In this document: positions 1 through 64,000 of the stretch, piece by piece
Layout of the letters: the number at the start of each line of letters is the position of its first letter
Position numbering within the stretch: the first letter of the stretch is position 1
Assembly (NCBI GenBank): GCA_033060915.1
Contig: CM065397.1
Coordinates: forward strand, 35,232,501-35,296,500
DNA length: 64,000 nt
Source: Euryodendron excelsum
Taxonomy: Eukaryota; Streptophyta; Magnoliopsida; Ericales; Pentaphylacaceae
Direction of reading: 5' to 3'
The notes under the pieces: model-generated
What the model was told of the DNA's origin: nothing
The model's database searches: none
The model's input: the letters and a program-made list of their open reading frames with translations, nothing else
Translations under genes and position numbers: made by a program

Positions 1-2115
1 CTTGGAAAGATTGGGTTTAGGAAAGATTCAAATTTAGGAAAGGTCCGATTTAGGAAAGTTTCGAATTAGGAAAGTTTCATTTTTGGAAAATTCCGAATTA
101 AGAAAGTTTTAAATTAGGAAAGTTTTCAAAATAGGAGAGTTTCGAAATTAAGAAAGTTTTGAAATTAAGAAAGTTTTCAAATTAGGAGAGTTTTGAATTT
201 GGAAAGTTTTGAAATAGGGAAGTTTTGAAATTTGGAAAGATTTGAAATAGGGAAGTTTTGAAATTTGGAAAGATTTGAAAACAAGGAAGTTTTGAAATTA
301 GGAAAGGTTTGAGTTTAGAAAATGTTTGAAAACTTAGATTTGAAAAGTTAAGATTTGAAAAGAGGGTAGAATTAGAAAAGGGTTGAATTAGGAAAGATTT
401 GAAAGTTGAGTTTTAAAGTTTAGGAAAGATTTTTATGCTCAAGTTTTGGAAACTTAAGATTTAGGAAAGTAAAAGATTAGGAAGGAGTTGAATTAGGAAA
501 GAGTTGGATTTTGAAATTTAAGGAAAGATTTAAAGTTTAGGTTTAGGAAACTTATGGTTTAGGAAAGAATTGAATTAAGAAAGGTTTGGATTAGAAAGGG
601 ATTGAATTTGGTTTCTAAAAGCAAAGGTTTGATTTTGTTTCCAAAAACAGAGGATTGGATTCGGTTTCCTAAACGAGAATATTTGATTTGATTTCCTAAA
701 AGGAAGATAGGATTTGGAAAGGGAGATTCTAGAAACCCTAGATTTGGAAAATTATAGTTTCGATGTAAAAAATAGGTTTTGGAAACATGTATAATTTGGA
801 TGTGAAAACAAGAGGTTTTGGAAACCTAGGTTTGGAGGCAAAATTTGAAAACCATGTTTTTTGAAAGAAAATTAGAGTTTCCTAATCGTTGGCTCTAGGG
901 CTTGACTTGGGCTTTAAGGAAAGGGATTTTTGGAAGGTGTGTTTTTGGGAAACGAAAGTTTTTGGAAGAGAATCCTAAGGAGGAGCTTCTGGAAGGAAAA
1001 TTTTGGAAAGAGAGTTTTTTTAGAAAGATTTTTGGAAGGAAATTGTTGGAGAGAGTTTTTAGGAAAGTGAATTTAGGGAGAAAGAGTTTTTAGAAAGGAG
1101 TTGAAAAAGGAAGTTTTGAAAAATAGATTTTAGAGGGAGTTTTTAAAAATAACTTTCGAAAGAAGAGTTTTTGGGAGGTATGTTGAAAAAGAAGATTTTT
1201 AGAAAGAGATTTTTGAAAAGAGAGTTTTTGGAAGGTGTAAAAACATCTCACTTTCCTAAAACAATTCTAACCATAAGAGGACTAGAACCACTTTAGGAAA
1301 GTGGTTTTGAAAACAACAAGATTTGAAAATATGGACCATATTGGTCGCTTTTAATGTAACACTTTCCTAAAGCAACCCTAGCCATGGAAAAGCTAGAATC
1401 ACCATAGGATTGTGATTTTGAAAACATGTTTTGAAAAAGAGATTTTGATGCAATTTTGAAAACGAGTTTGAAAACGATTTTAAAGATAACTTTGAAAACG
1501 GTTTTTGGAAGATGCAAGATCATGATATGCACAATGCAATTTTGGGGTCGTGAACATACAAGGTTAAGGCTTCACCACATAATCAAGGGGGCCGGACCCA
1601 CGTGGTCTCTAGTTAGACTAGAAGAAAGCCCCCGACACGGTGACTCTCCAATAGCCCAATCCTACACATGGACCAGGAATCCCCTTGTTTCAAGCATGCA
1701 AAGAAAGGGGGGGAAAGAGATGGAGGATTAAAATAGAGAAAACCCAAGTGGGTTAGGAGAGAGAAGAGAGAGGGGGGAAGTACGGAAATTTAAATGGAGA
1801 ACCTACCGTATATCTTGTTTATTTTGCGCGCCGTGCTGTCTTCGGTCTTCGTCTTGATCTTTGTCTTCAATCTTCAAGAGTTGTCTTCAAGCTTTAGATT
1901 GCAGCTCTTCAAGTCTTCAGAGGAGGGTTGAAGGCTAGTGTATGAGTGTATGGGGGTGTGTATGAGTGTATAGGAGGCTAGGGTTTAATGTATGGTGGCT
2001 AGGGTTTGGGAAACCTAGGGAAGCTAGGGTTTTGGGAGTGTTCTAGCTCTGTGTATTGAAATATAGGATTTTTAAACTGAGTTTACGCATCCCTTTCACG
2101 TTGGAAGAGGCTCTT

Positions 2116-2123
2116 TATTTATA
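2116..2123 (-). promoter_or_regulatory. LTR TATA box (L5-1)
   Basis: TATAAATA on the - strand. The same box recurs at the equivalent place in every L5 copy: 7672-7679, 15931-15938, 44562-44569 and 48350-48357 on -, and 17816-17823, 21702-21709 and 36727-36734 on +. The L5-6 copy has TATAAATG at 35151-35158. Conservation across copies supports it as the LTR core promoter and defines the sense strand. Confidence 0.6.
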
Positions 2124-2572
2124 GAGGTTGGATAACACTGGCGCCTGTTGTAGTGGCGCCTCAAATTTTACGCTGGCGCCACTCCAGGCCATTTTTTGGC
2201 TTGGCGCCACTACAGCCATTTAGGAAATGTTTAAGGTCGGTAAGCAACGTATCTTTGACTAGATTTGGGCGCCTGTACTAGTGACTACCATGCAATTTTT
2301 AGCCTGGCTTCACTAGGAGTGACTCTGGAAAGTCCGGGAGTGATTTGAAGGAGCTAGGAATGACCCGGAAGGCCAGAAAGGAGAAGGAACACTTAAAATA
2401 GTGTCCTGGAGGTATTTGACTTGAAAAGTGAGGATAAGATGTGTCGGAAAGGTTGACTAGGCCTTTAGGGGCAAAACGGTCAATCGGACCGGGAAACTGC
2501 CGAGACAGACTCTGACTGTCCCGGAAGAAGACTTGGGATCTGGAAACATTATTCAAAATGTTCCCAAAGGCT

Positions 2573-2905
2573 GCCGGTTTGATTCCCAGAGCCGGCGTGG
2601 TCGGAAAAGGAGACCGGCCCACTAGGAGTAAAACGGTCATTTCGTACCGGGTTGGCCGAAACTGACTCGGAATGATCCGAAAAGGTAAAAGGAGGTTGAA
2701 AACACTATAAAAAGTAGTCCCAAGAGGTTACCGGTTTGATACCCAGAACCGGTGTGGTCGAAAAAGGAGACCGGCCCTCTAGGGGCAAAACGGTCATTTT
2801 GTACCGGATTTGCCAGAACTGACTCGGAATGATCCGAAAAGGTAAAGAAGGGTTGAGAGTACTATAAAAAGCTGTCTCAAAAGGTTACCGGTTTGATACC
2901 CAGAG
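2573..2905 (-). repeat. ~157-bp degenerate U3 repeats in L5-1
   Basis: Three imperfect repeats start near 2573, 2728 and 2886. Each begins with CCGGTTTGATWCCCAGARCC (W = A or T, R = A or G) and carries the near-palindromic core CAAAACGGTCATTTTG or a variant. The same repeats occur in L5-2 (about 7905, 8055, 8210), L5-6 (four, 35390-35883) and, inverted, in L5-3 and L5-5. They lie on the U3 side of the TATA box. Confidence 0.7.
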
Positions 2906-3185
2906 CCGGTGTGGTTCCCGAGGTGTTCGGATGCCTAGGGGTAAAATAGTCATCTTGACCGGAAAGTCTCGGAAAAGGTCCAAGGGGCAGTTTGGTCATT
3001 TTTCACTGAAGTGAGCTAACGGACACTGGTGTTGACCTGGGTTTTGAGTGTTTCTGCCACTCTGACGGCGGTCGTCGTGACACAGGGGTTTGTTGGCAAT
3101 TCCCTATATCGACCTATTTGTGAGTATTTCCGCTACTCTAACGATTGTGATGTTTGCAAATATTTTTGCGACTTAGACCGTCTCC

Positions 3186-3870
3186 AAGAACAAACTGTCT
3201 CGAGAGAGGGATTGGAAAGGGGACTTATCGTCTCCGAAAAGACGTGCCTAATTAGAACCGTCTCGAGGAATAAACTAACTCGAGAGAGGGATTGGAAAGG
3301 GGACTTATCGTCTTCGAAAAGACGTGCCTGGATTGGAACCATCTCGAGGAATAAACTGTCTCGAGAGAGGGATTGGAAAGGGGTCTTACCGTCTTCGAAA
3401 AGACGTGCCTGATTGGAACCGTCTTGAGGAATAAACTATCCCGAGAGAGGGATTGGAAAGGGGTTTTACCGTCTCCGAAAAGACGTGCCTGAGTTGGAAC
3501 CGTCTCGAGGAATAAACTGTCTCGAGAGAGGGATTGGAAAGGGGTCTTACCGTCTTCGAAAAGACGTGCCTGGATTGGAACCGTCTCAAGGAATAAACTG
3601 TCCCGAGAGAGGGATTGGAAAGGAGTCTTACCGTCTCCGAAAAGACGTGCCTGAGTTGGAACCGTCTTGAGGAATGAACTGTCTCGAGAGAGGGATTGGA
3701 AAGGGGTCTTACCGTCTTCGAAAAGAAGTGCCTGGATTGGAACCGTCTCGGGGAATAAACTGTCTTGAGAGAGGGATTGGAAAGGTGACTTACCATCTTC
3801 GAAAAGACGTGCCTGGATGGAACCGTCTCGGGGAATAAACTGTCCCGAGAGAGGGATTGGAAAGGAAAGG
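3186..3870 (-). repeat. 81-bp U3 tandem array in L5-1
   Basis: About eight to nine copies of an ~81-bp unit; CGAGAGAGGGATTGGAAAGG recurs near 3201, 3281, 3362, 3442, 3523, 3604, 3684, 3766 and 3846. Each unit carries the 6-bp hairpin CGTCTTCGAAAAGACG (loop CGAA) and CTCGAG or a close variant. It lies near the outer end of U3. Copy L5-4 has a related array with a ~47-bp unit at the same place, so the array evolves between copies. Confidence 0.85.
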
Positions 3871-4052
3871 ACAATGCCCCTAAGGGCATTTTGGTCATTT
3901 TGCCTCTATTTGGGCCTGGCGGGCCCGTGAGGCAATGGACAGGCGAGATTTGGACTTAGAAAGTTGTTTTTATTAGAATATGCCCACAATGACTTGAACA
4001 CAAGTCTGGACGAAGTGTAGATTGCCGTGCGGTCAAAAATGGGGTGCTTACA

Positions 4053-5005
4053 ATTCACACAAAGTGTACTAGTGCAAGGAGTTGGAACTATACCGTTCCC
4101 CATAGTCAAGACAGACCTATTAAAACCTTGTACTACAGTCCTACTGATGGTGTGTCCATTTCCATCTAAGACTGTGAATGATAAATTTATATTCCATAAG
4201 AACTATTGATCTGATCTTCCGTGTGTAAGTCTTACTTTACACACCAAATCATCTATTATATAGAATAAAAGACACACATGCATAATCATTAAATGAATAA
4301 CACAATGCAAACATTTCTTGCACAGATTCTCATTAAAATGGAATAACTAATTTATTAATAAATACTAAAGCCATTACACAAAGCATGTCTTTTAGTACAA
4401 ATTCCCAACAAAGGTTGGGGGTCACTAATGCTTCCTCAAAAACTTGGTTCTCGGATCTTCAAATCTAGCCCCACTCCCCGAGGTGGTACCCTTATCGGTT
4501 GGTGATCCGAGCAGGGAAACTATCAAGAGGCTATAGGCTAAGAACTGACACAGCATCCACCCACAACCAATATATAATTCCCCCTTTTAACTACAAGGGT
4601 AGTAATACACAAATGAATGACATGCAAGTGAAGTGTGTGAGATTTTTTGAAAGTAGAGGAAATGGCCCAAAAACTCACATTCATCCTGCTCATTCATGCC
4701 ATACATGGTAGTTAATATGACATAAAATAAAATGTGAACAAGGATCCACCTATAAAAAAAATGCACAGATGATATGCATTTGTGAAAAACCCAATGCCTT
4801 TATGAAAAACCCAATGCAAATATAAATGAATAATAGGTGTAACAACATAAGATGATATGCATGGATGCAAGTGATGGCATCGTTTGAAAATATTTTGAAA
4901 AATTGGATGAAATTGGACAAGAGAACCAGAAATTCAGGGTGAGTAAGGGGTGAAGAGACATGGCAATGGCCTAACCCTCTAAGTGTCCCCAACAGAGTAA
5001 ACAGC
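4053..5005. other. Inter-element stretch with a possible copia-like LTR fragment
   Basis: No gene is seen. The - strand from 4419 leftwards reads TGTTGGGAATTTGTACTAAA, a plausible start of a Ty1/copia-type LTR whose other end would lie beyond the L5-1 insertion. The rest (about 4470-5005) is AT-rich with short imperfect repeats such as AAAACCCAATGC near 4786 and 4807. It has no primer-binding site after 4052 and no polypurine tract before 5006, so it does not look like the internal region of an element bounded by L5-1 and L5-2. Confidence 0.3.
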
Positions 5006-8000
5006 TGTCGTGCCCTAGTTTTTCGGCCCTGAGTCTGGGTCTTGACTCGAGTTCTAGTAAAACCTAATACTTTTGTTGTTAGAACTTACCATCCCAAGAG
5101 GACAAGTGTGACAGAGTTTGAACTTGAAACTGATTTGATTAAGGGCTCTTGGGAAAAGGTTTAGAGTCACCACCTAACTTTTGATAAAGGTGTGTTAAGT
5201 CACCCAAAGCTAAGTAAAATTTGAAGACTAAACTTATGGTTTTTGAAAAGGTTTTAGAAAACTTCCTCAAGAGAGGGTTTTGTGAAAAAATAGGTTGGTT
5301 GGCAACCTCCAGAGAATGTTTAAGCCCTTTTTAGAAAATGATTCCATTATGGTCTTTGAAAATAGTAATTCTAGGTTCGGAGGTTGGTTACGTGTAGGAA
5401 AGATGACCGAAGAATATCACCCTACCCCACCTTTGCTATACCTATTTGTCCTATCACCCTATATTCATTCACTTAAATCTCCAATGCCTAATTGTCTGCT
5501 AATGTCCGATTTTAAAAGATTTCAAGAAAGAGATTTTGTCATCACTTTTGGAATGAATAATACATGTTGCAAGTTGAAAAGAATTCTAAAAGGAATTGGG
5601 GTTGGATTTTGAAAAGGGGTTATGACCGCACCTATGAAGGTTGCCTACATATCTCATTTTGATGAGAAACAGGTCAGTCATAGTTTGGCTTCAGGGTCCG
5701 ATTGAATATAGGCACATTAGGGCCTTTGAAAAGTATTGAAAACTTATTGAGGCCTTGCTTTGAAAAAGAGAACTAGACAATTTTTTACTTGAAAACTTGA
5801 GATAACTCGAGAGAGTTTCGACTTGAAACTGGATTTTGAAGTGTTTTTAAAATAGAACTTGAAGGTTTTGAAATGTTTTTTTAACATAATTCAAGAGAGT
5901 TTTCAAAGTTTTGGAAACTGGACCACAGATTTGAAAAATGGGATTTTGACTTATAAAAACTCTTGTGAACTTGTGTTGAAAAGGTCTTTGAAAATCGTTT
6001 TGAAAAAGTTTAGGGTTTAACCCCCTTAATATGAACCATATAGGTTGCATTTAATGTATCACCTTCCTTAGGGAATCCTAACCATGAGGGGCGAGGATTA
6101 CCTTAGGGTTGTAAGTTTTAAAAGTATTTTTGGAGGAAGGTTTTGAAAAGATCTTTGAAAAAGGGCCTAAGCATTGAAGTCTTGAAGCTACTTAACCTTG
6201 GTTAGGCGAACTAGGGTTAGGTTGACCTATGGTTAGGAGTACAAGGGCATAGGTAACCTATGGTTTAGGTATCCTAGGGTTTTGAGTTGACTTGAGATGT
6301 AAGTAACCTAGGGTTTAGGAAAGATCTTGAAATAGAAAAGAGTTGGTTCGATGTAATATGGAAAGATATGATTTTTAGTTGGAAGAGGAAAGTTTTATTT
6401 TTGGAGAGTTTTGTACAAGGAAAGTTTTGGAAAGAAAAGTTTTATTTTAGAAAAGTTTTGAAAAAGGAAAGTTTCATTTTAGGAAAGTTTTGATTTTGTT
6501 TCTAAAGATAGATGATTGGATTTTGTTTCCAAAGATGGAAGATTTGATTTTGAGTTGAAAAAGGAAGGATTGATTTTGTTTCCAAAATGGGACGAATTTG
6601 ATTTTATTTCCAATAAAAGAAGATTGGATTTGGTTTCCAAAAATAGAGAGATTTGAATCGAAAAACGGAAGATTTGATTTGAAAAAGGTAAGATTTGTAT
6701 TGAAAATTTTATGATTTTAAGTGTGACTTTTGGAAAACAACTAAAGTGAGTTATGCAATTTCTGAAAACATGATGTGATAATGATTTGAAAAATGTTTTA
6801 ATGCAATGATTGCAAGAATGAAGGTTAGGGATAAAACTAGAGTTTCCTAGAACATGAGTTTCTAGGGTTTTGACCTTAATTTCAAAACAACAACACTTGG
6901 ACTAATTTTGAGAAAAGGCCTTTGAATATAAGATTTGAAGAGGTTTGAAAACTAAATTTTGAAAGACACATTTAATGTGGCCTTTGGAGGCTTCTTTGAA
7001 TGTGCAACTTTCCTAAAGCGACCCTAACCATAGAAAGGCTAGAATCACTTTAGGGTTGTGACTTTGAAAACAAGCTAGGGTTTTGAAACCCTAATGTGGA
7101 CCTGGGTGGTCAATTTGAATATGTCACTTTTCTAGGGAGACACTAACTATGAGAAGGTTAGAATCACCTTAGGGAGGTGAGTTTGAAAATAAAACAGTTA
7201 TAAACAATGCATGAACATGATAATAATAATCCAATTGGGACATGAACATACAAGATCGAAGGGTTTCATCACATTACAAGGGGCCTTAAGACCATACCAT
7301 GGTTGGTTAGGCTAAAGGAAAACCCCCAACACGATGGTTTCCCCAAAGCTTCCCCTAGGCATGGACCAAAGGTCCTCGTGTTTCAAGAATGCAAGAAGAG
7401 GGGGTAAAAGATAGGGATTAAAATAGAAAATAGCCCAAGTGGACTAGGAGGAATAAGAAAGGGGGAGAGCATAAACTTCAAAAGAAACCCTACCTTGTCT
7501 TCTTGTTAGCTTGGATGCTTCAATGGAGGACTTTCCTGAACCTTGAAGTAGCCTTCAAGAGCTTCCAAGGGCTGGACTTGGTCTTCAATGAAATAAGGAA
7601 GCTAGGGTTTTAGTGTTTAAGGCTAGAGGGGCTAAGGTTTCTTGACCTAGAATACACTAGGGGATGGTTTGTATTTATAGGCCAAAGTTGAGGAGGAGTG
7701 GTGCCACCTTGGAATGGCAATGATTCTGAAGATTTTATTCGAATTGGGCAGCAAGGCAAAGATTTGGGCGCCACTCTTAGTGGCTCCAAGCCATTTTTTG
7801 GCTTGGCTCCAATATAAGTGCTCGATTTGATCTAGGAAGCTACTGGGCTACGGGGCCCAACTAGAAAAGAGATGGGGGTACTCAGGAATGACCCGGGGGT
7901 TGCCAGTTTGATACCTAAAGCTGGAGTGGTTGAAAAGGGTAACCAGCCCGCTAGGGGCAAAACGGTTATTTTGACTTGGGTTCACCGAAATGGTCCTGGA

Positions 8001-8371
8001 ATGGACCAAGATGGCACTCAGAGATTGGGGATATTTTTGGGAGTGCCCAGGGGGTTACCAGTTTGATACCCAGAGTCGGTGTGATTGAAAAGGATGACCG
8101 GCCCACTAAAGGTAAAACAGTCATTTGAACCGAAGAACACTCGAATTGATTTGGAGTCAACCGGGATGGGATTCGAAGGTTGGGAACTCTATTAAGAGTG
8201 TCCCAAGGGATTATTGGGTTGATCCCCAAAGCCGGTGTGGTTGAAAGGATGACCGGCCCACAAGGGGCCAAATGGTCATTTTAACTGGGAATCATCAAGA
8301 CGGGTCTAGAATTGGTTTGAATGGCATTCTGAGCATACCGAACTGTCTAGAATTGGTTTGAATGGCATTCT
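5006..8371 (-). mobile_element. Giant LTR copy L5-2 (truncated on its U3 side)
   Basis: It starts with TGTCGTGCCCTAG at 5006 and follows the family order: GTCGCCACC-type hairpin block, the GGTTGGTTACGTGTAGG landmark (5385-5400), purine-rich micro-repeat (about 5700-6730), three hairpin modules (6058-7184), reversed TATA box (7672-7679) and three ~155-bp repeats (7905-8275). The outermost U3 part and the GGGGTGCTTACA terminus are missing. At the break, a block of about 25 bp (CTAGAATTGGTTTGAATGGC and the next few bases) is present twice, at 8306-8330 and 8347-8371, and is followed by an inverted LTR piece. The 5' sequence CCCTGAGTCTGGGTCTTGAC groups it with L5-6 as a subfamily. Confidence 0.75.
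7672..7679 (-). promoter_or_regulatory. LTR TATA box (L5-2)
   Basis: TATAAATA on -, at the family's conserved position, in the context CCTATAAATACAAACC. Confidence 0.55.
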
Positions 8372-9444
8372 TGAGTTAATTTCAAAACACTTCAAGACTC
8401 TCTTAAGTCCTATTTCAAAAGCACCTTAAAAACACTCTCAAGTTGATTTTAAAAACACTTTCAAAACTCTCTTTAGTTCATTTCAAAACACTTCAAGACT
8501 CTCTTAAATCTTATTTCAAAAACAACTTCAAGACTCTCTCGAGTTGATTTGAAAACACTTTCAAAACTCTCTTGAGTTCCAATTTAAAAACATTTCAAAA
8601 ACTTTATTGAGTTCCATTTAAAAAACTCGTTTCAAAACTCTCTCGAGTTTAATTTCAAGTTAAAACTCTCTTGAGTTCAAAATTTCAAAACCTTCAAGGC
8701 TCCCTTGAGTCCACTTTTCAATTGTGCTCTTGCATAAACTACGAATGATATGATTCTTGCCAAATAATATACGTAGGCAACCTAAATAGGTGTAGCCATA
8801 GCATTCATTTCAAGTCAAATATCCTTTTTAAAACTTTCTTTCCTATAAAATCTCTTTTCAAAATCAAACTTCAACAACTTTATATTCTTTCAAAAATCTT
8901 CTCAAAAATATGCATCATGCATCATTCATTCCCAAAGTGATGACCAAACTCTATTTTCGAAAATACATAAGTGGATATTATATAACTAAAGATTAAGTGA
9001 GTGAATTAAGAGTGAATTGACATGTAGGAACCGAAAAGGCAGGATAAGATAATAATATTAGGATATCTTCTCTACACATAACCAACTCCCGGACCATAGA
9101 TTTCTAATTTCAAAAACCAATCTAAAGTCACATTTCAAAATGGGTTTAAACATTTTTAAAAGGTTGCTAAAAATCTTGTTTTCCAAAACCTTCTTTAGAA
9201 AGCATTTTTAAGATATTTTCAAAAAAATCTAAGTTTTTGGATTACACTTAGTTTTAGATGACCTAGCACATCTTTAATTATGTTAGGTGGTGATTCCAAA
9301 CTCTTCCAAAATCCATTATTCAAATCAAGATTTTAAGTTTAAACCCCCGCCGCACTTGTCCTTTTTAAAGGTGAGTTCTAACAGAGAGAGTATCGATTCT
9401 ACCAGAGTCAAGACTTAGACGAAGCAAAAAACTGGGGCACGACA
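8372..9444 (+). mobile_element. Inverted U5 piece of the L5 family
   Basis: This segment is the reverse complement of the TGTCG-end portion of an L5 copy. It holds pyrimidine-rich repeats such as TTTCAAAACTCTCTTGAG, the landmark TACGTAGGCAACC (8770-8782), GGTGACTT-type blocks and the terminus GGGGCACGACA ending at 9444. Together with L5-2 it forms a head-to-head arrangement with inverted termini (TGTCGTGCCC at 5006, GGGCACGACA at 9444). The flanking five bases (ACAGC and CATAA) do not match, so this is not one simple insertion. It may be a rearranged second copy or the remainder of an older inverted copy. Confidence 0.65.
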
Positions 9445-9660
9445 CATAAATTTATAACAAATTAATACCTAAAATCAATGATACGACCATCCCATTGGAT
9501 CTTTCTACCATAATGTGTATATAGTTTAATTTATCATCTCTTTTCACATCCTTTTGTTAAGGCTTTATTCTTAACCCATTAATTATCCCCTTCTTTACTT
9601 GGAATTGAATCTATCATTTCTAAGTGGCAAAAAAATTAAGTAAAAGTGACCAAACATGCA
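9445..9660. other. AT-rich spacer, nothing recognised
   Basis: About 216 bp of AT-rich sequence between the inverted L5 piece and the next TGTCGCACCC start. No coding, RNA or transposon signal was recognised. Confidence 0.4.
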
Positions 9661-10300
9661 TGTCGCACCCAATTATTTCAAAGATCTAAAAGAGAACTCC
9701 CCTTTCTAGAAAAATGGAAAAGGAAAGTGAGACGGGTTTGATCTGTTGAAAATGTATTTGATTAGGGCTTTTCTTTTTTAGAGAATTTTGGAGTCGCCAC
9801 TTTTTTTATTAAAAGTGTGTTAGGTCACCTAAAAATAGGTATGTTCCAAATAACAACCTAGGTTTTTTAAAACAATATTTGGATTTTGAAAATGGATTTT
9901 TTTATTTTGAAAGCCCTTTTTGAAAATAACTCTGGTTTGGTATGCGAACTAGAAAATCTGGGTCTAGGGTTGGTTACTGTGGAGAAGATAACAAATCAAT
10001 ACCATACCCTGTCAATAGTTGGTACCTACATGTCTATCCACTCTATGTATTTACTGATGTATCTCAGGTTTCAATTTTCATTATTTTGAAAATTATAGAG
10101 GGACTTGATTTGGAATTTTGAAAAAGAGATCTTGATTTGGAACATTGAAAGAGGATTTGGAATATTGGAATAGAAAATGATTTTGATGTAGAAAATTTAG
10201 GAAGAAAGGGTTTTACAGAAAATGGTTTATGACTTTTTGCAAAGCATTTTTTGAAAGTCTCATCCCTTCCCCTAACTCCACAATCATGGTAACGGCTAGA
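9661..10300 (-). mobile_element. Divergent L5-related LTR fragment
   Basis: It begins TGTCGCACCCAATTATTTC and shares landmarks with L5 starts: GAGTCGCCAC, GTGTGTTAGGTCACC, TTGGTTACTGTGGAGAAGAT and GGTACCTACATGTCTATCCA, then a short purine-rich stretch (10086-10210). Similarity fades after about 10300 and no GGGGTGCTTACA end follows. It is best read as a diverged, truncated relative. Confidence 0.5.
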
Positions 10301-11277
10301 TCTCATGGAGAGGATATTTTTGTAAAAGGTTTTTTAGACAACCTCTCCAAGGGTATTTACAATGCTTCATCCCTCTTTGGTTTCACCTATCGTTTATCCT
10401 CAATCCAGGCTGGTTAGTATCGATAGGCAGCACTATGGTTTTAGAAAGTTTCGTCATATTGTCAGCTTTAGTATCCTACACCCCGATTTCTAAGCTGGTT
10501 CCACTTTAGATAGTCAAGGCTAAGATTTTTTAAAGTTTTCATAATGCTTGGTTTTGCATTATAGTTAGCTCCAACAAAACTAGCTTAGCACCGAAGTACG
10601 AAAGCAAAGCTTGGTGGCAATGAGTAACTTTTTTTCTTGAAAAAGACTTCCTCATCCCTTGGTTCCACTCCCCACTAGCCCCCAATTGATGTCAGGTTCT
10701 ATAACATCTTGAATTTTTGTGTATTATAATATTTTTAATATCTTGGGTTAAAAATTAAATTACAAGAGGATAAGTATTACGTAAATTTTTGGCGGATGGA
10801 AATTAACTTAGCATGAACTAGGAATGAGTTGAGAAAGACAAGTTAGCATAAAATAGTTTTTGAAAATTAATAGGAGGGCATAATTGAAAGAAGGATTAAG
10901 GATAATTATAAACTGAATTAAGAAAAGAGGGTGTTGTAGTGTGATTAAGGGACACTATAAGGAAGCCCAAAGAAATAACAAAATTATGACTTAACCCTTG
11001 TCCCCTTCTCCAAGCAAAATTAGCCTCTAAATACAAGGATCATCCGACCCCTTTTAACTGATACCATTGCCTAGAGCAATTAGACGAGGAGAAAGAGATA
11101 ATTCAGAAAAGTGAGGCTGTAGAAGTGCTGCCAAGAATAAAGGAGGGAGAGAAAAAGAGTAGGAAGAAGGAAAAAAAAATGGTGAGGAAAAACTCTACCA
11201 CTATGGTTTAAATTTATGAAGAATCATTTAGGATGTGTGGTGATCTTGACAAAATTTGTGGATTACATTTGAGGTAA
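10301..11277. other. Gene-free stretch; possible start of another LTR near 10690
   Basis: 10301-10690 is unrecognised. From 10690 the sequence TGTCAGGTTCTATAACATCTTG resembles a Ty3/gypsy-type LTR start (compare the TGTAATATCCCGG start at 29246). It continues with AT-rich sequence and a purine-rich stretch (11080-11200) until cut by the L5-3 insertion at 11278. The continuation may lie after 24959, but I could not prove it. Confidence 0.3.
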
Positions 11278-13389
11278 TGTAAGCACCCCATTTTTACCCA
11301 CTCGATAATCTTCGGCTTGACCGGATTCACATTCAAACTGATACAGACACATTCAAGCCCAAACCGGCTTTCCAGATTCAATCCAATCAATCAACTGTTT
11401 TACGGGCCTGCCAAGCCCAATAGAAGCAAAATGACCAAAGTGCCCTTAGGGCGTTGCTCGATCCATTTCCAGTTGGCACGTCTTCTTAAAGGTGGTAAGT
11501 CCCTATTTCAACCTCAATTCCAATCCACGTCAATCAAACTCAATCCAACCTGTCTTGCGAGAAAGTTAATTCCTCATACGGTAAATTCATCCAACATGGT
11601 CTGTTTACCAAGAAAACTCCTCGGAATGGTAAGTTCCTGCAAACTAGTCGACCGGGACAAAACCTAAGTTCTTGATATAGTAGAGCGGTCCACTTCTGAC
11701 GCCTGCTAGCCCGCCAATATAGAATGTCCGCTATTCGTCACGTCCATCGGGAAAGTACCTAAGGCCCCAAGACGATAAGACCATCCAGTAGCTTCCCAAG
11801 ATCAAGAAATCTCTAGAATGAACGACACCATCAGAGTGACAGAAACACTCACAAACATCACAACCGTCAAAATGGAAGCACTCACAAACAGGTCGACATC
11901 TAGTATACCAACAAACTCCCTATGTCACGAGACTGAACACACCTCTTCACCATGACACGTTTACCAAAGGATGGGATATCTTTGGAAACTAACTCATCAC
12001 ACACCATCAGAGTGGCAGAAACACTCAAAACCCGAGTCAAAACTAGTGCCTGCTTCTAGTGAAAATGACCAAACTGCCCCTTGGGCCCTACCGACACGCT
12101 TCTCGAGAAAGTACCTAAGACCTCAAAGCGGTAAGTCCACCCTTCCAGGATTATCCCAAAGACAATTCAGCATGTTCAAGTGCCTTTCAGTCAGTTCTGA
12201 ATCAATTTCAAGGCCATCTGGTTAAAATGACCATTTTGCCCCTAAGCATCTAATTGCCTCTAAGAACCACACCGGCTCTGGCTATCAAATCGGCGATCTT
12301 CTAGGCATGCTTGTAGCAGTATTCCCAATCTTCTAGTACCCTTCTAGATCATTTCGAGTCCATTTTGGTAAACCCAGTACAAAATGACCGTTTTGCCCTC
12401 AATAAGTTGTTCACATTTTTCAACCACACTGACTCCCGTTGTCGATTCAGTTACCTTCAGGACACTCTTTAGGATTTTTGTCCATCCCCGGCCTTCTAGA
12501 TCATTCTTGGACTTTTCAAAGTCACTCCTAATGGAGTTAGGCTAAAAATTGTATGGTAGTTGTCGCGCCTAGATTTTTTGCACTCGAGGAATACACACAC
12601 AAGCGAGAAAAATACTGTACTCTCTCATAAGAACTCTTCCTCCTAGAAAAATGAGTACGACTAGATTTGAATTAAAAATTGGTTTGAATAAAGGGCTTTT
12701 GAAAAAATTTTGGAGTCGCCACCTAACTTGATTAAGGTGAGTTAGGTCACTTAAAAACTAAGCATAATCCGAAAACTACACCTAGGGTTTTGGAAAAGGT
12801 TTTGGAAAAGGTTTTTGAAAATACCACCTCAAGAGAGGGTTTTTAGGAAAACAGGTTGTTTGGCAACCTTTGGAAAACATTTAAACCCTTTTTGAAAAAT
12901 AACTCCTTTTGGTCTTTCGAAAACAGTGATCTAAGTTCGGAGGTTGGTTACGTGTAGGGAAGACACACTAAGCCAGCACCCTACCCCGCCCTTGCGGTAC
13001 CTACATGTCTATTTATCCTGGATTCATCTATGAGAGTCTTCAACTAACTAATGTTCAATCCTATCAACTTTGAAAGAGAATGTTTAAAAAGACAAGATGC
13101 ATGATATGCAAGTGTAAGATAAGAGAGTTGAAAAATAGATTTGGAAAAAGATTTGAAAAGAAGAATTTGATTTGATTTTAGAAGAGAGATTTGAAAGGAT
13201 AGATTTGAAATTGGAAAGTTTTAGAAATTGAAAATAGAAATTTGGAATTGGAAGTTTGAAAATAGAATGGAGATTTGAAAAGATTTTGTGGAAATAGAAA
13301 CTTGAAAAATGTTGTGACAGCACCCAGGAGGGTTGCCTACGTATCCTTTTGGAGGAATCAAGTTAGTCATAGTTCGGACAAGAGTCCGA

Positions 13390-15030
13390 TAGAAGATAGA
13401 AGGTTGGATTGGAAGAAAGAGATTTTGATTGGAAAAAGGATTTGATTTGAATTTAGAATAGAAGATAGGAAATTGGAATTTAGAATTTTGAAATCGAAAA
13501 GATTGGACTTTGATTTGAAAAGATAGAACTTGGAAGAAAGATTTAGACTTGTTTTGGAAAGATTGAGGTTTAGGAAACCTAGACTAAGGAAAGAGAAGAG
13601 ACTTAGGAAAGATTTGACTTGGAAGGGTTTTAAGAAAATATTTGACTCGAATGCTGGACTTGGAAGATTTGGAAAGATTGGATTTAGGAAATGGTCAAAT
13701 TAGGAAAGGTCCCTTTTAGGGAAGTGTCACTTTCGGAAGGTTCCGTTTTAGAAAAGTTTTGGTTTATGGAAGTTTCGAATTACGAAAGTGTCATTTTTGG
13801 AAAGTTTCGCTTTAGAAAAGTTTCAATTTAGGAAAGTGTTCGAATTGGGAAAGTTTTCATTTTAGGAAAAGTTTTGAAATTAGGAAGTTTTGAAAATTGG
13901 AAAGTTTAGAATTTGGAATGTTTTGAAATAGGAAAGTTTTGAAAGTGAGAAAGTTTTGAGTTTAGAAAATTTTAGATTTGGGAAGATTTGAAGTTTAGGA
14001 AAGTTTAGAGTTTTAGAAAGATTTAGGAAGTTTAAAAAGATTTAACTTAAGAAAGTTTTGAATTTATAAAGCTTTGAATTTAGAAAGATTTGAAATTTAG
14101 AAAGTTTAAGATTTAGAAAGTTTTAGAGTTTTAGAAAATCTTGAGATTAGGAAAGGTTTAAGTTTAGGATAGATTTAAAAACTTAGATTTGGAAAGTTAA
14201 GATTTGAAAAGGGATAGAATTAGGAAAGATGTGGAAGTTGAGTTTTAAAATTTAGGAAAGATTTTTATATTCAAGTTTTGGAAACTTAAGATTTAGGAAA
14301 GTAGAAGATTAGGAAGGAATTGAATTAGGAAAGATTTGGATTTGGAAGGATTGAGATTCCTATTTCCTAAAACAAAGGATTAGATTTTGTTTCTAAAAGA
14401 GAGGGCTTGATTTTGTTTCCAAAAACGGAGGATAGGATCTAGTTTCCTAAAAGGGAGATTGGATTTGGTTTCCTAATGGGAAGATTGGATTTGACAAGGA
14501 TTTGGAAAGGAAGATTTTAGAAACCCTAGATTTGGAAAACTAAAGTTTTGGCGTAGAAAATAGGTTTTTTAAAAACTTATGATTTTGATGTAGAAAACAG
14601 GGAATTTTGAAAACCTAGGTTTGGGGCAAGGTTGAAAATCACGTTTTTGGGAAGGAAAATTAGGGTTTCCTAATCATGAGTTCTAGGGCTTGACTTCGAC
14701 ACCAAGAAAAGGGATTTTTTTGGAAAGTGAGTTTTTTGGAAGGAGATTTTAGGGAAGAAATCCTAGGGAGGAATTTCTAGAAGGTGAGTTTTGAAGGGAG
14801 AGTTTTTGGAAAGATTTTTAAAAGGAGATTGTTGGAAAGAGATTTATGAAGCATTTTTAGGAAAGGAATTTTGCAGAGAGTGTTTTGGAAAGGAGTTGAA
14901 AAGAGAGTTTTTGAAAAATAAATTTTTGAAGGGAGTTTTTAAAAACAACTTTAAAAAGAAGAGTTTTAGGAAAGCATGTTGAAAAAGAGATTTTTAGGAA
15001 GAGACTTTTGAAAAAAGAGTTTTTAGAAAG
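13390..15030 (-). repeat. Purine-rich micro-repeat of the L5 R-U5 region (L5-4)
   Basis: Over 1.6 kb is built from irregular ~15-20-base repeats of the form TTAGGAAAGTTTTGAAA on +, hence TTTCCTAA / TTTCAAAAC on the sense strand. Equivalent blocks are at 1-1230, 5700-6730, 33240-34080 and 45940-47400 (purines on +), and 18760-19830, 22600-24240 and 37800-39490 (pyrimidines on +). L5-9 keeps only about 43,380-43,640. Open frames in these blocks are low-complexity artefacts. Confidence 0.85.
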
Positions 15031-15047
15031 TATAAAAATGTCTCACT

Positions 15048-15217
15048 TACTAAAGCGATTCTAACCATAAGAAGGTTAGAACCACTTTAAGAAAGTGGTT
15101 TTCAAAACAACAAGGAGTTGAAAGTATAGACCATATCAATCACTTTAAATGTAACACTTTCCTAAAGCGATCCTAGCCATGGAAAGGCTAGAATCACCCT
15201 AGGATTGTGATTTTGAA
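15048..15217 (-). repeat. Paired hairpin modules of the L5 LTR (L5-4)
   Basis: Two modules each form a two-tier hairpin. The inner stems are CTAACC/GGTTAG (15061-15066 with 15074-15079) and CTAGCC/GGCTAG (15173-15178 with 15186-15191), each around a 7-base loop (ATAAGAA, ATGGAAA). Outer arms of the CACTTTCCTAAAG / CTTTAGGAAAGTG type flank them. Modules recur in every copy, two to four per LTR, about 100-120 bases apart. Confidence 0.7.
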
Positions 15218-15930
15218 AACAAGTTTTGAAAAAGGAGATTTTGATGCAATTTTGAAAACAAGTTTAATGCAAGCTTTGAAAACGAGTTTGAAAATGATTT
15301 TTGAAATAATGCAAGATAATGATATACACAATGCAAATTGGGGGGTCATGAACATACAAGATTAAGGCTTCACCACATAATCAAGGGGGCCGAACCCACG
15401 TAGTCTCCGGTTAGATTAAAAGAAAGCACCCGACACGGTGACCCTCTAATAGTCTAATCCTACACATGGACCGGGAATCCCCTTGTTTCAAGCATGCAAA
15501 GAAATGGGGGGAAAGAGAAGGGGGATTAAAATAGAGAAAACCCAAGTGGGTTAGGAGAGAGAAGAGAGAGGGGGGAAGTGCAGAAACTTAAAGAGAAAAC
15601 CTACCGTATGTCTTGTTTATTTCGCTTGGCTTTGCGCACCTTGCTCTTCTTGCTTTTTCTTCGGTCTTCGCTTCAGTCTTCGAAGGCTTTGTCTTGGTAT
15701 TCAAAGCTTCAAGTTGCAGCAATCCAAGTCTTCAATGGAGGGTTGGAGGCTAGTGTATATGTGTATAAGGGTGTATGTGAGTGTATAGGAGGCTAGGGTT
15801 TGGTGTATGGTGGCTAGGGTTGGAAAACCTAGAGAAGCTAGGGTTTAGGGAGGCTTCGAGCTCTGTATATTGAATTTTAGGGTTTTTTAGACTGAGTTTT
15901 CGGACCTCCCTCACGCTGGAGGAGGCTCTG

Positions 15931-15938
15931 TATTTATA
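15931..15938 (-). promoter_or_regulatory. LTR TATA box (L5-4)
   Basis: TATAAATA on - in the context CTATAAATACAGAGCC, the strongest TATA context in the family. It is followed downstream on - by the conserved donor-like GTAGG near 15600. Confidence 0.6.
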
Positions 15939-17214
15939 GACATGAGATAGACCTGGCACCTGTTACAATGGTGCCAAGCCAAATTACCTCTTGGTGCCAC
16001 TAAGAGTGGTGCCAGGCCATTTCTTGGCTTGGCGCCACTGCTAGTGGTGTCAGCCAGTTAGGAAACTTTGTAAGTCAGCAAATAACATATCTTGGTAAGA
16101 TTTGGGCACCTGTACTAGTGACTACCGTGCAATTTTTAGCCTAGCTTCACTAAGAGTGACTCCGAAAAGTCCGGGAAGGATTTAAGGGACTGGGATTGGC
16201 CCAGAAGGCTGGAAAAGGACAAGAACACTTAGAATAGTGTCCCAGACGTATTTGACTTGAGAAATGAGAATAGGATGTGTCGGAGGGGTTGACCGGGCAA
16301 TTAGGGGCAAAACGGTCAACCGGGCCAAAAAACTGCCTAGATGGACTTGGAACTTCTTGGAAGAATATTCGAGATTTGGAAACATTATTCAGAATGTTCC
16401 CAAAGGTTTCCGGTTTGATAGCCAGAGCCGATGTGGTTGGAAAAGGTGGCCAGCCCACCAGGGGCAAAATGGTCATTTCACACCGAATTTGCCGGAACTG
16501 ACTCGAAATAATCCAGAAAGATAAAGAAATATTGAGAATACTATAGGAAGCATTCTCAGGATGTTACCGGTTTGATACCCAGAGCCGGTGTGGTTCTCAG
16601 GGCATTCGGATGCCTAGGGGCAAAATGGTCATCTTGACCGAAAAGTCTCGGAATTTACCCGAAATGGACTGGAGGGCACCTAATCATGTCGGATTAATTT
16701 TAAGACAATCTAGAAAGGTGGACTTGTCGTTCTAAGGGCTTAGGTGTGCTCTCGAGAAACGTGTCGAAAAATGGCCCTAGGGGCAGTTTGGTTATTTTTC
16801 ACCAGAGTGAGCTAGCAGGCACCGGTGTTGACCTGGGTTTTGAGTGTTTCCGCACTCTGATGGTGGTCTCATGATACAGGGGTTTGTTGGCAATTCCCCA
16901 TGTCGACTTGTTTACGAGTATTTTCACTACTCTGACGGTTCGCGATCATTCCCGAGACTGCCTGATTTCGGGAAGCTACTAAAGGGACTTAGCGCCTGAG
17001 AATCAATTTTCTAGGAAGGCGTGCCTAAACAGACATTTCTGCATTGGCAGGCTAGCAGGCGCCAAAAGTGGACCGTTCTACCATCTAGGGACTTGGGGTC
17101 TCGTCCCGGTCGACAGGTTTAAAGGGACTTACCGTCCCGAATAGATTTTCTTCGAAAAACGTGTTGGACCGTCTCGAGGAATCAATTTTCTTGAGAGAGG
17201 GATTGGAATTAGAA

Positions 17215-17462
17215 TTGGAAAGGAGACTTACCGTCTTCGGAAAGACGCGCCTGGTTTGAAAATGGAAAGGGGACTTACCGTCTTCAAAAAGACGCGCCTG
17301 GTTTGGAATTGGAATGGGGACTTACCGTCTTCAGAAAGACGCGCCTGATTTAGAATTTGAAAAGGGGACTTACCGTCTTTGGAAAGACGTGCCTGATTTG
17401 GAATTTGGAAAGGAGACTTACCATCTTCAGAAAGACGTGCCTAATTTAGATTTGGAAAGGAA
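17215..17462 (-). repeat. ~47-bp U3 tandem array in L5-4
   Basis: About five units. GGGGACTTACCGTCTTC or a variant recurs near 17222, 17270, 17316, 17364 and 17412. Each unit contains a 6-bp hairpin around AGACG with a variable 4-base loop (CGGA, CAAA, CAGA, TGGA). It occupies the position of the 81-bp array of L5-1. Confidence 0.8.
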
Positions 17463-17815
17463 CAATGCCCCTAAGGGCATTTTGGTCATTTCGCCTCTGT
17501 TTGGGCCTGGCGGGGCCCACGAAATGATGAATAGACAGGATTAAACTTAGAGAGCTGATTTCGATTGGAATACGCCCATATTGACTTAAGTACAAGTGTG
17601 GACGGACCGTAAACTGCCGAGCGGTCAAAAATGGGGTGCTCACAGTAGTCACAAGGACAGGCACCCAAATCTTCTGCCTTGCATCCTAAGGGTCAAAAGA
17701 TCTGTTTCTTGCCACCTCAAAACTTTCCTAAGTGGTTGGTGCCACTAGTAGTGATGTCAAGCCAAAAACTGGCCTCGCGCCACTACAACAAGCATTAGAG
17801 CCAATTCCAATTGCC

Positions 17816-17823
17816 TATAAATA
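17816..17823 (+). promoter_or_regulatory. LTR TATA box (L5-3)
   Basis: TATAAATA on + within CCTATAAATACAAACC. The conserved donor-like CAAG-GTAGGT follows with its GT at 18073, 257 bases after the start of the box. Confidence 0.6.
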
Positions 17824-20273
17824 CAAACCACACCTACGTAAAAAGTATCCGCAAACTCAATCCAAAAACGCTACCTCACTGAAAAAAGGCTTTGAAACCC
17901 TAGTTCTCTCAAGCCTCCTTCAAACCCTAGCCTCCATACACACAAACCCTAGCCTCTATACTCTCTCTGCACTTAAATGCAATCTTCCAAGCATCCATTG
18001 AAGATCAAGTGTTGAGTATTCAAAGCTCTCAAGTCAAAGCAAGCAAAGCAATCAAAGCCAAGAAAAGACAAGGTAGGTTTTTAATTTAGTTTATGCAATC
18101 CCTCTCTCTCTTTTCTTTGTCCTAACCCACTTGGGTTTTTTTCGATTTTAATCCCCATCTTCTACCATCCTTTCTTGCATGCTTGAAACAAGGGACTTTC
18201 CGGTTCATGCCTAGGAAGACTTACTAAGGGTCACAGTGTTGGAGGCTTTCTTCAAGTTAAACCTAAGATGGTGTGGGTTTGGCCCCCTTGATTATATGGT
18301 GAAGCCTAAACCTTGTATGTTCACGACTCTTTTGCATTGTGGTTGTCATGTTCATGCATTGCATTCAAAGTTGTTTTCAAACTTACATCAAAGTTCTTAT
18401 TCAAAACTTGCATTCAAAACCTCCTTCTTTCAAACTTGTTTTCAAAACCACAACCCTAAGAAGATTCTAATTATTCCATGACTATGGTTGCTTTAGGAAT
18501 GTGTTATATTTAAAGTGACCATCAAAGTCCAAAAGTTTAGGTTCAAACCCTAAATTATTTTTCAATAAATCACAATTCTATAGTGATTCTAGCCATTTCA
18601 TAGCTAGGGTTACTTTAGAAAAATTTTACATTCAATGGGATCGTCAAGGTCCAAATCTTGTTTTTAAACCCTAATTGTTTTCAAAATCACAACCCTAGAA
18701 TGGTGCTAATCCTTTCATGGTTAGAATCGTTTTAGATAAGTGAAATATTCAAGAGACTTACAAAATTTTATATTCAAACCTTTCCAAAATAGTTTTTGCA
18801 AATCCACTTCCTAAAAATCTCTTTTTAAAAGATCTACCTTTCAAAAACTCTTTTTCTTGAAGTTCAAGTCAAAACCTAAAATCCATGATTAGGAAACCCT
18901 AATTCCTCTCTTAAAATCATGACTTTATATTTGCATCAAATTACAACTTTCCAAAACCTTTTTCTACAAAAAATCATAGATTTTCAAAACTAAAATTTTC
19001 TAATTTCTAGTCGAATAAAATCTTGTCCAAATAGGAAACTAAATCAAATCTTCCAATTTTGGAAACTAAATCAAATCCTCTATTTTTTGAAATAAAATCC
19101 AATATTCAATTTTAGGAAATAGAGATCAAACATTTCCTAATTTCAAACTTTCAAATCTTTCTAAATTCAAATCTTCCTAAATCATATCTTTCCAAAATCA
19201 AGTCTTTCCGAAAATGCAAACTTTCCTAATAATGTACCTTCCAAATTCAAAGATTTCCTAAGTTCAAGCTTTCCAAATTCTGACATTCCAAATTTTTCCA
19301 AATGAAATATTTCCAAATCAAGTCAAATCTTTTCAAGTTAAGTGTTTCTAAATCAATCAAATAATTTCCTAATCTTTCTTAAATCCAACTTTCCTAAGTC
19401 GAAACTTTTAAAAAATAGAACTTTCCTGGTTTGATACTTTCGTAATCGAAATTTCTAAAATCAGACTTTTTATAATCAAAGTTTTCAAGTTCAAATCAAG
19501 TCCTTCTAATTCAATTGCATGCTTCGAACCCTAGGTTATCAAAACCCTAGGAGGCCAAAATCCTAGTTCAACCGTAACCCTAAGTTAGAAAACTTCAATT
19601 CCCTTCTAAACCAAGATGGCTTCAAACTCTAATTCAAGTCAAGATGATTTCAAAATTCAATTCAAATTTTCCTAAATAAGTCTAAGTTCTACTTCAAAGT
19701 TCGATTTTAAATCAAAGTCGATTTCAAATCAAAGTTCAATTTCAAAACTTTCAATCAAAATTCAAATCAAATTCTTTTCAAATCAAACTTTATAAAGGCC
19801 TCAAAGTGTCTTTTCAAATTAAACAAGACTCTAAAGTGTCTATTTTTCCCAGCCTCAAAATTAATCTCTCTTCAAATTCTTTTATTGCACTTGTATATCA
19901 TGCATCACCTCATCCAAAGGTGATGGCTCAAATCTCTTTCTAAAATTCTTTTCAAAGTGGATAGTATTGAACATTTGTTAATCGATAATTCTAAATAAGT
20001 GAACATAGCATAGAGAGATATATAGGTACTATAAGGGCGGGATAGGGTGATAGCTTAGTGTATCTTCCCTATATATAACCAACCCTCGGACCATAGATCA
20101 CTATTTTTGAGAGACCAAAACCGTAGTCATTTTTTAAAAAGGCTTTAAATCTTTCCAAAGATTTCCAAACAACCTGTTTTTTCCAAAAACCCTCTCTAAA
20201 TAAATTTTTCCAAAACCTTTTCAAAAATTCTAAGTTTAATCTTTGGATTACACTTAATTTTGGGTGACCTAAC

Positions 20274-23200
20274 TATAAGCACCCCATTTTTGCCCGCTTG
20301 GTAGTTTTCAGTCCATCCAGACTTGTATTCAAATCAATATGGACATATTCCAATTTAAATTGGTTTTTCAAATATAATCTAGTCAATCAATCGCTTCGTG
20401 AGCCCATAGGGCTCAATAGACGCAAAATGACCAAAGTGCCCCTTGGGGCATCATTCAGTCCAATTCTGGTGGGCATGTCTTTTCGAAGACAGTAAATCCC
20501 CATTTTTCCAATACCAAGTCCAATTCCAATTCCAATTCCAATTCCAATTAAATTCAGCACGCCTTTCGAGATAGTTAATTTCTCAAGGTAGTAAGTCCAT
20601 CCTGTCCGGCACATTTTTCGAGAGAACTCTTCGGAACAGTAAGTCCCTTCAAACCTGTTAACCGGGACAAGACCCCAAGTCCTCTAGATGGTAGAACGCT
20701 CCACCTTGGGCACCTACTAGCTCGCCAATGAAGAAATGTCTGTTTCGGCACACCTTCTGACAAAGTTGATTCCTCAAGCGCTAACTTCACCTAGCAGCTT
20801 CTCGAGATTAGGTAGTCTCGGGAATGATCGCGACCCGTTAGAGTAACGAAAATACTTATAAACATCGCAACCGTCAGAGTGGCGAAAACACTCGCAAACA
20901 GGTCGATATAGGGAATTACCAACAAACCCCTATGTCAAAGGACCGACGTCAGAGTGACAGAAACACTCAAAACCCAGGTCAACACCAGTGCTTGTTGGGG
21001 CCATTTTCGGCACGTTTCTCAATAAAGTACCTAAGTCTTCAGAACAGTAAGTCCACCCTTTCAAGATTGTCTTAAAGATAATTTGGCATGATTAGGTGCC
21101 TTCCAGTCAGTTTCGAGCCAATTTCGAGACATTCCGGTCAAGATAACCATTTTGTCCCTAAACATCTAAGCGCCCTAGGAACCACACCAGCTCTAGGTAT
21201 TAAACCGGTAACCTCCCAGAGATGTTTCTGATAGTATCCCTAGCCTTCCGATACATTTTTGGATCATTCTAAGTCAATTCTAGTAAGCCCTGTGCAAAAT
21301 GACCATTTTGCCCCTAACGGGCCGTTTTTTTTTCTAACCACACCGGCTCTGGGTATCAAACCGATAGCCTCATGGAATATTCTATCTAATGTTTCCAAGC
21401 TTCCAGTCTCCTTCCGGGATATTCCGAGTCCATCCCGGTAGCTTTCCTGCTCGATTGAACGTTTTGCCCTTAATGGCCCGTTGAACCCATCCGTCACATC
21501 TTGACATCATTTTTCAAGTCTACTACCCTCGAGTCACTATTCCAAGGATTCTTGTCCCTTTTCGGCCCTTCAGGCCATTCCCAGACCTTCCAAAGTCACT
21601 CCTAGTGAAGCAAGGCTAAAAATTGCATGGTAGTTACTAGTACAGGCGCCCAAATCTTCTGAAGATACGTTGCTTGCCGACCTTAAAACTTTCCTAAGTG
21701 GTATAAATACAGAGCCTCCTCCAGCATGAAAGATGTCTGCAAACTCAGTCTAAAAACTCTCTTCTTTGATACATAGGGCTCGTAGCCTCCCAAAACCCTA
21801 GTCTTCTTTAGGTATTCCAAACCCTAGCCCCCATACACTAAATCCTAATATACATACACTCCCATACACTCACATACACCCTTATGCACTCCTATACTAG
21901 TCTCCAAAGCCAACATTGAAGACTTAAAGTGTTGCAACTCTGAAGTTCCCGAAGATCTAAGCAAGCTCTCAAAGATCGACGCAAAGCAAAGTGAAGATCG
22001 AAGTAAAGAAAGCAAACCGTGCAAACAAATAAAAGAAGACACAAGGTAGGCTTTCTATTTAAGTTTACGCAACTTCTCCCCCCTCTTCTCTCTCCTAACT
22101 CACTTGGGTTTTCTTCTATTTTAATCCCCCATCTTTTACCCCCCCTTTCTTGCATGCTTGAAACAAGGGACTCTCCGGCTCATGTGTAGGATTAGGCTAT
22201 TGAAAGTCACCGTGTCCGGGCTTTCTCTTAGTCTAATCGAAGACAACGTGGGTTCGGGCCCCTTAATTATGTGGTAAAGCCTTTAACCTTATGTGTTCAC
22301 GACCCCAACTTGTATTATGTATATCATGATCATGCATCTCTCCAAAATTCGTTTTTAAACTTACATCAAAACCGTTTTCAAAACTTGCATTAAAATTTTC
22401 TTCTTCAAAACTTATTTTTCAAAATCATAATCCCAAGGTAATTGTAGCCTTTTCATGGTTAGGGTTGCTTTAGGAAAGTGTTACATTTAAAGTGACCAAT
22501 ATGGTCCATATTTTCAAATCCTTGTTGTTTTCAAAACCACAATCCTAGAATGGTTCTAATCTTATTATGGTAAGAATCGCTTTAGTAAAGTGAGGTATTT
22601 TTAGTGGCTTGCAAAAGTCCACATTCAAATCCTTTTTAAATCCCTTTTTAAATCTCTTTTTGAACTTACTTTCCAAAAACCTCTTTTTAAAATCTCCTCC
22701 AAAATTTGTTTTTACATCTACTTTCTAAAATCTCTTCCTCAATATATTTTCCAAAAAAACTAACTCCAATATGCTTTCCAAAATTATTTTCTAAAGATTC
22801 CCTTCAAAAACTTAACTTCCTAAAAACTGATTTCCAAAAAACTCTCTTTTCAAATTCACTTTCTAAAAACTTCTTTCTAAGATTTCCTTCCAAAAATCTC
22901 CCTTTCTAAAAACTCACTTTCCAAAAATCTCTTTCCTTAGAGCCCAAGTCAAGCCCTAGAGCCAACGATTAGGAAACCCTAATTTTTCTTCCTAAAACAT
23001 GATTACTTCAAAACCTAGATTTCCAAAACCTCCTTTTTTCATCAAAATCATAAATTTTCAAAAACATATTTCCTACATCAAACTATAGCATTTCAAATCT
23101 AGGATTTCCAAAACTCCACTTCATCTTTCCAATTCCGTGTAAAATCAAATCTTCCCTTTAGGAAACCAAATCCAATCTCCCCATTTAGGAAACCAAATTC

Positions 23201-24781
23201 AATCTTCCGTTTTTGGAAATAAAATCCAATCTTTTGCCTTAGGAAATAGGAATCCCAATCCTTCCCAGTCCAAATCTTTCCTAATCCAATCCTTCCTAAT
23301 CTCATACCTTCCTAAACTTTAAGTTTTCAAGACCTAAAATTTTCAAATCTTTCCTTAAACTTTAAGCTTCTAAATCTTTCTTAATCCCAACCTTTTCTAA
23401 TTCCATACCTTCCAAATTTCAACTTTCTAAATCTAAAATTTTAAATCTTTCTTAAACTCAAACCTTTCCTAATTTCAAGTATTTCTAAAACTCAAATTTC
23501 GAATCTTTCTAAAATTCTAAAGTTTCTAAATTTCAAATCTTTCTAAATTCAAAACTTTCTTAAGTCAAAACTTTCTAAATTCGAAACTTTCCAATTTCAA
23601 AACTTTTCAATTTTAATTTTTTTCTAATTCAAAACTTTCCTAATTTGAAACTTTCCTAAAACGAAACCTTTCCTATATCAAAACCTTTCGTATTTCAAAA
23701 CTTTCTTATTTCAAAACCTTTCCTAAAACGGAACTTTCCTATTTTGAATCTTTTCTAATTTGAACCTTTCCTAAATCTTCATCTTTCCAAAACAAGTCCA
23801 ATTTTTCTTGAACCTCAAAATCTTTCCTAAGTTCCATCTTTCCTAGGTCTAGGTTTCCTAAAACCAATCTCTTCAAATCTTTCAATCAAAGTTCAAATTT
23901 CCTAATCTTTCAATTCGAATTCCAACTCAATTTCTTTTCCCAATCAAATTTTTTTATTTTCAATCGGACTCTTGTTCGAACTATGGCTGACCTGATTTCT
24001 TAAAAGGGATACGTAGGCAACGCTTACGGGTGCAGTCATAACTTCTTTCAAATCTCCAATTCCATAACTCTTTTTAAAGTTTCCAAGTCCATAATCTATT
24101 TCAAATTTCTAATTCCAAAAATCAATTTTCAAATCTCTATTTCCAATCTCTAAAACTTTCTTTCAAAATCAAATCTCTCTTCTAAAATCAAATCAAATTC
24201 TTCTTTTCAAATCTATTTCCAAATCAAATTTTTTTCTTACACTTACATATCATGCATCATTCTTTTAAATATTCTTTTCTAAAGTGGATAGTTATCGGAC
24301 ATTTATTAATCGAAGACTCTAATGGGTGAACCAAGGGTGAATAGACATGTAGGTACTGTAGGGGCAGAATAGGGTGATCGCTTAGTGCGTCTTCCCTTCA
24401 CGTAACCAACCTCCAAACCTAGAATCACTGTTTTCAAAGACCAAATAGAGTTATTTTCAAAAAAGGGCTTAAATATTTTTTAAAGGTTGCCAAACAACTT
24501 GTTTTCTTAAAAACCCTCTCTTGAGGAGGTATTTTCAAAATCATTTTCAAAAACCCTAAGTGTAGTCTTCGGATTGTGCTTAGTTTTTAGGTGACCTAAC
24601 TCACCATAATCAAGTTAGGTGGCGACTCCAAATGTTTTTCAAAAGTCCTTTATTCAAATCAATTTTCAATTCAAACTTAGTCGCACTCATTTTTCTAGAA
24701 GGATGAGTTCTAACGAAAGAGTACAGTTATTTTTCCTGCTTGTGTATGTATTCCTCGAGTGCGAAAAATCTAAGCGCCACA
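20274..24781 (+). mobile_element. Complete giant solo-LTR L5-5, 4508 bp, TSD CTAAC
   Basis: It starts TATAAGCACCCC (family TGTAAGC with a G-to-A change) at 20274 and ends AAGCGCCACA at 24781. Exact CTAAC duplications (20269-20273 and 24782-24786) flank it. The target site is inside the U5 hairpin of host L5-3, whose sequence resumes directly after the right duplication. Inside are CAAAATGACCATTTTG repeats about 155 bp apart (accompanying ACCACACC motifs near 21181 and 21337), TATA box (21702-21709), CAAG-GTAGG (GT at 22046), hairpin modules (about 22425 and 22540), pyrimidine-rich micro-repeat (22600-24240) and landmark CACGTAACCAACC (24397-24409). There is no gag-pol. Confidence 0.9.
21702..21709 (+). 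promoter_or_regulatory. LTR TATA box (L5-5)
   Basis: TATAAATA in the context GTATAAATACAGAGCCTCC, 344 bases upstream of the conserved CAAG-GTAGG donor-like site (GT at 22046-22047). Confidence 0.6.
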
Positions 24782-24959
24782 CTAACTCACCTAAACAAAA
24801 TTAGATGCCGACTCCAAACCTTTTTCCAAAAGCTCTTATTCAAATCAATTTCCAATTCAAATCTAGTCACACTCGTCCTTCTAGGAGAATAAGTTCTAAT
24901 GACAGAGTATTGTGTATTCTTTCCGCCATTCTCAACTGTAGAAAAATCGAGGCGCGACA

Positions 24960-27881
24960 AATAACTAGTTGTATACAATATGCTCCTTCGTAAACGTCTT
25001 TGCAAATAGTGTATTCCTGTCATTCCTTAATTGTATTCCTTTTGAATATTAATGCTCATTTTTTAATTCCATGATTATATTTATTTTTAAATCTATTGAA
25101 TTTCTTCCTACACATCTTTGAATATTGTGTTCATTGATAAATTTGCTAATTAAATTATTTTTTTTGTTATTAGATTTTGTTATGGCTGATGTATCGTTGA
25201 ACTGATTAGTACATATATAAACGCACCTGTTGGCATGTTTTTAAAAATGTTTATAGAATGGTGACCCTACGAAGTATTGGCTATGGAATGATGACCCTAC
25301 AGGTTATTGGATATGGAATTTGGTATTGTTACATGGCACAGATGACATTTGACATAGTAGTCAAAATGGCCTGGTGTTGGGCCTAATAAAAATATTAGAA
25401 TGATTATTACCAGCGTGATTGTACGTGATTTTAGCTGACTATTAATTATCATTTTTCTAATCTGATTTGTTGATCTGATTTTATTATTGAGCTTTGTGTT
25501 GATTGTCCTAAACTGAGCATTTATACTTCTGTAGTATTATATACTTCCCGATTTAATTTTATTTTTTAAATGAAAGTAAAACAGATACCAGAGTTGTATT
25601 TAGAATACATCGAGTTGATTATATTGAACCTCTAAAGAATTATTTTTATTTTGGAGACTTGTTTTTAGAAGGTATGTATCTTTAAGCCTATGGATAATTA
25701 GTTAATATTTTGAATTACTTGAGGTTGTATTTTTAATTCAAGGATATAAATGAAATTATAAATTGCAGACATTATGTGTAGGTTAGTTTGATAATGTTGA
25801 CATGTGGTGATTTATTTATTATTATTATATTGATATTATTTATTTATTATTTTTGGAAGTACGATTTCTTTGGCGATGTGATGAAAGAAATATAATTTGA
25901 GGTCATTTGATTTATTTATTTCATTTATTAACAACCCAGAGAATATGAGTCATTATAGTTTTGCAGCGAGATAATAAGACACAGGGCTTTTGAAAATATA
26001 TTTTGCATCAAATCCAAAGAGAGTTTGTTGTTTCGTTAAACCACGTAGAACCGTGCCATAAAAAGTTATGAAAACACTTTTTAAAACTTTGAAATGACAA
26101 TGCAAAGGGTTCTGAAAACTTTATTTTAATCTTCAAAATGAGATTTTAAAAAAGTGATTAAAATTGGACCAGAGATTTGGGTAGAAATGAGTCATGAAAA
26201 TTTGCTTGGAGTATTGAAAGAGGTTTTGTGGTCCTAAGAAGATTTTTTGGAAACTCGAGATCAGAACACTTTGAGAATGATGAAAGTAGAAGTTAAAATC
26301 ATGGGCAATGTCTTGGCTAGTTTTGATACTTCATCACCCCAAAGAAACTAGCCATCAATAGGACTAGTTATCCACGGGTTATGACTTTTGAAAAAGTTTG
26401 TGAAAATAAAAAAAAGTGTTTTGAAAATCAAAATGGACCCTAGTAGGGTTGTTTTCACGTTATCATTCCTCCTATGAATCTGACCATGAGGAGGTTAAAC
26501 ACTTTGAAAGACATGAATTTTGATGAATTCCTTTTTTGAAAAGAGACTAGAAAACTTTATTGTTTTGTAAACTTGAAAAGATAGGATTTCAAACCCTTTT
26601 TTGAACCATTTTGTTGCTCTTAGTATCTCACCATCCCAAAGAGACTAATCATTATGGAGACTAGTTCTTCAAGTTCCAAGCTCACAAGAAGGGGGGGTTT
26701 AAAGAAGTGGGGATATATGAGAAGAATCTTAGAGAAGCTTGAAGGTAAAGAGAAAGGGTGGGATGTTGAGTTTTGAGAGCTTTACCTTTGGTTCTTCCTC
26801 CTTAAGCCTCAACCTTCTCCTTCAAGGCTTAATGAAGCGTCTTCAAGGTTCTTCAATTGTGGAAGGAGAAGAATTTTTGTTTCTAAAATGAAGCCAACAG
26901 AGAAATAGTGAAATTTTTCCACCTTAAGGCTCAAGGGAGTGAGGCTGCTATTTGTAAAAAAAAAAAAAAAAAGTGCCAGGTTGGGACGCATTTGGGACAT
27001 GCATCCAACTAAATATAGGCTTTGTTAGTCCATCCCAACAATCACAACTTTTTGAATGTGTGACAGATTCGTCCTAACAAAAGTTTTGTCCTTATCTAGG
27101 CCATGCAAAGGACGCGACTTGCTTATGCTTCCATTTTGTTGTTTTTTTAGCTCACTTTGATCCTATATTCATGAAGTCTCGTCAAGAATATAAAGAATCC
27201 AGCTTTGAAGCAATGTTGGTCTTAAAATTCTCTAAACAATAGTGTTGGTCTAGAGTCTTGGATGTTCCTAGTAGAGAGATAAAATGTTTTAAGAAGCGTT
27301 CTTTCCAAATAGCATCCTAGAAGCATAAGCGACACTCTTCCAAGTTCTTCAATTTTGGCCATTTTTTAATTAATACTTATGGAGCTTGAATGATGATTTT
27401 GGAAAGCCGATAACATGGTTTTGAAGTCCTCTGAAAACTCTTCAAAATGTTATAGATCTCATGCCTCGAATCAACTCTTTGCAATGGTAAAAAAATAGGT
27501 GAAAGCAAGGAACAAACCAAACTCTGGGAAGCATGAGCTTCACGCTTCAAAAGGTTCCTGATTTCTTTGCATTCAAGGCGTTCTGACTTTATGAGGCCTT
27601 GAGATCTGTGCTAGAGGATTCTGAAACTCAGCAAAGGTATGTTGATTGCTGACATGGTTTATTCTGCTATGGGGAGTTAGATTTTTTAGAAAGCGTGTCA
27701 GAGTATGGTAGTGCAAAACTGTTATTTTATATTGATGTGACCACGAAGGCACCAATATGAATCAACTAAGTTTGTTTGACTGATATGAATTCAAATGGGT
27801 GGCTCTCTGGTCTAAGGGATATCTTAGCCTCGAAAAGTATGTAGGAATGTTAAGTGCAAAACAGTCATTTTATGCTGCAGG
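24960..27881. other. Gene-free stretch, probably old transposon debris
   Basis: No gene, RNA gene or clean transposon end was recognised. 24960-25900 is AT-rich. 25970-26650 shows a faint likeness to L5 micro-repeat (GGAAACTCGAG, TTTTGAAAAG) and a hairpin-like CCTCC...GAGGAGG near 26468-26497, so it may be a very old relative. A run of about 18 A lies near 26957-26974. 26780-27880 is unrecognised. Confidence 0.35.
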
Positions 27882-28659
27882 TAGGGGTGGACATGGAGTC
27901 AGCCGGATCGGGTTTGGGATGGGCTTGTACTATATAATAACAATTGGGATCAAAGCCCGAGCCCAGCCCGGCCCGGCATCGGGCCTCAAGTCTATTTCCC
28001 AATCCCGCCCATTAGGCCCAAATACAAACCTGTTCATTTTCTTCTCAACCCTTTTCTCCACAACATGTTCACTTTTTTTGTAATATCTATCCAAACAAAT
28101 AACCAATAGCATTTCATTATTTCAATATGACACCACCTGATTGAGATATCATTTCAAGTTAAAAAATTCCATGGAAGCAACACAATATCTTAAATTCAAA
28201 TTACACAAACTCAATACCACAAGTTCCTGAAATCACATAAACATGACATGAAATTAATAAAGATAAAGATAAAGATAATTATAGCTCAAAGAAGATGGTT
28301 GAGCCATAAAATTTCAACAAGCCCCCAACTTCTCTTCCTTCAACAAGTTCACAATAATTACTGCATAGAACACAAAAATAAGTTAGCATTCATATAAAAC
28401 TACACGATATACAAATTAGAAATTACATCTACATTGTGTTTTAACTGATACACAACATAATATGATTTAAAGTACCTCAAATTCATATACATTTCCATCT
28501 CCCTCACCATCTTCTTCTTAATAGCTAGAATCATTACCTTCAATGATAGGTTGTGAACAACCTAATTTTCCTACATTCAATTTAACTTTTACTAGTGGCA
28601 CCCAAAAATAAAAAATAAATTATGTAACTGTAGATTAAATTTAACCATTTACCTGCTCT

Positions 28660-28891
28660 ATTTTGTGCTCGCAATCAATCTTGAAGGCATGTCAAAGCTT
28701 GCATGGTATTTGATTTTAAAGAACTTTGAAAAGGGCTTATCACTCAACGTCTAGTGCTAAAAGTAGACTTTGAGGCAACTGTTGACATTAGACTTGCTAG
28801 AAAATCATGAGCCATTTTTGTAAGTTTTGGATACTGCATAGAACATACACTCCAATACTCTAAAACATCAAACTCACTATTTAGCTCATAA
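28660..28891 (-). pseudogene. hAT transposase C-terminal (dimerisation) domain remnant
   Basis: Read on -, this encodes SEFDVLEYW, then YPKLTKMAHDFLAS and STVASKSTFST, then ALTCLQDWLR-like sequence with a stop at the W position. This is the conserved C-terminal dimerisation region of plant hAT transposases (Ac/RICESLEEPER type). It is the direct continuation of the transposase piece at 40420-41270, from which it is separated by the L5-6 insertion; the missing join falls in the acidic linker before the domain. Stops and a changed tryptophan show it is dead. Confidence 0.75.
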
Positions 28892-29245
28892 CTTGGCGTC
28901 GCACCCTGGTTTTCTACCCTGAGTCTGGGTCTCGACTCAGGTCAAACCCGATACTCTGTTTGTTAAAACTCACCCTCCTAGGAGGAGTGCGATGAGGTTT
29001 GAACTTGAAACTAATTTGATTAAAGGCTTTTTTGAAAAAAGTTTGAAGTTGTCACCTAACTTTGATAAAGGTATGTTAGGTCATCTAAAACTAAGTAAAC
29101 CCTGAAGACTATACTTAGGGTGTTTTTTTTTTTTTTTTTTTGAAAAGGCTTTGGAAAATTTCCTCAAGAGAGGGTTTTTGAAAAAAAGCAAGTTGGTTGG
29201 CAACCTTTGGAGAATGTTTAAACCCTTTTAAAAATGACTCCATTT

Positions 29246-32200
29246 TGTAATATCCCGGACCTCTATTTATTTATATTAATGAGAATTTCTAGTATTTACA
29301 TTGTTTAATATTAATTATTGCCTTATTTGAGTCAAGAATGACCAATGGGAGCTTGTGTTGTAGCTTAAGCCTATAGGGTGAGGCACATGTGATTATTCCC
29401 ATGTGTGTCATTTTATACACTCTTCTATGAACATAAAGCAAACACACACACACAAACACCCAGTCGGTTGAGAGAGGGAGAAAAGAGAGGAGAAAGAGGG
29501 CAAGGGAGATTGAAGGAAGAAGAGCTTGAAGGGAGGTGAAGGAAGAGATTGAAGCCGTTAGAAGACTTGGGCAAGCTTGAAGAAAGGTAGGGTTTCACCT
29601 CCTCCTATAATTACATATGTGTATATATCTATCTTTGTGGGTTGTGTTATTAGATTGTTGTGGGTGACTCTTTTAAGTCCCAAAGTGGCTAAATATAGAG
29701 TATTGTAAACCCCATTGAAAGATTTGAGGGTTTGGGATGTGAAATCCCCAACTTATGCAAGTTAGGGCCTGGGTTCCTAAAACCCTAGATCCCTTTGATT
29801 TTCTTGTTTAAAGTGTTTGATTTTGTGTTATTGTGGTCTTCTTGGGTCAATCTTTTGACCCTAGAAGCATTGGAAGAGTTTGTGAGAGTTTTGATGGAGT
29901 TTGATTTTGATTTGAGTGAAATTTGGAGATTTTCAGGTAAAAATCTGGGTATTTAGCTTTGGAGTGGACTCCTCAGTTTTTGGAGGTGACTCCTTGTTCC
30001 AGTAAACTCCCAGATTTATTCATTTAGCTTTGGAGTGGACTCCTTGGTTTTTGGAGGCAACTCCTTGTCCCAGTGAACTCCCAGATTTATTCGTTTAGCT
30101 TGGGAGGCGACTCTTTACTTTTGGAGCCGACACTGTTGTCCCATTGAACTCCCAGATTTGTTTCTTCAACTTAGGAGGTGACACTTCTGCCCAGATAACT
30201 CCCAGATTTGTTTCTTCAGCTCAGGAGGCGACTCCTTTGTTTCTGGAGCCGACACCTTCATCCAGCCCCTGGTTTCACTTTTCAACTCAGACACTGTTTT
30301 GTAAAATGGGCATAACTTTCTCTAGAAAACTCGGATTGATACACCGTTTGAAGCATTGGATAGTAGACTCATAGATCTTTGTATCCATATAAATTTTGTA
30401 CTCTAATTCTTTGTGGTTTGGGAGATACTGAATTTTGAAGTTGACCCAAAATTCTGCTAGTAACATTCTTCTTTCAAAATTTTAACCCATTTTCTATGGG
30501 GCCTAACTTCTTCATCCAAAATGTGTTTTTAGCCTATGAACTATCAAATTAAAGCCCTTTAAGCCTATTTTCAAATGGAACTAAGCTAGAGTGCGAAATC
30601 TTCCTTGAGAGGTGGTTGGGACACGATGAAGGAGTCGATGTTCCGGCTTTCATGCTCAAACCTCAACCTTATGTTCTCGTTTTACGTTGTTGCTTTGCTT
30701 TGGAGTCTTGTGTTGATATTTCCATACTTATATGCGCATTTTGTGTAGGAACACCTTTTTTAGCACCGTTCTATTCAGAGAGAGGTGAGTAATGATATGT
30801 CATGAGTAAAACTTTATTAATTCCCAAACGTTTTAAATGCACTTCCATACCATGCAATGTTTTCCACGCATTTTCAATGCATTAATGCTATGTTCAACTA
30901 CAAATGTCATACCTTGAAATGCATGCAAGCTATACTTATGTTATGAATTAAAACCCATGCACTAGAATGTTTACATAAAGTAGATGTGAGACTCCTAACA
31001 TACGACTCTAACTCAAGGTCTTCTCGTGGCAAGACTTTAATCTAGCCCGATAGTCCTAGGATGGGGGACGTGAAATAAACCATCGAAATGTAAGGTCTTT
31101 CGTGGCAAGACCCTAAACTAGCAACGATGGTCCTACGGTAGGGGACACAAAATAATCTATCGCCATATTGGGAGACGTCCCTTTGCTTAAAAGTCTAGAT
31201 GTGACCTTTATGGTTAACATAACTGAGCATAGCTCTTATGATTGACTTAATAAGCCTATGTGTGACCTTTATGATCACAATAACTGAGCCTAGCTCTTAT
31301 GATTGGCCGAAAGAGCCTATGCGTGACCTTCATGGTTACTATGTTGGCCTAAAGAGCCTAGGCGTGACCTTCATAGTTACTATGTTGGCCTAAAGAGCCT
31401 ATGTGTGACCTTCATGGTTACTATGTTGGCCTAAAGAGTTTATGCGTGACCTTCATGGTTACTATGCGTGACCTTCATGGTTACTATGTTGGCCTAAAGA
31501 GCCTATGTGTGACCTTCATGGTTACTATGTTGGCCTAAAGAGCCTATGCGTGACTTTCATGGTTACTATGCGTGACCTTCATGGTTACTATGTTGGCCTA
31601 AAGAGCCTTATGCGTGACCCTTGTGGTTACTATGATGCCTAACACCAGAAAGACCTCTTAAGTGGGGTGAAGTGAGGGATATGGTTGTCTAATGTAAAGA
31701 CACGATACCCTTATGTTCTAGAATGAGTAATATGATTTGTTCAAATTCTTCACGACAAGTTACGTATGTTTCACAAGTACTAATGTCACGATATCTCTCA
31801 TTCCTATGACATTATGATATGCCCTTACAATAGCTTGCCATGGCATGCTTATGACAGCTACGTTATGTTTTACGAAATTACGTTATATGTTATGCCTTAC
31901 TTCTATGATACAATGTTCAAATCGCTATAGTATCCCAATGTGATATTTATGTTATCTACGTTTCCAAAGCTACGTTTTATAAGTTACTAGGAATGGTAAT
32001 ATTTGATATATCTTATATTATACGGCGAGCCAAGATGTACGCTTACAAGATATGATGTGTTATACTAATGACAAGCTATGTCATGTACTACGGGAGCATG
32101 CTACGACAGGTCTCTCGCTTCTTCGACCTTATGTTTTAGAGATAACGAATTATGTTGGTATGGTAGTATAAGTCATGCACTTTTCAGTTTACACTTATAC

Positions 32201-32948
32201 GTTTCTAGATACACGATAGGTATGCATAAATGTTCAGCTATTGTCATATACGTTAAAGAGAAATATTAGTTGGGTAGTAACACACTTATGTTTTAGAACA
32301 AGAATCAAGATATGTCAAATGCTTATGATGAGTTATGTACGTCACGCCTCTCCTTGCTAATATTATGTTTAGAAATGGTATGACATTTTAATATAAAAGC
32401 CTATGCTTCAAGTGTCTTTAAGATTATACTTATGCAATTCCAAGTTTGTGCCACTCATGCATAAATGTGCCTTTATTCTTATGTACATTACATACAAACG
32501 TAGCATATGGTATTTCATGCTCATGTGTTGTTGTTACTCACTAAGTATTAGCTTACGTTTTTCTAAAAATGTTTTCAGGTGAATAAACTGGGAGGCCCTG
32601 GAGGAGGCCTATTACATGGACTTTAGGATTGTGGGCCATGGGCCTTATGTTATGTACTGATATAAGGGTTGGACCCTAATGTTTTGTAATATTATAATGT
32701 TATAACTGTGGTGGCCTTTGACAGGCCCACCTTATAGAATGATTATGTTTCAGAGATTAGGCACAGCTCTATTATGTATGACACACATTTTACTTTGCGT
32801 TTATAAAGTTTTAAATTCCGCAATTATGTACCTTTTAAATGATAAATGCACAGGTGTTCAACCGGTAATGAAATGCGGCCTTGGGTAACCAAGCTACTGG
32901 CCGGTCATGCACCCTAAATCCGTATAAGCTAGGTTTCGGGTCGTGACA
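29246..32948. mobile_element. Second giant LTR family, copy D1, 3703 bp (solo LTR)
   Basis: It starts TGTAATATCCCGGACC at 29246, ends TCGGGTCGTGACA at 32948 and is flanked by CCATTT (29240-29245 and 32949-32954). Because the element starts with T, the duplication could be counted as 5 or 6 bases. Removing it restores L5-6. Inside are a purine-rich leader (29460-29590) ending AAAG-GTAGGG, a donor-like site, a 41-bp tandem array (31191-31640) and the block AGCTACTGGCCGGTCATGC (32892-32910). No coding region and no second LTR copy are visible. The GGGTCGTGACA end and length resemble Del/Tekay-type Ty3/gypsy LTRs; that lineage call is inference. Confidence 0.8.
31191..31640. repeat. 41-bp tandem array in D1
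   Basis: About ten units. GCGTGACCTTCATGGTTACT is followed by ATGTTGGCCTAAAGAGCCTA, with some half-units of about 22 bp inserted (near 31444 and 31550) and diverged units at the left edge. It lies inside a solo LTR, so it is not a free satellite. Confidence 0.85.
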
Positions 32949-35150
32949 CCATTTTGATTTTTGAAAATAGTGATTCTAGGTTCGGAGGTTGGTTACGTGT
33001 AGGGAAGATGACCAAAGACTATCACCCTGCCATGCCCTTGCGGCACCTACATATCTATTCACCCTTGGGTTCACTCACTTGAATTTTCGGTTCCTAATTG
33101 TCCATTTGTGTTCACTTAACAAGATTTTGAAAAGAGACATTTGAGTTTGAAAAGGGGTTATGACCGCACCTATGAAGATTGCCTACATATCTTGTTTGGT
33201 GAGAATTAGGTCAGTGGTAGTTCGAACTCAGGGCCTGATTAAAAAGAGACTCGTGGGAGTCTTGGAATGTTTTGAAACTTGAATGCAAGAGAGTTTTGAT
33301 TTGAAATTCAATGTTGGATTGTTTTTGAAGTAAAACTTGAAGGTTTTGGCAGTGATTTTGAAATAGGATTGAACATAACTCAAGAGAGTTTTGGAAGTTT
33401 TGGAAATTCAAAGGAGTAAGAGGCTTTTGAAAACACATTTTGAAAAGATCATTTGAATTGAAAAGATTATTTTGAAAGAAGGTTTAGAGTTAGAGTCTTG
33501 AAGCCATCTAACCTTGGTTAAGATAAACTAGGGTTCAACGACCTAGGGTTAGATTAACCCAGGGTTAGGCTAACTAGGGTTGGATGACCTAGGGTTAGGT
33601 TGACCTAAGGTTGGATCTTTATGGTTGGACCACTAGGGTTGGAAGTGACTTGGGACACAAGTAACCTAGGGTTTAAGAAGGATGCCTTGAAATAGAAAAG
33701 ATTTGATTTGATGCAATATGGAAAGGTATGATTTTTAGTTGAAAAAGAAAAGTTTTACTTGTGAAAAGTTTTTAAAAATGAAAGTTTTATTTTATGAAAG
33801 TTTTGAAAAAGGAAAGTTTCATTTTAGGAAAGTTTCAATTTTGTTTCCAAAAATAGAGGATTGGATTTTGTTTCTAAAAATAGAATATTTGATTTGGTTT
33901 CCAAAATGGAAAGATTTGATTTGGTTTCCAAAAAGAAAATATTTGATTTGTTTTCATAATGGAAAGATTTGATTTGGTTTTCAAAATGGTAAGATTTGAT
34001 TTGGCTTCCAAAATGAAAAGATTTGATTTAAAAAAGGAAATATTTGAATTGAAAATATTATGATTTTATATGTGAATTTTTCATATTTTGGTTCGAAAAT
34101 CTATAAGTTTATATGACACTTTTTGAAAACAACTCAAGAAAGTTATGCACTTTTTGAAAATATGATGCAACAAAGACTTGGAAAACCATTTTGATCCAAT
34201 GAATACTAGGATGCAAGAATGAAGTTTAGGGGACAAGATGAGACTTTCTAAGACATGGATTTCTAGGGCTTGAAGAGAACAACTCTTGGACCAATTTTGG
34301 AAATAAGTGTTTGAACATGGAATTTATAGAGGTTTGAAAAGAGATAACAAAATACAGTTTTGAAAGAGGTGTTTTAGGGTTTAAAACCCTAATGTGGCCT
34401 TTGAATGTCTCCTTGAATATGCAACTTTCCTAAAGTGTCCCTAACCATGGAAAGGCCAAAATCACTTTAGGGTTGTGATTTTGAAAACAAGTTAGGATTG
34501 AAACCCTAATGTGGACCTTGGTGGTCACTTTGAATATATCACTTTCCTAGGGAAATCCTAACTATGAGGAGGTTAGAATCACCCTAGGGTTGTGAGTTTG
34601 AAAATAAGAACAATGTATGAACATAACAAATATAATGCATAGGGCTCATAAACATACAAGGTATAAGGTTTCACCACATTGCAAGGGGCTTTAAGACCAT
34701 ACCGTGATTGGTTAGGCTAAAGGAAGACCCCCGACATGGTGATCTCCCCAAAGCTTCTCCTAGGCATGGACCTAATGTCCTCTTGTTTCAAGTATGCAAG
34801 AAGAGGAGGTTTGGAGATGGGGATTGAAATAGAAGAATAATCCAAGTGGACTAGGAGGGAGAACAGAGAGAAAGGGATTGCAGAAAGTAAATAGAACCCT
34901 ACCTTGTCTTCTTGTTAACTTGAATGTTTCAATGGAGGACTTGCTTGAACCTTGCAATGGCATTCAAGAGCTTCTAAAGGCTTGTCTTGATCTTCGATGG
35001 AGTGAAAAAGCTAGGGTTTCAGTGTTTAGGGCTAGAGGGGGGCTAGAGCTTTTGAGAGAATTAGGGTTTTGAGGAATCTTGGGGGCTGCAAAAAGTTTGG
35101 TAAAACTTTGTTGTGATTTTTTGGACCTAAAATATGTTGGGGGTGGTCTG

Positions 35151-35158
35151 CATTTATA
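35151..35158 (-). promoter_or_regulatory. LTR TATA box variant (L5-6)
   Basis: TATAAATG on -, a one-base variant of the family's TATAAATA, at the conserved position. Confidence 0.45.
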
Positions 35159-35883
35159 GGCCAAACTTTGAAGAAGGTGGCGCCAATAGGAGTGGTGCCT
35201 GGCTGGCAATAATTTTGAAGATTTGATTCGGCTTGGGCCGCAAGACAAAGATTTGGGCACCACTCCTAGTGGCTCCAAGCCAATTTTTGGTCTAGCTTCA
35301 CTTTGAGTGGCTCTAGTTTGATCTAGAAAGTTACTGGGCTATGGGGCCTAGCTGGAAAAGAGATGAAGGCACCTGGGAGTGCCCCAGGGGTTGTTGGTTC
35401 GATACCCAGAGCCAAAATAGTTGAAAAAGATAACCGATCCACCAAGGGCAAAATGGTCATTTGGACCGAGAAATACAAGAATGGGCCTGGGATATATCGG
35501 GATGGCACTTGGAGATTAAGGATACTCGTGGGAGTGCCCCGAAGGTTTATTGGTTTGATACCCAAAGTTGGTGTGGTTAAAAAAGATGACCGACCCACTA
35601 GGGACAAGACGGTCATTTGAACTGGAAAACACTGGAATTGGTCTGAAGTTGACCGGGATGAGAGTCGAAGGTCAAGAACACTATCAAGAGTGCCCTAGGA
35701 GGTTACCGGCTTGATACCCAAGGCCAGCGTGGTTGAATGGGATGACCGGCCCCCTAGGGGCAAAATGGTTATTTTGACTGGGAAATACTAGAATAAGTCT
35801 GGAATTTACTGCAAAGGGATTTGGAGGTTAGGGATACTCGTGGGAGTGCCCTTGGAGGTTTACCGATTTGATACCCAGACCCG

Positions 35884-38800
35884 TGTAAGCACCCCATTTT
35901 TTCTCGCTCGGCGATCTCCAGTCCGACCAAGCTCACTTTCGAACATCACATGCACATTCAGACTCCAACCTACCCTTTAAACTCTAATCCAGTCCACGGG
36001 TCACTTTTTGGGCTCGTCAAACCTGCTGGAAGCTAAATGACTAAAATGCCCTTAAGGCATCATCCCAGTCTAATTTAATCTGGCACGCTTATTGAAAAAT
36101 GCCTAGGACTTTAGAGCGGTAAGCTCACCCTTCCAAGGTTGTCCCAGAGATAATCTAGCACGTTCTCATGCCTTCCAATCGCTTCCGTATCAATTCCAAG
36201 AGCATCCGATCAAAATGACCATTTTGTTCCTAAGCATCTAATCATCTCTAGGAACCATACTGGCTCTGGGTATCAAATTGGTTACCTTCCAGGAATGCTT
36301 ATAATAGTATTCCCAACCTTTCCGAACCATTCCGAGTCCATTCCAAATAAACTCGGTGTGGAATGACCGTTTTGCCCCTATCAGGCCGGCCAACCTTTTC
36401 AACTATTCTAGTATTATTTCTCAAGTAAGTTACCTCTAAGACACTTTCTCGAGGGTTCTCATCCATTTTTGGCCAAGTCTAGTTACTTGGAATCTTCCAG
36501 ATCATTCCCGAACTTTCTAGAGTCACTCCTAGTGGAGTCAAGCCAAAAATTTCATGATATTCAGTATGGCAAGCGCCCAAATCTTTTGCCTTGCATATCA
36601 AGGGTCGAAAGATACGTTTCTTTCCACCTTAAAACTTTCCTAAGTGACTGGCGCCACTCCTAGTAATGCCAGTGTATTTTTTGCCCTGGTGCCACTGCAA
36701 CAGGCACTAAGGCTATTTTGGTTATCTATAAATACAGACCCTCCTCCACGTAAAAAAGGTCTGCAAACACAGTCCAAAAGCTCTGTCTCTCGAAATTTAG
36801 AGCTTGAAGTCTCTCCAAACCCTAGCCCTCTCAAGCCTCTTCAAGCCTTAGCCTCCATACACTCAAACCCTAACCTCTATACACCTTCTATACTCAAACA
36901 CAAGCTTCCAAAGCATCCATTGAAGACTTAAGTTCTGCAACTTCGAAGCTCTCAAGGCTCAAGGTTCAAGCAAGCAAAGCAAACAAAGAAAGCAAAGCAA
37001 GAAGAAGACAAGATAGGCTTTCGATTTACTTTTATGCAATCCCCCCCCCCCATCTCTTCCCTCTCCTAACTCATTTAGGTTTTCTTTTATTTTAATCCCT
37101 ATCTTGTACCTCACTTTCTTGCATGCTTGAAACAAAGGACTCCTCGGTCTATGCCTAGAAAGAATTGTTGAAGGTCACCGTGCTGGGGGCTTTCTTCAAA
37201 TTCAACCTTTGATGGTGTGGGTTCGGCCCCCTTGATTATGTGGTGAAGCCTAGCCTTAAATGTTCACAACCCTTTTTGCATTGTGTATATAATATTCATA
37301 CATTTATTCAAATTTATTTTCAAACTTGCATCAAAACTCTCTTTCAAAACTTGCACTCAAAATCTTTTTTTTCAAACTTATTTTTCAAAATCACAATCGT
37401 GAAGTGATTCTAACCATTTCATAGTTAGGGTTGTTTTAGGAAAGTGTTATATTCGATGTGACTTTCAAGGTCCAAATTTTTTGGTGTAAACCCTAATTTG
37501 TTTTTATCAAAACCACAATCTTAAGATGATTCTAGCCATTTCATGGTTAGAGTTATTTTAGGAAAGTGTTATATTCGATGTGACTTTTAATGTCCAAATT
37601 TTTTGGCATATACCCTCATTTGTTTTTATCAAAACCACAATCTTAAGATGATTCAAGCCATTCCATGGTTAGGGTTGTCTTAGGAAAGTGTGATATTTAA
37701 TGGGATCATTATAGTCCATATTTCAAATCTTTGTTGTTTCAAAATCACAACTCTAGAATGGTTCTAATCTTCTTATGATTAGAGTCTTTTTAGAAAAGTG
37801 AGATATTTGTAAAAATCCATATTCAAACCTCATTCCAAGTTGTTTTACAAATCTCTTTCCTAAAAACTCTTTTCAAATCTACTTTCAAAAAACTCCTTTC
37901 AAACTCTTTCTTGAAAACTCTTCTCAAAAATTTATTTTCTAAAAAGTTTTTTTAAAGATCTCCTTTCCAAAAGCTTTTTTTCTTGGAGTCCAAGTCAAGC
38001 CCTAGAATCCATGGTTAGGAAATCCTAGTTCTCTTTCTTAAAATCATGACTTCCTATTTTGTTTCAAACCATAGGTTTTCAAAACTATTTTCTACATCAA
38101 ATCTTAGATATCCAAAATCTCTTTTTCTATACCAAATCATAGACTTTCAAATCCAGGATTTTCAAAATTAAACCTTTCCAAGTCCATGTCAAATCAAATC
38201 TTTCAACTTAGGAAACCAAATCAAATCTCCCAATTTTGGAAACAAAATCAAATCATCTATTTTTGAAAATAAAATCTAATCTTCAACTGTAGGAAATAGC
38301 AATCGAATTTTTCCTAATTCTAATCTTTCCTAATTCAAGTCTTTCCTAATCCAAACTTTTTTTAACTTTCCTAATCCAAACCTTTCAACCTTTCTTAATT
38401 TCAACTCCTTCTAATTTCAAACTTTCCAACCCTTCCTAATTTCAAACCTTTCCAAATCTCAACTTTCTAAACTCAACTTGTCAAATCTTTCAAATCTTTG
38501 CAAAACCAACTCTTTCCTAAATTGAAAACTTTCATAAAATAAAACTTTCTTAATTTGACATTTTCCTAAAATGAAAACTTTCTTAAAATGAAACTTTTTT
38601 AATTTGACATTTTCCTAAATGAAAACTTTCTTATTTTGAAACTTTCCTAATTCAAAACTTTTCAAAATCCAATCTTTCTTAAATTCGAACTTTCTAAATT
38701 CATTCAAATCAAATAATCAAGTCAAATCTTTGTAATTCTTTCCAAGTCAAGTGTTTTTAAAATCAAATCAAGTCTCTTCCAATCTATTTTAAAACTCATT

Positions 38801-40039
38801 TTTCCTAATTCTAAGTTTTCTAAAATCAAAACTTTCTAAAATCAAAATTTTCAAATTTAAATCAAACCTTCTTATTTCAAGACCATGCTCTAATCTTAGG
38901 TTACCTAAACCTTGGTATACCTAAACCCTAGTTCAACCCTAATCCTAAGTTAGGAAGTTTCAACTCTTTTCTAAACCAAGATGGTTTTCTAACTTCAATC
39001 TAAGTTAGAATGTTTTCAAAACTCAACTACTTCTTTCCCAAATCAAGTCCAAGTTCTCTTTCAAAGTTTAAACCCTTTTCCAAGTTCAATTCTAAATCTA
39101 AGTCCAATTTCAAATTATATTTCAATTTCAAATCTTCTATTCCAAGTTCAAATCAAACCTTATTTCAAATCAAACTCTTTTCGACTCAAATCTTTTCAAA
39201 TCAAACTTTTAAAAAATCTCAAAATGTCAATTTTCAATCAGACTCTTGTCCAAACTACGACTGACCTGATTTTCAACAAATGGATACGTAGGCAACCCTC
39301 ATGGATGCGATCACAACTTTTTCTCAAATTTTCAATTCTACAACCTTTTTCAAATTTTCAATTCTATAATCTATTTCAAGTTTCTAATTCTAAAACCTAT
39401 TTTTAAATCTTTAATTCCATAATCTATTTTCAATTTCTAATTTATAAAACCTTCTTTCAAACTTCAAATCTTCTTTCTAAATCAAATTTTTTTCTCGTAT
39501 TTGCAAGTCATGCATCATATTAAACTTCTTTCTACAACTCCCTTTCAAAGTGAATAGTATTGGATATTTGTTAGTCGAAGATTCTAATTGAGTGAATCTA
39601 CTGTGAATAGGCATGTAGGTACCGCAAAGGTGGCTTAGGGTGATGATCTTATGATATCTTCCCTACACGTAACCAACCTCCGAACCTAGAATCACTGTTT
39701 TCAAATATCAAAATGGAGTTTTTTTTAAAAAGGGCTTAAATCTTTTCAAAGGTTGCCAAACAACCTGTTTTTAAAAAAACCCTCCCTTGAGAAAGTTTTT
39801 TAAAACCTTTTCAAAATCCCAAAGTTTAATCTTTGGATTGCACTTAGTTTTAGGTGACCTAACTCACCTTAATCAAGTTAGGTGGTGACTCCAAATCTTT
39901 TTCCAAAAGCCCTTAATCAAATCAATTTCAAGTTTAACCCTAGTCGCACTCGTCATTCTAGGAGGATGAGTTTTAACGAGAGAGTACGTGTTTTTTCCAA
40001 TTGTGTATTTTCTCGAGTGCGAAAAATCGGGATGCGACA
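35884..40039 (+). mobile_element. Complete giant solo-LTR L5-7, 4156 bp, TSD ACCCG
   Basis: It starts TGTAAGCACCCC at 35884, ends GGGATGCGACA at 40039 and is flanked by exact ACCCG duplications (35879-35883 and 40040-40044). The target is one of the ~155-bp U3 repeats of L5-6, which is in the opposite orientation. It contains a TATA box (36727-36734), a donor-like site changed from GT to AT (37013-37014), four hairpin modules (37392-37800), a pyrimidine-rich micro-repeat (37800-39490) and the landmark CTACACGTAACCAACC (39663-39678). A C13-type run lies near 37040. There is no gag-pol. Confidence 0.92.
36727..36734 (+). promoter_or_regulatory. LTR TATA box (L5-7)
   Basis: TATAAATA in the context CTATAAATACAGACC. 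The donor-like site 286 bases downstream is changed to CAAG-ATAGG in this copy, so splicing there should be lost. Confidence 0.6.
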
Positions 40040-40419
40040 ACCCGTTGTGGTTAAAAAGGGTGATCGGGATGCCTATGAGTAAAATGGTCATTTTGATCAC
40101 GAATCATTGAAATGGGTCCATAATCGAATGACATTCTGAGCATACGGATTGTCTGAGACACTTGGAATGGGAGGAATTATCGCTCTAAGGACTTAAGTAC
40201 CTTCTTGAAGAGCGTGCCAAATTGAATTGGATTGGGTGATGTCTCAAGGGTATTTTGGTCATTCAGCTTCAATTGGGCCCAGTGGGCCCGAGAAGCAGTT
40301 GATTGGTTGGAGTGGAATCTGGAAAGCCAGTTTGGGCTTGAATGTGTCTGTGAATTTGAATGTGAGTCTAGTCGGGCCGAAGATTACTAAGCGGGCAAAA
40401 ATGGAGTGCTTACACTTGA

Positions 40420-41270
40420 TTCCTCCAAACAAAGGTCTAGTTGGGACTTCTCAGTTTGTGTTCTAGACCTCATGCCTTGAAATGTCTCATAATCTTCAAA
40501 TTCATTATCTCCCTCATTAGTCTCATTAGTACCCACAACAGATAAATAACTAGTTCTTGAAGAGGTCGGTACAGAATGATGCCTGTATTTATCAAACAAG
40601 CTATAAATAGTGCCAGTTATAGTGTTAATGTGATTCTCCACTCTAATACCATATAGCTTGGTGTAACAATACTTAACAAATTTTACTTTCTACTGAGGAT
40701 TTAAAATTCCAGCACATGATAAGATCAAACTATACTCGGCCCAATACTTTTTAAATTTTTCCTGCATCTCAATCACCATATCCATCATGAAATTATTTTC
40801 ATCACTTCTAACAAGCAAGAATGAACTCTCCACACCCCTCAAAGTACAAATTTGTTGTAAGGTTCCAAAAAACAAGCATGTCACTTTATAAAACACTTTC
40901 AAAAATTTGTGCATAACTATCACTTTTCCTTATTCATCTTCAGTTAACTTCATTGTAAAATTAGAATCTCGCATCCCCATATGCCAAAAAGCATTCTTAT
41001 AGTAAATGGGAGACTTAATCATGGTATACGTAGCATTCCATCTAGTTGGACAATCAGTGCGTAACTTTTTTTCTACAACCCAACTTGAAACTTGATGCAA
41101 TGATTTTGAAATTCTTTTTTCTCATGGGGGATTGTTTCACATACTAAATATCAAGATAAAGTTTTCAAATAACAACATCAATAAGTTTCATGCCTTCTTG
41201 AACAACTAGATTCAAAATGTGAGCAAAACAATAAACTTGAAAAAATAAACCACCACAGGGAAGGAAACTT
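40420..41270 (-). pseudogene. hAT transposase core remnant
   Basis: On -, broken frames encode, in order: YCFAHILNLVVQEGMKLID, CPTRWNATYTMIKSPIYYKNAF, VIVMHKFLKVFYKVTCLFFG, EMQEKFKKYWAEYSLILSCA followed by GILNP, and an acidic linker ending near LDLCLEES. These match the RNase-H-fold core and following hAT-like domain of plant hAT transposases. Stops and frameshifts break it, and the BED zinc finger and the first catalytic region are missing. The C-terminal domain follows only after the 11.5-kb L5-6 insertion, at 28891 downwards. Family assignment is by motif recognition. Confidence 0.75.
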
Positions 41271-41338
41271 TTGCCATGAAGACGTGTTAGGTAAGATTTA
41301 CTAATTTATTTTTTTGTTTGAAACTTTTGTTTTTGTAC

Positions 41339-41359
41339 GAGAGAGAGAGAGAGAGAGAG
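41339..41359. repeat. GA microsatellite in the hAT remnant
   Basis: About ten GA dinucleotides, lying in the part of the hAT element where the N-terminal transposase region is missing. Confidence 0.9.
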
Positions 41360-41753
41360 TTTTGTGAAGGTTTAAACTTCTAACTATGTATACGTTAGAT
41401 GGAGAGAGCGTTGTATAGGTTAGACCATTGATCTTCTTTGTATTTATAAAAGTATATGTAATTATAATTTTTTAAATAGTTTTTTCAAGTTAATTAGAGT
41501 GGTCAATCTGGGACCTTTTTTATGGTTTTTTTTTTCATTGAAGTAGGTCTTTTCTTTCTTTCCTTATGGGTCTTTTCTCATTTAGACTGAGACCATTTTT
41601 TCATGGGCCTTTTTTTTTATTTAGATTGAAGCTTTTTTCAAAAAAAAAAAAAAGCCAAAATTGTACATAATTTTAACTATAATAAGTAGGGTTTTTAAAA
41701 CCTAAGCGATTGCTTTGATGGCTTTACATTTGACCCACCCTTGTCCACTCCTA

Positions 41754-41870
41754 GCCCATGCGATTACATAGTAAAGTCTTGATAATATTCATTGCAGAAA
41801 AAGCTTTCTCAACCGATACAGATGCAATTGGTAATATTAGTGCCAACTTCACCAAACATCCTTTTTCGTC
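41754..41870 (-). pseudogene. Second hAT transposase fragment (dimerisation domain)
   Basis: On -, this encodes LVKLALILPIASVSVEKAF, then SAMNIIKTLLCNRMG. This is the C-terminal dimerisation region of the hAT subgroup whose transposases carry a TTF/MYM-type zinc finger, different from the element at 27882-41753. It breaks off exactly at the TIR of that element, which suggests the first hAT inserted here, but its continuation is not found at the other border. Confidence 0.6.
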
Positions 41871-44189
41871 TCAACTTATTTTTTAGCAGAGAGGGAACGT
41901 TTTTAGGACTTATTTTGATGTCCTGAACCTTCATTTTCTAATTTAATATGATTTTCTAAAATTTTGTATTATTTTGTTATGTTCTTGAAGTCAAGTTGAC
42001 CGTTTATGTTTTATCTGCAAATGTAAGTGTTAGGTGTGAAAACCATGGGATTATTTCCCATGAGAGTCTCCTAATGCATATTTATGTACACACGCATGTT
42101 GCGCCCCAATTTTTTGTACCCGAAAAAGACAAATGAGAAAAACACAGTACTCTCTCGTTAGAACTCATCCTCCCGGAAGAATGAATGCGACTAGGTTTGA
42201 ATTTGAGATTGATTTGATTAAGGGCTTTTGGAAAAAATTTGGAGTTGCCACCTAACTTAATTAAGGTGAGTTAGTTCACCTAAAACTAAGCACAATCCGA
42301 AGATTATACTTAGGGTTTTTGAGAAGATTTTGAAAACTTCCTCAATAAAGGGTTTTTAAGAAAATAAGTTGTTTGGCAACCTTTGGAAAGTTTTAAGCCT
42401 TTTTTGAAAATAACTCTATTTTGGTCTCTCGAAAATAGCGATTTTCATTCATAGGTTGGTTACGTGTAGGGAAGATGCACTAAGCCATCACCCTACCTCA
42501 CCCTTACAATACCTACATATCTATTTATCATAGGTTCACTCATTCGAAATCTTTGATTAATAAATGTTTAATACTATCCACTTTTAAAAAGAAGTTGACA
42601 TGATTGTCGCGTCCGAATTTTTTGCACCCAAAAAAGACAAGTAAGAAAAACACAGTACTCTTTCTTTAGAACTCCTCCTCCTAAAAGGACGAGTGCGACT
42701 AGGTTTGAATTAAAAATTGATTTGAATGAGGGCTTTTAGAAAACATTTAGAGTCGCCACCTAACTTGATTAAGGTTAGTTAGGTCACCCAAAAACTAAGC
42801 ACAATCCAAATATCACACTTAGGGTTTTTGAAAAAGGTTTTGGAAAACTTCCTCAAGAGAGCGTTTTTAAGAAAACGGGTAGTTTGGCAACCTTTGGAAA
42901 ATTTAAGCCCTTTTTGAAAATAAATTCATTTAGTCTTCAAAAACAATGATCTAGGTTCGGAGGTTGGTTACGTTTAAGGAAAACGCACTAAGTCATCACC
43001 TTACCCCGCCCTTGCAGTACCTACATGTCTATTTACTCCAGGTTCATGCATTAGAGTTTTCAATTAATAAATGTCCAATACTATCCACTTTTGAAAAGAA
43101 TGTTTAAAAGAATAATGTATGATATATAAGTGCAAGGAAAGAGTTACATTTAAAAATAGACTTTGAAAAGAGATTTGTGATTTGAAAAGACTTGATTTGA
43201 AACTTGAAAGAAGGATTGAAGAATTGGAAATAGATTGAAGATTTGAAATATATATTTTAGAATTAGAAACTTGAAACAGATTATAGAATTGGAAACTTGA
43301 AAAAGGTTATGACAGCACCCATAAGGGTTACCTACGTATCCCTTTATTGGGAATCAGGTCAGTCATAATTCAAAAAAGAGTCTGATAGAAAACAGAAAGT
43401 TTGATTTGAAAGAGAGTTTGATTTTGAACTTGGATTAACTTGGAAGTTTTGAAAAGATTGGTTTTCGAAAGCTTGGTTTTAGGAAACCTAGACTTAGGAA
43501 AGATGGGACTTAGGAAAAACTTAAGATTTAAGAAAGATTGGATTTAACTTGGAAGAAATTTTAGAAAAGAGATTTTGGAAAGGATTCAAAAAGAGGTTTT
43601 GGAAAGTAAATTTGAAAAACAATTTGAAAAGAGATTTGAATGCGAACTTTTGCAAGCCTCTAAAAATATTTCACTTTCCTAAAACGATTCTAACCATAAG
43701 AAGGTTAGAACCCTTCTAAGATTGTGGTTTTGAAAACAACAAGGATTTGAAAATATGGACCATATTGGTCACTTTAAATGTAACACTTTCTTAAAGCAAC
43801 CCTAACCATGGAAAGGCTAGAATCACCTTAGGATTGTGATTTTCAAAATAAGTTTTGAAGAAGAAAATTTTAATGCAAGTTTTGAAAATGATTTTCGATG
43901 CAAATTTTGAAAACAAGTTCTAGAGAGATGCATGATCATGATATGCACAATGCAAGTTAGGGTTGTGAACATATAAGGTTAAAGGCTTCACCACATAATC
44001 AAGAGAGCTGAACTCACGTGGTCTCCAGTTAGACTAAGAAAAAGCCCCCAACACGATGACTTTCAATAGCCTAATCCTACACATAAATCGAGGAGTCCCT
44101 TATTTTAGGCAAGCAAGAAAGGCGGGGTAGAAGATGAGAGATTAAAATAGAAGAAAACCCAAGTGGGTTAGAAAAGAGAAGAGAGTTGA

Positions 44190-44208
44190 GGGGGGGGGGG
44201 GGGGGGGG
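44190..44208. repeat. G19 homopolymer in L5-9
   Basis: Nineteen consecutive G on +. Other copies have shorter G or C runs at the same place (G6 in L5-1 and L5-4, C13 in L5-7). On the sense strand the C-run lies just downstream of the donor-like site. Assembly error in the exact length is likely. Confidence 0.8.
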
Positions 44209-44561
44209 AATTGTATAAACGTAAATAGAAAACCTACCTTGCATCTTCTTTTATTCGCGTTTCTTTGTTTGTTTGCTTGCTTTGCTTTGTTCTTCAAGAG
44301 CTTGCTTTGGCTCAGTTTTCGAGAGCTTCCAAGTTATAGTACTACAAGTCTTCAATGAAGGCTTCGAAGGCTTGTATATGAGAGTATATGAGTGTATGTA
44401 TGCTAAGGTTAAGTGTATAGAGGCTAGGGCTTGTATATAGAGGCTAGGGTTTGAAGAACCTAAAGGGAACTAGAGTTTGGAAGGACTTCGAGCTCTGTAT
44501 ATCAAAGAGTAGGGTTTTTAGACTGGGTTTGCGGACCCTTTTCACGTTGGAGGAGGCTCTG

Positions 44562-44569
44562 TATTTATA
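44562..44569 (-). promoter_or_regulatory. LTR TATA box (L5-9)
   Basis: TATAAATA on - within CTATAAATACAGAGCC, matching L5-4. Confidence 0.6.
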
Positions 44570-47500
44570 GATAGAGGATTGACCTAGCGTCTGTTGCAGT
44601 GACGCCAGGCAAAATTTCCTTGGGGCGCCACTAGGAGTGGCGTTAGGCCAAATTTTGGCTTAGCGCCACAAGCCAATTAGGAAATTTTTAAGGTCGGCAA
44701 GTAACGTATCTTTAGAAGATTTGGCCGCCTACACTAGTGACTACCATGCAATTTTTAGACTGGCTTAACTAGGAGTGACTCCAGAAGGTCCGGGAATGAT
44801 TTAAAGGGTCAGGAATGGCCTGGAGGGCCGAAAAGAGACAGGAACCCTTAGAATAGTGTCATGGGGGTAGTAGATTTGAAAAATGATGTCAAGGTTGTCG
44901 GAGGGGTTGACTAGGCCATTATGGCCAAAACGGTCAATCGGGCCGGAAAGCTAACGGGATGGACTCAGAATATCCCAGAAGAAGACTCGAGGCTTGGAAA
45001 CATTAACTAGAATATTCTAGGAGATTATCGATTTGATACCCAGAGTCGGTGTGGTTGAAAGAGACGACCGACCCAGCAAGGGCAAAAAGGTTATTTTGCA
45101 CTAGGTTTGTCGGAACTTACTCGGAATGACCTAGAAAGGTATCGAAAGGCTGGTGATACTATCAAAAACATCCCCGAGAGGTTACCGATTTGATACCCAG
45201 AGCCGGTGTGGTTCCCAGGGTGCTCGAATGCCTATGGGCAAAATAGTCATCTTGACCGGAGGGTCTTGGAATTGGCCCGAAACCAACTGGAAGGCACTTA
45301 AACATACCGGATCGTGTTTATGACGACCCCGAAAGGGTGGACTTACCGTTCTGAGGACTTAGGTACTTCTCAAGAAACGTGTCAAAAATGGCCCTAAGGG
45401 CAATTTGGTCATTTTTCACCAGAGTGGGCTAGCAGGCACTGGTGTTGACCTGAGTTTTGAGTGTTTTTGTCACTCTGACAGCGGTCCCGTGACATAGGGT
45501 TTTGTTGGCAATTCCCAATGTCAACCTATTTGCGAGTGTTTCTGCCATTCTAACGGCTGCGATGTTTATGAGTACTTCCGTTACTCTAACGGTTCGCGAT
45601 CATTCCAGAGACTGTCTGATCTCGGAAAACTGTTACGTGAACTTATCGCTTGAGGAATCAACTTTCTTGAAAGGCGTGCTGAAACAGACATTTTTCATTG
45701 GCGGACTAGCAGGTGCCAAAGTTGGACCGAACAATGCTCCAAGGGCACTTTGGTCATTTTGCCTCTATTTGGGCCCAATGGGCCTGCAAAGCGATCGATT
45801 GATGGGATTACATTTAGAAAATTGGTTTGAACTAGAATATATTCATATTGACTTGAATACAAGTCTGGATGGACTAGAGACTACCGAGCGAGCATAAATG
45901 GGGTGCTTACAATGATGCATGATATGCAAGTGGAAGAATTTGATTAGATTTTGAAAGTAGATTTGAAAAAGAACTTGATTTGATTTTGAAATAAGGTTTT
46001 AAAAATTGAAATTAGGGATTTGAAAATAGATTTTGGAATTAGAAACTTGAAATAGGTTAAGGAATTGCAAACTTGAAAAAGGTTATGATCGCACCCATGA
46101 GGGTTGCCTACGTATTCCTTTTCAGGAATCAAGTCAGTCGTAGTTCGAACAAGAGTCCGATTGAAAATAGACATTTTAAGTTTTGAAAAGTTTGATTTGA
46201 AAAGATTTGATTAGAAAAAGAGTTTGATTTAAACTTTGAATAAGAGACTTGAAATTAAACTTGGAATTAACTTTGATTTGAAATAGAACTTGAAGATTTG
46301 AAATTGATTTTGATTTGAAAATATTGAACTTAGACTTGATTTGGAAAGATTGGGATTTATAAAATATTTTGACTTATATTGAAATTGAAAAACCATCTTG
46401 ATTTAGAAAGAGTTTTAGAAAAGGGTTGAAACTTCCTAACTTTAGGGTTAGGGTTGAACTAGGATTTAGGCTTCTTAGGGTTTAGGTTACCTGATATCGG
46501 AACATGTAGTTGAATTGAAAAGAATTTGATTTAGATTTGAAAGGTTTGATTTTAGAAAGTTGAATTTAGGAAAGGTTCAAATTTGGAAAGTTAGATTTAA
46601 GAAAGATTTAAAAAATGATTTGATTTGATTTGAAAACATTTGACTATTTGATCTGAAGGAGTTTAGAAAACTTAAGGTTTAAGAAAGGTTATACTTTGAA
46701 AAGTTTTGAATTAGGAATATTTCAAAATAGGAAAGTTCCATTTTAAGAAATTGCCAAATTAAAAAAGTTTTCATTTTAGGAAAGTTTTAATTTAGGAAAG
46801 TTTCATTTTAGGAAAATTTTAAATTAAAAAAGATTTTATTCCTATTTCCTAAAGTAGAAGATTTGATTTTATTTCAAAAAGAGATGATTTGATTTGGCTT
46901 CTAAAATTGGAGGATTTGATCTAGTTTCCTAATTTAAAATATTGGATTTGACATAGAATTAGAAAGATTGAATTTTGAAAGTCAATGATTTAGAAAGCTA
47001 TAATTTTGGTGTAGGAAAAGAGATTTTGAAAATCTAAGATTTGATGCAAAAGATAATTTTTGAAAACTTTGATTTGAAGCAAAAGTGGAAGTCATGTTTT
47101 TAGGAAAGAAAATTAAGATTTCCTAATCATGGGATCTAAGGCTTGACTTGGACTTCAAGAAAAGAGTTTTTGAAAACCTTTTGAAGAGAGTCTCTAGAAA
47201 AGAGACTTGAAAAGAGTTTTTAGAAAGTGAATTTTTTAAGAGAACTTTTAAAAAGGAGTTTGAAAAGAGTTTTTTGAAAAATAAATTTTCGAAAAGAACT
47301 TTTGGAAAAAAGTTTTTAGAAAGTGAGTTTTTGAAGTGAGCTTTTAGAAAGTATTTTGAGAAGTAATTTTGAAAGGGGTTTGAATATGGAATTTTGAAAT
47401 CTCTTGAAGGTCTCACTTTCCTAAAACGATTCTAATCATGAAGAGATTAGAACCATTCTAAGTTTGTGGTTGTGAAAACAACATGAATTTGAAATATTGA

Positions 47501-48349
47501 CCAATATGATCGCATTAAATATCATACTTTCCTAAAACAACCCCAACTATAGAACAGCTAGAATCATATTAAAATTGTGGTTTTGATGAAAAAAAAAGTT
47601 AGGATTTACACCCAAAATATGGACCTTGATGGGCACAATGAATATAACACTTTTCTAAAGCAACCCTAACCATGGAATTGGCTAGAATCACTCTAGGAAT
47701 GTGGTTTTGAAAACAATAGTTTGAATGTAAATTTTGAAATATGATTTTGATTCAAACTTTGAAAATAACTTTTGAAAACAATTTTGAAGAGATGTATGAA
47801 TATGATATGCACAATGCAAGTAAGGTCGTGAACATACAAGGTTGGCTTCACCACATAATCAAGGGGGCCAAATCCATATGGTCTAAGGTTGAATTAGAAG
47901 AAAGCTCCCGACACAGTGACTTTCAATAATCTTTCCTATACATGAATCAGGGATTCCCTTGCTCCAAGCATGCAAGAAAGGGTGGGAAAAGATAGGGGAT
48001 TAAAATAGAAGAAAACCCAAGTGGGTTAGGAGGAAGAAGAGAAGGGGGAGTACATAAACATAAAGAGAGAGCCTACCTTGTTTTCTTCGTGTTTTTTTGC
48101 TTTGTTTGCTTTACTTTGCTTGATTCTTGAGAGCTTTCAAGTTACAGCACTTTGGGTCTTCAATGAAGGCTTTGAAGGCTTATGTATAAGTATATGAAGT
48201 GTGTATAGATGTTAGGGTTAAGTGTATGGTGGCTAGGGTTTGAAGAGCCCAGAGAGACTATGGTTTTGGAGAGATTCGACCTCCGTAATTTGAAAAGCAA
48301 AGTTTCTAGACTGAGTTTGTAGACCTTTTTCACACAGGGGGAGACTCTG

Positions 48350-48357
48350 TATTTATA
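48350..48357 (-). promoter_or_regulatory. LTR TATA box (L5-8)
   Basis: TATAAATA on - within CTATAAATACAGAGTC, at the conserved position. Confidence 0.6.
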
Positions 48358-50069
48358 GACACAAGACTAATCTAGTGCCTATTGCAGTGGCGCCACGGTA
48401 AATTTTCTTAGTAGCGCTAAGCCAATTTTTGGCTTGGCACTAGCTACTTAGGAAAGTTTTAAGGTCGGCAAGCAACGTATCTTTCAACCCTTGATACGCA
48501 AGGCAAAAGATTTGGGCCCCTGTATTAGTGACTATCATGTAATTTTTGGCTTGGCTTCACTAGGAGTGATTCCAAAAGGTCTGGGAATGTTCCAAGAGGC
48601 CGGGAATGGTCTAGAAGGCTGAAAATAAGTAAAAACCCTTGAAATAATATCCCGGGGGTAATGGGCTTGAAAAATAATGTCAGGATGGTCGACCAAGCTA
48701 TTAGGGGCAAAACGGTTAACTAGGCCAAAAACCACTGGAATGGACTTGAAATGACTCATGAGAGGACTTGAAGGTTGGAAACACCCTTAAGAGTGTTCTA
48801 GAAGGTTATTGGTTTGATACTCAGAGCCGGTGTGGTTGGAAAAGGCGATCGGCCTACCAAGGACAAAACAATTATTTTGCATTGGGTTTGCTGGAAAAGG
48901 CTCGAAATGATCCGAAAAAGGGTTCAAAGGTCGGGAATACTATTAGAAGCATTCTTGAAAAGTAACCAGTTTGAGACCTAGAACTAGTGTGGTTTCCGAA
49001 GGCGCTCAGATGCCTAGGGGCAAAATTATCATTTTGACCGAATGGTCTCAGAATAGGTCTAGAATCGACTGAAAGGCACTTGAACATGTCGGATCGTCTT
49101 CAGGACGATCTTTGAAGGGTGAAATTACCGCTCTGAGAACTTAGGTTCTTTCTCGAGAAGCGTACCAAAAAAGGCCCTAGGGGCAGTTTGGTCATTTTTC
49201 ATTGGAGTGGGCTAGCAGGCACTGGTGTTGACCCAAGTTTTGAATGTTGACCCAAGTTTTGAATGTTTCCATCACTCTAATGGTCTATGACAAGTTGGTT
49301 TCCAAAGGTATCTCATCCTTTGGTAAACGTGTCACGGCCAAGAGACGAATTCGGTCCCGTGACATAGGGGTTTTATTGGCAATTTCCAATGTCGACCAAT
49401 TTGCGAGTGTTTTTGTCACTCTGACGGTTGCGATGTTTGCGTGTGTTTCTGCCACTCTGATGGTGCACGTTCATTTTGGAGACTGCCTGATCTTGGGAAG
49501 CTGCTATGTGGACTTATCGTTTAAGGAATCAACTTTCTCGAAAGACGTGCCGAATAACAAAAATTCTTCATTGGCTGGCTAGCAGGCGTCAAAGGTAAAC
49601 CGTTCTACCATCTACCATCTCAGGGACTTGGGTTCCGTCCCGATCGACGAGTTTGAAGGGACTGACCGTTCTGAAGAGTTTTCTTGAAAAATGTGCTGGA
49701 CTAGATAGTCTTACCGCCTAAGGGCTTAACTTTCTCGAAAGGCATGCTAGATTTTATTTGAATTGGAATTGGACTTGAAATTGAATTTGAGATTGAAATA
49801 GGGACTTACTATCTCTAGGAAGATGCGCCAACTGGAATTGGACTGAGCAATGCCCCAGGGGCATTTTGATTATTTTGCCTCTGTTGGGCCCAATGGGCTT
49901 GTGAAGCAATTGATTGACTAGATTACGTCGGGAAAATTAATTTGGACTTGAATATGTTTATGTTAGTTTGAATATGAGTCCGGACGAACTGGAGACTGCC
50001 GAGTGGGCAAAAATGGGGTGCTTACAATGCACACGACATGCACACAAACCTGCTTGTGCACTTTTGCCT

Positions 50070-50074
<5 letters not shown>

Positions 50075-50102
<28 letters not shown>
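50075..50102. repeat. AG microsatellite in D2 leader
   Basis: Fourteen AG dinucleotides inside the purine-rich leader of the D2 LTR. Confidence 0.9.
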
Positions 50103-50109
<7 letters not shown>

Positions 50110-51134
50110 GAGAAGAAGAGTAAGAGAAAAAGAGATCAAGAGAAAAAATAAAAAAAAGAAGATTAGAGAGCTCAACCCTAACTAGAAAGGCCATTATTGA
50201 AGCTTGAGGAAGCTTGGAAGAGAGGTAGGAACCCTAGTCTCTTGTATGTGTTTATATATATGTATTATGTTGTGATTGGAGACCCTTTTGAGTTCCATTT
50301 GGTTAGGTTTTGAGGTTTTAGAGGCGTATGTTAGTCAATTTGGAGTTCGGGTTTGAAAACTCTCATTTTTGTGTATGTTGGGATTTGAGTTTTAAACCTT
50401 TGATCCTTTTGATTTACTTGTTGAAAGTATTTCATTTTGCGCTATTGTGGTATTCCTGGGTCAATTTTTGGATCCTAGAAGCATTTGAAGAGTTTGGAAA
50501 AATTTTGATTTGAGAGAGATTTGGAGATTTTTGGGTTTGAAATATCTATTTTATTTTTCTTAGAAAAAGTGTCGACCCTTTTATCAAGAGGGTTCACAAT
50601 TTTACTTTTTCAAAAAAAGAGTCAACCCCTTTGCCCCAGGAGTAGACCCTTTTGCCCAGGGAGTTCACAATTTCACTTTTTCAGAAAAAGAGTCGACCCC
50701 TTTGCCCCATGAGTCAACTCCTTTGTAAAAGTGTCTACCTTTTTTCATCAGTTATACTAACCCTTTTATCCCTTGGTTTTAACACTTCAATATCCCTTCT
50801 CCATTAGTTTACTTATATTTTCTTTGAGTTAAAGAATAGAGTCAATGTATTTGATCATATTATGTGTTCTATATGTAGGAACACCTTTATTAAGCACAAC
50901 CTTCAAGATTAAAGGTAAGTGACGACGTGCTATGAGTAAAACCTATTACTTTCCAAATGCTTTTAAGTTAAAATACATTTTATGCAATGTTTTTCACTAC
51001 TTTCAATGTATCAATGATTATATTCAAGTATAAATATCATGCTTTGAAATGCATATGAGACACGACCTTGGGTAGCCAAGCTACTGGTCGGTCATGCACC
51101 CTAAATCCGCTTAGTCCGGATTACGGGCGTGACA

Positions 51135-52789
51135 CTTATGTCATTTTGGGTGTCTGTTAGATAGCTATGAGTTTGGATTGGACTAAAAAAAATTTTGAAA
51201 TGGGTATTAGGTTTAGTCGGGCAAAGTTCATTTTTAATTGGATCAAGTATAAAAATATATATATTTTTTCAAAATCCAATAAAAATGACTGACACTGCTT
51301 GGCAAATTATCGGTTCGCCCTGCTTACAATGCCAATATACCAATTGTGATATTTTTCAGTTAAAGATACTAAAAGGGATACACAGAATAATATGTGATAC
51401 TGCCAATTCGTGCTTGTAATATGAAGAGAAAAGTTGGATTCGTACAAACTTTGAGGGATCATTATTCTATTGTTTTAATCTCGAGCTCAATAATCTATAT
51501 TGTTTACTAATAGTTTGAGCCTTGGAGTAAAGTTAAACCGTTGTCATGGATCGGGCTAGCTTGAGCCCAACCCACTTTTTGTTTTTGTTTTTTTTCTTGT
51601 TTGTTTTCTCTCTCCTTCTAACCCTTTCTTTTTACTTAAAAACATCTTCTGGTAATAGGCCATAACTTGAGGTGTGGAAAAAATACCGAACAATACTGAC
51701 CTTTTGCATGTAGCTTTAACCAAGTTAGAGTAGAATTGCAAACAATTTGTCATATGTGTGACATTATATTTACGGTCTCATTTAAGGAGGAATCACACAC
51801 AAAACTAAACAACTGTTGACATAAATCTACTACAGAATGACATGTTATAATATCCTAGAACGGCATGCAGTTTTGATACCACCTTGGTTGGGATTCAAAG
51901 TCAAGCACCGCTTTCAAGATAAAAAAATAGGTAATCAAATATTCGATACTTAGAACATTAGAATTCCCAACTGCATGATTTATAAATCAATTAATCAAAC
52001 CTAATAGTATTACAATTTAGGAGGCATAACCAATAATTAAAAATAATGTCATAAAAATTTATATCCATAAAATCTGACAGTTTCTACATTTGATGGAATT
52101 TGACTCAAAGCAGCTGCCCTTATTATTGAGAGTCCAAACTTTGACCCCCACCCCGACCTACATGATGGTTTATATGCTTTTTAATCCCTCCATCAATGCT
52201 TGCGCCATTTTCATACTTGGGTGATACTTTATAGCAACTACAAAAAAATATGACCATTTTACCTTCTTTTTTTTCTATCACTTCGATCCTTTAACTGATT
52301 ATCTCTTAAATCTGTGTGGGACCACATAATCTCTATAGAAGCGGGACTATATAAACTACATGAATTACCTAAATAATATCTATTTATGTGTCTCAATATT
52401 TGTGATGCCCAATCAATGGTGAAAAGAAAGAAAGAGGTCATCAGTTTGGTTCATTTGGATATTTTTACCCGGAACTAGCGCGTGGAAGAGGGAAGAAGAG
52501 AAACAAAAGATTAAAAAAGAGAACATCCTTTAGTTGTCTACAACTCTTACACAGCTCCCATAACGTCATTTGAGGGGACAATCAAGTTAGCATTTTGTTT
52601 CCAAACATCAGACCAAGTAAAAGAACTTAGCTAACCTCTCGAAAAATTGAAAAAAAGAAAAAGAAAAAAGATGCATTTGAACCACTACAAGCGTTGAGGA
52701 TGACACCGTTTAGTGGACACTAGTTATTAATTTTTGAAAATTTTCTAGTACGAGGAATTAAAGACTCAAGGTCAGAAATAATAATAAAA
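51135..52789. other. Gene-free stretch between D2 and the copia element
   Basis: AT-rich sequence without a recognisable gene. GGATCGGGCTAGCTTGAGCCC near 51549-51569 is reminiscent of hAT subterminal GC-rich sequence, but no matching end was found. The rest shows no clear transposon terminus and no RNA gene. Confidence 0.35.
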
Positions 52790-53333
52790 TGTTATAAAAC
52801 TAAATGAATAAGCAAGCAAAATATTCAAACACAATGTATAAGAAAACTAGTTCTTCTAGAACTGTCAAATAATAATTCAATAATTCTTCTGGAACTATGG
52901 GATAGATCTTCTTAATCATCCAAGCATGTATTTCTTTCATAAAACAAAATAGAAAGACAACAGAAATGTAAATAGTTTACCTACACTATTTGCTTTTCTT
53001 TCTTCTCTTTTTCTCTACTTCACTCTCTCTCTTCTTTCTCTCTCTCTCTTTTTCTTTCTCTCTTCTCTCTCTTCCTTTTCTTTCTCTCTTTTCTCTCTTT
53101 CTACGCAATTCCTTTTATAGGCTAGGAATGAAGTAGGCAACCCCATGTGATAGCACTAGTCGTCGGTCATTCACCAACTCGTTTCATAAGACTCTCTCTT
53201 GGATGACCGTTACAAGAAACTTCAGAAAACTTGAGCAAAGAAAAATGGGTGTGCTAAAAACTACCTCATTAAAATCTTGCCAAGAAAAACCCTATATGGG
53301 AAAAAAAACTGTTGGCGAAAGAAAAAGAGTATA
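52790..53333 (-). repeat. Copia left (3') LTR
   Basis: It starts TGTTATAAAAC. It contains a long CT-rich stretch (52996-53100) followed by TTTTATAGGCTAGGAATG; the end near AGAGTATA|GTCTGCGAC is placed by the polypurine tract at 53341-53350 and by the expected CA changed to TA. Against the right LTR I count about 17 differences in the first ~225 aligned bases, nearly all transitions. Confidence 0.75.
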
Positions 53334-53389
53334 GTCTGCGACTTCCCCTCATTCATACATCTGGTATGAAGTTGAAGTTTATAACTTCA

Positions 53390-56300
53390 CTTGTTCAGAG
53401 CTTTAAGACGACACATGCAAATGTTGTGTACCAATTTCTCAAATGTTGTAGTTGGGAGTGCTTTAATAAATAAGTCTGCCAAGTTGTCACTTGAACGTAT
53501 TTGTTGGATATCAATATCACCGTTTTTCTGGAGTTCATGTGCATAAAAGAAATTTGGCGATACATGTTTGGTTTTGTCACCTTTGATGTAGCCTCCCTTG
53601 ATTTGTGCAATACATGCTGCATTATCTTCATATAATATTATTGAGGTATCTTTGATCGAGGATAGTCCGTAACTATCTTTAATATGTTAGATCATTGATT
53701 TCAACCAAATGCATTATCGACTTGCTTCATGAATTACGATGATCTCAGAATGATTTGAAGAAGTTGCAGTTAGTGTCTGCTTCACAGATCGCCAAGATAT
53801 AGCAGTGTTACCATAGGTAAATATATATCCGGTTTATGATCATGCTTTATGTAGATCAGAGAGGTAACCAGTATCTGCATAACCAACTAACTCTGATTCT
53901 GGTCCCTTTAAATAGAACAAACCCAGATCTGTTGTTCCTTGGAGGTAACGGAATATGTGCTTCACCCCTTTCCAATGTCTCTGAGTTGGTGCAGAACTAT
54001 ATCTTGCCAATAAATTTACAGAAAATACAATATCGGGTCTTGTGCAATTTGCAAGATACATAAGAGCTCCAATAGCACTGAGGTATGGTACTTCAGGACC
54101 AAGGAGTTCTTCACCGCTTCTTAAGGGCGAAAAAGATCCTTTTGTACATCTAGTGAACGGACAATCATGGAAGAACTCAATGGATGAGCTTTATCCATAT
54201 AAAATCGATTCAAAACCTTTTTTGTATATGTAGATTGATGGATAAGAATTCCATTTGATAAATGCTCAATTTATAGTCCAAGAAAAAATTTAATTTTTCC
54301 AAGATCTTTCATTTCAAACTCCTTCTTTAAACAACAAGCAGATGTTGTCAGTTCTTCAGAAGTGCTAACAAGATTCAGATCATCGACATAGATTGCAATA
54401 ATAACAAATCCAGATTCTGATTTCTTAATAAAAACACATGGACAAATTGTATTATTCACATATTTATTTTTCAATAGATATTCACTAAGACGATTGTATC
54501 ACATGCGTTCAGATTTTTTTAACCAATACAGAGATCTTTGAAGCTTGATAGAATATAAGCTTTGAGATTTTGAAATCTTTGCTTCAGGCATTTTAAATCC
54601 TTCAGGAATTTTCATATATATATCATTATTTAATTCACCATACAAGTAGGCTGTCACGATGTCCATTAGATGCATATCCAGTCCTTTTGAGACTAACAAA
54701 CTAATTAAGAATCTGAACGTAATGACATTCATTACAGGAGAGTATGTCTCATCATAATCAATACCTAGTCTCTGTGAGAAACCCTGTGCTACTAGTCGCG
54801 CTTTATATCTCACGAATTCATTTTTCTCATTTTGTTTTCGCACGAATACCCATTTGTATCCAACCGGTTTTACATCTTCTGGTGTTTGGACTACGGGTCC
54901 AAATATTTTGGGTTGTACTAATGAGTTTAATTCTGTCTCGATGGCTTTTTTCCATTTTGGCCAATCATTTTTATGTTGACATTCGTTAACTGTCTGTGGT
55001 TCATTCTTTGCATTACTTCTTATAATTGCAAGAGCCACTTTAAATGAAAATATGTTGTCGACAACAATTTTATTTCTATTCAATTTTTCTCCTGTATTCA
55101 CATAATTTATTAAGATCTCATTACTTTCCTCTGCAGGGGATATCTCTTCAGGAGGTTTTTCTTCTGGGAATTCTTTTACAGGAGTTCCTTCTTCTGGAGG
55201 TTTAGATACTGTGATTTCTTTAGGAATACTAATTTGCTTATGCATTTGTACCTTCCTCTTTCTAGGAACTGTGTCTTTTGCACCAATAGGTCTCCCACGC
55301 TTCATGCGTGCTTGAGATTCATTTGCTGCTATATTAGCAGATTGTCTTACAGGGACATCAATACGTGCTGGGATATCAGCAACTAGTATATATGATTTTG
55401 TTAACTTCTTGGTGTCGGTAAACATATAAGGTAATTGATTTGCAATCGTTTGTAAATAAATAATCTTGTGAACTTCTGATTCACATTGATTTGGTCGATA
55501 ATCAAGATGAGATACCGTAGAAGCATTCCAAGTAATCTTATATTGTTTTTTCAGTTGCATTTTATCTCCCCCTAATGGTGGGAAAAGTGTTTCATCAAAA
55601 TGACAATTCGCAAAACGTGCATTGAATACATCTCCTGTTAAAGGTTCAAGATATCTAAGAATAGATGAAAAATCAAAACCAATATAAATCTCAAGTCGAC
55701 GTTGGGGACCCATCTTAGTACATTATGGTGGTGCAATTGGTATATATATAGCACAACTAAAAACTCTTAGATGTGAAATATTTGGTTGTTGACCAAAAAC
55801 AAGTTGTAATGGTGAATATTTGTGGTAAGCAGTGAGTCGAACACGGACTAATGATGCAGCATGCAATATGGCATGTCTTTAAGCAGAAACAGGTAATTTT
55901 ATTCTCATAAGTAAAGGTCGAGCTATAAGCTGAAGACGTTTGATAAAAGATTCAGCTAGACTATTTTATGTGTATATGTGCAATGGGATATTCAACATCA
56001 ATTTCTATGGACATGCAATAATCATCAAAAGTTTGAGATGCAAACTCACCAGCATTATCCAGTCGTATCGACTTAATCGAGTAATCTAGAAACTGTGCTC
56101 GTAATCTGATAATTTGAGCAAGAAGCCTAGCAAATGCAACATTACGAGTAGAAAGTAAACAAATATGTAACCATCGAGTGGATGCATTTATTAAAACCAT
56201 AAAATAACGAAATTGTCCACATGGTGGGTGTATCGGCCCACATATATTTTCCTGAATTCTTTGTAAAAAGGTTGAGGATTCAACTATTACTTTTGATGAG

Positions 56301-56940
56301 ATGGTTTCGCAATTAATTTTCCTTGTGAACAAGCGGGACATGTATGGCACTTGACAAAAGAATCTTCTTGTTCTTTAGCGGATGCCTATGAGAGTTCTCA
56401 ATTATTCGATGCATCATCGTTGATCTCGGATGACCAAGATGATCATGTTAAAGTATAAAATTATTTGGGTCAAAACATTTCTGGTGCATCACTTCAAGTG
56501 ATCCCAACATTGTTATAGTTGTATAATATAATCCAGAAGAGAATATAGCAAGCTTTTCTAATATATGTTTCTGGCATGAAACAATAAAAGTAATATAAAG
56601 ATATTCTTTATTTTCTTCATTTGTTGTCTCTAAATGATATCTATTACTACGTAAATCTTTAAAACTGAGCAAATTCCTTATAACTCTACTTTGATACATA
56701 GTATTATCAATATAGAGTTTTGTTCCTTTTGACAACAATATATTGGCTATTCCGGAACCTTCAATTAATTTTGTACTGCCAAATATTGTTTTAACGTTAT
56801 TTTCAGCTAACGTTAAGCTAACAAAATATTTTTTCTCTCAAAGAATTGTATGAGTAGTTGCACTATTTACTAAACATATATTTCCATCGTTCATCTTGAA
56901 AGTTATTAATGCTTTGGTAGATTCCATGTCTCTATACAAA
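53390..56940 (-). pseudogene. Copia polyprotein remnant (protease, integrase, RT, RNase H)
   Basis: Read right to left on -: a protease-like motif CLVNSATTHTIL near 56855-56890, in which the expected catalytic Asp is Asn; a GAG-pre-integrase HLGHP motif near 56430-56445; integrase core with GPIHPPCGQFRYFMVLI (about 56190-56250) and SIRLDNAGEF (about 56050-56080); reverse transcriptase with WVFVRKQNE, YKARLVAQGFSQR, GIDYDETYSPV (about 54750-54860) and the YVDD active site in IAIYVDDLNL (about 54375-54405); and RNase H with CTRPDIVFSVNLLARYS near 54000-54050 and LGLFYLKGPESELVGYADTG near 53880-53940. A 404-codon open stretch (54499-55713) spans the integrase end and RT, but stops and frameshifts break the whole. 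It cannot make a working polyprotein. Confidence 0.85.
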
Positions 56941-57194
56941 ATATTAAAATTGCTTATTTATAAGAAAACGAAAACATTTATTTAAGAAGCATACTTAGAG
57001 AAATATTACACAAGATGACAATAAACTTAAAAGAATAAGAACATAAACTAGTTGGTGTGCACATTTCCATCACCAATTAAGTGATCTATTGTTCCATCAA
57101 TCTTCATCAGGAAGATTTTCTTCACATCATTTTCATTATGCACTTATTTGAATAATAAAAATTGTACTCATTTTTTTTATTTGGCAACACTGTA

Positions 57195-57330
57195 CTACAT
57201 CTTTGTCATTACAATTTCAGGTGTATTAAATCATTGCCTTACAATTTCAGGTGCATTCAACTATAATCTTGCAACTCCAAGTGCATTTATTAATTATGTT
57301 GCAACTCTAGGTGCACTAAATCATATTAAG
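57195..57330. repeat. Short tandem repeat in the copia gag region
   Basis: Three to four units of about 36-39 bp: ACAATTTCAGGTGYATT (57209 and 57241) and GCAACTCYAAGTGCA-like units (57270 and 57300). They lie between the 5' LTR and the protease remnant, where gag should be. Confidence 0.6.
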
Positions 57331-58142
57331 TCTTGTGAAAAATTACAGTCTTCTGACACTTGTATTTTTCAAACATTCAATGATGACACAATGGTAAACC
57401 AAATTAGGTAGTGCCCATAACAAACATAATAGCAGCAACATAAATTAAAGCAGTAACAGGCGGCAAGCCACCCTTATAAAGTAATAATAATTAAATAAAC
57501 TGCGTGCAAGCCTTAATAAATATTCTATAGGAGCGCTTAATTTCTTTCAATGTATTTTGAAAATCATTACTTGTGGAATGAGCTAAATATAAAATATTTA
57601 AAGCAACACACATAATAAAATTTGATAATTATCAGTGAATAATCATGTAAAAATCTCTACCGAACATATTAATGTTAGGTGGGTATTATAATAAATGGCA
57701 ACTGACAGAACGGTGAAAAATATTACCGTACTATTAATTACATATGGTTTATTATATATTACTATGCAATTACTATTTATACTGTTCATGAATAGTAAAA
57801 TGAATAATAAATTTCATCGATATATATATATATATATTATATCATTATTTTTGTCTTCATTATAACTTTCAATTCAGACATCAAAATATAGTCAAGTCAC
57901 ATGTCTATGAAAAACTATTAAAATAAGGATTCCAGATTTATAAATATTATAGGCAAAAAATGTAAAATCTGAAAGAAATGAAGTAACAAAATTTTGAAAT
58001 AAACACTATTCATCTCAATAGTTAAATTACTGTTCATACTATTCTTGCGAATTGAGTGAATAGTAAAGAATTCAAAATAAAGATAAATTACATAAAAAAT
58101 GAAGAACGAACACAAAACACGTAAATCATCGTGTTGATAATG

Positions 58143-58530
58143 TGTTATAAAACTAAATGAACAAGCAAGCAAAATATTCAGACACAATGTATAAGAAAAC
58201 TAATTCTTCTAGAACTGTTAAATAATAATTCAATAATTCTTCTGGAACAATAGAATAGATCTTTTTGATCATCCAAGTATGTATTTTTTTCATAAAACAA
58301 AATAAAAAAATAACAAAAATATAAATAGTTTACCTACACTATTTACTTTTCTTTCTTCTCTTTTTCTCTTCTTTTCGTTCTCTTTCTTTTTATTATTTCT
58401 CTCTTTTTTTTCTTTTTTTTCTTTTTCTTTCTCTCTTTCTATGCAATTTTTTTTATAGGCTAAAAATAAAATAGACAACCCCATTGGATAGTATCAGCCG
58501 TCGATCATTCACTCACTCGTTTTATAACAT
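58143..58530 (-). repeat. Copia right (5') LTR, truncated
   Basis: It starts TGTTATAAAAC and follows the left LTR through the CT-rich stretch and ACAACCCCAT (58475-58484) to TCGTTTTATAA near 58528, after which similarity stops. Relative to the left copy it has mostly C-to-T and G-to-A changes, giving T- and A-rich runs. The adjacent internal bases on - (TTATCAACACGATG) sit where a primer-binding site would be, but I do not see a clear tRNA-iMet complement. Confidence 0.7.
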
Positions 58531-58582
58531 AAAAACATATTATTTGTTGCTCGTTTTATAACATAAAAAATATTATTTGTTG
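58516..58582. repeat. Two-copy tandem duplication at the copia/FBL15 border
   Basis: A 34-bp and a 33-bp unit beginning CTCGTTTTATAACATAAAAA repeat directly (58516-58549 and 58550-58582), differing by one base. It marks the ragged end of the copia LTR. Confidence 0.85.
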
Positions 58583-59138
58583 CTAGTTCTAACTTCTCGT
58601 CAGTCTTGTTTAACAGCTGCCCGATATCTCCGTGCTAGTAACTTTTCAAAAAGAAAAAAAAATTAAAAAGAAATTTACACGCAAGTACGATTTTTCTGAT
58701 GAAGGCAGAGAAAGATATTATTACCATTACCGCCGATCTTTTCAAAGCAGAAGAAAACGGCCGTCACTGACGAAGAAGCAAAGATCCCGATCAGATTTAC
58801 CTTAAAATCCCTCCTGTCTCTGTATCTAATCTCCTCAGATTCTCTTTCTATATATGTAGGAATGTACGTTTTTGATCGATTATAGCTGCAGATGAAGCAA
58901 AAGAAAGAGCTATTTGTACGACGGCAAATGTTTTTGCTTATTGATTTCATTTGTCTGCGTTAAGTACCAATTATAGGGTTCTGTTGACATCCTAGTCGCT
59001 TCGGCGATTTTGTGCAGACTTAGGGCTTTTCTTTTTCTTTGTAATTTTTTTTTTGGTTGAGAAATGTATGCGATCTTGAGCTAGGGTTTGTAAGGGCCTC
59101 GTCTCTGGGCCTGTAGTCGTTGTTTGTTGTGCGATTGC
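58583..59138 (+). promoter_or_regulatory. FBL15 promoter and 5' leader region
   Basis: This is the sequence between the copia LTR border and the FBL15 start codon. A TATA-like TATATATG stands at 58849-58856 and CT-rich sequence surrounds it, as is common in plant 5' leaders. The transcription start cannot be fixed from sequence. Little unique upstream DNA remains before the transposon, so part of the promoter may be transposon-derived. Confidence 0.4.
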
Positions 59139-59566
59139 ATGAAGATTTGGTGTTGTTTGTGTTTCGGCGAAGAGGAAGAGGTTAAGAAGGGGTCGATGAA
59201 GGAGGGCATTTTCGGGAATGAAAGCGAGGCCAAGGCTGAGGATACGAAAAATGACGAGTCTGAAGGCTTTCTCCTAGGATTTTCGCTGGGGAGCCTTGAT
59301 GAGTTACAGTCACAGGTGGTTGATGCAAGGAGGGACCTTGTAGAGGGAGAGGGGGTCGGTGCCAGTACTGGTGGTGGGTATCTTTTCCCAATTGGGAGTT
59401 CCATGGGTTTTGACCAGTTTGCTTCTACTAGCGGTCAGGGTTTGAAGGAGTTTAATTTGAGTTTGGGTCTGGGTGAAGAGCCATTGTCCTTGTCGGCAGC
59501 ATTGGAGAGGGAGGAATGTCATCGCGATTCTCACAATAAACGGCCCAAACTTTGTTCCTTTTCCCT
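59139..59566 (+). CDS. FBL15: FBL15 (SLOMO-like F-box/LRR protein), exon 1
   Basis: Exon 1 encodes about 142 residues starting MKIWCCLCFGEEEE, then an acidic and Gly/Ser-rich region (GASTGGG) ending RPKLCSF. The short Cys-rich start followed by acidic residues and the NKRPK segment resembles the N-terminus of plant F-box/LRR protein 15. In Arabidopsis this is SLOW MOTION, a predicted substrate-receptor of an SCF ubiquitin ligase that affects the rate of leaf initiation and auxin at the shoot tip. The start was chosen at the first ATG in frame; upstream in-frame codons lack one. The donor GTGAGA follows at 59567, leaving two bases of a Leu codon that exon 2 completes with one G. Retaining the intron gives an immediate TGA. 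The protein is normally about 1000 residues, so the window holds only its N-terminal quarter. Confidence 0.85.
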
Positions 59567-59977
59567 GTGAGACCTCCCTCTCTCTCTCTTTTTCTCTACA
59601 TCTCGATCTTTCCTTCCTTAATTGTTGGACACTGATTAACATGGACTTTGGTTATTAACCTGTTGTGTAATGATTATTAAATCATAGCTATTCGTGACAC
59701 TTTTAGTACTACTATGGTGTGTGGTTATTTTTGTGTTTTTCTTATTAGATCATAGCGTAATCATATAATGACAGGCATTCCAAATTCTCTCATTAGCTGA
59801 TTCTGTGTTATTAACTCAAGTACTTGGCAAGTTACTGGTCTACAGCAATATCAAACCTCAGGAAATTGCCTTTTCCTTTTACTTTTTATGTAATTATTTG
59901 TCATATTTTTTTGGGGATCATAGTTAAATGTCATAGCAAGGATGTGCAGCTCTTATTGTATGCCATCTAAATAAATA

Positions 59978-61674
59978 GGGTAAATTACATTGATCACCCC
60001 TGAGATTTGGCAAAATGTATGATATTACTCCTCACATGGTGACAATTATCCTGACCTCCCTTGTCAGAGTCTGTTAGGAATGGAGGTAAACAGAAAAAGT
60101 TGAAGGACTTTTTTGCCCTTACCAACTCACTCAATTTTCCATTTCGATGCCACAAATCTTGGGTCATGTTTTTTTAAACAGAATACTCTCTCTCTCTTTC
60201 GTCCCTTCCACCCCATCTTGGCAACTAGCCATGGTTGACCACCACTCCACCCCCATCAACACATTGCCATGTTCAGCCCCACACCTCCATCACACCCCAA
60301 ACCCCTAAATCAATACGTATTGGTATATACACATTTATGTACATATGCTTGACACCAACAAATTCATCGTCAAGCGATAGTGATGAAGCAGTGTCTGTGG
60401 GTTTCTACGGGAAGAGAGAGAAAAGGGGTTTTTGTTGGTCAGATATATGTGGGTTTGCAGAGAAGGGTTTATGTTGATCGAAAATTGAACACTCCAGATC
60501 AAAATTGAACAAATCAGAGGAGTTCAGCCATGGTGGGTTTGGTTTGGCATAGTCGAACTACCACCATGCCCCTTCCCTCTCTCTCTCTATATATATACAC
60601 ACATGGACACATGCACACATTAGCAAAACCTCCATGGCCGACCTCCCCATCAACTCTGGCCATGGCATGGCATCCATCACCACCACCTCTTAAACCCTAC
60701 CTCAAAGCACTAACTGCATTTGAATGCCTATGTTGTGTTGGATTTCAGCTGGGTTGTCAGAAATGCATGATTCTTTATGAAATCGATGCAAACAGAGGGT
60801 TGTGGCTGTAGAGCAAGAAATTCGGGCTAGAGTTTGAACCAGCATTTGAAATTGAACAATGGTGATGTTGGTTTATGGCGATGGGTTAGAGAGAGGGTTG
60901 CCAAACTGGTTCTGGGGTGGGGTTTATGATGCTGGTGACGGGAACCAGTGGTGTATGGCAATGGAGAGAAGAATTCAGAGGGAGTAGAAAGGAGGACGAG
61001 GCGGTTATGTAGGTGGTCTGGTTCTGGGCTCACATCTATATACATCTATATATATGTATAGATATATACATTTGGATGGTTGGTTGATTGTGGGTTTTGA
61101 AAGAAAAGTTGTGGCGTTGCAATGCTTGGGTCAATTGCACAAGGTTGGTATGAAATTCTTGGTTTGTAGTTGACGATTGTTATGGCTGATTGTTTATGGC
61201 TGTAGTTGATGATTGTTTTGGGCAGGTTCGTTTGGGGTGTGGTGAGCTGCTGGGTTTGGTTTGGGGAGGGGCTACTGGGTTGGGTTGTGTATGTTGATGA
61301 GTGGTTATAGGTTTGATTATTATTTAGTTATTTGATAATTAATTGTTTGATTTTATTAGTTGTTTTGTTGAGTTTTTTAATTAGTTATTTAATTGAGTTT
61401 TGTATTCACAAAGGTGTATTCAATTTTTAGTTTAATTTTTGCATAATTAATTTGATTATTTTGTTAAGTATATTAGAAAGGGTAAATTAGAAAATTACAA
61501 AAATTCCTAGGTTGACTTTGTCAAGTTCCGTTTGTTGACTAACTTTGATGTAACAGAAAGGGGGGAATCTGTTACTAAAACTGAAAAGGAAGGGAGGGCA
61601 TTGTAATTGTCAGTATGTGAGGAGTAGCATCTTATATTTCGCGAAATCTCAGGAGTAGTCAGTGTAATTTACCC
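59978..61674. mobile_element. Non-autonomous Mutator-like element in FBL15 intron 1, TSD 9 bp
   Basis: Terminal inverted repeats of about 85 bp (59978-60062 and 61590-61674), both starting GGGTAAATTACA, match at about 69 of 85 positions by my count. Flanking 9-bp duplications AAATAAATA (59969-59977) and AAATAACTA (61675-61683) match at 8 of 9. Long TIRs with 9-bp duplications are the signature of Mutator-like elements. The 1.7-kb interior lacks a recognisable MURA transposase and holds Pro/Thr- and CACC-rich sequence (60180-60330 and 60530-60720) that could be captured host sequence, which I could not identify. Confidence 0.85.
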
Positions 61675-62485
61675 AAATAACTAGTGTGAAACTAGAATTC
61701 TGAGTTTATATCATATTGGAAATTCAGTGCCAATGGTGAAATGATGTTTTGTTGTGCTTTAGTGACCATATAATTGGTTTGTAGGTGAATATGTATTGGA
61801 TTTTTTAATAGGTCTTTGTCTCGTGCCTGAAGCAATTGCTTGAATAAACAAAATAGAGACAAAGTAAACATCATTAATTGAGGCATTTGGAACCTATGCT
61901 AGCACAAAAAAGTGAACTTCTGGTACTATAATGTGTTCTTTTAAAAAGTGGATAGTCATACTTAATATAGATGTCCCCGTTAATGGTTACAAGATGTAAA
62001 ATTGAGGTTGATCAAGTCAATTGTTTGAAATTGTGTGGGTCTACCGTTGACTTAGCTTGAATAACCTTACAATTAAAGAAATGAAGGAAAGGAATTCAAG
62101 AAATGTCCATCCCATGTTCCTAGCATAAACAGTGTTTGACCCACATATTTGGATTCTGAAGCCAAGTGTTGACTGCTCTGCTTTCTTAATCTGATTTGAT
62201 ACTAGTGGTGGATCAGGAATTTTATTTTATTTATTTATTTTTTTTGGGGGGGAGTTATCTTCTTCTTGTCTTTGCACATAATTTAACATACCTTGAAATT
62301 ATGCTGTTCGTTGATTTATTTCAATTTTTATACCCGAAAATAAAAATTGTATGACATTGTAAGGCCTTTTGGTTAAATAAAAAATGAATTGATAAATTTA
62401 ACGTTAAAATGTCGTATTTTTTTTTTGGATAAGTGAAATATTAGGAAAATTTTTAATAACATATATAACCATATCTGAATTCTTT

Positions 62486-62600
62486 TACTTCAAAAAGTAA
62501 ACTTTCTTAAATTACTCTGTTTAATATATTATCAATTACAGTAAATTTCTTAAATTACTCTGTTTAATATATTATCAATTAAAGTAAACTTTCTTAGAGG
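62486..62600. repeat. ~42-bp direct duplication in intron 1
   Basis: CTTAAATTACTCTGTTTAAT with flanking AGTAAA-TTT blocks occurs twice in tandem (near 62504 and 62547), followed by a partial third unit AGTAAACTTTCTTAGAGG. Confidence 0.8.
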
Positions 62601-62784
62601 ACCCATTTTCTTTTATAAAGTTCTCGGGCTGAGAACATATGCATTGCTTCCAATCACATAAATAGATTGGGTTACAAGAGCTTCGTTTTAATCAATCTTA
62701 AACAAACCCGGGCTTGAACATATTCATTTGATTTATTTATTTAGTATTCCAGCTTAAGATGCTATTTGTGTAGATTTTAATACT

Positions 62785-63072
62785 TTGGCCGAACGTAAAG
62801 AATGTATAGTTTTAAAAAGGAATTTGGAAAGAGCCACAATGGAAATTTTGGGGATAAATAGAAGTTGGAAAAAAGTTATGGAGCAAAAGGAAAGAATTTC
62901 TAAAAGACTGGTGGGGCTAATTGGATGTCTTGATGGGGCATGGGGTGCATTATGGAATTTAATAAAGGCTGCAGAGTATGAGATTACAAGACATTTAGGG
63001 GATTTTGCTTATATAATTCAAGGACCCAAACTTATGATATTAAAAGTGTTAACTGTTCTGGACGTGTTTTAG
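62785..63072 (+). pseudogene. Unrecognised open stretch in FBL15 intron 1
   Basis: About 95 codons are open, but the first codon is TTG and the first ATG comes 18 codons in. The product is Lys/Glu-rich at first (RNLERATMEILG, KKVMEQKERISKRL), then GCLDGAWGALWNLIKAAEYE. I do not recognise the family. It has no promoter context of its own and sits between intron splice sites, so it is probably a decayed insertion fragment rather than a gene. Confidence 0.3.
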
Positions 63073-63310
63073 AAAGAAAAATATATGTGCCATTGGTTGA
63101 TTCCTTAGTGCATAGTTATTGGAAACACTAATACCCTTTAAATTTATGTTTTGCAATGGAGGTTTCAAACAACGAATTTAGCAATTGGAATCAGATAATA
63201 ACATATTGTCCTTGTGTTTCTTTAGGTCTTGTGCACATGCAACCAGATAATACATTGCACGCTGGTTGTAACTTGTAATTTTTGAACGCTGATGGTGAGT
63301 ACCTTTTCAG

Positions 63311-63563
63311 GGACTGGGAGTGCCATTTTGCAGCTGCAACTTCTTCGGATACTGACACTTACAATTTTCGTACAACAGACCATAAATCTAATGAGAGTTC
63401 CTTTAAGAATCAGACCTTCTACTTTTCTCCACTGTTAAATGATGCGGATGATGAGAATCCCCTTGATTCTTTTGGTGGGAGAGATGGAGGAGATGGGTGC
63501 AGTATTTCAAAAATAGAAGATTTGGAAGTTCAAATGGATCTTACGGATGACTTGTTACATATG
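63311..63563 (+). CDS. FBL15: FBL15 exon 2 (start of F-box)
   Basis: The exon has 253 bases between acceptor CTTTTCAG and donor GTATCC, and completes the split Leu codon from exon 1. It encodes DWECHFAAATSSDTDTYNFR, a Ser/Asp-rich linker (LLNDADDENP, GGRDGGDG) and EDLEVQMDLTDDLLHM, the first helix of the F-box. Exons 1 and 2 together give exactly 227 codons. Reading past the donor soon hits a stop, while joining to exon 3 continues the F-box. Confidence 0.85.
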
Positions 63564-63658
63564 GTATCCACTGCTTTTGTGTTTTAGGATGTTTCTAGTT
63601 GCTACTTGCTTCTAGGTCACGGCTGATGCTGCTCCATGGTGTCTTATTTTTCTGTCAG

Positions 63659-63791
63659 GTATTCTCTTTCTTGAAGAACATTGATCTTTGTCGGGCGGCC
63701 ATGGTCTGCAAACAGTGGCAGGCAGCTAGTGCTCATGAAGATTTCTGGAGATTTCTAAACTTTGAGAATCGGAACATATCTGTGCAACAAT
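63659..63791 (+). CDS. FBL15: FBL15 exon 3 (rest of F-box)
   Basis: After acceptor TTTTTCTGTCAG this exon gives VFSFLKNIDLCRAAMVCKQW, then ASAHEDFWRFLNFENRNIS and VQQ. With the end of exon 2 this completes a canonical F-box (DDLLHM-VFSFL...C..W). F-boxes bind SKP1 in SCF ubiquitin ligases. The exon ends one base into a codon at the donor GTGAGT (63792). The next exon must start with two bases completing Phe if the family pattern holds; none fits before 64000, so the gene continues outside the window. Confidence 0.85.
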
Positions 63792-64000
63792 GTGAGTATC
63801 ATATTACCTTATTTTAATCCTCAACTACTCTCCTATTTAGTTACCATTTGTAACATTATTTTAGCTGCAAAGTTTGAGATCGAAACATGTTGTGCTTGTG
63901 CCTGGTGAAAAATAATATAAGTGGTTCTGATATTTTCCCCTCCAAGCCTTGCCATAATCCAAGTTCCTCAAGTTCTTCCATCCCCTCTCCCTTTATAAGG
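63792..64000 (+). other. FBL15 intron 3 (cut by window end)
   Basis: It starts GTGAGT and runs to the window end. I found no acceptor in it that restores the expected frame after VQQ, so the remaining exons with the leucine-rich repeats lie beyond. Confidence 0.7.

Follow-up and report, generated by a model that had tools for sequence, protein, structure and literature searches.

Short palindromic modules that recur within the LTRs of a retrotransposon in Euryodendron excelsum very probably represent RNA hairpins that fold on the sense strand of the element and are under selection for pairing. Comparison of module sequences supports the structure itself, its strand, and its preservation despite changes of letters. 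As a best overall explanation, to which we give about an even chance, we propose that these modules act in cis as leader RNA hairpins that select unspliced genomic RNA for packaging. The original prediction was that the modules represent either a structured RNA or a cruciform under selection; the data presented here favor RNA, on the strand opposite to the one initially read, and disfavor a cruciform since extruded DNA would constrain both strands alike while the excess of G-U pairs in the inner stem is one-sided.

Hairpin modules and the LTRs that carry them

An iterated profile search, seeded with the two module copies of the interval 15048-15217, was run on both strands of the 64-kb window (i.e., the whole stretch of DNA that was analyzed, 64,000 nucleotides) and yielded 46 profile matches, which represent 23 modules that were each matched on both strands (Table 1). 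Each module is a near-palindrome of about 55 bp with 24-base arms and a central loop; an arm 17-mer occurs 15 times in the window when as many as 3 mismatches are allowed, as compared to 0.10 expected. While a module of about 55 bases had been predicted to recur two to four times in each copy, this holds for nine arrays (one of four, two of three, and six of two modules, with start-to-start spacing of 110-123 bp) and fails for one module, at about 6064, which is located outside any array. Similarly, the loop length of 7, described as constant, applies to 21 of 23 modules, with one loop of 6 and one of 8 bases. The arms initially quoted were all found as described, including the inner arms CTAACC/GGTTAG (15061), CTAGCC/GGCTAG (15173), and CTAATC/GATTAG (47432), the outer arms CCTAAAG/CTTTAGG (7012 and 7048) and CCTAGGG/CCCTAGG (34546 and 34582), an outer arm that pairs without interruption over 12 bp (1249-1260 to 1292-1303), and a CTAACC/GACTAG mismatch in the copy designated L5-1. 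Modules were assigned to classes A (n = 7), B (n = 13), and C (n = 3) by position and letters. On the sense strand, as defined below, the loop ends in AU in all 23 window modules and four pyrimidines precede this AU in 22 of them, a pattern that would fit a protein-binding loop. In one LTR copy, whose array includes four modules, a 122-bp unit that contains a hairpin module is repeated 2.6 times in tandem (37381-37697).

Table 1. Hairpin modules and associated LTR features in the window
Feature	Position	Strand	Basis
Hairpin module	1249..1303	-	profile search
Hairpin module	1360..1414	-	profile search
Hairpin module, class C, lone, more stable on antisense	6060..6114	-	profile search, folding
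Hairpin module	7006..7060	-	profile search
Hairpin module, class C, more stable on antisense	7125..7179	-	profile search, folding
Hairpin module, class A, outer arm one base short	15044..15097	-	profile search, arm pairing
Hairpin module, class B, 55 nt	15155..15209	-	profile search, folding
Hairpin module	18449..18503	+	profile search
Hairpin module	18571..18625	+	profile search
Hairpin module	18688..18742	+	profile search
Hairpin module	22426..22480	+	profile search
Hairpin module	22538..22592	+	profile search
Hairpin module	34423..34477	-	profile search
Hairpin module, class C	34540..34594	-	profile search, classification
Hairpin module	37392..37446	+	profile search
Hairpin module, long unbroken sense helix in RNAfold model	37514..37568	+	profile search, RNAfold
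Hairpin module	37636..37690	+	profile search
Hairpin module	37746..37800	+	profile search
Hairpin module	43672..43726	-	profile search
Hairpin module	43784..43838	-	profile search
Hairpin module	47414..47468	-	profile search
Hairpin module	47525..47579	-	profile search
Hairpin module, 8-base loop	47648..47702	-	profile search
Solo LTR with modules 15044-15209, TG...CA ends, TSD GTAGT	12561..17644	sense -	copy comparison, end inspection
TATA box CTATAAATA	15931..15939	-	TATAAA at one alignment column, 7/7 LTR copies
Predicted splice-donor-like ACG/GTAGG (cut at slash)	15600..15607	-	string match
Degenerate PBS-like stretch by LTR sense 3' end (~5006)	4985..5003	-	alignment to three loci, several differences

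Terminal sequences, TSDs, and PBS-like and PPT-like junctions indicate that the modules belong to the LTR of an LTR retrotransposon. Perfect 5-bp TSDs flank three LTR copies (GTAGT at 12556/17645, ATGAT at 42600/45912, and GTTAG at 24782/20269), the ends of which are TG...CA in two copies and TG...TA in one, and a fourth, interrupted copy shows the TSD ACGCA/ATGCA. Local matches between LTR copies are mostly about 71-85% identical, and several old LTR subfamilies are thus present. One LTR copy (42097-50026) is interrupted by another (42605-45911; TSD ATGAT), and a further copy at 20274-24781 appears nested. With regard to orientation, TATAAATA is found at one alignment column, on the reverse strand, in 7 of 7 LTR copies in the window, while the opposite strand of the aligned window copies shows no TATAAA recurring in three or more copies. 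Among loci fetched from the genome, a PBS-like start close to TGGCGAYTCCACTGGGGA (with differences of one or two bases in two of three loci) follows 3 of 21 sense-3' LTR ends (loci L021, L023, and L025), and a PPT-like purine run precedes 2 of 22 sense-5' LTR ends (L011 and L024); the two types of junction never occurred together in one fetched locus, and the remaining LTR ends have other flanks, as solo LTRs would show. Based on the TATA box and these PBS-like and PPT-like junctions, the sense strand of the LTR is the reverse of the strand on which the module at 15048 was initially read. An initial guess of an initiator-Met tRNA PBS, found in 20 places, was rejected; among 8 of these places that were fetched (L029-L036) only L034 was similar to the LTR, and that PBS is absent from the LTR end of L034 itself. 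No reverse transcriptase or gag-pol domain was detected in 10 open frames tested out of 24 listed from three internal regions; the element may belong to a Ty3/gypsy (Tat/Ogre-like) lineage, a guess from LTR length and PBS.

A number of other features were observed in these LTRs and around them. Tandem arrays are found in the U3 part of one LTR copy (81-bp unit repeated 8.5 times, 3177-3865) and of another (47-bp unit repeated 5.3 times, 17209-17460). Just upstream of the TATA box, on the U3 side, an inverted-repeat cluster around GGCGCC/GGTGCC (15970-16065) is among the most structured plus-strand windows of its LTR (z to -6.9) and might represent a DNA-level promoter array. One of the internal regions, in locus L037, encodes a plant mobile domain (PF10536; positions 3761-4822, 38.7 bits versus a cut-off of 34.9 bits), followed by a frame with a weak match (17.2 bits); both frames run opposite to the element (antisense), and a PBS-like junction is found about 5-6 kb away. 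Apart from the module-bearing LTRs, the window contains an open frame with an RVT_2 domain (PF07727; 54502-55722), which we take to be the Ty1/copia type of reverse transcriptase, as well as a 158-aa open frame with a cysteine-rich start and no Pfam match (59094-59567).

Pairing on the sense strand and tests for selection

Most of the apparent mismatches in the inner arms become G-U pairs when the modules are read on the sense strand. In cell counts that, like the genome counts below, overstate the number of independent events because module copies are related, the 23 modules, taken over their inner 18 columns (414 cells; a limit chosen after the pattern was seen), include 280 Watson-Crick, 100 sense G-U, 13 antisense G-U, and 21 other cells. 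Across all 24 columns, the corresponding counts are 362, 102, 23, and 64, with 1 gap; as the outer six columns (82, 2, 10, and 43, with 1 gap) show no sense bias, the bias belongs to the inner stem. Majority arms of classes A and B pair on sense in 18 of 18 columns, with 4 and 6 G-U pairs, respectively, and those of class C in 15 of 18; the three class C modules show 4 sense and 4 antisense G-U cells, and two of them fold better on antisense.

Single 55-mers folded with a mean energy of -20.5 kcal/mol on the sense strand (z -5.1) as compared to -12.2 kcal/mol on antisense (z -2.2), with the sense fold being more stable in 21 of 23 modules; sense and antisense energies were -33.1 and -21.9 kcal/mol for the module at 15155-15209, -27.2 and -17.5 kcal/mol for the module at 15043-15097, and -65.6 and -45.5 kcal/mol for the two-module stretch (15043-15209). 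RNAalifold, which had been proposed for both strands, returned 17 pairs on sense and none on antisense. The two modules of the LTR at 12561-17644 account for the 4 sense windows, out of 629, with the most structure as judged by z-score. Of two modules in a second LTR (407 sense windows), one ranked at the top and the other fell outside the best 12. On antisense, the 3' arm (15085-15107 and equivalents) can also form another small hairpin, ACCAC/GTGGT or ATCAC/GTGAT, both sides of which, as judged by eye, differ together between some modules.

A 22-pair helix has 89.9% of its cells paired on sense and 74.3% on antisense, while versions of this helix slid along the sense strand reach at most 50.7%. 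Both the pairing and the covariation score (0.317) of the sense helix were reached by 0 of 500 shuffles; as the lower antisense covariation score (0.172) was likewise reached by 0 of 500, the shuffles do not single out a strand. The number of sense pairs with changes on both sides (6) was not unusual (193 of 500 shuffles were as high), nor was the count of further pair types on sense (78 of 500). When the modules' own arms were compared to arms dealt within classes, own arms showed more Watson-Crick cells (280 versus 267.8, sd 4.2; p = 0.003), including when sense G-U (380 versus 374.5; p = 0.011) or antisense G-U (293 versus 286.8; p = 0.005) was also counted as paired. Within-class changes, counted once, included 18 to sense and 9 to antisense G-U (p = 0.06).

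Changes were also placed, by parsimony, on a tree of 114 modules, including 22 of the 23 from the window as well as modules from 45 other loci; 114 of 118 modules entered the tree, the others having insertions or gaps in the arms, and counts refer to non-CpG changes away from Watson-Crick pairs. Internal branches carry 14.5 changes to sense G-U, 6 to antisense G-U (p = 0.04), and 0.5 other changes, and terminal branches carry 50, 27, and 29, respectively; pooled over all branches and rounded, 65 changes to sense versus 33 to antisense G-U were found (p = 0.0008). Transversions that break Watson-Crick pairs represent 0.5 of 21 internal and 29 of 106 terminal changes (p = 0.025 with rounding to 1 of 21), and the terminal proportion (27%) resembles the 30% background (283 of 930 singletons outside modules). 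This pattern is as expected if active lineages guard pairing and dead copies lose it; the ratio of changes that keep pairs to changes that break them was, however, not significantly different on internal as compared to terminal branches (p = 0.10). On terminal branches, the sense bias (2:1) exceeds what pure neutral decay predicts, and part of the terminal-branch changes may predate insertion. CpG decay was examined on the module tree as a source of the G-U bias and was excluded. Per-site singleton rates outside modules were 0.079 for G>A and 0.068 for C>T, and mutation bias thus does not explain the excess of sense G-U since the flanking LTR shows no matching strand bias.

At the genome scale, the arm 17-mer has 5174 exact matches in the 1.06-Gb genome, with 0 for the reversed control. 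Pairs were counted genome-wide at column 22 only, using a pattern that fixed the neighboring stem letters as well as the type of loop; 4122 A-U, 9841 sense G-U, and 13415 G-C pairs were found along with 409 sense A-C mismatches, as compared to 2254 A-C mismatches expected with independent sides (odds ratio 13.7), so that 98.5% are paired on sense and 64.6% on antisense. Reversed-pattern controls for the four column-22 patterns each gave 0 matches in the whole genome. While module loci outside the window came mostly from one seed 17-mer and one contig, 48 modules free of the seed word, from 43 outside loci, showed 543 Watson-Crick, 287 sense G-U, 17 antisense G-U, and 13 other cells (96.5% paired on sense versus 65.1% on antisense). 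A further sample was drawn from 20 loci that were selected by a single type of inner arm and gave 31 modules, with none from two of the loci (L070 and L076); Watson-Crick, sense G-U, antisense G-U, and other cells numbered 133, 56, 7, and 17 in the outer 12 of 18 columns of the 18 chosen modules, and 149, 72, 8, and 5 in 13 neighbor modules. In L068, both sides of one pair have changed together relative to the common form. Loci L060, L061, L068, L073, and L074 carry more diverged module subfamilies with different outer arms. A 25-base module pattern had 0 matches in viral contigs and 0 in GTDB genome contigs.

Position in the predicted transcript and a candidate role

An exact CTATAAATA is found on sense no more than 1.5 kb upstream in 46 of 58 arrays and is lacking in the other 12; the first hairpin starts at a median of 713 nt (500-753) downstream of this TATA box. 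A donor-like AAG/GTAGG or ACG/GTAGG (with the cut at the slash) is found in 36 of the 46 TATA arrays (10 are without it), at a median of +322 (184-343) from the TATA box; none of the 46 has such a string on the other strand. Past the PBS-like start, an acceptor-like TACTAAC...TTTTGTAG/GT (cut at the slash), or a near form, is present in 3 of 3 genome loci at a distance of 197-216 nt, and a weaker relative is present in the window.

We propose that the modules would act in cis as hairpins within the R-U5 leader at the 5' end of the RNA made from a long-LTR plant retrotransposon, with a sense fold typically consisting of a stem of about 18 bp, sometimes more, and a pyrimidine-rich 7-base loop, and with mostly two to four hairpins in a row, about 110-123 nt apart, starting about 0.7 kb past the TATA box. 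Leader splicing would use a donor located some 320 nt downstream of the TATA box and an acceptor that follows the PBS by about 200 nt; as this predicted intron, if used, removes both the hairpins and the PBS, unspliced RNA alone would keep them. The hairpins would most likely serve as a repeated binding site for a protein (Gag or a host factor) and thereby choose genomic RNA for packaging. Given a selected sense-RNA hairpin, we put packaging or selection of genomic RNA as its job at slightly below an even chance. The more specific model, in which the LTR carries tandem genomic-RNA identity hairpins inside a leader intron and splicing decides between messenger and genome, is tentative and, in our judgment, rather unlikely as stated.

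Alternative explanations and known systems

Control of translation, with the leader hairpins acting as ribosome-shunt or re-initiation structures or as roadblocks to scanning, is an improbable alternative, although the most probable of those considered. The hairpins are located within the predicted sense-RNA leader, plant pararetroviruses use leaders that are structured and contain short upstream ORFs, according to the text considered here (PMC5902531), and 18 of 23 window modules have an AUG on sense that bridges loop and stem; on the other hand, this AUG is AUA in the remaining 5, the base at its -3 position is a pyrimidine in 22 of 23, and a spliced mRNA would lack the hairpins if the predicted intron is real. 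A mini-ORF starting at the loop AUG was considered and set aside.

A slightly less probable alternative is that the modules act at the DNA level, as an enhancer repeat or as dyads with paired half-sites to which a dimeric transcription factor binds, a role that has been proposed for palindromes in the LTRs of Sireviruses and other elements. Palindromic repeats that form arrays in LTRs have been described as cis-regulatory (PMC2829016, PMC10760457, as far as the sections consulted extend), and the outer six columns without sense bias are consistent with such dyads; the modules, however, are found downstream of the TATA box rather than in U3, and DNA dyads predict a fixed consensus on both half-sites rather than covariation along with a G-U bias on one strand. 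A shade less probable again, the hairpins could be substrates of plant Dicer-like enzymes, in which case they would be related to silencing or self-restraint and not to replication. Their stems come close to the 21-nt hairpins of maize that were termed miRNA-like; small RNAs are more abundant on LTR hairpins in that species, according to the passages available to us (PMC10760457), but in the one LTR scanned no Rfam family scored as high as its gathering threshold (best match over modules, MIR4378 with 26.1 of 90 bits; best match overall, mir-2242 with 26.5 of 70 bits), and successful subfamilies should lose a pure silencing trigger while pairing is kept in thousands of copies. Least probable is a purely mutational origin as a functionless old inverted duplication kept palindromic through template switching or gene conversion between arms, since, despite the multiplication of modules by tandem duplication (e.g., the 122-bp unit) and some changes seen on both sides, template switching restores Watson-Crick pairs and yields no one-directional G-U excess, flanking LTR sequence lacks a matching strand bias, and transversion breaks are nearly absent on internal branches.

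Leader hairpins that select genomic RNA, our preferred reading, have a counterpart in retroviruses, where psi packaging and dimerisation hairpins are located near the major splice donor. Like psi, the modules described here are leader hairpins that follow a splice donor, here a predicted one, and would thus be found in unspliced RNA only; unlike psi, they are tandem repeats within the LTR, upstream of the PBS. Among plant elements, LARDs have long LTRs. Conserved RNA structure has been claimed for LARD as well as for Cassandra/TRIM elements, which, like the element described here, are plant LTR elements; in the account of Cassandra available to us, though, the folds involve 5S RNA sequences and pairing of whole LTRs with each other (PMC7215508), and the Rfam scan of one LTR yielded no 5S match. 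In BARE1, splicing contributes to the separation of translated and packaged RNA (PMC3735527), and the element described here resembles BARE1 as a plant LTR retrotransposon in which splicing, here predicted, would help divide these two RNA pools; the BARE intron, as given in the excerpt considered, is 104 nt long and located at the end of gag, whereas the intron predicted here spans LTR and PBS (PMC3735527).

Structures of this kind were also initially thought not to be described for plant LTRs. This does not hold for palindromes in general, as LTRs of Sireviruses carry repeated palindromic motifs upstream of the TATA box (PMC2829016) and palindromic LTR motifs have been linked to small RNAs in print (PMC2829016, PMC10760457); for this particular hairpin module, we found no report in the open-licence literature. 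The Sirevirus motifs are 11-17 bp long among the table rows seen and, with the exception of one element, have a CGG-CCG core (PMC2829016). They resemble the modules in that many palindrome copies are found inside plant LTRs with divergent letters and preserved symmetry; the modules differ in being about 55 bp long, AT-rich, located downstream of the TATA box, and biased towards sense G-U, and none of the 23 in the window has a CGG-CCG core. Ty3 elements generally show no obvious peak of such structures in the portion of the maize study considered (PMC10760457). As far as seen in these sources, none of Sirevirus, BARE, and Cassandra matches the modules in position, size, and strand signature.

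If the proposed role is correct, these LTRs would carry an intra-LTR, multi-copy counterpart of retroviral psi, with tens of thousands of modules in one plant genome. Little is known about the signals that govern packaging and RNA fate in plant LTR retrotransposons, and a hairpin with genome-scale sequence support and with a defined strand and promoter distance is directly testable. These findings also caution that not every LTR palindrome should be annotated as a DNA element, and a one-sided G-U bias in imperfect-looking LTR palindromes provides a way to find further cases.
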